In this document: piece after piece, positions 1 through 39,039 of the stretch
Layout: every line of letters starts with the position of its first letter
How positions within the stretch are numbered: position 1 is the first letter of the stretch
Assembly (NCBI GenBank): GCA_025350625.1
Contig: JANXXL010000101.1
Location: forward strand, 1 to 39,039
DNA length: 39,039 bases
Reading direction: 5' to 3'
From: Bryobacterales bacterium
Lineage (GTDB): Bacteria > Acidobacteriota > Terriglobia > Bryobacterales > Bryobacteraceae
Made by a program: the position numbers and the translations under genes
Notes under the pieces: model-generated
The model's input: the letters and a program-made list of their open reading frames with translations, nothing else
Database searches by the model: none
Told to the model about the DNA's origin: nothing

Positions 1-343
1 CGAATGTGAAGGTAAACGCCAGAGTCATGCCCGCCACCGACAGGGTTGCGCCGAGCAGCATATTTCCGAGATTGAAAATAATTCCCGCCGCTACGATGTA
101 AGCTATATTCCGATACCCTGTGATCAGGAAATTTTCCTGGAAAGTCAGTTCATTCGAATTCAGGGACCCGGCGGTGAATGCCGCCACCACCGCCAGCAAC
201 GCGAAGCCTAGCGCAAAATCGTAGTAGTAAAGTTCGAATCGCCATCGCCCGGCGAGTTTCAGCGTGTTCGCCCAGGACCCCCAACAAATCAGGGAGATCA
301 CCAATAGCGCCAGCGTAGCCGCTTGCGAAGCGGGAAGAATCAT
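1..343 (-). CDS. GRP/ureide-permease-type membrane transporter, 3' end cut by window
   Basis: Reading the minus strand from the ATG at 341-343 gives an uninterrupted 114-codon frame that runs off the left edge. The translation begins MILPASQAATLALLVISLIC and continues with WGSWANT and a WRFELYYYDF segment, then three further hydrophobic stretches. The CWGSWANT plus WRFE-YYD pattern is what I recall for the N terminus of GRP-family sugar transporters and ureide permeases of the drug/metabolite transporter superfamily, which carry sugars or ureides across the inner membrane. The C-terminal two thirds are missing, so the substrate cannot be judged. No strong Shine-Dalgarno precedes the ATG. A TATAAT hexamer lies about 45 bp upstream. 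It is co-directional with the next gene at 436-1002. Confidence 0.75.
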   Translation of the reverse strand, partial: MILPASQAATLALLVISLICWGSWANTLKLAGRWRFELYYYDFALGFALLAVVAAFTAGSLNSNELTFQENFLITGYRNIAYIVAAGIIFNLGNMLLGATLSVAGMTLAFTFTF

Positions 344-387
344 AGGATTTGTTTTCAGCGGGCCTGCATTGCCAAGCCGCTCCATGC

Positions 388-393
388 ATTATA
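388..393 (-). promoter_or_regulatory. possible -10 box for the permease gene
   Basis: On the minus strand a perfect TATAAT lies 45 bp before the permease ATG, in the 92-bp gap after the preceding gene. I see no convincing -35 hexamer at 16-18 bp, so this is only a weak promoter candidate. Confidence 0.3.
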
Positions 394-435
394 GCGGCAT
401 TGCACGCACCCGGTATGCGCCGGGCGCACAGCGCG

Positions 436-1002
436 CTAATTCTGTGTGGCTAGTGCAGCCGCCCGGTTCAGAACGGTCCGCGCAGTATCCTGCATCTTGG
501 CCTTGTCTGAGAGCCACTTCTGGTTGCTGACTCGTTGCGGCTTCTTGTCCGCGGCGTAAATCATGTCGAGGTTTTCCAGGATGTAGCGGCTGGTTTTCTG
601 AATGGTGTCCAAGTTGCCCTTATTCTCTGCCGAAAGCGACGCATTGGGCTGTTCCGCCACAAGCTGCAAGCCGTGGTCGACGATCTCCGTCAAGGAGCCT
701 AAGTCGTTCGGTTGGCCCTTCAGAATCTCGCCCGCCGTATCGAACGCCCCGCGATGATTGTTCATCTGCTGGTAGGTGACCAGGTATATTTTCAACCGCA
801 CGTCGGCGTACTCGCTCTGCGGGTAACCGATCTTCCATATTTCGAGGTTTTGGAGACGCGCGTCTAGTGTCGTATCCGGCTTGAGGATCTCGGTATAGAG
901 ATCGTACTCTGCGCGATCCCTCCAATTCTTCTGCGCCTGCGCGTTCGCCGTAAACGTCACGACCACCAGGGCAGTCAGCGAAATGAGGGGTTGTAAGAAC
1001 AC
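436..1002 (-). CDS. exported hypothetical protein, helical TPR-like
   Basis: This encodes 188 residues from a GTG codon. Residues 1-23 form a signal peptide with a hydrophobic core (LISLTALVVVTFTANAQAQ) and a likely cleavage after AQA. The mature part is helical and charged, starting NWRDRAEYDLY and followed by segments such as LQNLEIWKIGYPQSEYADVR and YLVTYQQMNN that resemble degenerate tetratricopeptide pairs. I recognise it as a type of conserved protein common in Acidobacteria, with no assigned reaction. It lies 45 bp downstream of the DUF6152 gene on the same strand and is probably co-transcribed. The ribosome-binding site is poor, so the exact start is uncertain. A periplasmic scaffold role is only a guess. 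Confidence 0.65.
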   Translation of the reverse strand: MFLQPLISLTALVVVTFTANAQAQKNWRDRAEYDLYTEILKPDTTLDARLQNLEIWKIGYPQSEYADVRLKIYLVTYQQMNNHRGAFDTAGEILKGQPNDLGSLTEIVDHGLQLVAEQPNASLSAENKGNLDTIQKTSRYILENLDMIYAADKKPQRVSNQKWLSDKAKMQDTARTVLNRAAALATQN

Positions 1003-1047
1003 TCGGAGCCGCGCGTTCCTTTGATGGCGCCGCGTCGTTCGATTCCG

Positions 1048-1458
1048 CTATTGTTTACCGGTAGCTTCACCCGGAACGCGGCCCATGCCTTCGAAGGTCT
1101 TGCCGTTGATCACAACGCGCGCGATTCTGCCGACTGGCTCGCCATTTTTGGCCACGACCATCGAGATGGTGACGTCGTCACCCATCTTGAACATCTTCCG
1201 GCTCCAGCCGCGCGCCACCATGTCGGGGGGGTTGCTGACTTCGGCGGTCCAATGCACCGTATTGCCCTTATCGTCCTTCACGTCAAAGTTAAGCAGGCAA
1301 TGCGGATTCGACCAGACCCAATCCGTGACCACGCCCTTCACCATCACAACCTTGGTCTCGTCGTAAAATGCGCCGCCGTGATGCGCCAGAAGCGCAACCG
1401 GCGCGGCCAGCAGGCCGAGAGTGACCAGCAACGAAATAACGCCGCACTTATTTTTCAA
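1048..1458 (-). CDS. DUF6152 family exported protein
   Basis: This is a 136-residue protein with a signal peptide (residues 1-25, hydrophobic core VISLLVTLGLLAAPVALLA). Directly after the cleavage site comes the His-His-Gly motif at 26-28, then KGVVTDWVWSNPHCLLNF (41-58) and a conserved W-rich region (VHWTAEVSNPPDM...RGWSRK). These features are typical of DUF6152, a small periplasmic beta-rich family of unknown function. The HH after the signal peptide could bind a metal or haem, but that is inference. The start is a TTG supported by GGAGG six bases upstream, which is better than any ATG nearby. It follows the cytochrome gene by 62 bp and is likely part of the same transcript. Confidence 0.8.
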   Translation of the reverse strand: MKNKCGVISLLVTLGLLAAPVALLAHHGGAFYDETKVVMVKGVVTDWVWSNPHCLLNFDVKDDKGNTVHWTAEVSNPPDMVARGWSRKMFKMGDDVTISMVVAKNGEPVGRIARVVINGKTFEGMGRVPGEATGKQ

Positions 1459-1520
1459 TGTGAGCCTCCACTGTCATAAATTAATATACAACCAGTCCTC
1501 GAGTGTCAAACCTGCCCTAT

Positions 1521-2660
1521 TCAATGTCCCGGCCGGGCGAACTTGGAAGCATCCACCGGGACGTTCGCATGCACCTCAGTCAGTTGAATCGTCGAACGCC
1601 CATCCAGCCACGTCACGATCATTTTGTATGGTATTTTCACGCCGGCAAGTTCGCGATAATCGGCGTAATCGACCTGCATGGGCGCCAATCCTACGGGCGA
1701 ATCGGCGTAGGTTACGGTGCGCGCCAGCAGACCCGACTCGTCGTCGAAATACAGGTTCACCGGAAACTTGCCGTTGATGGTGCCCTGCAGCATGGTCAGA
1801 TCGCGATCGTCAACCACCGCCGGAGGCCCCACCCTCCATTGGGTAAGCAGCTTTTTGATTTGTCCCGGGAAGCTCAGCGCAGCCGTCAGCCTGGCGCCGT
1901 CGATTTCTCCGCCGGTACGCTCCAGCAAGGGTACCGGCGCCAGTTGCGGCGGCTGCACGATCCACGCTTCGCGCCCGTCACACGTGTCGATGAGCTCCCC
2001 GCCTGCAAGGTTATGCACGATCATGGTTCGTTGGGCGGGCGCTTTCGCGAATAGCTCCAGGGAATACTTGGTCGGAATGCCGTAGGTCTGGAAAGTTCCT
2101 TTTGCTGCAAAGCTGGTCAACGCGGCCGCCTTCTGCGCGCCACCGATTGCCTGCAGGTACTTATCCAACACCTGCTCGACTTCGGGCGCGCCAGGGAAGG
2201 GATTTACCATGCGATCCGGCTCGCGATAACGCAGCGTGGCATAAAACTGCGTCAGGTCCGGCGTGGTCTCCGGCGAAGTGCTGCCGCGATGGCAGGTATA
2301 ACAAGTGAGCACGCGGCGGCCCGCGAAGAAATTCTTATTCATGGTGTTCACCATGGCGATCATCCCGCGAGCCCGGCGCTTCCTGTCGTTATCGTCGGCG
2401 TACTTCGCCCAATCGCCGCCGCTATCCGCCGTGTGACAGTCCCCGCAGCTAATTCCGAGCGATGCGGAAAAGAATCCCATGGTCGACATGAATTCGTCGG
2501 CCGGAATACCCTTCAGCGACTGCACGTTCTTGAAGACCTGTTCGGCAAGCCGCGCATCTCCGCGAGCCTGACCATAAGCCGTGCCGCCCGGGACCCCGAC
2601 GAAAAAGAATGTCGCGAAAAACGCCAGTGGAGCGTGCCGGACGCACCTGGTGAATCGCAT
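1521..2660 (-). CDS. dihaem c-type cytochrome, photosynthetic reaction-centre cytochrome subunit-like
   Basis: The chosen start (ATG at 2658-2660) gives 379 residues with a signal peptide (1-31). A longer frame exists, but it would run back through the end of the upstream gene. Two haem-attachment motifs are visible, CGDCH at 72-76 and CYTCH at 120-124. Each is preceded by a helix with a candidate axial Met (M58/M61 and M100/M103), the layout of the CytoC_RC family, here with two haems rather than four. Residues from about 150 on form a second domain of beta type (GTFQTYGIPTKYSLELFAKA and onwards to VDYADYRELAGVKIPYKM) resembling outer-membrane lipoprotein-sorting-type folds. It begins two bases after the stop of the upstream gene, so the two are translationally linked. 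It is probably periplasmic electron transfer; partner and substrate are unknown. Confidence 0.8.
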   Translation of the reverse strand: MRFTRCVRHAPLAFFATFFFVGVPGGTAYGQARGDARLAEQVFKNVQSLKGIPADEFMSTMGFFSASLGISCGDCHTADSGGDWAKYADDNDRKRRARGMIAMVNTMNKNFFAGRRVLTCYTCHRGSTSPETTPDLTQFYATLRYREPDRMVNPFPGAPEVEQVLDKYLQAIGGAQKAAALTSFAAKGTFQTYGIPTKYSLELFAKAPAQRTMIVHNLAGGELIDTCDGREAWIVQPPQLAPVPLLERTGGEIDGARLTAALSFPGQIKKLLTQWRVGPPAVVDDRDLTMLQGTINGKFPVNLYFDDESGLLARTVTYADSPVGLAPMQVDYADYRELAGVKIPYKMIVTWLDGRSTIQLTEVHANVPVDASKFARPGH

Positions 2661-2662
2661 AT

Positions 2663-3508
2663 TTATTTCTTGCCGTCCGTACCCATGGTGGGATTTCCAA
2701 ATCCCATGGCTTTGTTGTATTGCATATACTCCGATACCGAACACATCTGTTCCCTGACATCAAAATCGGGCGGCAGTAACTTCATCGGAAACTTGTTGAG
2801 CGCCACCCAGGATTTCGCATACATCTTCGGGTCGTCAATGATGACGGTAAGTTCTAACAGGTCGCGACTGACCCGGTGGAACCGCTCTTCGACGCGCAGA
2901 TCTTCACTGTGTGGGCGGCCGCCTTTGTCGAGCCAGGTCCTTTCATCGGTACCCGAGGTCTGCGCGACAAACGTGTAATCATCCTCCCATTTTCCGACCG
3001 AATAGCCAAACCATCTTGGTTCCGGATCTTTGGGGAGTTCCCGCCCGTCCGCCCAGATGACTCGCCAAATCTTGGAATACTCGTAGAGCACCACCATCTT
3101 TAAAGGTGTCTGCAGGATCTGAGTGGTCCGAAGCTGGTACAGGTCCTGGCGCGGCATTCCCTGCGGATCGCAGTAGATCACCGCCGGGTCATTTATCTGA
3201 CTGGGAATATTTTGTCTGGCTCCATTTCCCGGCCTGTAGTCTTTCATCTTCTCGCGAGCCAAAGCGGTGTAAGGCAACTGATGTTCTGGTTTGCCGTCTT
3301 CCGGCATGTCTTTGGCGCCTTGTCCTTGGATTCCGTCGCCTTCGCCTCTAGCCGGGGTCCAAATCCCGGATATGTCATGGCGAGGAGCGGGCGCGGAGGC
3401 CGCCCCATTCGATACCGCAGACGCAGCGGTTTGACCACGGGAAACAGGTGAGCATATTGTCAATGCCACAACCATTCCAATAGTCCACGCTGTGAAGCCT
3501 CTTAACAT
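2663..3508 (-). CDS. exported protein of unknown function (DISGIW motif)
   Basis: A 281-residue protein starting at the ATG at 3506-3508, chosen because AAGGAG lies seven bases upstream and because a signal peptide follows immediately (FTAWTIGMVVALTICSPVSR). The mature protein has DISGIWTP at 44-51, then a Trp- and Tyr-rich soluble domain with segments such as AVIYCDPQGMPRQDL, WRVIWADGRELP and KWEDDYTFVAQTSG. I recognise this type as recurring in Acidobacteria and in soil metagenomes near DUF6152 genes, but I know of no function. It is followed with two bases of spacing by the cytochrome gene, so its product may work with that electron carrier. A near-perfect -10 box (TATAAT) precedes it. Confidence 0.7.
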   Translation of the reverse strand: MLRGFTAWTIGMVVALTICSPVSRGQTAASAVSNGAASAPAPRHDISGIWTPARGEGDGIQGQGAKDMPEDGKPEHQLPYTALAREKMKDYRPGNGARQNIPSQINDPAVIYCDPQGMPRQDLYQLRTTQILQTPLKMVVLYEYSKIWRVIWADGRELPKDPEPRWFGYSVGKWEDDYTFVAQTSGTDERTWLDKGGRPHSEDLRVEERFHRVSRDLLELTVIIDDPKMYAKSWVALNKFPMKLLPPDFDVREQMCSVSEYMQYNKAMGFGNPTMGTDGKK

Positions 3509-3530
3509 TGCTAAACTCCTTCGTACAGAT

Positions 3531-3536
3531 ATTATA
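3531..3536 (-). promoter_or_regulatory. -10 box for the 3508-1048 gene group
   Basis: TATAAT on the minus strand, 23 bp before the ATG at 3508 and just upstream of its Shine-Dalgarno. No good -35 is present, which may point to an activator; the 11-bp palindrome at 3570-3598 lies a short way upstream. Confidence 0.4.
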
Positions 3537-3569
3537 TTGAGTGTTCGCGCGCGAGTCTTCACAGCTTGG

Positions 3570-3598
3570 GGAATACCGTCATTCGGCGACGGTATTCC
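3570..3598. terminator. perfect 11-bp inverted repeat downstream of the receptor gene
   Basis: GGAATACCGTC, a seven-base loop, then GACGGTATTCC: an exact 11-bp stem. It begins about 27 bp past the stop codon of the TonB-dependent receptor and precedes the promoter of the next gene. There is no U-run on either strand, so a classical Rho-independent terminator is not shown. It could be a terminator hairpin of another type, an mRNA 3' stabiliser, or an operator for the downstream gene. Confidence 0.5.
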
Positions 3599-3624
3599 AT
3601 CATCCTAGCGCTGCCTTGGCCGCC

Positions 3625-6600
3625 CTAAAAGATAAACTTCAGACCCAGTTGGACCGCCCTGGAGCCTCCCGATCCGAGAACCGGGTTGGAACTGGCTGCG
3701 TCGGGGGTTGAGCTCGAGTAGCCGAACGGCGCGCCGCTCGAAGGATCGATACTCGCGGCAGGACCACCACCCGGTCCACCAAAGGGATTGGCGAAGTTCG
3801 GATGGTTGAAGACGTTGAAGAATTCAGCACGGAACTGCGCCTTGAGCCGCTCCTTGAACTGGAACACTTTGGTCACGGAAAGATCCACACTTTTGAAGCC
3901 GCTGTCTCTGAAAGGATTGCGGCTCAGGTTACCCTGCGTTCCGAAAGCCGGAGGCATGAGGAGCGAGCCGTTCACGGCGTAACAACCCAGATTTGCGAGC
4001 GCAGCCTGGGCTAGTCCCCTGGCGGCTCCTCCGTCCTGGGCTCTAGCCCGTGAGTTGCAAGCGGCATTGTTCGTCGGACTGGCTGGATTGCCGGTGGGCG
4101 CGTAAAAAGGAATTCCACCTTGGGGGTTAGGGTTATTCGCTCCCAGGGTTCCCGGGGTCAATCCGTGAATGGATTCGAAGTCCTTCGCGTTGCCGTAGAA
4201 ATTCCATTGCTCACCTTGCGTATTGGTAGTCGACGGTTCCGTGATCTCGCCGATTCCGGCAAAGTCGGTGGATAGATCCTGCACCCGCCACGGCGTTCCG
4301 GACTGGAGGAACACCACCGAATTGAGAGACCAGCCTTTCAGGAGTTGTGCGGGCGACTTGATGCCGGGGATGGCATAGGTCACCGAGAAAGTGAACCGGT
4401 GCCGGATATCGAAAACGCTATCGCCGTAAAGGCTCTGTTTGATGTTGCCGTTGTTGTTGGCAGGCGTCAGCAGCGTGTTTCCCCAATTGTCGGAAGCCAT
4501 GTCTAGAGCGTGAGCGAAAGTGTAACCGGCCGTGAACGACAACCCGTGAGAACTTCTTTGCGTCAGAGTCGCCTGCAGGCCGTTGTAGTTCGAGTTGTAA
4601 CCGCTAAAGAGCTGGTCGATGTAATTCAGATAGGGGAATTGGGAATTGAAAGGCCGTCCAGCCTGGATCGCGGCCGCATCCGGCGCGCAGCTCTGATAAA
4701 GTTTTGCGGGGTCGAGACAAGTGGCGACCGCTGCCGGAGTCCACCCGGTGCCCACGGGCGGCTGATTGATGTTCTTCAAGCCCATCATCTTGGTGCCATG
4801 GTTGCCGACGTATCCAACCTCGAGCGACATGTTATTGGTCAGGGCCCGCTGGATATCCACCGTCCAGGTGGAGACGTAGGGGGTTTTCAGATTAGGATCC
4901 ACCGCGACCGCGAAGCATGGCGAGGGCGTTCCCACCACTCCCGCTACCGGCGTCTTCAAAGGAGTGCCGTCCCCGCAGGCGGGCACGAGGCTTCCGAAGA
5001 GAGGGTTGTTGGGTCCGTTGTTTGCCAGGCTGGTTTTGAAACCAGCGAGAGCGGAGCCTGTGAAGCTCTGGGCCTTGACCGCGATCGTGCCCGGACTCGG
5101 AATCTGCACGCCATTTACAAACAGGTCGGCTCCGGTCGGGGTCACGCGCGTGCCCACCAGGTTGCCGAGGGCGGCGAAGATGTCATAACTCAACTGCTCG
5201 TAGGAAATGCCACCTCCCGCACGGACTACGGTCTTTCCATTGCCCGCCACATCCCAGGCGATTCCGAAGCGTGGCGCGAAGTTCTTGTGATCGGGGTTAT
5301 ACAGCGTGGGGATCTGCTTGCCGGTTTGCACCAGTCCCATACCTGGAATGAAACTGCCCAGCAGGCCGTTGTCGTCCTTAATGGGCGAGTTGTATTCGTA
5401 GCGTACTCCTAGATTCATCGTGAGTCTGGGTTTCACGCGCCAGTCGTCCTGAACAAAGCCCGCGTATCCCTGATTACTCAGGTGCCGCTCCACGTCGCCG
5501 GAGAGGACTTGCACCCGGTTGGGCGTGCCGGTGAAGTAGGATTGCAGCGTCTTGAAACGCATGATGCCACGGGCGGTGGCCGGAATGTTGTTGACGTCTG
5601 ACCTCGCGAGGATGTCAAAGCCAACCTTGAACGCGTGGTTCCCGCGCAAATACGAGACATGGTCCAGGATATTTGTGACCGCGTCAGGGCCGATTATTTT
5701 TGGCCAGTTCCCGCCGCCGCCCAAGCGAAAGAGGGAGGTGGAGAAGGATTGAATCTGAATCTGAGGGAATCCGAAAAGGAACGGGTTGGTCACGCCGGTG
5801 TAGAAATGATACGTGCTGCCGTTGAATTTGTAATTGGCAGGATCGTTCGAGCTGTCTCCGTCGTAATACGTCTGAAAATAGTGCGAATAGCCAACCCGGG
5901 CTTCGTTCACCCAACGGGAGTTGGGGGCCCACACCCAGTTAACCCCTCCAGTTTGTGCCCTGGCGTAGAGGACCGACAGCCACGTTTGTTGGGTTTGCCA
6001 CGGGGAATCGTTCTGATCTCCCAAGCCCTGACTGAGGAAATACATGCCGTTCAAGGAGTGATGCTCGTTGATGTGATAGTCCAGCTTCACCAACCCGCCG
6101 TGAATATCGTTGGTGTTGGTCAGGCCGGACGCAATGACGCTTGGATCGGACGGATTAGTGCCGGGATTCGTGCGGAATAGCCCGGGATAATTAGACAATG
6201 GATTGCAATTCATATCCAGGCCCGCCAACTGAACGCTGAGCGCGGTGACCGCCGAACCGGCGGCCTTGCAGGCGCCGATCATATTCTGCCCCGCCGGTCC
6301 CACACCGGCGACCGTGATCGGACTTTGAATAGGCGTCACTGCTCCGAGCGAATAGCTCTGCGCCTCGTAATTCAGAAAGAAGAACAGTTTGTCTTTTCTG
6401 ATGGGGCCGCCGAGAGTAGCGCCGTACTGCTCTAGAGCGAGCGGCGCTTTTTGCTGAGGAGCGGGGTTGAAGTAGTTGCGGGCATCCCAGGCGTCGGTGC
6501 GGCCATAAGCGTAAGCCGTCCCGTGAAAAGCATTGGTGCCCGACTTGATTCCGACGTTCACAATGGCGCCGGGTTTCCAGCCGTATTCCGCTCGAGGATT

Positions 6601-7284
6601 TTGCTGGGTCTTGAACTCCTGAATGGCGTCGATCGACAGAATTGTTCCGGCGTCGCCCGCTGCCATGACGTTATTCATGACGCTCTGGCCGTTGAAGACC
6701 TGGCTATTGTTGATTCCGTCGACCAGATAGACGTTATCGTGGGCGCGGAGGCCGTTGGTGCTCTGCGTCATCGCCGATCCCCCGGGATAAATCGTCACTC
6801 CTGGGCGCAGTTGGAGCAGGTTCGAAAAATTTCGGCCGTTCAACGGCAGATCGTTGATCACCTGGTTGCCGAGGGTTCCGCCCAGTTCGGCGTTAGTGGT
6901 TTCCATCAGCGGGATTACCTCGCTGACGGTGATCACCTGGGTTTGCTCGCCGGGCTGGAGCTGCAGGTCGACCCGAATCTCCTGCCCTACCTCCAGTTCG
7001 ATATTGCGGCGCTCGGTGGACTTGAAGCCTTTGAAGTCGGCGCGCACCGTATATGTCCCGGGAAGCAAATTAGGGGCGTTGTATGCGCCGGTTTCGTCCG
7101 CGGTGAGGGTGCGCGAGTTGCCTCTTTGCACATCCATAACGACTACCGTCGAGCCGACAACAGCGCCGCCGCTTTGATCGCTAATCGCCCCTAGAATGCG
7201 ACCTGCGCTGCCTTGTGCGAAAACCGGCACAGTAGCGAAAAAAATCGACAAAATAACTTTCTTGCAATCGAGACGAAGATCCAT
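3625..7284 (-). CDS. TonB-dependent receptor with N-terminal carboxypeptidase regulatory-like domain
   Basis: The protein has 1219 residues from the ATG at 7282-7284, preceded by an AGGGGG ribosome-binding site; an in-frame extension upstream has no such signal. Residues 1-24 form a signal peptide ending VFAQ. Residues about 28-110 are a carboxypeptidase D regulatory-like beta sandwich (GRILGAISDQSGGAVVGSTV...DETGAYNAPNLLPGTY). A plug domain follows (LPLNGRNFSNLLQLRPG, about 145-270), then a long outer-membrane barrel ending VQLGLKFIF, with the terminal Phe expected for BamA-dependent insertion. This is the Oar-like receptor type that is greatly expanded in Acidobacteria. Such proteins are generally thought to import large substrates such as oligosaccharides or peptides; the ligand here is unknown. 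A sigma-70-like promoter lies upstream and a palindrome downstream. Confidence 0.93.
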   Translation of the reverse strand: MDLRLDCKKVILSIFFATVPVFAQGSAGRILGAISDQSGGAVVGSTVVVMDVQRGNSRTLTADETGAYNAPNLLPGTYTVRADFKGFKSTERRNIELEVGQEIRVDLQLQPGEQTQVITVSEVIPLMETTNAELGGTLGNQVINDLPLNGRNFSNLLQLRPGVTIYPGGSAMTQSTNGLRAHDNVYLVDGINNSQVFNGQSVMNNVMAAGDAGTILSIDAIQEFKTQQNPRAEYGWKPGAIVNVGIKSGTNAFHGTAYAYGRTDAWDARNYFNPAPQQKAPLALEQYGATLGGPIRKDKLFFFLNYEAQSYSLGAVTPIQSPITVAGVGPAGQNMIGACKAAGSAVTALSVQLAGLDMNCNPLSNYPGLFRTNPGTNPSDPSVIASGLTNTNDIHGGLVKLDYHINEHHSLNGMYFLSQGLGDQNDSPWQTQQTWLSVLYARAQTGGVNWVWAPNSRWVNEARVGYSHYFQTYYDGDSSNDPANYKFNGSTYHFYTGVTNPFLFGFPQIQIQSFSTSLFRLGGGGNWPKIIGPDAVTNILDHVSYLRGNHAFKVGFDILARSDVNNIPATARGIMRFKTLQSYFTGTPNRVQVLSGDVERHLSNQGYAGFVQDDWRVKPRLTMNLGVRYEYNSPIKDDNGLLGSFIPGMGLVQTGKQIPTLYNPDHKNFAPRFGIAWDVAGNGKTVVRAGGGISYEQLSYDIFAALGNLVGTRVTPTGADLFVNGVQIPSPGTIAVKAQSFTGSALAGFKTSLANNGPNNPLFGSLVPACGDGTPLKTPVAGVVGTPSPCFAVAVDPNLKTPYVSTWTVDIQRALTNNMSLEVGYVGNHGTKMMGLKNINQPPVGTGWTPAAVATCLDPAKLYQSCAPDAAAIQAGRPFNSQFPYLNYIDQLFSGYNSNYNGLQATLTQRSSHGLSFTAGYTFAHALDMASDNWGNTLLTPANNNGNIKQSLYGDSVFDIRHRFTFSVTYAIPGIKSPAQLLKGWSLNSVVFLQSGTPWRVQDLSTDFAGIGEITEPSTTNTQGEQWNFYGNAKDFESIHGLTPGTLGANNPNPQGGIPFYAPTGNPASPTNNAACNSRARAQDGGAARGLAQAALANLGCYAVNGSLLMPPAFGTQGNLSRNPFRDSGFKSVDLSVTKVFQFKERLKAQFRAEFFNVFNHPNFANPFGGPGGGPAASIDPSSGAPFGYSSSTPDAASSNPVLGSGGSRAVQLGLKFIF

Positions 7285-7330
7285 GCTGCCCCCTGTTGCC
7301 AATTGGCATAGAAATGACGTGACCAAAGGG

Positions 7331-7359
7331 ACGTTATCACCGGATGATGCCAAAGTCAA
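7331..7359 (-). promoter_or_regulatory. sigma-70-like promoter of the TonB-dependent receptor gene
   Basis: On the minus strand TTGACT (7354-7359) is followed by a 17-bp spacer and TAACGT (7331-7336), ending 47 bp before the ATG. The -35 and the next bases (TTGACTTTGG) resemble those before the two DUF1592 cassettes. Confidence 0.5.
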
Positions 7360-7410
7360 GCGAGGGGGTGGCAGCAAGGGGGTGGCGGCGGGTGTAGGCT
7401 ACTTGGAAAT

Positions 7411-7785
7411 CTACCGTGTAATTGTGTAAAACGCTTCAATATCGGCGATGCGTTCTTTGGTGACTTTAATCACACACAAACTGTTTTGGAATTTACCGCC
7501 CTCACTTCTGCCTTGAGCTTTGCAGACGGCGTCTCGATAAGAAATCCAGAGGCGTTGAGATTTCCGAAGGTTGGCTATCATTCTTGGCGGCATTACTATC
7601 GATGTCATTGAGGCTTGATACTTTTCGTTGAATTCAGCTTCCACCGTCTTTTGGACGTTCGATAGGCATTCTAATAGCTCTGAAGTCTTAATCGTAGTAA
7701 AAGGAGGAGGAAAGCACTTCTGTTCATCAGGTAGGTCTTTGGCTATCGCAGAAAACGCACAGAAAAACAATAAAGCCAAAATCAT
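7411..7785 (-). CDS. LprI/DUF1311 family exported protein
   Basis: A 124-residue protein with a short signal peptide (MILALLFFCAFSAIA). Its C-terminal half carries the DUF1311 (lysozyme inhibitor LprI-like) pattern: LRKSQRLWISYRDAVC, then SLCVIKVTKERIADIE, with Cys residues spaced as in the family. Members are small periplasmic or secreted proteins, some of which inhibit lysozyme; whether this one does is unknown. The start has AGAGG upstream at normal spacing. The coding sequence is clearly more AT-rich than its neighbours. Ten bases upstream is the stop of a remnant of a second LprI-like gene, so a tandem pair probably existed here. The stop is 126 bp upstream of the receptor start. Confidence 0.75.
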   Translation of the reverse strand: MILALLFFCAFSAIAKDLPDEQKCFPPPFTTIKTSELLECLSNVQKTVEAEFNEKYQASMTSIVMPPRMIANLRKSQRLWISYRDAVCKAQGRSEGGKFQNSLCVIKVTKERIADIEAFYTITR

Positions 7786-7795
7786 AACTTACCTC

Positions 7796-7864
7796 TTAAA
7801 TTCCTGAATTCTTTTGGTAGGCCGCTTCGATCTCTGTGTAACGTTCTTTTGTTTCGCTCCTATG
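7796..7864 (-). pseudogene. remnant of a second LprI/DUF1311 gene (last ~20 codons)
   Basis: The minus-strand frame ending at TAA 7796-7798 reads SETKERYTEIEAAYQKNSGI. This matches the C terminus of the intact neighbour (VTKERIADIEAFY) in pattern and position. Upstream the frame loses all similarity and hits a stop at 7877-7879, and the Trp/Tyr/Cys core of the family is missing. It is read as the truncated tail of a tandem paralogue. Confidence 0.55.
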
Positions 7865-7869
7865 AAGAC

Positions 7870-8034
7870 CTATAGCTCATCAACCTGTAGCTTGCAAGTA
7901 AGATTGCGAAATGCGTAGTCCTGGTACTTCGATGCAACCGCCCCAGCCTCAATGAGCAGGCGCACGACAGTTTTATTTGAAACGTCCGTCATACGCACGG
8001 TTGAGCGTATCGAGCAGCCTTCTATGAGCGCCTA
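7870..8034 (-). pseudogene. ankyrin-repeat-like gene remnant
   Basis: The minus-strand frame ending at TAG 7870-7872 reads TDVSNKTVVRLLIEAGA, then VASKYQDYAFRNLTCKLQ and VDEL. VVRLLIEAGA is the second-helix signature of an ankyrin repeat. An in-frame ATG would allow only a 40-residue product with no ribosome-binding site. It directly abuts the LprI remnant, suggesting that a deletion joined the ends of two genes. The rest of 7786-8083 holds nothing else that I recognise. Confidence 0.4.
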
Positions 8035-8066
8035 AATTCCTGCTGTGCGGATTTTCGGAGTCCAGC

Positions 8067-8081
8067 CGGAGCGCTGCTCCG
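8067..8081. terminator. small hairpin after the nuoI-like gene
   Basis: CGGAGC-GCT-GCTCCG, a perfect 6-bp stem with a three-base loop two bases beyond the stop codon of the minus-strand ferredoxin gene. No T-run follows, so termination is only suggested by position. Confidence 0.3.
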
Positions 8082-8083
8082 CG

Positions 8084-8587
8084 TTAATGGCTATCGCTCT
8101 CGCCGGAGGGTTCCACTTTGAGCGGGAAGTGCGCGCCCGCGGGCATCGGCACCAGCATCTGTTCCTTGCGATAGATCAGCGTCGAGGTGTTGTAGCTCGC
8201 GATCTCGAAGCCGTGGCCGTGGGTGATGGCGTCGGTGGGACACGCTTCGACGCAATAGCCGCAGAAGATGCAGCGGTTGTAATCGATGTTATAGACCTTG
8301 GCGTAGCGCTCGCCGCCGCTGATGCGGAGTTCGTCGGTATTCTCGGCCGCTTCAATATAGATACACTGCGCCGGGCACGCCGCCGCGCATAGAAAACAGG
8401 CGACGCATTTTTCGAGGCCGTTTTCGTCGCGCTGCAGCTCATGAACGCCGCGGAAACGCTCCTGAAATTTCGCGGGGGCGTCCGGGTAATCCTCCGTGAT
8501 GGTGGGATTGAGCATCTCGCCGAAAGTGATGCCCATGCCTTTGACTATGGCAGCCGCGCCGCCAAATACTTCGGAAATTTTGGCCAT
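8084..8587 (-). CDS. nuoI: NADH-quinone oxidoreductase subunit I (NuoI-like ferredoxin)
   Basis: A 167-residue protein with two classical 4Fe-4S motifs: CVACFLCAAACP (C61, C64, C67, C71, with C75 starting the return pattern) and CIFCGYCVEACP (C106, C109, C112, C116). The spacing, the N-terminal amphipathic helix (residues 1-25) and the FRGVHELQRDENG segment fit NuoI, which holds clusters N6a and N6b and passes electrons along the peripheral arm of complex I toward the quinone. No other nuo gene is in the window, so this copy is isolated from a complex I operon, at least on this side. It is 37 bp downstream of the PfpI-family gene on the same strand. A small hairpin follows its stop. Confidence 0.88.
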   Translation of the reverse strand: MAKISEVFGGAAAIVKGMGITFGEMLNPTITEDYPDAPAKFQERFRGVHELQRDENGLEKCVACFLCAAACPAQCIYIEAAENTDELRISGGERYAKVYNIDYNRCIFCGYCVEACPTDAITHGHGFEIASYNTSTLIYRKEQMLVPMPAGAHFPLKVEPSGESDSH

Positions 8588-8624
8588 GAATACCTTCAGC
8601 TTAACGCACTCGGGAGAAAGACAC

Positions 8625-9236
8625 TTAAACTACGGCTTCCGTTTGACGCGAGCGCTGCTTTTCGAGATGTAATTCGAGCACCTCGAGGAACTTGGCAAGC
8701 CATGCGGGGTGCGCGGGCCATGCCGGCGCTGTCACCAGCTCCTCATCCGCGATCGCTTCGGCCATGCCGATCGCCACGTACTTTCCACCGGCGATTTCGA
8801 TATCGGGACCGCAGGCCGGATAGGCGCTGACGCGCTTGCCCGTCACGATGCGGGCGGCCGTCAGCAACTGGGCGGCATGGCAGATCGCGGCGATGGGCTT
8901 CTTCTCGCGCGCGAAGTGACGGATGGTTTCGAGCACCTTAGGATTCAGCCGCAAATATTCGGGAGCGCGCCCGCCGGGCAGTACCAACGCGTCATAGCTC
9001 TCAGCCATGGTTTCATCCCAGGACGCGTTCAGCGTGAAGTTGTGACCGCGCTTTTCACTGTAAGTCTGGTCGCCTTCGAAATCGTGGATGGCGGTGCGAA
9101 CCTGCTGTCCGGCCTTCTTTTCCGGGCACACGGCATGCACGATGTGACCGACCATTTGCAGGGCTTGAAACGGGACCATGGCTTCGTAGTCCTCTACATA
9201 GTCGCCGACGATCATCAGGATTTTGGCGTGTGACAT
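8625..9236 (-). CDS. DJ-1/PfpI family protein
   Basis: A 203-residue protein of the DJ-1/PfpI superfamily. It shows the flavodoxin-like start AKILMIVGDYVEDYEAMVPF with the conserved acidic residue E15 or E18, the ALVLPGGRAPEYLR loop (84-96), and the nucleophile elbow AAICHAAQLL with C119 and H120. Relatives include PfpI-type proteases and glyoxalase III/deglycase-like enzymes, so the specific reaction cannot be named from motifs. It is longer than typical PfpI (about 166 residues), with an insertion around HDFEGDQTYSEKRGHNF. No signal peptide is seen, so it is cytoplasmic. AAGGA lies seven bases before the ATG. The promoter must be in the 133-bp divergent region shared with the plus-strand gene at 9370. 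Confidence 0.88.
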   Translation of the reverse strand: MSHAKILMIVGDYVEDYEAMVPFQALQMVGHIVHAVCPEKKAGQQVRTAIHDFEGDQTYSEKRGHNFTLNASWDETMAESYDALVLPGGRAPEYLRLNPKVLETIRHFAREKKPIAAICHAAQLLTAARIVTGKRVSAYPACGPDIEIAGGKYVAIGMAEAIADEELVTAPAWPAHPAWLAKFLEVLELHLEKQRSRQTEAVV

Positions 9237-9369
9237 GGCGCGTTCCTTTCCTCCAAATTATAGCGGGTCAATGGTGAAAATCGCCGCGCTCATGACCCAC
9301 CCGCCACACAATGCCCCAATCCCCCTTCGTTCGACGGAGAGTATTCGGCTCCCTCGCCCACTTATCGGT

Positions 9370-9975
9370 ATGTTCGTCAGATCTCTAGCGCGGACCGTGG
9401 TGGCCCTGCTGACCGCGGTCCTGGTTTTCGCGGCCGGGGACCCGGCGATTCTCGCGATTCGCGTTGCCGAGGGTGACGAAGCGGTCTACGCCACCGGCTC
9501 GCGCGCCACCCGCGGTTTGACGGTGCTGATCACGGACGAGGCCGGGCGGCCGGTCGATGGCGCCACGGTAAGCTTTGTGCTGCCTGCCTCAGGTCCTAGC
9601 GGCCTGTTCACTTCGGGTTCCCGGACCGAAATCGCGACGACCCATAGCGACGGACGCGCTGCGGTGTGGGGCATGCGATGGAACCGCACGGCGGGCCCTT
9701 TCGAAATTCGCATCACTGCGGTGAAAGGAGAGGCGCGCGCAGGGACCATAAGCGGGCAAACTTTGAGCGACTCGCCGGTCGCCAAGGGCGCTGCTCCTTC
9801 GAAAATTGCCGGCCACGGGGGTCACAAACTGCTTTGGATCTCGGTGATCCTGGCAGGGGCCGCAGCGGCGGGGGCGGCCGGGTTGGTTGCCGGCAAAACT
9901 ACAACTGGCGCTGCGGCGACTCCCAGTACGGCGTTGCAGATCGGTGCTCCGGCCATTACTTTAAGCCACCCATGA
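9370..9975 (+). CDS. exported Ig-like domain protein with C-terminal membrane segment
   Basis: Starting at the ATG at 9370 gives 201 residues. Residues 5-22 are hydrophobic (LARTVVALLTAVLVFAAG) and act as signal or anchor. Residues about 45-125 form an Ig-like or carboxypeptidase-regulatory-like beta sandwich (GLTVLITDEAGRPVDGATVS, then HSDGRAAVWGMRW). A second hydrophobic segment follows at about 155-178, with a low-complexity Thr/Ala tail. The frame opens further upstream, but the chosen ATG places the signal sequence at the N terminus; no clear ribosome-binding site supports any start. Its TGA overlaps the ATG of the next gene (ATGA at 9972), so the three genes from 9370 to 12057 form one translationally coupled unit. 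Function unknown, probably envelope or surface. Confidence 0.6.
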   Translation: MFVRSLARTVVALLTAVLVFAAGDPAILAIRVAEGDEAVYATGSRATRGLTVLITDEAGRPVDGATVSFVLPASGPSGLFTSGSRTEIATTHSDGRAAVWGMRWNRTAGPFEIRITAVKGEARAGTISGQTLSDSPVAKGAAPSKIAGHGGHKLLWISVILAGAAAAGAAGLVAGKTTTGAAATPSTALQIGAPAITLSHP

Positions 9976-10685
9976 AACTTCTAATCTTCGTTCTTATGAG
10001 CGCCTGTGCCGGGGCGCAGATCCGGCAGCCCTCGATCGGCGTCATGCTCGATGAAAGTGGCGGTTCCAGGCCAGTCAACGGCGCGGCGGCGGCCGCAATT
10101 TTGGGCGAACCCGTGTTCCAGGGGGCGGCTATTTCGCTCGCATGTTCCGCCGCATTGTGCCTGGCAAAGACGGAGGGGGCGCTCCTGTCTTCGACCGGCG
10201 ATAGCTGGGATGCACCCTCCGGCGCGGCGTTGGTTGCGTTTGATACGGCGGTCGCCGGCGACGCGGCTTATGTGTATTTCGTCGAGACGCGGCAACTGGC
10301 TTATTGGAGCCAAGGGCGCCTGGACCCGGTCGATTTCGCGCCCGATGGGGACGTGCTTTCGGTGCGGGCTTCCCCGCATGGTTTCGAATACGCCATCGCA
10401 CGCGACGATGGTATCTGGGTGGGAGACCGCAACCTGGGCCCGGCCAACGCGATCCTGCTTCTCGACGGCGGCGGCGCGCTGCTCGCGGCGGACGGTCAGG
10501 TGCGGTTGCTGAAGACCGATGGAACGGAGCTGGATTTCCCCATCGCAGGAGCGGAGAGTTTCATCGGCGGCTTTGTTCGCATGAGTCCGCGGTTCGTCGA
10601 AGTGATCACCCCAGGCGGCATGTGGGCGCTCGACCTCGCGCCGGGGCATGAGCAGATCTATTTGCTTCCAGGAGTCTCCCGATGA
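9972..10685 (+). CDS. exported hypothetical protein, probable beta-propeller
   Basis: A 237-residue protein with a short signal peptide (MKLLIFVLMSACAGAQ). The rest is rich in short beta-strand-like blocks with Gly/Asp turns (FDTAVAGDAAYVYFVETRQL, then DDGIWVGDRNLGPANAILLL, LLAADGQVRLLKTDGTELD), which suggests a partial propeller or WD-like fold. I cannot assign a family. The start is fixed by the ATGA overlap with the previous gene, and its own TGA overlaps the next ATG in the same way at 10682. Tight coupling to an Ig-like protein upstream and an ASH/choice-of-anchor-D protein downstream suggests that the three act together at the cell surface. The three-gene set looks like an acidobacterial speciality, but this is from memory. 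Confidence 0.6.
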   Translation: MKLLIFVLMSACAGAQIRQPSIGVMLDESGGSRPVNGAAAAAILGEPVFQGAAISLACSAALCLAKTEGALLSSTGDSWDAPSGAALVAFDTAVAGDAAYVYFVETRQLAYWSQGRLDPVDFAPDGDVLSVRASPHGFEYAIARDDGIWVGDRNLGPANAILLLDGGGALLAADGQVRLLKTDGTELDFPIAGAESFIGGFVRMSPRFVEVITPGGMWALDLAPGHEQIYLLPGVSR

Positions 10686-12057
10686 CCGCGCGCTTACTTG
10701 GTCTGCTGGCGCTGGCAGCAGTGATGGCCCAGGCGCAGATGGTGCTCTATTCTCTGAGCGGCACCGTCCCTTCGCCGCTCGGATCGGTTTACGGTTACGG
10801 ACAGGTGGCCGCAGGCGACCTGAAAGACGTTCGTTTCCGGGCTCTCAATACGGGGACTGCGTCCGTGACCATCACTCTGCTAAAAGTTGTCAACACCGCG
10901 GGCGCGGGTTTTTCCATCGTCAATAGTTCCTCAACGCCATTTGTGGTGGCCCCGGCAACGCAATGGATTTCTTCGTGCGTTTTTCAGCCACTCCCGTCAC
11001 CAGCTATAGTGCTACGCTCCAGGTCAATACGCTCAGCGCCATCCTTCTGGCCACAGTGGTGCCCGCGCCTACTTTGACCGTGGCTGCGCCCTGCACCGGG
11101 CCGGACTCGAACGGGGCTATTAGTTTTGGCCGAATATCTCAGGGCACGCAGCAGGCTTGCACGTTCTCGATACTGAATCCTTTCTTGCAACCGCTTACCG
11201 TCTCGCCATTGACGGTAAGCGGAGCGGCATTCAGCACCAGTTCCGCCAGCGCGGTTACTATTGCGGCGGGGCAATCCGCGTCTTTCACCATCCAATTCAC
11301 TCCCGCCACCGCCAGCAGCTTTTCGGGAACTCTCAGCGTGGGTCCGCGAACTTACGCGCTGGCAGGCACCGGATTCCTTGCGCCGCTGCCTGCGCTGATC
11401 TGGACGTTTGACACCACCGCTATTTCAAGCGGCGAACAGCACGCCCTGAGTCTGCAACTCTCGGCGCCCTCGACCGTGGCCGCTGCCGGTTCCGTGACCC
11501 TCACGTTTCTGCCGGCGACGAGCGCGGTTATAAACGATAGTGCAGTGCAATTCGTCGCCACCTCCAAACGCGTTGCTTCTTTTGCGGTCAGCGCCGGGTC
11601 GACTGCCATCACTCTCAACGCGCAGCCCAACATCGTGTTCTCGACGGGCACCACGGCAGGCACGCTCACGTTCACCGTCGATCCGGGGATCTTTGGACTC
11701 TCCGGATCGCCTTCGACCTCCTTGACAACGGTGGCCGCGCCCATCTCGCTTGCGTCTTCGGGCGCCACCAGCCGGGCCAACCAGCTCGACGTCGTCATTT
11801 CGGGCTTCGATAACACCTATTCCATGGGCGCAATGTCTTTTACATTCTTCGACCGCAACGGCGGGTCGATTGCGGGTTTTCCCGCCGACTTCACAGCGGA
11901 CTTTCACGCGTTCTTCCAGAATCAGGCGGCAGGCAGTTCTTTTCTGATGCGCCTCACATTTGGGGTTACCGGCGACGTCAGCAAAGTAGGCGCAGTGGAT
12001 GTGGCCCTCAGCAACAGCGCTGGCACGGTACGGACGCCGCGTTTGAACTTTCCCTAG
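10682..12057 (+). pseudogene. choice-of-anchor D (ASH/Hydin-type) secreted protein, single frameshift
   Basis: Two overlapping frames (10682-11077 and 10963-12057) together encode one protein of about 458 residues. The first has a signal peptide (ARLLGLLALAAVMAQAQ) and an Ig-like ASH repeat (DVRFRALNTGTASVTITLL) reaching FVVAP. The repeat finishes in the other frame with DFFVRFSATPVTSYSATLQV. The second ASH repeat (FSILNPFLQPLTVSPLTVSG) and a C-terminal beta domain follow intact. Adding one C to the CCCC run at 10950-10953 restores a continuous reading, VVAP then GNAMDFFVRF, which fits the usual repeat. It is therefore a one-base deletion in a homopolymer: real, phase-variable or a sequencing error. 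The start overlaps the upstream stop (ATGA). Such proteins are usually secreted or adhesive. Confidence 0.75.
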
Positions 12058-12067
12058 ACTGAAATGG

Positions 12068-12844
12068 ATGCTTCCCGTGGCGCTTACCATCGCGGGCTCG
12101 GACCCGAGCGGCGGCGCGGGCCTCCAGGCCGATCTCAAAACATTTTACCGTTTCGGAGTGTATGGAGAAGCGGTGGTCACGCTGATCACTGTGCAAAATA
12201 CCCGCGGGGTGACGCAGGTCTCGACGCTCGATCCGGAATTGGTAGCCGCCCAGATTAAGGCGGTGATCGACGATATCCCGCCGCAGGCAGCGAAGATCGG
12301 AGCGCTCGGCTCGCGCGAGATCGTCGAAGCGGTGGCGCGGGAAGCCCGGCATTTCGCCTTCCCGTTAGTGGTCGATCCGGTCATGATCAGCAAGCATGGC
12401 GTCCGTTTGATCGACCCGGACGCGACCTGCTCGCTGGTCGAACATTTGATTCCACGGGCCTTCCTGCTGACTCCCAATCTGGACGAAGCTGCCGCGTTGG
12501 CCGGCTTCCCGGTGAAAGATCGCGATGCGATGGCTCGCGCCGCCGAAAAGCTGGCGTCACTGGGCGCGGCCAACGTGCTGGTGAAAGGGGGTCATCTCGA
12601 CGGCGAGGCGCTCGATCTCCTGTATCTCAGCGGGGGCGAAATCCGCGAATTCACGGCGCCGCGGATTGAGACTCGGAACACTCACGGGAGCGGATGCACG
12701 TTATCGGCCGCGATTACCGCGGAATTAGCGAAGGGGACTCCCCTGGCAGAAGCCGTCGCACGCGCCAAAGTATTTATCACGGAAGCCATCCGCAGCGCAC
12801 CGCAGCTGGGCCGGGGTCAGGGTCCGCTGAATCACCACGCATGA
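12068..12844 (+). CDS. thiD: hydroxymethylpyrimidine/phosphomethylpyrimidine kinase
   Basis: A 258-residue ribokinase-family enzyme that phosphorylates HMP and HMP-phosphate to HMP-pyrophosphate for thiamine synthesis in the cytoplasm. Diagnostic segments are AGSDPSGGAGLQADLKTF (9-26, substrate site), VVDPVMISKHG (102-111), LTPNLDEAAAL (134-144), VLVKGGHL (170-177) and HGSGCTLSAAI (206-216) with the catalytic-site Cys 210. The length is normal for single-domain ThiD. It starts 11 bases after the end of the frameshifted surface-protein gene and precedes the glycosyltransferase gene by 32 bp. No thiamine-pyrophosphate riboswitch is seen upstream and no other thi gene is near, so its regulation here is not apparent. 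Confidence 0.95.
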   Translation: MLPVALTIAGSDPSGGAGLQADLKTFYRFGVYGEAVVTLITVQNTRGVTQVSTLDPELVAAQIKAVIDDIPPQAAKIGALGSREIVEAVAREARHFAFPLVVDPVMISKHGVRLIDPDATCSLVEHLIPRAFLLTPNLDEAAALAGFPVKDRDAMARAAEKLASLGAANVLVKGGHLDGEALDLLYLSGGEIREFTAPRIETRNTHGSGCTLSAAITAELAKGTPLAEAVARAKVFITEAIRSAPQLGRGQGPLNHHA

Positions 12845-12876
12845 GATTGTAGCGGCCGCAGCACACTACTCTATAA

Positions 12877-14646
12877 GTGCTTCTGCCGGGCGTCGACGAT
12901 TTCGTGATCCGGTGCGTCGCGCCGCTGGCTGCCATCTTCCTCCTCAGCGGCCTCGACGATCTGGCCATCGACTTTGCGTGGCTCTATGCCTGGGTGGCGG
13001 AGCGAATGACAGTCTCGCGCCGGGATACCCGCCGATTTCCCGACGTGCCTCCGCGCCCCATCGCGATTCTGGTGCCCCTGTGGCACGAGCACGAAGTGAT
13101 CGCGCGCATGCTGGAGCATAATCTCGCGGCCATCCGTTATCCCAGCTATCACATTTTTGCGGGCATCTATGCGAATGATGCGCCAACTGAGGAAGCTGTC
13201 GCCACGGTTTCCGAACGTTTCGACAATGTGCATCTGGCGGTGTGCCCGCATGACGGACCAACGTCCAAAGCCGACTGCCTCAACTGGATCTACCAGAACG
13301 TCGGGCTCTACGAGGAACAAAACGACATTCGGTTCGACATCATCGTCACGCACGATGCCGAGGATTTGATTCACCCGGAAGAATTGCGCTGGATCAACGC
13401 CTACGCCAGCCGCTTCGACTTCATCCAGATTCCGGTGCTGGCGCTGGCGACGCCGTTCTGGTCCTTCACCCACGGAGTTTACTGCGATGAGTTCGCCGAA
13501 TACCACACTCGCGACATGGTGGTGCGCTCTTCGTTCGGCTGTTTCGTTCCGGGCTCGGGCGTCGGCACGGGATATCGCCGGGAGGCTCTCGAAGAACTGG
13601 CACGGGTTTCCTCGAACCGCGTGTTTGAGCCGGTCGCGCTAACTGAGGATTACGAAAGCGGATTGCGGCTCTACCGGCTCGGCTGCCGCCAGGTGTTCGT
13701 GCCGCTCACGCGACTGGTTCCGCATAGCCGCGACTTCCTCGCCACGCGCGAATTCTTTCCGCAGAACTGGGGGACGGCGCTGCGTCAGCGGACGCGCTGG
13801 GTTATGGGGATCGCATTACAAGGCTGGGAGCGCTTCGGCTGGGCTGGATCGCGGAGCGAAATCTACTGGCTATGGCGCGATCGCAAAGGGTTGGTTGGCA
13901 GCCCGTTGGGTTTAGTCGCCAATGCAATGTTTGTCTACGGCCTGGCGACTGCCATGTGGACTCGCCTGACGCCCTTGGCTACCGAACTTACCTTCGTAAC
14001 GCTCGGTTTGCAGTTGCTGCGAATCGCGATCCGCATGGGCTGCGCCGCGCGGGTCTATGGGCCGGTTTTTGCGCTGGGCGTGCCGCTCAGGATGCCCTAT
14101 GCCAACTTACTCAATGCCGCGGCCACAGTCCGGGCGGTCGTGCGCTACGTGGCGGCGCGGGTGCAAGGATTGCCGCTGCGCTGGGTCAAGACGGAACATT
14201 CTTATCCGACACGTGCGGCGTTGCTGGTGCACAAGCGCCTGCTGGGAGAAATTCTCTCGGGCTCTGGTTACCTGAGCGCCACCACAGTCGAACATGCGTT
14301 GGATGCGTGTCCGGCAGGGACGCGTCTGGGCGAATTCCTGGTCGAAAGCGGCGAACTCACGGAAGCTGCGCTCTACGAGGCGCTCAGCCTGCAACAGGGC
14401 TTGCCGGTGGCGCATGTCGACGCGCAGCAGGTACCTGCTCGCGTGGCCCGCGCGCTCCCCGAGCGAGTCGCCCGCGAATGGCGCGTGCTGCCGTTCAATG
14501 TGATCGACGGGAGTCTGCTGCTGGCGTGCCCCGACTTGCCAACTCCCGCCATGGCCGAAGCCATACGTCCTTTCACAGCGCTTGAAATCCGTTTTCACCT
14601 GGTTACGCCATCTGAGTACGAGCATCTCCTCGACGCGTTACTCTAA
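12877..14646 (+). CDS. NfrB-like family 2 glycosyltransferase with C-terminal MshEN (c-di-GMP) domain
   Basis: A 589-residue membrane protein from a GTG start without an obvious ribosome-binding site. Residues about 10-42 are hydrophobic. A GT2 catalytic domain follows, with PIAILVPLWHEHEV (61-74), the metal-binding acidic motif HDAED (159-163), TEDYE (256-260) and QRTRW (304-308), the last typical of processive synthases. Membrane segments lie at about 345-405. The C-terminal domain (445-589) is a GspE/MshE N-terminal type with RLGEFLVESGELTEAAL at 483-499 and a conserved Gln near 506, matching the c-di-GMP-binding MshEN motif. The first half-motif has LLGEIL where Arg would be expected. E. 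coli NfrB has this architecture and makes an exported glycan under c-di-GMP control. A similar role is inferred here; no nfrA-like gene is adjacent. Confidence 0.85.
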   Translation: MLLPGVDDFVIRCVAPLAAIFLLSGLDDLAIDFAWLYAWVAERMTVSRRDTRRFPDVPPRPIAILVPLWHEHEVIARMLEHNLAAIRYPSYHIFAGIYANDAPTEEAVATVSERFDNVHLAVCPHDGPTSKADCLNWIYQNVGLYEEQNDIRFDIIVTHDAEDLIHPEELRWINAYASRFDFIQIPVLALATPFWSFTHGVYCDEFAEYHTRDMVVRSSFGCFVPGSGVGTGYRREALEELARVSSNRVFEPVALTEDYESGLRLYRLGCRQVFVPLTRLVPHSRDFLATREFFPQNWGTALRQRTRWVMGIALQGWERFGWAGSRSEIYWLWRDRKGLVGSPLGLVANAMFVYGLATAMWTRLTPLATELTFVTLGLQLLRIAIRMGCAARVYGPVFALGVPLRMPYANLLNAAATVRAVVRYVAARVQGLPLRWVKTEHSYPTRAALLVHKRLLGEILSGSGYLSATTVEHALDACPAGTRLGEFLVESGELTEAALYEALSLQQGLPVAHVDAQQVPARVARALPERVAREWRVLPFNVIDGSLLLACPDLPTPAMAEAIRPFTALEIRFHLVTPSEYEHLLDALL

Positions 14647-14662
14647 CCTTTAGAAACCTTAA

Positions 14663-15049
14663 ATGATGGATACTCTCGGGACAGCCGCGCTGGCGGCCCG
14701 CGAACATGCGGTTGCGCCTTACTCGCATTTTCGCGTAGGCGCTGCGCTGGAAGACGCCGACGGACGCGTGCACACGGGATGCAACGTTGAAAACGCCACC
14801 TACGGGCTGACGCTGTGCGCGGAGCGGGTGGCTGTCTTTAAAGCGCTGTCTGAAGGCTCGCGCAGTTTCCGGCGCATCGCCATCGCTGCCGATAGCGACA
14901 CTCTCACTCCGCCCTGCGGAGCGTGCCGCCAGATCTTGTGGGAATTCTGCGGCGACATTGAAATCCTCCTGCTGAATCCGCGCGGCCAGAGCGAAGTTTT
15001 ACGGCTCAAAGAACTGTTCCCCAGGGCGTTCGATGCGTCATTTCTCTAA
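14663..15049 (+). CDS. cdd: cytidine deaminase
   Basis: A 128-residue homotetrameric-type cytidine deaminase converting cytidine and deoxycytidine to uridine and deoxyuridine in pyrimidine salvage. Seen directly are the N-terminal YSHFRVGAALE (20-30), GCNVENATYGLT (39-50) with the ribose-contacting N41 and E43, the catalytic CAE at 52-54 (zinc ligand C52, proton shuttle E54), and PCGACRQ with zinc ligands C85 and C88. The length is normal. The start is one of two adjacent ATG codons. Its last 17 bases overlap the start of the amidohydrolase gene, so the two are coupled. It is cytoplasmic. Confidence 0.95.
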   Translation: MMDTLGTAALAAREHAVAPYSHFRVGAALEDADGRVHTGCNVENATYGLTLCAERVAVFKALSEGSRSFRRIAIAADSDTLTPPCGACRQILWEFCGDIEILLLNPRGQSEVLRLKELFPRAFDASFL

Positions 15050-16427
15050 AGTCTTCGGGTTCCTGTTCGCCGGTGCGCTCGTGTGGGCGCAGATGCCTGT
15101 CGATGCCATCTGGAGCGCTCGCTGGGTGGTTACCATGGACGCGCAGCGACGGGTGATCGAGAACGGCGCGGTGGCTATTGCCGGGGACCATATCGTCGAC
15201 GTAGGCCCGCGCAACGATATCGACCGCCGCTACAGCGCGCCGCAGCGTCTTGACCGCCCCAATGCGATCCTTGCCCCGGGACTGATCAACACCCACACTC
15301 ACGCGGCCATGTCGCTTTTTCGCGGCATCGCCGACGACATGAAGCTGCAGGACTGGCTCACCAAGTTCATCTTCCCCGCCGAGGCTAAGAATGTCGACCG
15401 CGAATTCGTGCGCTGGGGGACGCGCCTGGCGGTGCTCGAAATGGCGCTCTCGGGGACCACCACTTACACGGACATGTATTATTTTGAGGACACGGTTGCC
15501 GAAGTCACCAAGCAGGCCGGGCTGCGCGGGGTCCTGGGCGAATCGGTGATCGGCTTCCCTGCCCCGGATTATAAGACGCCGCAAGCCGCGCTCGCCGCCA
15601 CCGAGCAGTTTTTCAAACAGTACGCGCACGACCCGTTGATCGTACCCGCGGTGGCGCCGCACGCTATCTACACTGTCCCCAACGACGTGCTTCAGGCCGC
15701 CCGCGCCCTCGCCAACCGTTATCAGAAACCACTGCTGATTCACCTCGCGGAAACCAAAACCGAGAACGACGAAGCTCTAGCCAAGCGCAAGATGACGCCG
15801 ACAGCGGCGCTCGAATCGCTCGGCGTGCTCACCGGCTGGACGGTAGCCGCTCACGGCGTCTGGCTGACCGATGCGGACCTCGCAATTCTGAAGCGCCGCG
15901 GCACCGGTCTCGCGCACAACCCGTCGAGCAACATGAAACTTGCGAGCGGCGTCGCACCGGTGGTCAAGATTTTGGGACTCGGCATTGCGATGGGGTTGGG
16001 TACCGACGGCGTCGCCGGCTCGAACAACGATCACAACATGATGGAGGAGATGGACCTGGCTGCCAAGCTTCAGAAAGTGACCACCGGCGATCCTCGGGCG
16101 TTGCCTGCGTTACAAGCCTTCGAAATGGCCACGATCACCGGGGCGCGAGCCTTGCATTTGGATACATTGATCGGCTCGATCGAGAAAAACAAGCGCGCGG
16201 ACATGATCACGATCAGCTTGGCCGGAGCCCACGCCGTCCCCCTCTATAACGTTTATTCGCAACTGGTTTACGCGCTTAAGGGGTCGGATATCACGGATGT
16301 AATGGTGAACGGCCGGCCGATTGTCCGGGACCGCAGAATGTTGACCCTGGACGCTCGTTCGATCCTGCAAAAAGCGGGTGAATATAAGAGGCGGGTGGAG
16401 GCCTCGCTAGCGCCACACTTTCAATGA
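15033..16427 (+). CDS. exported amidohydrolase of the MTA/SAH deaminase-like family
   Basis: A 464-residue metal-dependent amidohydrolase. Motifs in order are NTHTHAAM (metal ligands H88 and H90), LLIHLAET (H237, E240), AHGVW (H274) and GLGTDG (D325), the set seen in 5'-methylthioadenosine/S-adenosylhomocysteine deaminases and related nucleoside or triazine hydrolases. Residues 1-20 look like a signal peptide (HFSKVFGFLFAGALVWAQ), which cytosolic members lack, so a periplasmic location is inferred. The start ATG lies inside the end of cdd (17-base overlap). The pairing with cytidine deaminase suggests nucleoside or nucleobase salvage, possibly of extracellular material, but the actual substrate cannot be read from the sequence. 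Confidence 0.85.
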   Translation: MRHFSKVFGFLFAGALVWAQMPVDAIWSARWVVTMDAQRRVIENGAVAIAGDHIVDVGPRNDIDRRYSAPQRLDRPNAILAPGLINTHTHAAMSLFRGIADDMKLQDWLTKFIFPAEAKNVDREFVRWGTRLAVLEMALSGTTTYTDMYYFEDTVAEVTKQAGLRGVLGESVIGFPAPDYKTPQAALAATEQFFKQYAHDPLIVPAVAPHAIYTVPNDVLQAARALANRYQKPLLIHLAETKTENDEALAKRKMTPTAALESLGVLTGWTVAAHGVWLTDADLAILKRRGTGLAHNPSSNMKLASGVAPVVKILGLGIAMGLGTDGVAGSNNDHNMMEEMDLAAKLQKVTTGDPRALPALQAFEMATITGARALHLDTLIGSIEKNKRADMITISLAGAHAVPLYNVYSQLVYALKGSDITDVMVNGRPIVRDRRMLTLDARSILQKAGEYKRRVEASLAPHFQ

Positions 16428-16447
16428 CATACCTAGCCTTTCGGCGC

Positions 16448-16476
16448 TTGACTTAGGAATCCCCCAACGATAGTCT
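16448..16476 (+). promoter_or_regulatory. promoter of plus-strand DUF1592 cassette
   Basis: TTGACT (16448-16453), 17-bp spacer, TAGTCT (16471-16476), then AGGGTCGAG. It ends 60 bp before the DUF1592 start. The minus-strand cassette has TTGACT, 17 bp and TAATTT followed by AGGCTCG at a similar distance, which strengthens both calls. Confidence 0.55.
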
Positions 16477-16536
16477 AGGGTCGAGTCGGCGGTCTGGGGC
16501 CGTCCAAGCAAAGAAGTGATGGGAGATCTTCCATTT

Positions 16537-18885
16537 ATGCAATGGCGTGCGGTGTCTTTCCGGGTAGCAATCTTATTGGCGGCGGGGAGCTTTCTTACAC
16601 TTGACGCGCAGCAGGCTCAACCGGCCGCCGTTATCAAGCAATACTGCCTGGCGTGCCACAACGATAAGTTGAAAACCGCAGGTCTGGCATTCGACACCGT
16701 AAATATAGATAACGCCGATCGGAATCCAGATGTATGGGAAAAGGTTGTGCGTAAGATCGGCGCTCGGGCGATGCCGCCGGCCGGCATGCCGCGACCTAGC
16801 GAAGCGACTTACAAAGCGTTTTTGTCGTACTTAGAGACTTCGCTCGATCAAAGTGCGTCGGCCAAGCCCAATCCGGGCCGTACCGACACGTTCCGCCGGT
16901 TGAATCGCACTGAATACCAAAATGCGATTCGCGATCTGCTCTCGCTCGACGTGGATGTCGCTTCCCTTCTCCCGACTGACGATTCGAGCCACGGTTTTGA
17001 CAACATCACGGTGGGCGATCTCTCGCCGACTCTTTTGGAACGCTACCTGGCGGCGGCGCAAAAGATCAGCCGTGTCGCGATCGGAAGCCCGATTCGCACT
17101 CCGGGCGGCGATACCATCTCTCTTCCTCCGGACCTCACGCAAGAGGAGCACTTCGACCAATTGCCTTTCGGCACGCGTGGCGGGACGTTGGTGAATTACA
17201 CCTTCCCTCTCGACGCGGAGTACACGATTCAGCTTCGCTTGACTCGGGATCGGAATGAGCATATCGAAGGTCTGACCGAAACCCATCAGGTGGAGCTGAC
17301 GCTGGATGGTGAGCGGATAAAAGTGTTCACGATTGTTCCGCCGGAGAATGGGCAGTACGCGGCCAGCCATGAAACGTTTGATAAGTTTCTGAATGTTCGG
17401 ATTCCAGTAAAGGCCGGCCCGCATGCGCTGGGCGCTTCGTTCCTCAAGAAGCCGTCGGCGCTGCTGACCACCGAGCGGCAGCCGTATCAGGCGCACTTTA
17501 ATATGGACCGGCATCCGCGTGTCCAGCCGGCGCTGTATTCAATTTCTGTGGTTGGTCCCTTTGAGGCGAAGGGGCCTGGGAACACGCCGACGCGCAGCCG
17601 GATTTTTGTGTGCCAGCCGGCGAATGCGTCCGAAGAAGACGCTTGCGCCGAGCGCATCTTGTCTACCTTATTGAAGCGGGCCTATCGGCGGCCGGTCACG
17701 GATAAGGACGTTCAGGTTCCACTCAAATTCTTCAAGGACGGGAAAGCCGGCGGAGTATTTGACGCCGGGATCGAGATGGCGCTGCAGGCGCTGCTGGTGA
17801 GTCCTGAGTTCTTGTTCAGGGTCGAGCGCGATCCGGCCAACGTAGCGCCCAATACCGCTTACAGGCTCACCGATGTCGAATTGGCCTCGCGGCTTTCGTT
17901 CTTCCTCTGGAGCAGCATTCCGGACGATGAACTGCTGGATCTGGCTATCGCCGGGAAGCTGAAAGAGCCTGCGGTGCTCGAAAAACAGGTGCGGCGCATG
18001 CTGGCCGATACTCGGTCTGAGGCATTGGTGAACAGCTTCGCCGATCAATGGTTGTACCTGCGAAATCTGGCGTCGATTACTCCCGACCCGAGAGTGTTTC
18101 CGGATTTCGACGACAACCTGAGGCAATCCTTGCGGCGTGAGACCGAGCTGTTTTTCGACTCGGTCATGCGCGAAGACCGCAGCGTGATGGATTTGTTGAA
18201 GGCGAATTATACTTTCGTCAATGAACGCCTGGCCAAGCACTACGGGATTCCGAATGTGTACGGCAGCCAGTTCCGTCGGATTTCATTTGGCGCGGATGAC
18301 GTGCGCGGCGGGCTGCTCAGTCAGGGAAGCATACTGACGGTAACGTCTTATCCCGACCGCACCTCGCCTGTGATTCGCGGAAAATGGATTCTCACGAATA
18401 TTCTGGGCACTCCACCTCCTCCGCCGCCGCCGAATGTGCCGCCGCTCAAAGACAACAACGCCGTCGGAGGCAAGGTGCTGACGATACGGGAGCGAATGGC
18501 GCAACACCGCGCGAATCCCCCCTGCTCCGGTTGTCACAAACTGATGGACCCGGTGGGATTCTCGCTCGAAAACTTTGACGCTGTGGGGCGCTGGCGGACC
18601 ATTGACAGTGGCGCGCCCATCGACTCCTCGGGAAGCCTTCCCGACGGCGGAAATTTCGCGGGCGAAGCCGGATTGAAGCAAGCGTTGTTGAGCCACCCGG
18701 AACTTTTTGTCACCACTACCACAGAAAAGCTTCTTACGTATGCGTTAGGCCGGGGCCTGGAATCTTACGACGGCCCGGTAGTGCGGAAGATCGTGCGGGA
18801 CGGCCACAACCAGGACTACCGCTTCTCGTCGCTAATTTTGGGAATTGTTAACAGCACACCATTTCAAATGAGGAGATCTCTATGA
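16537..18885 (+). CDS. DUF1592-family dihaem protein (DUF1587/1595/1592/1588/1585), cassette A
   Basis: A 782-residue exported protein. The ATG at 16537 is chosen because the signal peptide (WRAVSFRVAILLAAGSFLT) then begins at once and aligns with the paralogue; in-frame GTG 16516 and ATG 16519 are alternatives. The N-terminal cytochrome-like domain has CLACH at 37-41. FRRLNRTEYQNAIRDLL marks DUF1587. A beta-rich middle follows, then the DUF1595 and DUF1592 regions (RPVTDKDVQVPLKF; ELASRLSFFLWSSIPDDELL), a run of consecutive prolines, and DUF1588 with a second CxxCH (CSGCH, 663-667) in CSGCHKLMDPVGFSLENFD, ending in DUF1585. This gene pairs with DUF1552 in many Planctomycetes, Verrucomicrobia and Acidobacteria; its function is unknown. 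The haem motifs suggest periplasmic redox work. It overlaps the next gene by ATGA. Confidence 0.9.
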   Translation: MQWRAVSFRVAILLAAGSFLTLDAQQAQPAAVIKQYCLACHNDKLKTAGLAFDTVNIDNADRNPDVWEKVVRKIGARAMPPAGMPRPSEATYKAFLSYLETSLDQSASAKPNPGRTDTFRRLNRTEYQNAIRDLLSLDVDVASLLPTDDSSHGFDNITVGDLSPTLLERYLAAAQKISRVAIGSPIRTPGGDTISLPPDLTQEEHFDQLPFGTRGGTLVNYTFPLDAEYTIQLRLTRDRNEHIEGLTETHQVELTLDGERIKVFTIVPPENGQYAASHETFDKFLNVRIPVKAGPHALGASFLKKPSALLTTERQPYQAHFNMDRHPRVQPALYSISVVGPFEAKGPGNTPTRSRIFVCQPANASEEDACAERILSTLLKRAYRRPVTDKDVQVPLKFFKDGKAGGVFDAGIEMALQALLVSPEFLFRVERDPANVAPNTAYRLTDVELASRLSFFLWSSIPDDELLDLAIAGKLKEPAVLEKQVRRMLADTRSEALVNSFADQWLYLRNLASITPDPRVFPDFDDNLRQSLRRETELFFDSVMREDRSVMDLLKANYTFVNERLAKHYGIPNVYGSQFRRISFGADDVRGGLLSQGSILTVTSYPDRTSPVIRGKWILTNILGTPPPPPPPNVPPLKDNNAVGGKVLTIRERMAQHRANPPCSGCHKLMDPVGFSLENFDAVGRWRTIDSGAPIDSSGSLPDGGNFAGEAGLKQALLSHPELFVTTTTEKLLTYALGRGLESYDGPVVRKIVRDGHNQDYRFSSLILGIVNSTPFQMRRSL

Positions 18886-20219
18886 TCGTCACGAAAAAAG
18901 CACTGCCCCGGAGACAGTTTCTGCGAGGTGTGGGCGTTACTCTTGCGCTGCCCTTGCTCGATGCCATGATCCCGTCGTTTACGGCCATGGCTGCAACGCC
19001 TGCGAATCCGGTGCGGCGCCTTGGGTTCATCTATGTTCCCATGGGATCGAACTTCTCCCAGTTCCAGCCAAAGACGGTGGGGGCGCTCACCGAATTGTCG
19101 CCGACTTTGAGCTCACTGACGCCGTTCATCGACCAGTTGACCGTGCTCAGCAACATGGAACTTAAGAACTCCTATTCGCCTGGCAACCATGCCACTGCTA
19201 ATTCCGGGTATCTCAGTGCGGCCCGCGCCAAGATGACGGAAGGCAGCGATTATGAGCTGGGGATCACGGTCGATCAAATCGCCGCGAAGCACTTTGCGAA
19301 AGATACCAAGGTGCCCTCGCTCGAGCTCGCTATGGATTTGCTGACGCCCATCGGCAGCTGCGACAACGGCTTTGCGTGCGTCTACCAGAACAATCTTTCG
19401 TGGTCGACGCCCACTACGCCGCTGCCGTCTGAAGGAAACCCGCGCATTGTCTTCGAGCGCCTGTTCGGCGACGGGGGCAGCGCTGCGGACCAGCGTGCGG
19501 CGCTGAGACGAAGCGGCAGCATTCTCGATTGGGTGACCGACGATATGGCGCGCCTGCAGCGGGAGCTGGGGGCGGGCGATCGCAATAAGGTCAGCCAGTA
19601 TCTGGATACGGTTCGAGAACTGGAGCGCCGCATTCAAAAGGCTGAGGAAAAGACTGCGGAGTCGCCGCTGCCGGATCTGGAACGGCCGGTGGGTGTGCCC
19701 GCATCCTATGCGGAACATGCCAAGTTGATGTTCGATTTACAGGTGCTCGCGCTGCAAGGGGATGTAACCCGCGTGATCACGCATCAACTGGCGCGTGAGA
19801 CCAGCACTCGCACCTATCCTGAAATTGGAGTGTCTGAGGCGCATCATCCGACCTCGCATCACACTAATAATCCGGAGAAGCTCGCGAAGCTGGCGAAGAT
19901 CAACGCTTATCACGTTTCGCTGTTCGCCTACTTCCTGGAGAAGCTCAAGGCCACGCCGGACGGCGATGGCTCGCTGCTCGATCACACCATGTATCTCTAC
20001 GGCAGCGGCATGGGCGATCCGGATGTGCATGACCACGTCAACCTGCCGATCATTGTGGCCGGCGGCGGCGCGGGCAAGCATAAGGGCGGGCGTCATATCA
20101 AGTACGATCAGCCGACTCCGCTCGCGAACCTTCATTTGACGCTGCTGGAGAAGGTGGGTGTCCACCTCGACAGCTTCGCCGATAGCAAGGGACATGTCGA
20201 CGAATTGCTTTCTCTCTAG
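18882..20219 (+). CDS. DUF1552 family Tat-exported protein, cassette A
   Basis: A 445-residue protein. The N terminus has a twin-arginine signal (RRQFLRGVG at 10-18, then TLALPLLDAMIPS), so it is probably exported folded. The body matches DUF1552: RRLGFIYVPMGSNF, LSPTLSSLTPFIDQLTVLSN, SLELAMD, VYQNNLSWSTPTTPLPSE, LRRSGSILDWV, then GSGMGDPDVHDHVNLPIIVA and GGRHIKYDQPTPLANLHLTL near the end. The C-terminal part recalls DUF1501 and sulfatase-like folds; this is my impression, not a demonstrated relation. GAGGAG seven bases before the ATG is formed by the last codons (MRRSL) of the DUF1592 gene, and the ATGA overlap couples translation. Partner of the DUF1592 dihaem protein; reaction unknown. Confidence 0.9.
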   Translation: MIVTKKALPRRQFLRGVGVTLALPLLDAMIPSFTAMAATPANPVRRLGFIYVPMGSNFSQFQPKTVGALTELSPTLSSLTPFIDQLTVLSNMELKNSYSPGNHATANSGYLSAARAKMTEGSDYELGITVDQIAAKHFAKDTKVPSLELAMDLLTPIGSCDNGFACVYQNNLSWSTPTTPLPSEGNPRIVFERLFGDGGSAADQRAALRRSGSILDWVTDDMARLQRELGAGDRNKVSQYLDTVRELERRIQKAEEKTAESPLPDLERPVGVPASYAEHAKLMFDLQVLALQGDVTRVITHQLARETSTRTYPEIGVSEAHHPTSHHTNNPEKLAKLAKINAYHVSLFAYFLEKLKATPDGDGSLLDHTMYLYGSGMGDPDVHDHVNLPIIVAGGGAGKHKGGRHIKYDQPTPLANLHLTLLEKVGVHLDSFADSKGHVDELLSL

Positions 20220-20238
20220 ATTTCAGGAGACAAGAATC

Positions 20239-21723
20239 ATGCAACTGAAACGCTTCAGCGGGTGGTTGATCGTTCCATCGTTCCTGGCTGCGAGCCTGCT
20301 GGCTGCGGGTCCGAGCGCCCGGCTGGTGGATGCCGTCAAGAATACCGATAAAGCTTCCACGCGCGCATTGATCGGGCAGCATGTCGACGTGAATGTGCCC
20401 GAGACGGATGGCACCACCGCACTCCATTGGGCCGCGCGCTGGGATGATTTGGAGACGGCGGAGCTGTTGATTCGCAATGGCGCGAACGTAAAGGCTGCGA
20501 ATCGTTATGAGGTGACGCCGCTGTCGCTCGCCTGCGAGAATGGCAACGCCGCGATGATCGCGTTGCTGCTCAAGTCGGGCGCGGACCCGAACACCGCCCT
20601 GCCCGAAGGCGAAACGGCTTTGATGACGGCTTCGCGCACCGGCAAAGTGGATGCGGTGAAGCTGCTGATGGCTCGCGGAGCCGACCCGAATGCTAAGGAA
20701 AAGGGACACGGCCAGACTGCCCTGATGTGGGCAGCGGCCGAAGGGAACACCGCAGTGGTCGAAGAGCTGGTCGAGCGTGGCGCGGACATGCATGCGCGTT
20801 CCGAGGGATTTACGCCGCTGTTGTTTGCGGTGCGCGAGGGACGAACTGGTACTGTCCGGGCTATGTTGAAGCTCGGAGCGGATGTCAATGAAACCTGGCA
20901 GGGGCCGAGGCGGATGTCGGGTTCGGGCAGCAGCGCTTTGGTTTTGGCAGTGGCGAACGCTCACTATGAACTCGCCTTGGCGCTCTTGGATGCCGGTGCG
21001 GATCCGAATGCCGCGGCGCAGGGCTGGACCGCATTGCATCAGATTACCTGGGTGCATAAAGCGGGCACTGGAACCAACGATCCTGCTCCGGAAGGGTCTG
21101 GAAGTGTGGACGCTTTTGACTTCGTTCGGAAACTCGTCGCGCACGGAGCGAACGTGAACGCTCGCATGACTAAGTCTGCGAAGCTGGGTCCGACTGATCT
21201 GAATATGATCGGAGCCACTCCTTTCTTGATGGCTGCCCGCACTGCGGATGCGCCATTGATGCGTCTGCTTGCCGAGTTGGGAGCCGATCCTCTGTTGCCG
21301 AACGCCGACAATACCACGCCATTAGCAGTTGCGGCGGGCATTGGTACGCACTCGCCGGGCGAAGACGCCGGGACGGAGCCCGAAGTACTGGAGGCGGTAA
21401 AAGTCGCGTTGGAACTTGGCGGAGACGTCAATGCAGTCGACAATAAGGGCGAGACTGCGATGCACGGCGTGGCCTATAAGCAGGTTCCCACTGTCGCGCA
21501 ATTCCTGATCGACAAAGGCGCGAAGATCGAGGTCTGGAATCGCAAGGACAAAGAAGGGGTTTCGCCGCTACGGATCGCGGAAGGCGCATTTGTGTTATCG
21601 AAGCTCCGGGCACCGTCGCCAGGAGTTGCCGCCGTGTTACGCAAAGCGTTAGGCGATGCGGGTCTACCGACGGAAGTCGAACCCCAGGACCTGACAGTTT
21701 TGCGGGTCCGAGAGAAGCTATAG
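20239..21723 (+). CDS. exported ankyrin-repeat protein, cassette A
   Basis: A 494-residue protein starting at the ATG at 20239, with AGGAGA eight bases upstream; an in-frame extension back to 20158 would overlap DUF1552. Residues 1-24 form a signal peptide (FSGWLIVPSFLAASLLAAG). About ten ankyrin repeats follow, for example TALHWAARWDDLETAELLIR, TPLSLACENGNAAMIALLLK and TALMWAAAEGNTAVVEELVE. The array is broken by longer insertions, including LHQITWVHKAGTGTNDPAPE (near 280) and THSPGEDAGTEPEVLEAVKV, which recur in the paralogue at 23165-24706. Ankyrins bind protein partners; here the partner is presumably exported too, perhaps the DUF1592/DUF1552 pair. The 19-bp gap after DUF1552 indicates one operon. 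Confidence 0.9.
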   Translation: MQLKRFSGWLIVPSFLAASLLAAGPSARLVDAVKNTDKASTRALIGQHVDVNVPETDGTTALHWAARWDDLETAELLIRNGANVKAANRYEVTPLSLACENGNAAMIALLLKSGADPNTALPEGETALMTASRTGKVDAVKLLMARGADPNAKEKGHGQTALMWAAAEGNTAVVEELVERGADMHARSEGFTPLLFAVREGRTGTVRAMLKLGADVNETWQGPRRMSGSGSSALVLAVANAHYELALALLDAGADPNAAAQGWTALHQITWVHKAGTGTNDPAPEGSGSVDAFDFVRKLVAHGANVNARMTKSAKLGPTDLNMIGATPFLMAARTADAPLMRLLAELGADPLLPNADNTTPLAVAAGIGTHSPGEDAGTEPEVLEAVKVALELGGDVNAVDNKGETAMHGVAYKQVPTVAQFLIDKGAKIEVWNRKDKEGVSPLRIAEGAFVLSKLRAPSPGVAAVLRKALGDAGLPTEVEPQDLTVLRVREKL

Positions 21724-21745
21724 CATTGGTCTGACATTTCTTACT

Positions 21746-22477
21746 ATGCGCCGCATTCTGGTTGTGCTTTCTCTAGGACTTTGCTCCATCGCGGCGGCCC
21801 AGGAAAACCACAAACCCCGCAGGACCGTCTGGGACGGAGTTTATTCGACGGCTCAGGCAGACCGCGGGAAAATGGCTTACGGCGCAAAATGCGCGATGTG
21901 CCACCAAGCCGATCTCAGCGGTTACTATGGGGCGCTCAAGGGCGATCACTTCATGGAGCACTGGCGCGAAAGCGTCCTGAACGACTTATTTGCGAACATA
22001 AGCTCCACCATGCCGCGGGACGCTCCAGGAACGCTCAGCGAGGGAGTCTACCTGGATATCCTTTCTTACGTCCTGAGTGCGAATGCCTTTCCGCCGGGCG
22101 CGAGCGAATTGACCCGGGAAGCGCTGGGGAGCATTCAAGTGGAGGGCAAAGCAGGGCCGCAGGAAGTGCCGACCGGTGCGCTGGTCGACGTGCTGGGGTG
22201 CCTGGAAGAAAGCCCCGGCAAGGGCTGGATACTGACGCAAGCCACCGCTCCGATCCGCACCAGAAATCCGGGAGACCCGACTGCTGACGAGTTAAAGGCC
22301 GGAGCGGCCAAACCCCTCGGGACGCTTACGTTTGGGTTGATGGATGCGGCGGCGTATTCGCCCGAAGCTCACAAGGGCCAAAAGGCGCAGGCTAAGGGGT
22401 TGATGATCAGGCTCCCGGGGGGCGATCGTATCAACTTAACATCGCTTCGCATCACTGATGTGAAGTGCGGCTCCTGA
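21746..22477 (+). CDS. monohaem c-type cytochrome with unusual C-terminal domain
   Basis: A 243-residue protein with a signal peptide (RRILVVLSLGLCSIAAAQ). Residues about 25-115 form a class I cytochrome c domain with CAMCH at 49-53 and a likely distal Met 89 in STMP. The remaining ~120 residues (LVDVLGCLEESPGKGWILTQ, then GTLTFGLMDAAAY, GLMIRLPGGDRINLTSLRIT) form a second domain that I cannot name; it has paired Cys near its ends and may be beta-rich. The gene follows the ankyrin gene by 22 bp on the same strand and is probably the fourth gene of that operon. A natural idea is that it takes electrons from the dihaem DUF1592 protein, but this is inference. No matching copy accompanies the minus-strand cassette. 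Confidence 0.8.
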   Translation: MRRILVVLSLGLCSIAAAQENHKPRRTVWDGVYSTAQADRGKMAYGAKCAMCHQADLSGYYGALKGDHFMEHWRESVLNDLFANISSTMPRDAPGTLSEGVYLDILSYVLSANAFPPGASELTREALGSIQVEGKAGPQEVPTGALVDVLGCLEESPGKGWILTQATAPIRTRNPGDPTADELKAGAAKPLGTLTFGLMDAAAYSPEAHKGQKAQAKGLMIRLPGGDRINLTSLRITDVKCGS

Positions 22478-22522
22478 CGGAATCCGGCGGCTTATTGGGG
22501 GGACGGGTTAGGATGAAAGAAA

Positions 22523-23143
22523 ATGTCCGCTTTCGCCGCCCGGGTATTTCTGCTTTCTCCCGCTCGCTTGGATGGGCCGCGATCCGCGATGCTGCTCCGG
22601 CAGCCTGCAAACTTTGAATTAGCCGAGCGCTTGCACCGCGGGGAGGCAACCATTGGCGAAGTCTACAGCTTCATCAGCGGGCTCTACTTTCGCGGGAAAG
22701 TCGCTTATGCGGCGGCCTTCGCGGGGTCTCCCGAGGGCGCTGCTTCGAGCTTGATCATCGTACCGGGTGCCGGGCTGATCCCGCTTGAAACGACCGTCAG
22801 CGTGGAAAAAGTAAGGGAATTCGCAGGGATTTCTATTGAGCGCGACTACGACATCTATCGGGCGACCCTGCTGCGCGATGCCCGTTTGTTGGAGCAAGCG
22901 TCGGGTCCAGCCTGCCGTTTAATCCTGTTGGGTAGCATTGCCAGCGACAAATATACGGCGCCGCTGCTCGAAGTTTTCGGCGAGCGGCTGATGTTTCCGG
23001 CTGATTTTGTGGGGCGCGGCGATATGAGCCGGGGCGGCTTGATGCTCCGTTCCGCTCAGGCGGGCGTGGAACTTGAGTATAAACCGGTCGCGGGCGCTTT
23101 GCTGCGCGGGGCGCGGCCCCCGAAGTTAATTCCGATACGCTAA
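22523..23143 (+). CDS. conserved hypothetical protein
   Basis: A 206-residue soluble protein without a signal peptide or membrane segment. Segments that look conserved are RVFLLSPARLDGPRSAML, GEVYSFISGLYFRGKVAYA, IIVPGAGLIPLETTV, LILLGSIASDKYTAPLLEVF and FPADFVGRGDMSRGGLMLR. I recall similar uncharacterised proteins in Acidobacteria and some Proteobacteria but cannot assign a function. AGGATG lies upstream at workable spacing and the gap to the cytochrome gene is 45 bp. Unlike the neighbouring products it is probably cytoplasmic, so it may not belong to the exported system. Its stop is 21 bp from the convergent ankyrin gene; I see no clear terminator in that short gap. Confidence 0.7.
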   Translation: MSAFAARVFLLSPARLDGPRSAMLLRQPANFELAERLHRGEATIGEVYSFISGLYFRGKVAYAAAFAGSPEGAASSLIIVPGAGLIPLETTVSVEKVREFAGISIERDYDIYRATLLRDARLLEQASGPACRLILLGSIASDKYTAPLLEVFGERLMFPADFVGRGDMSRGGLMLRSAQAGVELEYKPVAGALLRGARPPKLIPIR

Positions 23144-23164
23144 GTCCGGCGCGCTAGCGGGACG

Positions 23165-24706
23165 TTATTGCGCGTTCGGACACAATTCCTGGGAGTGAGT
23201 GTCGCAGTTCTTAGACGTCTCGACGATGACGGTCGAGTGGCCGGCGGCGGTCATGAGTTTCTTCAGCACGGCTTCGGTCTCGGGGGATGGTTTGAAGTTC
23301 CCGAAGCGGTGACCCTGGGCGATCCACAATGGCGACCAGCCCATTTTGTTCTTCTGGTCCCAGATTTCGATTTTCGCGCCCTTGTCGGCCAGGAATTGTA
23401 CTGCGAGCGGCAGGTTCTTATAGGCAGCGCCATGCATGGCGGTCTCGCCCTTGTTGTCAACGGCATTAATGTCCGCGCCGAGATCCAAGGCCACTTGCAT
23501 GGCCTCGATCACTTCTTCCTCGGTGCCAGCGTCCTCGCCGGGAGAACGCGTCCCCAGGCCGGCGGCGGCCATGAGCGGCGTGCTGTTGTCTTCGTTGGTC
23601 ATCAGAGGATCGGCACCCAGTTTGGCCAAATAACGCATCAGTTCGGCGTCGGCGGTGCGGGCGGCAAGGAAGAAAGGCGTCGCGCCCTTGGTGTTCAGGA
23701 TGGTCAAACCCACTTTCTCGGGTTTGGTCATGCGGGCGTTAATATTGGCCCCGTGATCGACCAGCACCTTCACCATTTCAAGACTGGTCATGCTCCCCGA
23801 TCCTTCGGGCGAGGGGGAATTATCGCCTAAGCCGGACTTGCGGACCCAGGTGATCGCATGCAGCGGCGTATATCCGATTTCTGTAGCATTCGGGTTCGCG
23901 CCCGCTTCGAGGAGTTTGGTTGCCAGTTCGAAATGGCCGTTCAGCACCGCTAAATCGAGGGCGCTGGTGCCGGGGCGGGAAACTCCGGCGATACCACGGT
24001 TCGCATTGGCGACGCCATGAGACCGCTGGCGGAATTTAGGCTGTACGACCTCGTTAAAGTCCTCTCCGCCTTTCAGCAGGACCGGAAGAACGCCGATCTT
24101 ACCTTCTCGCGCTGCGTATAGAAGAGGCGAAAATCCGTAGCGGTCGCGGGTTTTGAAATCGGCGCCGGCCTTGAGAAGGGCCTCGACCGCCTGTGCGTTT
24201 CCTTCCGCTGCGGCCCACATCAGGGCGGTCTGCTCGGAATGCGCTTCCTTGGCGTTGATGTTGGCTCCATGAGAGAGGAGCGCTCCCACGGTTTCGACAT
24301 CGCCAGTGCGCGCGGCGGTCATCAGGACGGTCTCGCCGCCGAGCAGGACGGTGTTCGGATCGGCTCCGGCTTTAAGGAACATCTCGACCATAGGCCCGTT
24401 GCCATTCTCACAAGCCGACGATAGGGGAGTTACTCCATAGCGGTTGACGGCTTTCACGTTGGCGCCGGCGTGGATCAGCAACTCGGCCATTTGCAGATCG
24501 CCTTTATGCGCCGCCCAATGGAGCGCGGTCATCCCGTCGACCTGGGATGCATTGACGTCCGCGCCCTTTTGGAGGAGCGCCTGCAGGCCGGCTTTATCGC
24601 CGCCTTCGGCCATATCCGCTATGCCGGAAGCAAGGCCGGCGCCGAGCAGGCTAGCCGCCGATAACAACGAAATCAGAGCCCATTCACCGAACTGTATTGG
24701 ACGCAT
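23165..24706 (-). CDS. exported ankyrin-repeat protein, cassette B
   Basis: A 513-residue protein, paralogue of the ankyrin protein at 20239-21723 in the opposite orientation. It has a signal peptide (residues 1-24, ALISLLSAASLLGAG) and repeats such as TALHWAAHKGDLQMAELLIH, TPLSSACENGNGPMVEMFLK and TALMWAAAEGNAQAVEALLK. The same inter-repeat insertions occur (LHAITWVRKSGLGDNSPSPE; GTRSPGEDAGTEEEVIEAMQ). It differs by an insertion with FRQRSHGVANANRGIAG near 240 and by a C-terminal tail with two cysteines (SKNCDTHSQELCPNAQ) that could form a disulfide. AGGAGA begins at the upstream DUF1552 stop codon, eight bases before the ATG, so it is coupled to that gene. Confidence 0.9.
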   Translation of the reverse strand: MRPIQFGEWALISLLSAASLLGAGLASGIADMAEGGDKAGLQALLQKGADVNASQVDGMTALHWAAHKGDLQMAELLIHAGANVKAVNRYGVTPLSSACENGNGPMVEMFLKAGADPNTVLLGGETVLMTAARTGDVETVGALLSHGANINAKEAHSEQTALMWAAAEGNAQAVEALLKAGADFKTRDRYGFSPLLYAAREGKIGVLPVLLKGGEDFNEVVQPKFRQRSHGVANANRGIAGVSRPGTSALDLAVLNGHFELATKLLEAGANPNATEIGYTPLHAITWVRKSGLGDNSPSPEGSGSMTSLEMVKVLVDHGANINARMTKPEKVGLTILNTKGATPFFLAARTADAELMRYLAKLGADPLMTNEDNSTPLMAAAGLGTRSPGEDAGTEEEVIEAMQVALDLGADINAVDNKGETAMHGAAYKNLPLAVQFLADKGAKIEIWDQKNKMGWSPLWIAQGHRFGNFKPSPETEAVLKKLMTAAGHSTVIVETSKNCDTHSQELCPNAQ

Positions 24707-24718
24707 AGGGATGGTCTC

Positions 24719-26083
24719 CTAGAGGGCCAGCAGTTCCGCGACGCGGCCCTGGCTATCGCCGAAGCTGTCCTGGTGGATACCGACTTTATCCAGCAGCGTC
24801 AGGTGAAGGTTCGCGAGCGGGGTGGGTTTGTCGTACTTGATGTGGCGTCCGCCCTTCAGCTTGCCGGCTCCGCCGCCGACTAGAACGATCGGAAGGTCGG
24901 AGTGGCTGTGGATACTGGAATTCCCCATGCCGCTGCCGTAGAGATACATCGAATTATCGAGCAGGGAGCCGTTGCCGTCGGGGGTGGCTTTCAGCTTCTC
25001 GAGGAAATATCCAAACAGCGATATATGGAACGCATTGATCTTGGCGAGCTTCGCCAGTTTCTCGGCATCGCCGCCGTGGTGCGAGGTGGGGTGATGCGCT
25101 TCGGGCACGCCGATCTCGGGATAGGTGCGCTGGCTCGCTTCGCGGGCAAGCTGGAAGGTGATGACTCTGGTGACGTCTCCCTGGAGCGCCAGCACCTGTA
25201 AGTCGAACATCAATCTTGCGTGATCGCCGTAAGCAACGGGGACGCCTACTGGACGGTCCAGATCCGGCAGGTGGGATTCGGCGGTGTCGCTCTCGGCCTT
25301 TTGAATACGCCGCTCTACTTCACGAACGGTGTCGAGGTAATCGCCGACGATGATACGGTCGCTTGCGCCAAGTTTGCTCTGCAAGCGCGCCACATCTTCG
25401 TTCACCCAGTCGAGCAGACTGGCCCGGCGGCGCAAAGCCTTTAGCCGGGTGGCGGAATTGCCGCCTTCACCGAACAGGCGCTCAAAAACAATGCGCGGGT
25501 GTGCTTCGGAGGGCAGCGGCGTGGTCGGCGACGACCATGCGAGATTGTTCTGATAAACGCAGGCGTAGCCGTTGTCGCACTGGCCCACGGTGGTGAGCAG
25601 ATCCATCGCCAGTTCGAGCGAGGGCAGCGGCGTATCCTGGCCCATTCTCTTGGCGGCGATCTGATCGACGGTGGTCCCCAGATGGTAATCGGTGCTCTCG
25701 GTCCACTTCGCTTTCGCGGCGCTGAGGAACGAGGAATTGGAGGTCGCGTGAGTGCCCGGATAGGCGCTTTGCAGCTCCATATTGGTGAGCACGGTAACCT
25801 GATCCATTACCGGGGTGAGCGGCCGGAGGGTGGGCGATAGTTCGGTGAGTCGTTCCACGCCTCCTTTCACGGGTTCGCCGAAACTACCACCGCCCGGAGT
25901 CCACGCCGCAAGATTGGAGCCCATGGGAATATACACGAAACCTAACCGGCGCACCGGATTGGCAGCAGTCGCCGCCCACGCGGTATTCGCCGGGATCATG
26001 GCATCGAGTAACGGGAGCGCCATGGTGACGCCCACGCCTTGCAGGAACGTCCGTCTCGGTAACGCCTTCTTGGTATTGATCAT
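24719..26083 (-). CDS. DUF1552 family Tat-exported protein, cassette B
   Basis: A 454-residue paralogue of 18882-20219. It has a twin-arginine signal (RRTFLQGVGVTMALPLLDAM) and the same core blocks: RRLGFVYIPMGSNL, LSPTLRPLTPVMDQVTVLTN, SLELAMDLLTTVGQCDNGYA, LRRRASLLDWVNEDV, HHPTSHHGGDAEKLAKLAKI and GGRHIKYDKPTPLANLHLTL. An additional short loop (TPGGGSFGEPVKGGVERLTE) near residue 65 accounts for most of the greater length. The ATG overlaps the DUF1592 stop (ATGA), and GAGGAG lies in the last codons of that gene, exactly as in cassette A. Export as a folded protein is inferred from the Tat motif; the reaction is unknown. Confidence 0.9.
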   Translation of the reverse strand: MINTKKALPRRTFLQGVGVTMALPLLDAMIPANTAWAATAANPVRRLGFVYIPMGSNLAAWTPGGGSFGEPVKGGVERLTELSPTLRPLTPVMDQVTVLTNMELQSAYPGTHATSNSSFLSAAKAKWTESTDYHLGTTVDQIAAKRMGQDTPLPSLELAMDLLTTVGQCDNGYACVYQNNLAWSSPTTPLPSEAHPRIVFERLFGEGGNSATRLKALRRRASLLDWVNEDVARLQSKLGASDRIIVGDYLDTVREVERRIQKAESDTAESHLPDLDRPVGVPVAYGDHARLMFDLQVLALQGDVTRVITFQLAREASQRTYPEIGVPEAHHPTSHHGGDAEKLAKLAKINAFHISLFGYFLEKLKATPDGNGSLLDNSMYLYGSGMGNSSIHSHSDLPIVLVGGGAGKLKGGRHIKYDKPTPLANLHLTLLDKVGIHQDSFGDSQGRVAELLAL

Positions 26084-28416
26084 AGTGTTCTCCTCATTTG
26101 AAACGGGGTACTGTTGACGATTCCCAAAACGACGGACGAGAACCGGAAATCCTTGGCTTGAGCATCCGCGACGATCTGGCGGACTGCCGGAGCATCATAA
26201 TACTCGACGCCACGGCCCAAGGCGTAGGTGAGTAGTTTTTCGGTGAAAGTGGAAACAAACAGTTCCGGATGGCTCGCGAGAGCTTTTTGGAGTCCGTCCA
26301 CGCCCTGGAAGGTGCTGCCGTCAGGAAGGCCGCCGGTGGAATCGATCGGCTTGGCTTCCTCTATGGTCCGCCAGCGGCCGACGGCATCGTAGTTTTCAAG
26401 CGAGAAGCCTACCGGGTCCATCAGGCGATGACAGCCGGCGCAGGGCATGTTGGCGCGGTGAAGCGCGAGCCGTTCCCGAACCGACAGAGCCTTGGTCGAT
26501 CCACCGTTGTCCTTTAATGGCGGGACTGCGGGAGGAGGAGGCGGTGGGGGCACGCCCAGAATGTTTTCGAGCACCCACTTGCCGCGAATCACCGGCGATG
26601 TCCGGGTGGCATAGGAGGTGACGATAAGGATGCTTCCCTGGCGGAGCAACCCTCCGCGTCCTTCATACTCGATGCGCCGGAAGCGGCTTCCGTAGACGTT
26701 GGGAATGCCATAATGCTTGGCCAGGCGCTCATTGACATAGGTATAGTTCGCGCTCAAGAGTTCCGGCACGGGGCGGTCTTCGCGGATGATATTGTCGAAG
26801 AATAATTCGGTTTCCTGGCGGAACGCCTGCCGCAGATTATCGTCGAAATCCGGGAATAAGCGCATGTCGGGAGTGGTGGAGGACAGGTTGCGCAGGTACA
26901 GCCATTGTTCAGCGAAATTATTCACCAGGGAGCGCGAGCGGGCGTCTGCCAGCATGCGGCGCACTTGCTGTTCGAGGCCCGCGGGAGTCCTGAGTTTTCC
27001 GGTGGTGGCGGAATTCAGAAGCTCGTCATCCGGGATGCTGCTCCATAAGAAGAATGACAGGCGCGACGCGAGTTCCAGATCGCTGATGCGATAGGCGGTG
27101 TTCGGCGCTGTGTTCGGAGGGTCATTTTCGACGCGGAACAGGAATTCCGGACTTACCAGCACGGAAGAAAGAGCCGATTCGATCCCCGCTTCAAAGCCAC
27201 TTTCCTGCCGGGTCTCGCGGTAGAACTTCAAAAGAGCCTTTAAGTCCGCATCCGTGACGGGGCGGCGGTAAGCGCGGCGCGTCATCATGGTGAGGATCTT
27301 GCTCGCGCAAGCTTCTTCTTCGGCGGGCTTCGTCGGCTGGCACACAAAAATCCGGCGGCGGCTGGCGGTGTCCCCTGGGCTTTGCGCTCCATACGGGCCG
27401 TTGATGGTCAAGGTGTAGAGCGCGGGCTGAACTCTAGGGTGCCGGTCCATGTTGAAGTGGGCCTGGTAGGGCTGACGCTCGGTGGGTTGCAGCGTCCAGG
27501 GCTTTTTCACGAAAGCGACGGTCACAACGTGCGCGCCGGCTTTCACCGGCATGCGGACGTTGAGGTCCAGGTCGACGGCATGCTCATCTTCGCCTTCGGC
27601 GGGCTTTACTGTGAAGGATTTCACTAACTCCCTGTCCATCAGGAGTTGTAGTTCGGCGGGCTCATCCAGACCTGAAACGTGCTCTCTGCTGTCGCGCACC
27701 AGACGCATCTGGATTTCATATTCGGCGTCTACAGGGAAGGTGTAACTAACTGTGGTCCCGCCACGCAGGCCGATGGGGATATCGTCGGAACCGTGTTCCT
27801 GGGTAAGATCCGGGGGCAGCATGATGGTATCGCCACCGGGAGAAGGAATGGTTCCTCCCACTGCCAGGCGGCTGATCTTCTCGGCTGCCGACAGGTAGCG
27901 TTCGAGCAGGGTTGGCGAGAGATTGACTACGGTTACATTATCGAAGCCGTGACTGGATTCATCGGCGGGCAGGAGCGGCGTGATATCGACTTCGACTCCC
28001 AGGAGATCGCGGATGGCGTTCTGGTATTCCGTCCGGGTCAACCGGCGGACCGCACCGGTGCGGCCAGGGTTGGGCTTGGCCGCGGCGGCGCTGTCGAGTT
28101 CTTTCACCAGTGACGCGACAACTGCCTTGTAGGTCCGGTCATCGGGACGGGGCAAACCGGGGGGCGGCATGTACTGGCCGCGGAGTTTCCGGACGACTTT
28201 CTCCCACTCTTGCGGGTGCTGGCTTACGCTTTCCGAGTTAATCGCGTCGAGCGCCAAGCCACCCACTTTCAACTTACTATTGTGACAAGTGAGGCAGTAT
28301 TGGTTGACGACCGCGGTGTAAACGTTAGGTGCCGGCGGCTGGGCGCTGGCAAGCAAGCCACCTGCCGTCAGCAAGAATGTAAACCGCACGGAAATCGATC
28401 TCACCGAACTCCTCAA
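26080..28416 (-). CDS. DUF1592-family dihaem protein, cassette B
   Basis: A 778-residue paralogue of the protein at 16537-18885, with the same domain order. It has a signal peptide (VRFTFLLTAGGLLASAQ), CLTCH at 41-45, VRRLTRTEYQNAIRDLLG (DUF1587), RPVTDADLKALLKFYRETRQ, ELASRLSFFLWSSIPDDELL (DUF1592), a seven-proline run, and CAGCHRLMDPVGFSLENYD (DUF1588, second CxxCH), ending MRRTL. The start is uncertain: TTG at 28414-28416 has GGAGG six bases upstream, while GTG codons a few residues later also have a purine-rich stretch. A good promoter lies 72 bp upstream. The sensor kinase and response regulator genes precede it on the same strand, making it a candidate target. Confidence 0.9.
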   Translation of the reverse strand: MRSSVRSISVRFTFLLTAGGLLASAQPPAPNVYTAVVNQYCLTCHNSKLKVGGLALDAINSESVSQHPQEWEKVVRKLRGQYMPPPGLPRPDDRTYKAVVASLVKELDSAAAAKPNPGRTGAVRRLTRTEYQNAIRDLLGVEVDITPLLPADESSHGFDNVTVVNLSPTLLERYLSAAEKISRLAVGGTIPSPGGDTIMLPPDLTQEHGSDDIPIGLRGGTTVSYTFPVDAEYEIQMRLVRDSREHVSGLDEPAELQLLMDRELVKSFTVKPAEGEDEHAVDLDLNVRMPVKAGAHVVTVAFVKKPWTLQPTERQPYQAHFNMDRHPRVQPALYTLTINGPYGAQSPGDTASRRRIFVCQPTKPAEEEACASKILTMMTRRAYRRPVTDADLKALLKFYRETRQESGFEAGIESALSSVLVSPEFLFRVENDPPNTAPNTAYRISDLELASRLSFFLWSSIPDDELLNSATTGKLRTPAGLEQQVRRMLADARSRSLVNNFAEQWLYLRNLSSTTPDMRLFPDFDDNLRQAFRQETELFFDNIIREDRPVPELLSANYTYVNERLAKHYGIPNVYGSRFRRIEYEGRGGLLRQGSILIVTSYATRTSPVIRGKWVLENILGVPPPPPPPAVPPLKDNGGSTKALSVRERLALHRANMPCAGCHRLMDPVGFSLENYDAVGRWRTIEEAKPIDSTGGLPDGSTFQGVDGLQKALASHPELFVSTFTEKLLTYALGRGVEYYDAPAVRQIVADAQAKDFRFSSVVLGIVNSTPFQMRRTL

Positions 28417-28487
28417 AACCTACCTCCCGCCATACTCCATTTGACGTTCTGCACTTGGGCCGGACGGCTTGGGGGCTATCCGAGCCT

Positions 28488-28516
28488 AAATTAGCCCAGA
28501 AGTCACTCAAAGTCAA
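28488..28516 (-). promoter_or_regulatory. promoter of minus-strand DUF1592 cassette
   Basis: Minus strand: TTGACT (28511-28516), 17-bp spacer, TAATTT (28488-28493), followed by AGGCTCGGA. It lies in the 164-bp gap between the response regulator gene and the cassette. The pattern TA-T-TAGG-TCG after the spacer is shared with the promoter at 16448-16476. Confidence 0.6.
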
Positions 28517-28580
28517 TGGCTTTCCGGCTATGTGTTCGTCGCCGAACGGCTGTATTTCGGCCCTGGTTTCGGGCCGAACT

Positions 28581-29219
28581 TTAACGCTCGATGTGGATAA
28601 TGCCGCGGCGGATCGCGAGGGTGACGGCGTGGGTGCGGTCGGACGCTCCCAATTTGGACAAGATATTCTGCAGGTGCATCTTTACGGTTCCGGCGGCGGT
28701 GCCCAAGCGGACTCCGATCTCTTTATTCCCGAATCCTTTGGCGACGTATTGCAGCACTTCAATCTCGCGGGCCGTGAGCGCGACTTGCGGAAAATGCTCA
28801 CTCAGGCGTTCGGCTACCTCAGGCGACATGAGGCGCTTGCCGGAGTGAACCACGCGGATTGCGCGGACAATTTCGGTGTGGACCGATTCCTTAAGAATGT
28901 ATCCGCGAACCCCGGCTTCGAGGGCGCGATAGATTTCCTGGTCTCCGTCATAGCTGGTGAGCGCGATGATCTTGGCCTCAGGATCGATCTGGCGAATTTG
29001 TTTGGTGGCCTCGATGCCATCCATAACCGGCATCCGCAAATCCATGAGGGTGATGTCGGGGTGAAACTGGCGAAATGCAGTCACCGCTTCGGCGCCGCTG
29101 CCGGCTTCGGCCACCAGTTTCATGTCGGTTTCGATAGACAGAATGGCTGCAATCCCTTTGCGTACCAGCGGGTGGTCATCCACACAAAGAATTCCAAGCG
29201 TTTGCGTTGTTGCGCCCAT
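28581..29219 (-). CDS. NarL/FixJ family response regulator
   Basis: A 212-residue two-domain regulator. The receiver domain (about 8-125) has the acidic pair D14/D15, phosphoacceptor D60 in TLMDLRMPVMDG, T88 in ALTSY and K110 in YILKES, so all phosphorylation residues are present. The C-terminal LuxR-type helix-turn-helix (LTAREIEVLQYVAKGFGNKE, then TVKMHLQNILSKLGASDR) binds DNA. Its ATG overlaps the stop of the sensor kinase gene by one base, so the two form a cognate pair. Downstream on the same strand, after 164 bp with a promoter, is the DUF1592 cassette, which it may control. The actual targets are not shown by sequence. Confidence 0.93.
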   Translation of the reverse strand: MGATTQTLGILCVDDHPLVRKGIAAILSIETDMKLVAEAGSGAEAVTAFRQFHPDITLMDLRMPVMDGIEATKQIRQIDPEAKIIALTSYDGDQEIYRALEAGVRGYILKESVHTEIVRAIRVVHSGKRLMSPEVAERLSEHFPQVALTAREIEVLQYVAKGFGNKEIGVRLGTAAGTVKMHLQNILSKLGASDRTHAVTLAIRRGIIHIER

Positions 29220-32197
29220 TAGATCGGTTCCAATCTTCCGTGAGGAGATGACAGCGGGGTGGTGGCAGTAATCGGCACCTGCACGGAAACTTTAGTTCCC
29301 TGGCCGGGCGCGCTGGCTACGTCCAGCTTCCCGCCGATCTGGCTGGCGCGCTCTTTCATTCCTATTATCCCGTAATGCCCTGCCCTGCCCTTGCCTTCGG
29401 CTAAACTGATGCCCCGGCCATCGTCGCGGACCGCTATCCGCAAGTCATTCGCCGAGCACACTAAGGTTACCTCAATGAGGTGGGCTCCGGAGTGCTTGAT
29501 CGAATTCGTGATGGCTTCCTGGACGATACACACCAGGTTGTATTTCATTTCAGCGGGAAGCTCCTGGTGCCGGTCATCCAGATTCAATTTCAAGCGGATG
29601 TCGCGTTCTTCGGTGAGCTGACGGGCCGCGTCCGCAATGGCGGCGGCCAGCCCCGAGCTGGAGCCGGTTCCACCCCGCAGGCCGGCCACAGAACGGCGCG
29701 TTTCCTGTAGGCAGATGCCCGCATCGTGAATGATCTCGCCCAGCGCCTGGCGGTCTTCGGAGGTTTTGAGACGGCTGGCGAAGGCATGCATCTGCATGGT
29801 AATTCCGGAAAATCCCTGAATTAATGTGTCGTGCAACTCGCGGGCGATACGGCTTCGTTCCGCCAGAACCAGAACAAACTGGCTCCGTAAATGCTGCACG
29901 CGGAAGCGGTAGAACATCCACACCAGCAGCGCGGCCAGGAGCAGACAGGACGGGAGGAACCACATACGCTGGTAAAATACCGGCGCGATTTCAAAATCCA
30001 AAGAGCTGCCGGTTTCGTTGCAATTGACGAAGGCGCCACAGGCGACTACGCGAAAGCGGAATTTTCCCGGCGGCAGGTTGGTGTACGCGGCTTCGCGGCG
30101 GGGGCCGGCGTTGGTCCAATCTTTGTCGTAGCCTTGCAAAATGTAACGGAACGTGACGCGGTTGGGCGCCAGATAGGTGAGTGCGGTGTATTGGAAATCG
30201 ACATTGGTGCGGCCGGGACCGAGGGTCTTGACACCAGCGGGGTCCAGATCTTTACCGTTGATGGTTACATCCTCGATTACGACCGGCGGAACCGAGCCGG
30301 GGCGAACCCCCTGATTGGGCTCGAACGCAAGCAGCAGGCCGGTGGCCGAGAACCATAACGTACCGTCGGTTCTGCGAACGCCTACGGGCTGGACTCCGGG
30401 TGTTCCCTGGATGGTCCGCAAGCCATCGAGCGGACGGTAGGGTATGCTTACGAACTTTGAGATTTTGCCGTCGGCAAATTTCAGCAGCTCTTTGCGATCC
30501 ACCCAAAAAAATCCTTTCGCGCATGCCATCCACAGACGGTCTTGCGCGTCCGACACAAATCCATAAATTTCGCCGTCGTACAAGCCGTCGCGGATCAGGA
30601 AGCGGGTAAGCTTTCCGTTGCGCAACATTCCCAAGCCATTTCCCTCTGCGCCTAACCATACGATCCCCTCGTGATCTGTGTAGATTGCGTTTATTTCCTC
30701 GAGAGGCGGCGAAATATTGGGAGGCCCCGTCAGCTTTTGCAGGCCGTTATCGTCAGACAGATAAACGTTTCCACGCGCGGCCGCGAAGAGCATGGAACCC
30801 TCGCGAGTTTCGCCGATGGCGGCGATCGGGCCGGTCAATTCTTTTTCCGAAAAGTGCACCGGAACGAAGCGTCCGCCTTCCAAGACGGCAGGACCTTTTT
30901 CCGTACCTGCCCATAAGCGCCCCGAGTGATCGCGGAACAAAGAACGGATTCGACTCGACGGCAACCCTTGGGCAGTAGTGTAAATCTCCTGAACCCGGCC
31001 TTCTTTAAGATGGAAAGCGCCCAGGCTGGTCCCGGCCCACAGGTCGCCTCCGGTATCGTCGATCAGGGTCGTGACTTGTCCTTTGGGAAAACCGGCTAGA
31101 GGAGTAAAAAATCTCCCATTGAACCGGCTTAGCCCGCCGTCGAGCGAACCAGCCCACAGCGTTCCGCGGCGGTCCTGAAAAATAGGGCCCATGTTATCGC
31201 TGGGGAGACCTTCGCTCTTGTCGTAGCGAGTTGCTGCGCCATCGACGAACTGGTTGAGACCGTTTTTGGTGGCCACCCACAGAGATCCCTCACGATCTTC
31301 GAAAACTCCGTAGACCGTGTTCTGCGAGAGCCCTTCACGGTAGCCGTAACTCTCAAAAGTGCCGTGGCGCATGCGGCTAAATCCGTTTCGCGTGCCGGCC
31401 CAGATGGCGCCGTCGGACCCCTGTCCCAGGGAGAGGATTACGTCGTCGGCCAAGCCATCGCGGGCGGTGTAGAGCTTCTCGACGCCGGCATTGTAGTGGA
31501 CCAAACCTTTTTCGGTTCCGACCCAAATTCCATCAGCGCCGCAGAGCACCGACCGCATATCCAGATTGCCGCTCACGGATTTGAGGGTAACTCGCGAAAA
31601 CTGCCAACCATCCCAGTAGGCGAGCGACTCGCCGCCCGCAATCCAGATCTTCCCGTCATTCGCGCGGCAGCCGCTGAGGGGGCGGTTGAGGATTTGTTCG
31701 GGGGACTGGTGGGTATCGAACTTATCACCCTGGATGTGGACTAAACCGGTAGCGGTGCAGGCCCACATGTCGTCGCCGGACCCTCGCACTACGCAGGAAA
31801 CCTTGCTGTACAAGCCATCGTCTTCGCCGAAAACCTTGACGTCGGCGCCGGTTATGCGGACCAGTTGCGAGTCATTGGTGGCCATCCACATTCTTCCCGC
31901 AGCGTCTTCCGCCAAACCGCGCACCCACACTTCGCCCAGGGAATTCGCCTCCAGGGCACGGATGGGATTGAACTCTATGCCGTTGAAGCGCGTGAGGCCG
32001 CTCTGCGTTCCGACCCATATATATCCATCGTGGGTCTGAGTAACCACGTAAATCGACGCTTGGGACAAACCGCCCTGGGTCTGCCAGATGCGATGCACAT
32101 ACTGGGTTAGTTTGTGGTTAGGGTCGAGGGCGTGCGCTACTCCTCCGCTGGCGAGCGCGAGCGAAACCGCGGCACAAAAACGTAGCGCTTTAGACAT
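29219..32197 (-). CDS. two-component sensor histidine kinase with periplasmic propeller (reg_prop, Y_Y_Y, HisKA_3)
   Basis: A 992-residue kinase from the ATG at 32195-32197, chosen because the signal sequence (ALRFCAAVSLALASGGVAHA) starts there; a TTG seven codons upstream is possible. Residues about 30-660 hold many two-component-regulator propeller repeats (DGYIWVGTQSGLTRFNG, GTLWAGSLDGGLSRFNG and similar). A Y_Y_Y domain follows (VTFRYILQGYDKDW, about 670-735), then one membrane segment (746-763). HisKA_3 has the phosphoacceptor H789 in RIARELHDTLIQGF. The ATPase domain shows VQEAITNSIKHSG, RDDGRGIS and GIIGMKERA. This architecture senses external ligands, polysaccharide breakdown products in the better-known Bacteroides relatives. 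The ligand here is unknown. It is co-transcribed with the regulator. Confidence 0.93.
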   Translation of the reverse strand: MSKALRFCAAVSLALASGGVAHALDPNHKLTQYVHRIWQTQGGLSQASIYVVTQTHDGYIWVGTQSGLTRFNGIEFNPIRALEANSLGEVWVRGLAEDAAGRMWMATNDSQLVRITGADVKVFGEDDGLYSKVSCVVRGSGDDMWACTATGLVHIQGDKFDTHQSPEQILNRPLSGCRANDGKIWIAGGESLAYWDGWQFSRVTLKSVSGNLDMRSVLCGADGIWVGTEKGLVHYNAGVEKLYTARDGLADDVILSLGQGSDGAIWAGTRNGFSRMRHGTFESYGYREGLSQNTVYGVFEDREGSLWVATKNGLNQFVDGAATRYDKSEGLPSDNMGPIFQDRRGTLWAGSLDGGLSRFNGRFFTPLAGFPKGQVTTLIDDTGGDLWAGTSLGAFHLKEGRVQEIYTTAQGLPSSRIRSLFRDHSGRLWAGTEKGPAVLEGGRFVPVHFSEKELTGPIAAIGETREGSMLFAAARGNVYLSDDNGLQKLTGPPNISPPLEEINAIYTDHEGIVWLGAEGNGLGMLRNGKLTRFLIRDGLYDGEIYGFVSDAQDRLWMACAKGFFWVDRKELLKFADGKISKFVSIPYRPLDGLRTIQGTPGVQPVGVRRTDGTLWFSATGLLLAFEPNQGVRPGSVPPVVIEDVTINGKDLDPAGVKTLGPGRTNVDFQYTALTYLAPNRVTFRYILQGYDKDWTNAGPRREAAYTNLPPGKFRFRVVACGAFVNCNETGSSLDFEIAPVFYQRMWFLPSCLLLAALLVWMFYRFRVQHLRSQFVLVLAERSRIARELHDTLIQGFSGITMQMHAFASRLKTSEDRQALGEIIHDAGICLQETRRSVAGLRGGTGSSSGLAAAIADAARQLTEERDIRLKLNLDDRHQELPAEMKYNLVCIVQEAITNSIKHSGAHLIEVTLVCSANDLRIAVRDDGRGISLAEGKGRAGHYGIIGMKERASQIGGKLDVASAPGQGTKVSVQVPITATTPLSSPHGRLEPI

Positions 32198-32275
32198 GCG
32201 ATTGACTACGTGGTCCAAGGGCCTTCCTGGCTCATATTGTCGCGCAGACGGGCCCGGATTGGAAACGACACCACG

Positions 32276-32797
32276 TTAATGGACCAGCAAGGCGGTGGCG
32301 GCGATTCCCGCTCCTACCAGCGCGCTCAACATCGAGATGTACCACATGGGCCGCCGTTTGGTAAGTATTGCGAGCGACGCCAAAACGATGCCAATCTCGA
32401 GAAAGACTTCGCCGATGTGCGCGCGCAGCGCCCGCGTGCCGGAAACGTGGCTCTCCTCTTCGAGTTTCTTGGCTTCGGCCTGGATTTCGCCTCTTTCCTT
32501 GTCGTAACGATCCAGGTTGGCGGCATATTTATTGACTGCCGCGGGGCCTGCGGAAAGCGCGGCCATCATGTCACGGGCGATATCGGACTCATAGCGCCGA
32601 ATATCCTTTGCCTGATAGTAGGACCACTGATCGGATGCTTTCTGCTGATTCAGCAGCTCTTCGGTCACGAGGATCTGGCCCGCCACGGACACGATGGCCA
32701 TTACTGCGGCTATTACCGCCATGGTGAGAGCGACTTTGCGATCGAATGGCTCCTTTGCGTGCTCCGCATGTTCTTGTAATTCTTCTTCGACAGACAT
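32276..32797 (-). CDS. DUF4337 family membrane protein
   Basis: A 173-residue protein matching DUF4337. It has a charged N terminus (EEELQEHAEHAKEPFDRKVA), a membrane segment at about 23-45, a helical, charged middle that may be coiled coil (ANLDRYDKERGEIQAEAKKL), and two C-terminal hydrophobic segments (IGEVFLEIGIVLASLAIL and WYISMLSALVGAGIAATALL). Function unknown. GAGGAG lies nine bases before the ATG. It is divergent from the oxidoreductase operon at 32945, and 78 bp separate its stop from the sensor kinase start. A link to the two-component system is only positional. Confidence 0.85.
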   Translation of the reverse strand: MSVEEELQEHAEHAKEPFDRKVALTMAVIAAVMAIVSVAGQILVTEELLNQQKASDQWSYYQAKDIRRYESDIARDMMAALSAGPAAVNKYAANLDRYDKERGEIQAEAKKLEEESHVSGTRALRAHIGEVFLEIGIVLASLAILTKRRPMWYISMLSALVGAGIAATALLVH

Positions 32798-32893
32798 AGA
32801 CTTAAGCTCCTCGCGGCAAGCCGGTTTAACGGTTACCTATCTTATAAGGGTAGCCGTCGCGAACCGGTCGATTTTCTAGCTGATGCAAATTGT

Positions 32894-32899
32894 TACAAT
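32894..32899 (+). promoter_or_regulatory. possible -10 box of the oxidoreductase operon
   Basis: TACAAT in the 147-bp divergent gap, 46 bp before the GTG start at 32945. There is no good -35 at 16-18 bp, so it is a weak candidate. Confidence 0.3.
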
Positions 32900-32944
32900 G
32901 TAAGGTTTGCACAGTTCTGAAGCGATTGTTAATCCGGAGGATGA

Positions 32945-34732
32945 GTGAGACCTACGAACACGGACGACCCCAGCTACTACCATAAGGTCGTCGATTGCCA
33001 GTGGGCTTGCCCCGCGCACACGAATGTCCCGGAATATATCCGGATGATTGCGCAAGGCCGCTACACGGATGCTTACATGTTGAACCGGGAATCCAATGTA
33101 TTTCCGGGGATTCTCGGACGTACTTGTGACCGCCCTTGCGAGCCGGCTTGCCGCCGCACTCGTCTGGATGGAAAGCCGGTGGCGATTTGCCGATTGAAGC
33201 GCGTCGCGGCCGATCACATGGGGGACATCGAAGACCTGTTGCCGCAGGCGCCGGCACGCAAGAATGGCAAGCGCGTCGCTTGCGTGGGAGCGGGACCTGC
33301 GTCCCTTACCATCGCCAACGATTTAATGCCGCTGGGATATGACGTCACGATTTTTGAGAAGTATGACAAGCCCGGCGGGTTGATGCGCACCAATATTCCT
33401 TCCTTCCGGTTGCCGGAAAGCGTGCTGAAGTTTGAGACGGATTCGATTCTCGATATGGGGGTCGATATTCGTTACGGCTCGCCGGTAAATAGCATGAAGG
33501 AACTGCTGGGGCAGGGTTTCGATGCGGTTTTCGTGGGTAGCGGAGCGCCGCGCGGCAAGGACCTTGAAATCCCTGGCCGGCACGACTCGGATCGTATTCA
33601 CATCGGCATTGATTGGCTCGAATCCATCACCTTTGGCCACATCGAGTCGATCGGCGAAACGGTGCTTATTATCGGTGTCGGCAATACGGCGATGGACTGC
33701 TGCCGTTCGTCGCGCCGTTTAGGAGGCAAGGACATCAAGGTGATGGCGCGCAGGCCTCGCGGGTATTTCAAGGCTTCGCCCTGGGAGCTCGAAGATGCCG
33801 AGGAAGAGGGCATCGACATTGTAATCAATCACGCGCCCAAGCGGTTCGTGATCGAGAACGGCGTCCTTAAGGGAATGGAATTTGAGCGTCTGGAGTGGGA
33901 CGCTGCGGCCGCGAAATCGCGCGTGATTGAAACGGTTTTTCTTCCGGCCGACGATGTAATCCTGGCCATTGGGCAGGAAAACTCGTTCCCCTGGATCGAG
34001 CGCGATCTCGGTATCGAGTTCGACAAATGGGAAATGCCGGTGGTGGATGAGAAGACCATGCAATGTTCGCGGCCCGGGGTTTTCTTCGGCGGCGATGCGG
34101 CGTGGGGGCCGAAGAACATTATTTGGGCTGTCGCACACGGCCACGAAGCTGCAATCTCGATGCACCACCATTGCCAGGCGACGCCCGTGGCCGAGAGACC
34201 GCCGGACGGCATGAACCTGATCAGTCAGAAGATGGGGATCAGCGAGTGGAGCTATCACAACGATTACAATCCGGCGGCTCGCCAGAAAATGAAGCATGTG
34301 GATCTGGTGCATCGCTTCGAGCAGTTAAATGTTGAAGTAGAGCTCGGCTTCAATGCGGAGCAGACTGCGCGCGAAGTGCAGCGTTGCCTCAATTGCGATG
34401 TGGAAACGGTGTTCACGGCGGCGAAGTGCATCGAATGCGATGCTTGCGTCGATATCTGTCCGCTGCTTTGTCTCACCATCACGCAGGATGGCGAAGAGGG
34501 GGAAATCCGGCAGCGGTTATCGGCGCCCGCGGTGAATCCCGATCAGGCTCTTTACGCATCCGTGCCACTACCTCAAACCGGTAGGCTCATGCTCAAGGAC
34601 GAGGACCTCTGCGTACACTGCGGGCTCTGCGCCGAACGCTGCCCTACCGCGGCATGGGACATGCAGAAGTTTGAGCTCCAAATTTCCTACGCAGGGAGTG
34701 CGGCAGTGGAGCCCGCGCTGACGCTCGCGTGA
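32945..34732 (+). CDS. GltD-like FAD/NAD(P) oxidoreductase with C-terminal 2x[4Fe-4S] ferredoxin domain
   Basis: A 595-residue flavo-iron-sulfur protein. The N-terminal Fe-S region has C18, C22, C61, C65, C69 and C82 (CQWACPAHTNVPEYI; GRTCDRPCEPACR) as in glutamate synthase small subunits and NfnB. An FAD Rossmann motif is at VACVGAGPAS (111-120), a pyridine nucleotide site at LIIGVGNTAMD (241-251), and VFFGGDAA at 379-386. The tail carries two ferredoxin motifs, CIECDACVDICP (495-506) and CVHCGLCAERCP (556-567). The GTG start is forced: TGA immediately precedes it in frame, with GGAGG four bases away. GltD lacking its large-subunit partner, followed by 2-oxoacid oxidoreductase genes, suggests that it moves electrons between NAD(P)H and the low-potential centre of that enzyme. 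Its stop overlaps the next frame (GTGA). Confidence 0.85.
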   Translation: MRPTNTDDPSYYHKVVDCQWACPAHTNVPEYIRMIAQGRYTDAYMLNRESNVFPGILGRTCDRPCEPACRRTRLDGKPVAICRLKRVAADHMGDIEDLLPQAPARKNGKRVACVGAGPASLTIANDLMPLGYDVTIFEKYDKPGGLMRTNIPSFRLPESVLKFETDSILDMGVDIRYGSPVNSMKELLGQGFDAVFVGSGAPRGKDLEIPGRHDSDRIHIGIDWLESITFGHIESIGETVLIIGVGNTAMDCCRSSRRLGGKDIKVMARRPRGYFKASPWELEDAEEEGIDIVINHAPKRFVIENGVLKGMEFERLEWDAAAAKSRVIETVFLPADDVILAIGQENSFPWIERDLGIEFDKWEMPVVDEKTMQCSRPGVFFGGDAAWGPKNIIWAVAHGHEAAISMHHHCQATPVAERPPDGMNLISQKMGISEWSYHNDYNPAARQKMKHVDLVHRFEQLNVEVELGFNAEQTAREVQRCLNCDVETVFTAAKCIECDACVDICPLLCLTITQDGEEGEIRQRLSAPAVNPDQALYASVPLPQTGRLMLKDEDLCVHCGLCAERCPTAAWDMQKFELQISYAGSAAVEPALTLA

Positions 34733-34764
34733 TAATTAAAGAAAGATCTCTTAAGGATAGAAAC

Positions 34765-36636
34765 GTGCATCAGCTTTTACGCACCCGTGTGAACGACTTC
34801 GCCCTGAAGCTGGCGAACGTCAATGGAACCGGATCCGCCAGCGCCAACAGTCTGTTGATGCAAGCTATCTTCCGCATGGGAATTCCGGTTTCGGGCAAGA
34901 ATCTTTTTCCTTCCAACATTCAGGGGCTTCCCACCTGGTATGAGATCCGCGTAAATAAGGACGGTTATACCGCTCGGGCGCTCGATTATGACCTGATGGT
35001 GGCCATGAATTCCCAGACCTACGCGCCGGATGTGGCCGAGGTTCGGGAAGGCGGCTACCTGCTTTACGATTCGACTTTTCCGCTGGATGCGGCGCTCATT
35101 CGCGAAGATGTGAACTACTTGGGTGTCCCGTTCTCGAAAATGTGCAACGAAACGTTTCGGGAAGCTCGCGAGCGGATTCTGATGAAGAACATCGCTTACG
35201 CGGGAACGCTGGTGGCGCTGCTCGATGTGGACATGGCGGTGGTGGAGCAGCTTCTCGACGAAAAGTTTTCGGCTAAGAAGGCGATGCGCGAATCGAATTC
35301 GAAGGCGCTGCGGCTGGGCTACGATTATGCGAAGGCGCATTTGCAGTGCCCGTTGCCTTTCCGTCTGGAGAAGATGGACGCCGACGGCGACAAGATTCTG
35401 ATCGACGGCAATACGGCGGCGGCGCTCGGTTGTGTTTACGCGGGCGCGACGGTGGCCGCGTGGTATCCCATCACGCCATCCACTTCCTGCATGGACGCGT
35501 TCAAGGAATTCTGCGAGAAGTATCGCAAGGACCCGGAGACGGGTGAAAACAACTTTTGCATCCTGCAGGCTGAAGACGAATTGGGCGCCATAGGCATGGT
35601 CATCGGCGCGTCATGGAATGGGGCGCGGGCTTTTACTTCTACTTCAGGGCCGGGCATTTCTTTGATGAACGAGCTGCTGGGCTTGGCCTACTACGCTGAG
35701 ATTCCAGCGGTGATCGTGGATGTGCAGCGCGTGGGTCCTTCCACAGGCATGCCTACTCGCACCCAGCAGGGTGACTTGATGGAAGCGGCGTACGCGTCGC
35801 ATGGGGATACCAAACATATTTTGCTGTTTCCGTCGAATCCGGCGGAATGTTTTGAGTTCGCTCCCAAGGCGTTCGATCTGGCGGAGCGTTTTCAGACTCC
35901 GGTGTTTCTGATGACGGATCTGGATATCGGGATGAACGATTGGGTAGTCCCGCGGCTTACCTGGGATGAGAACTATACGCCAGATCGCGGGCGCGTACTT
36001 AATGCCGAACAGGTCAGCCAGATCGCCAAGTTCCAGCGGTATTACCCGGAGGATGAAAACTTCATCGCGGCGCGGACTCTGCCGGGGGTCCACTCGAAGG
36101 GCGCGTTCTTCACGCGCGGGTCCGGTCACAATAAATTCGGCGGGTATACGGAAACGCCTTCTGAGTATCAAGAAGTGGTGGATCGCCTGCTAAAGAAGCA
36201 CAAGGCGGCGGCGAAGTTCGTGCCAGCGCCGGTGATTTTGCAGCAGCCGGGCGCGCACATCGGGATCATTACCATCGGGGGTTGCGACCCGGCGGTGCGC
36301 GAAGCGGTGGACCTGCTGGCGGCGCGCGGCATCGCGGCAGATTACATGCGGATTCGCGGCTTTCCTTTTGACGAACGCGTGGAGGACTTTATTAAGCGCC
36401 ATAATTTCTGTTTCGTGGTGGAGCAAAACCGGGACGCTCAATTGCGTTCACTGTTGGTGCTCGAAACAGCAGTGAGCAAGGACCGGCTGCGTTCCGTGCT
36501 TAGTTACGGCGGGTTTCCGCTCAGCGCACGTCACGTTGTCGAGCCCATCGTGAGCCAAGTGCCGCCGGAATTGCAGCGCAGCAGTCCGAAAGTCGATTCG
36601 AATACGCGGACCGTTGTGTCCGATACCTGGGAGTAA
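34765..36636 (+). CDS. korA: 2-oxoacid:ferredoxin oxidoreductase alpha subunit (gamma-alpha fusion, KorA-type)
   Basis: A 623-residue subunit. The GTG at 34765 is preferred for its AAGGA box seven bases upstream; a GTG at 34729 overlapping the previous stop is the alternative. Residues about 12-185 are the gamma domain (NVNGTGSASANSLLMQAIFR, CoA-related), and the alpha/pyrimidine domain starts near 210 with YPITPSTS at 234-241, then ISLMNELLGLAYYAEIPAVI and a transketolase-C-like domain to the end. This is the fused gamma-alpha layout of 2-oxoglutarate:ferredoxin oxidoreductase and relatives, which oxidise 2-oxoacids to acyl-CoA and CO2 with reduction of ferredoxin. 2-Oxoglutarate is the likely substrate, but the motifs alone do not prove it. 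The beta subunit gene follows after six bases. Confidence 0.88.
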   Translation: MHQLLRTRVNDFALKLANVNGTGSASANSLLMQAIFRMGIPVSGKNLFPSNIQGLPTWYEIRVNKDGYTARALDYDLMVAMNSQTYAPDVAEVREGGYLLYDSTFPLDAALIREDVNYLGVPFSKMCNETFREARERILMKNIAYAGTLVALLDVDMAVVEQLLDEKFSAKKAMRESNSKALRLGYDYAKAHLQCPLPFRLEKMDADGDKILIDGNTAAALGCVYAGATVAAWYPITPSTSCMDAFKEFCEKYRKDPETGENNFCILQAEDELGAIGMVIGASWNGARAFTSTSGPGISLMNELLGLAYYAEIPAVIVDVQRVGPSTGMPTRTQQGDLMEAAYASHGDTKHILLFPSNPAECFEFAPKAFDLAERFQTPVFLMTDLDIGMNDWVVPRLTWDENYTPDRGRVLNAEQVSQIAKFQRYYPEDENFIAARTLPGVHSKGAFFTRGSGHNKFGGYTETPSEYQEVVDRLLKKHKAAAKFVPAPVILQQPGAHIGIITIGGCDPAVREAVDLLAARGIAADYMRIRGFPFDERVEDFIKRHNFCFVVEQNRDAQLRSLLVLETAVSKDRLRSVLSYGGFPLSARHVVEPIVSQVPPELQRSSPKVDSNTRTVVSDTWE

Positions 36637-36642
36637 TCCACC

Positions 36643-37692
36643 ATGCCGTCGATTGCCAAACCGATTGCCGTACACCCTAGTCTCCATCGCAATGCGATTG
36701 GATTGAACCTTCGCGATTACGAAGGGGCGATGTCTACGCTCTGCGCCGGTTGCGGCCACGATTCGATCACCGCCGCTATCACGCGCGCTCTTTGGGAGCT
36801 GTCGATCGAGCCGCATATGATTGCGAAGCTCAGTGGGATCGGCTGTTCTTCGAAGACTCCGACGTATTTCGTCAGCGGCGCGCATGGCTTCAATTCGGCC
36901 CACGGGCGCATGGCCGCGATCGCCACCGGAGCCAATGCGGCGAATCGTGAGCTCACCTATATCGGCATATCGGGCGATGGAGATTCGCTCTCGATCGGGC
37001 TCGGTCATCTGTGCCACGCGATCCGCCGCAACGTCAGGATGCTCTACGTCATCGAGAACAACGGGGTTTATGGATTGACCAAGGGGCAATTCTCGGCGTC
37101 GGCCGATGTGGGGTCAAAGAGCAAGCGGGGCGAGGCGAATCGCATGGCGCCTATTGATCCGGCGATGCTTGCTCTGAGCATCGGGGCTACTTTTGTCGCG
37201 CGCAGCTTCTCGGGCGATAAAGAGCAACTGGTGCCGATCCTGAAGGCGGCCATCGCCCATCGTGGCTTCGCGCTGGTGGACGTCATCTCCCCATGCGTCA
37301 CTTTTAACGACCATAACGGGTCGACCAAGAGCTACCTGTATACGCGTAAGCACATGCAGAAGACCACGGAGGCGGATTTTGTTCCGCCGGCGCCGGAAAT
37401 TCTGGCCACCATCGGCCAGAGCGGCACCACTACCGTGACGATGCACGATGGCAGCGTAGTACGTTTCACTGCGGTTCCCAAGCACTACGACCCTACCAAT
37501 CGGCAACAGGTGGTCAATTATTTGCAGGAAAACCACGACGCCATCGCAACCGGGTTGTTATATGTGGACGAGAGCGTGGCCGATTTGCACGAGATGAACC
37601 GGACGCCTGCCACGGCGTTGTCGCGCGTGCCGCAGGAGAAGCTGTGCCCCGGAGCGGCGGCGCTCCACGAACTGCTAGAAGATTTCCGGTAG
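36643..37692 (+). CDS. korB: 2-oxoacid:ferredoxin oxidoreductase beta subunit (KorB-type, TPP-binding)
   Basis: A 349-residue subunit. It has CAGCGH (C34, C37), GIGCSS (C68) and ISPCVTFN (C218), the four cysteines expected to hold the [4Fe-4S] cluster near the thiamine diphosphate. The TPP/magnesium motif is GDGDSLSIGLGHLCHAIRRN (111-130) with ENNGVYGLTKGQ (138-149). It lacks an own ferredoxin domain, like other KorB proteins; the upstream flavoprotein may supply that electron exit. The C terminus (about 250-349) extends past the usual end with PKHYDPTNRQQVVNYL, common in KorB. It starts six bases after korA. The AGGAGG of the following transhydrogenase gene overlaps its stop codon, so the operon continues. 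Confidence 0.9.
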   Translation: MPSIAKPIAVHPSLHRNAIGLNLRDYEGAMSTLCAGCGHDSITAAITRALWELSIEPHMIAKLSGIGCSSKTPTYFVSGAHGFNSAHGRMAAIATGANAANRELTYIGISGDGDSLSIGLGHLCHAIRRNVRMLYVIENNGVYGLTKGQFSASADVGSKSKRGEANRMAPIDPAMLALSIGATFVARSFSGDKEQLVPILKAAIAHRGFALVDVISPCVTFNDHNGSTKSYLYTRKHMQKTTEADFVPPAPEILATIGQSGTTTVTMHDGSVVRFTAVPKHYDPTNRQQVVNYLQENHDAIATGLLYVDESVADLHEMNRTPATALSRVPQEKLCPGAAALHELLEDFR

Positions 37693-37707
37693 GAGGATAG
37701 CAGACCA

Positions 37708-38859
37708 TTGGGCCTCTCGATTGGTGTTCTAAAGGAAACGATTCCGGGCGAGCGGCGGGTGGCGATCACTCCCAAGGTGATCGACATTTTAAAGAAGGTG
37801 GGCGCGGAAGTTGTGGTTGAAGCCGGAGCGGGTTTGGAAGCTGGCTTTCCGGATGAGGACTACGCTGGGAAAAGCGCCAAAATTGAGGCCACTGCAGCGG
37901 GCGTCGCTGAAGCGGCACAAATTCTGGTGACGGTGCGCGTTCCTGAACCTGTCGGCCTGGTGAAGAAGGGTCAGGTCGTCATAGGGTTTGCCGATCCATT
38001 GAGCGATCCGCAGTTGGCGGCGCATTACGCGCAGGCCGGGGCCACGCTATTTTCGATGGAACTGATTCCGCGCATCACGCGGGCCCAGAGCATGGATGCG
38101 CTTTCCTCCATGGCTTCGATCGCTGGCTATAAGGCGGTGCTGCTCGCGGCTTCGGCGTTGCCTCGTCTCTTTCCGATGATGACAACGGCGGCCGGGACTG
38201 CTCCTCCGGCGCGCGTGCTGGTGATTGGCGCGGGCGTCGCGGGGCTGCAGGCTATCGCAACTGCGCGGCGTCTGGGCGCGGTAGTCAGTGGATACGACGT
38301 GCGCGCGGCGGTGAAAGAGCAGATCGAAAGCTTGGGCGCAAAGTTCGTCAGCATTACGATGGGCGCGAGTGGCGAGGGACAGGGCGGGTACGCTCGCGCC
38401 CTCACCGAGGAAGAGATTCGCAGCCAGCGCGAACAGATGGCCGCCGTCTTGAAAGAACAGGATGTGGTGATTACTACGGCTGCCGTTCCGGGGAGAAAAG
38501 CCCCGATTCTGGTTACGCGCGAAATGGTCCAGGTGATGAGCCGGGGATCGGTGATTGTCGATCTGGCGGCCGAGCGCGGAGGTAACGTCGAAGTGACCAA
38601 GCCCGGCGAGACCGTCGTCGAACACGGCGTAACCGTCATCGGCCCGATGAATCTTCCGGCTACGGTCCCCAATCATTCGAGCCAGATGTATGGCCGCAAC
38701 ATTGTGACTTTCCTCAAGAACATGATGACTAAAGAGGGCGCTCTGAATATCGATGTCGCGGACGAAATCACGCGCGATAGCCTGGTGGTGCGCGATGGTG
38801 AGATCGTGAATGCGCGAGTGCAGGAACTACTGGGCGCCACAGTGCAGAGCAACTCCTGA
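37708..38859 (+). CDS. pntAA: NAD(P) transhydrogenase subunit alpha part 1
   Basis: A 383-residue cytoplasmic NAD(H)-binding subunit (domain I) of proton-translocating transhydrogenase. Seen are GVLKETIPGERRVAITP (6-22), VVEAGAG (36-42), RAQSMDALSSMASIAGYKAV (125-144), the Rossmann motif VLVIGAGVAGLQA (170-182) with GYDVR at 195-199, and VIVDLAAERGGNVE and ITRDS further on. The length fits the split (PntAA/PntAB/PntB) form. The start is TTG with AGGAGG 11 bases upstream, which is a long spacing, but the conserved N terminus supports it. It is followed by the membrane subunit gene. With korAB upstream, the operon joins ferredoxin- and NAD(P)H-linked redox steps. Confidence 0.93.
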   Translation: MGLSIGVLKETIPGERRVAITPKVIDILKKVGAEVVVEAGAGLEAGFPDEDYAGKSAKIEATAAGVAEAAQILVTVRVPEPVGLVKKGQVVIGFADPLSDPQLAAHYAQAGATLFSMELIPRITRAQSMDALSSMASIAGYKAVLLAASALPRLFPMMTTAAGTAPPARVLVIGAGVAGLQAIATARRLGAVVSGYDVRAAVKEQIESLGAKFVSITMGASGEGQGGYARALTEEEIRSQREQMAAVLKEQDVVITTAAVPGRKAPILVTREMVQVMSRGSVIVDLAAERGGNVEVTKPGETVVEHGVTVIGPMNLPATVPNHSSQMYGRNIVTFLKNMMTKEGALNIDVADEITRDSLVVRDGEIVNARVQELLGATVQSNS

Positions 38860-38895
38860 AGACCGATCCGAAAACCCAACCTTGAGAGATCAACC

Positions 38896-39039
38896 ATGAG
38901 TAACGAGATTGAGATTAGTCTGTACGTGCTGGTGCTGGCGGTTCCGCTCGGCCTGGAACTGGTGCGCCGCGTGTCGCCGCTTCTGCACACGCCCCTTATG
39001 TCACTGACCAACGCGATCTCGGCGATTTCAGTGGTGGGC
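38896..39039 (+). CDS. pntAB: NAD(P) transhydrogenase subunit alpha part 2, 3' end cut by window
   Basis: The first 48 codons are visible, from the ATG at 38896 to the right edge. The translation has the membrane helix SLYVLVLAVPLGLELVRRV and the conserved LLHTPLMSLTNAISAISVVG, diagnostic of the PntAB-type membrane subunit (domain II) that helps form the proton channel. It follows pntAA by 36 bp on the same strand. The pntB gene is expected just beyond the window. Confidence 0.85.
   Translation, partial: MSNEIEISLYVLVLAVPLGLELVRRVSPLLHTPLMSLTNAISAISVVG

What the first reader, a model, noticed from the sequence alone, without database searches (positions are those of the whole stretch)
16448..28516. 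Convergent inverted duplication of a DUF1592-DUF1552-ankyrin cassette
The same three genes occur twice, on plus (16537-21723) and minus (28416-23165), pointing at each other around a cytochrome gene and an unknown gene. Gene order, ATGA overlap, Shine-Dalgarno inside the MRR(S/T)L codons, proline run, both CxxCH motifs and the ankyrin insertions are all kept, while the proteins have diverged clearly. Keeping two whole cassettes argues for a functional module: dihaem exported protein, Tat-exported DUF1552 protein and exported ankyrin scaffold. DUF1592/DUF1552 pairing is known in several phyla but has no assigned function; the ankyrin as a regular third member is the part that seems under-described.
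Basis: partly seen in the sequence, partly recalled or inferred. Interest (0 to 1): 0.75.

Follow-up and report, generated by a model that had tools for sequence, protein, structure and literature searches.

The report
Exported cytochrome, Tat and ankyrin cassette
This bacterial genome carries two facing copies of a three-gene set that recurs in the same order in genomes assigned to several phyla; its three proteins are predicted to be exported and likely act together in an oxidation outside the cell membrane, and the two copies are distant relatives rather than a recent duplication.

Summary
In detail: two DUF1592–DUF1552–ankyrin cassettes face each other at 16537–21723 (+) and 28416–23165 (−). 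"Inverted duplication" does not. The genome holds 8 DUF1552 genes; cassette 2 groups with a cassette on another contig and one from Candidatus Sulfopaludibacter, cassette 1 with one from another acidobacterial bin.

The module idea gains strength. Among the 80 best of 572 relatives of the ankyrin in named genomes, 73 of 74 testable loci have DUF1552 directly upstream on the same strand, in records assigned to six phyla. Two CxxCH motifs occur in 71 of 71 full cassettes. The ankyrin is not universal: 17 of 62 DUF1552 reading frames in 12 other genomes of the class have one near.

The parts
16537..18885 (+). Cassette 1, gene 1: DUF1592-type protein (PSD3, PSD4, PSD5, PSCyt3, PSD2), two CxxCH motifs, hydrophobic N-terminus
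   Evidence: AlphaFold2 model pLDDT 88.9
16645..16659 (+). first haem motif CLACH; C37, C40 and H41 invariant in the 64 aligned proteins
17089..17571 (+). predicted jelly-roll module, residues 185-345, closest to CBM35/CBM36/CBM6 structures
18523..18537 (+). second haem motif CSGCH in the DUF1588 part
18882..18885 (+). ATGA overlap of genes 1 and 2; same overlap in 49 of 71 full cassettes, all 49 with a Shine-Dalgarno core inside the end of gene 1
18882..20219 (+). Cassette 1, gene 2: DUF1552 (HXXSHH) protein with twin-arginine motif at its N-terminus
18909..18914 (+). twin arginine R10 R11, each present in 137 of 138 aligned DUF1552 proteins
19845..19862 (+). HPTSHH motif, residues H322-H327
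20239..21723 (+). Cassette 1, gene 3: ankyrin-repeat protein with hydrophobic N-terminus
21043..21102 (+). ITWV...EGSG insertion of about 20 residues inside an ankyrin repeat
21746..22477 (+). monohaem c-type cytochrome gene between the cassettes; a relative lies in only 6 other fetched loci
22523..23143 (+). protein of unknown family; no relative (E<=1e-15) in the other fetched loci
23165..24706 (-). Cassette 2, gene 3: ankyrin-repeat protein with the same insertion
24719..26083 (-). Cassette 2, gene 2: DUF1552 protein
26080..28416 (-). Cassette 2, gene 1: DUF1592-type protein with two CxxCH motifs

Best explanation
The window holds two distantly related members of a widely spread three-gene cassette, likely brought together rather than copied from each other, whose products are predicted to be exported and would likely form a redox complex in the periplasm or at the cell surface. 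Shown: gene order, the two CxxCH motifs, the twin-arginine motif, correlated divergence of the three proteins, and separate ancestry of the two copies. Predicted: gene 1 is a c-type cytochrome carrying a carbohydrate-binding-like jelly roll; gene 2 has the alkaline-phosphatase-superfamily fold. Inferred: gene 2 appears to have lost the usual nucleophile and some of the metal ligands and would use an invariant histidine cluster, plausibly a redox metal site loaded before Tat export, to act on a substrate held by gene 1, with electrons passing to the gene 1 haems and on to soluble cytochromes such as the one at 21746. The exported ankyrin would dock the two partners or help load haem or metal, as ankyrin proteins are reported to do for some catalases. 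Having several diverged cassettes per genome would then fit different substrates.
Confidence: 0.4

Rival explanations
1. The two cassettes are a local inverted duplication kept for dosage or function.
For: Same three genes, order, overlap and insertions, facing each other.
Against: Cassette 2 is 84/80/75% identical to the C124 cassette but only 65/72/56% to cassette 1. Tree: win1 with L105 (SH-aLRT 99), win2 with L014 and L120 (100); the joint clade costs 552 log-likelihood units, p-AU 3.9e-59 (quick tree, LG+G4 without mixture). The other two loci with two full cassettes in that tree (L116, L154) also have far-apart copies.
Confidence: 0.02
2. DUF1552 is an active hydrolase of the alkaline-phosphatase superfamily (sulfate or phosphate ester), and the DUF1592 cytochrome serves its maturation or an accompanying redox step on the same polymer.
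Against: The Asp-Asn pair of sulfatases aligns, through DUF1501, to Gly-Met in DUF1552 and the Cys nucleophile to His103 (probabilities 29, 0.4 and 88%). After the first strand DUF1552 reads Pro53-Met/Asn54-Gly55 (Gly in 138 of 138) where the neighbouring sulfatases have Asp-Asp; this last correspondence is my reading, no alignment shows it.
Confidence: 0.25
3. The ankyrin is not a scaffold but a peroxide-protection or haem-delivery factor for the haem partner, as AnkB is for KatB and Cj1386 for KatA.
For: [quoted passage not shown] here too the ankyrin belongs to a cassette with two haem motifs.
Against: No sequence test of kinship with AnkB or Cj1386 was made; most DUF1552 genes in the 12-genome survey have no such ankyrin near (45 of 62).
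Confidence: 0.3

Closest known systems
PSCyt3/PSD gene next to a family of unknown genes (Planctomycete-specific cytochromes; PMC5615132)
   Same: Same domains (PSCyt3, PSD domains) in gene 1 and a conserved unknown neighbour; function unknown there too (passages).
   Different: No ankyrin is mentioned (0 occurrences in the main text); here the pair is part of a three-gene cassette.
PSCyt1-PSCyt2-PSD1 (DUF1549/DUF1553) with DUF1501
   Same: A parallel pair: cytochrome-type protein plus a protein with a weak profile match to DUF1552; their clusters lie near 5 (cytochrome) and 6 (DUF1501) of 94 cassette loci.
   Different: Different Pfam families; no ankyrin partner was looked for.
Cbp2D of Cellvibrio japonicus (DUF1587, X183, X132, CBM)
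   Same: DUF1587 domain, two CxxCH domains and a carbohydrate-binding module; X183 donates electrons to LPMOs (PMC8981238, passages and Discussion).
   Different: No DUF1552 or ankyrin partner is described in the parts read; the CBM-like part here is a predicted CBM35/36-like jelly roll inside the protein.
Sulfatase / NPP / alkaline phosphatase superfamily
   Same: Predicted fold of DUF1552.
   Different: The usual nucleophile and part of the metal ligands appear replaced; twin-arginine signal; cytochrome partner.
AnkB (Pseudomonas aeruginosa) and Cj1386 (Campylobacter jejuni)
   Same: Ankyrin protein needed by a haem enzyme (PMC7567364, passages; primary papers not read).
   Different: Partner is catalase; kinship beyond ankyrin repeats untested.

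Membership tests
PSCyt3/DUF1592 protein family | PSD3, PSD5, PSD4, PSCyt3 and PSD2 domains in order | tested here: met
   all above curated cut-offs in both copies
PSCyt3/DUF1592 protein family | two CxxCH haem motifs | tested here: met
   71 of 71 full cassettes
DUF1552 (PF07586, HXXSHH) | family profile over the cut-off and the HxxSHH motif | tested here: met
   316 and 304 bits against cut-off 30; H322 in 136 and H326 in 138 of 138
Tat substrates | twin arginine in the signal | tested here: met
   137 of 138; export itself not tested
Alkaline phosphatase superfamily | fold | tested here: met
Alkaline phosphatase superfamily | canonical nucleophile and metal ligands | tested here: inconclusive
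   profile alignments suggest they are replaced but two of the three have low probabilities; no solved structure
Cbp2D-like LPMO electron donors | X183-type haem domain | tested here: inconclusive
   profile search of the PDB returned only a cytochrome c555 entry
Cbp2D-like LPMO electron donors | reduction of an LPMO | not testable with these tools
   biochemistry needed
AnkB/Cj1386-type haem partner ankyrins | sequence kinship and haem binding | not tested
   no AnkB or Cj1386 sequence was fetched; NCBIfam gave only ankyrin matches below the cut-offs

The most novel reading that the evidence does not exclude
A categorically new exported oxidoreductase: an alkaline-phosphatase fold rebuilt around a histidine metal site, wired to a dihaem carbohydrate-binding cytochrome and held together by a dedicated ankyrin, spread over several phyla and multiplied within genomes as a set of substrate-specific oxidation modules.
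Probability: 0.2. Interest if true: 0.85.

Novelty: new variant of a known kind. Interest (0 to 1): 0.55.

Why it matters
DUF1552 genes occur in 56 of 151 genomes of this class, often in many copies, and such genes are also reported from Planctomycetota and Verrucomicrobiota, where nothing is known of their work (PMC5615132, PMC2754498). A recurrent ankyrin partner, a predicted fold for DUF1552 and a list of invariant residues turn an anonymous gene pair into a testable three-protein complex. If it oxidises polysaccharide or other organic matter outside the cell, it would be a widespread, uncounted route of carbon turnover.

Tried and rejected
Local duplication: rejected by tree and AU test. 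The cytochrome at 21746 and the unknown gene at 22523 as regular members: rejected, relatives in only 6 other fetched loci and in none, respectively. The two-component pair upstream of cassette 2 and the amidohydrolase before cassette 1 as members: no relatives at E<=1e-15 in the other fetched loci. Sequence searches of the PDB for DUF1552 and DUF1592, single and profile: no useful relative. NCBIfam: no family for the DUF1592 or DUF1552 protein of cassette 1; ankyrin hits, mostly to Legionella effector models, far below cut-off and taken as generic ankyrin likeness. Protein database searches were capped at about 8000 scored candidates and listed the best 120, DUF1552 relatives at 75% identity or more; names were uninformative. 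Literature: no paper in the held library joins ankyrin with DUF1552, DUF1592, PSCyt3, PF07586 or HXXSHH, ankyrin with 'Planctomycete-specific' and cytochrome, or DUF1592 with DUF1552; ankyrin repeat + Acidobacteria + cytochrome c + Tat signal gave none. DUF1552 hits were two papers, one of which does not show the word in its main text. DUF1501 gave ten papers, listing only. Outside residues 185-345 the DUF1592 model was barely tested for fold. Correction made on re-check: the first hydrophobicity count (71 of 71) was loose; one search gives 70 of 71 at the same threshold with 10-19% of internal stretches passing too, so the stricter threshold is quoted.

Full report
1. The observation. Identities are 65% (DUF1592), 72% (DUF1552) and 56% (ankyrin).

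2. Not a duplication. The window's genome (5.1 Mb, 417 contigs, 89% complete) has 8 DUF1552, 11 DUF1592 and 11 ankyrins of this type at E<=1e-46. Seven of the 8 DUF1552 have such an ankyrin near, 6 of them downstream on the same strand. Cassette 2 is closest in the genome to the cassette on contig C124 (84/80/75%); cassette 1's first two genes are closest to a pair on C56 without ankyrin (75/79%) and its ankyrin to a solitary one on C64 (72%). In a tree of 71 full cassettes (three proteins joined, 1685 columns, quick search without mixture model) win1 pairs with L105 (99) and win2 with L014 and L120 (100); holding win1 and win2 together costs 552 log-likelihood units, p-AU 3.9e-59. The 71 leave out truncated cassettes and two loci (L137, L157) that repeat survey loci. 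The nearest relatives L105, L106, L120 and L014 have no second cassette in the fetched flanks, so the facing arrangement was not seen in them. Loci L116 and L154 also carry two full cassettes, again from distant branches; L116 has them convergent with a cytochrome gene between, as here.

3. A real three-gene module. Six begin too near a contig start to test. Of the other 74, 73 have DUF1552 directly upstream on the same strand and one (L166) has the pair divergently adjacent; a further ankyrin in L184 has no DUF1552 directly upstream. Records are titled Acidobacteriota, Verrucomicrobiota, Planctomycetota, Pseudomonadota, Gemmatimonadota and Actinomycetota; most are bins, whose labels can be wrong, but Paludisphaera soli and Tautonia sociabilis are named strains. 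The three distance matrices correlate at 0.886, 0.924 and 0.892 against at most 0.322 in 2000 shuffles; part of this is shared species history. ATGA overlap is in 49 of 71, GSG in the insertion in 49 of 71, exactly two CxxCH in 71 of 71 and PPPP in gene 1 in 59 of 71.

4. Its limits. In 12 other genomes of the class (61 DUF1552 matches; 62 reading frames, one match being split), 17 have an ankyrin within 4.5 kb (one of them its neighbour's) and 13 downstream on the same strand; 45 have none, two of them at a contig end. On a tree of 66 DUF1552 proteins from the own and survey genomes the ankyrin label needs 7 changes, shuffled mean 19.8, 0 of 500 as low; all 24 with ankyrin lie in one part of 39 rows, which also holds 15 without. 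Conversely, of 20 ankyrin genes (24 rows merged, E<=1e-20) 16 are next to DUF1552, three are not, and one (G117:C125) lies at a contig end. Class-wide, 33 of 151 genomes have the ankyrin at E<=1e-60 and all 33 are among the 56 with DUF1552; kinship of genomes was not corrected for, and of 97 listed ankyrin rows 44 have a listed DUF1552 within 4.5 kb, a lower bound.

6. Neighbours. Around 94 cassette-bearing loci (window included, flanks of differing length) the commonest other families are TonB-type outer-membrane proteins (17 loci), a family without Pfam match (15), DUF1501 (6), sulfatase (6) and DUF1549/DUF1553 cytochromes (5). This points to uptake and breakdown of outside material, weakly.

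7. Mechanism. See Best explanation. Literature: PMC5615132 (passages) says that PSCyt3 genes usually neighbour a family of unknown genes, that function is unknown, and that some PSCyt genes encode CBMs. PMC8981238 (passages and Discussion) shows a Cbp2D haem domain reducing LPMOs. PMC6004670 (passage) lists a Cellvibrio DUF1592 protein with CBM2 in a lignocellulose-degrading community. PMC7567364 (passages) cites ankyrins required for catalase activity; the primary papers were not read. PMC7789669 and PMC2754498 (passages) list the domains; the latter names PSD1/PSC2 genes and one secreted DUF1552 protein in Rhodopirellula baltica.

8. Verdict. Real, conserved and under-described; the title's duplication is wrong; the function is a reasoned guess. 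The searches found no description of the three-gene set in the held library, which lacks most subscription journals.

Noticed in passing
window 28581-32218 (-): A LuxR-type response regulator and a Reg_prop/Y_Y_Y sensor kinase lie about 160 bases upstream of cassette 2 on the same strand and might regulate it; no relatives of these two were found in the other fetched loci at E<=1e-15.
   Followed up: partly
window 2666-3562 (-): A protein without Pfam or NCBIfam match whose cluster has members in 15 of 94 cassette-bearing loci, the window included.
   Followed up: partly
window 3628-7377 (-): A TonB-type outer-membrane protein with a carboxypeptidase-regulatory-like domain; its cluster has members in 17 of 94 cassette loci, the window included.
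   Followed up: partly
L116:3292-16358: An acidobacterial bin with two distantly related cassettes facing each other around a cytochrome gene, much the layout of the window.
   Followed up: partly
L036:7544-11448 (G000:C383): A DUF1592-ankyrin pair with the same four-base start/stop overlap and no DUF1552 gene between: a two-gene form of the cassette.
   Followed up: no
L013:6651-9112 (G000:C143): The DUF1592 gene of this cassette is split into two overlapping frames, either an assembly error or a frameshift.
   Followed up: no
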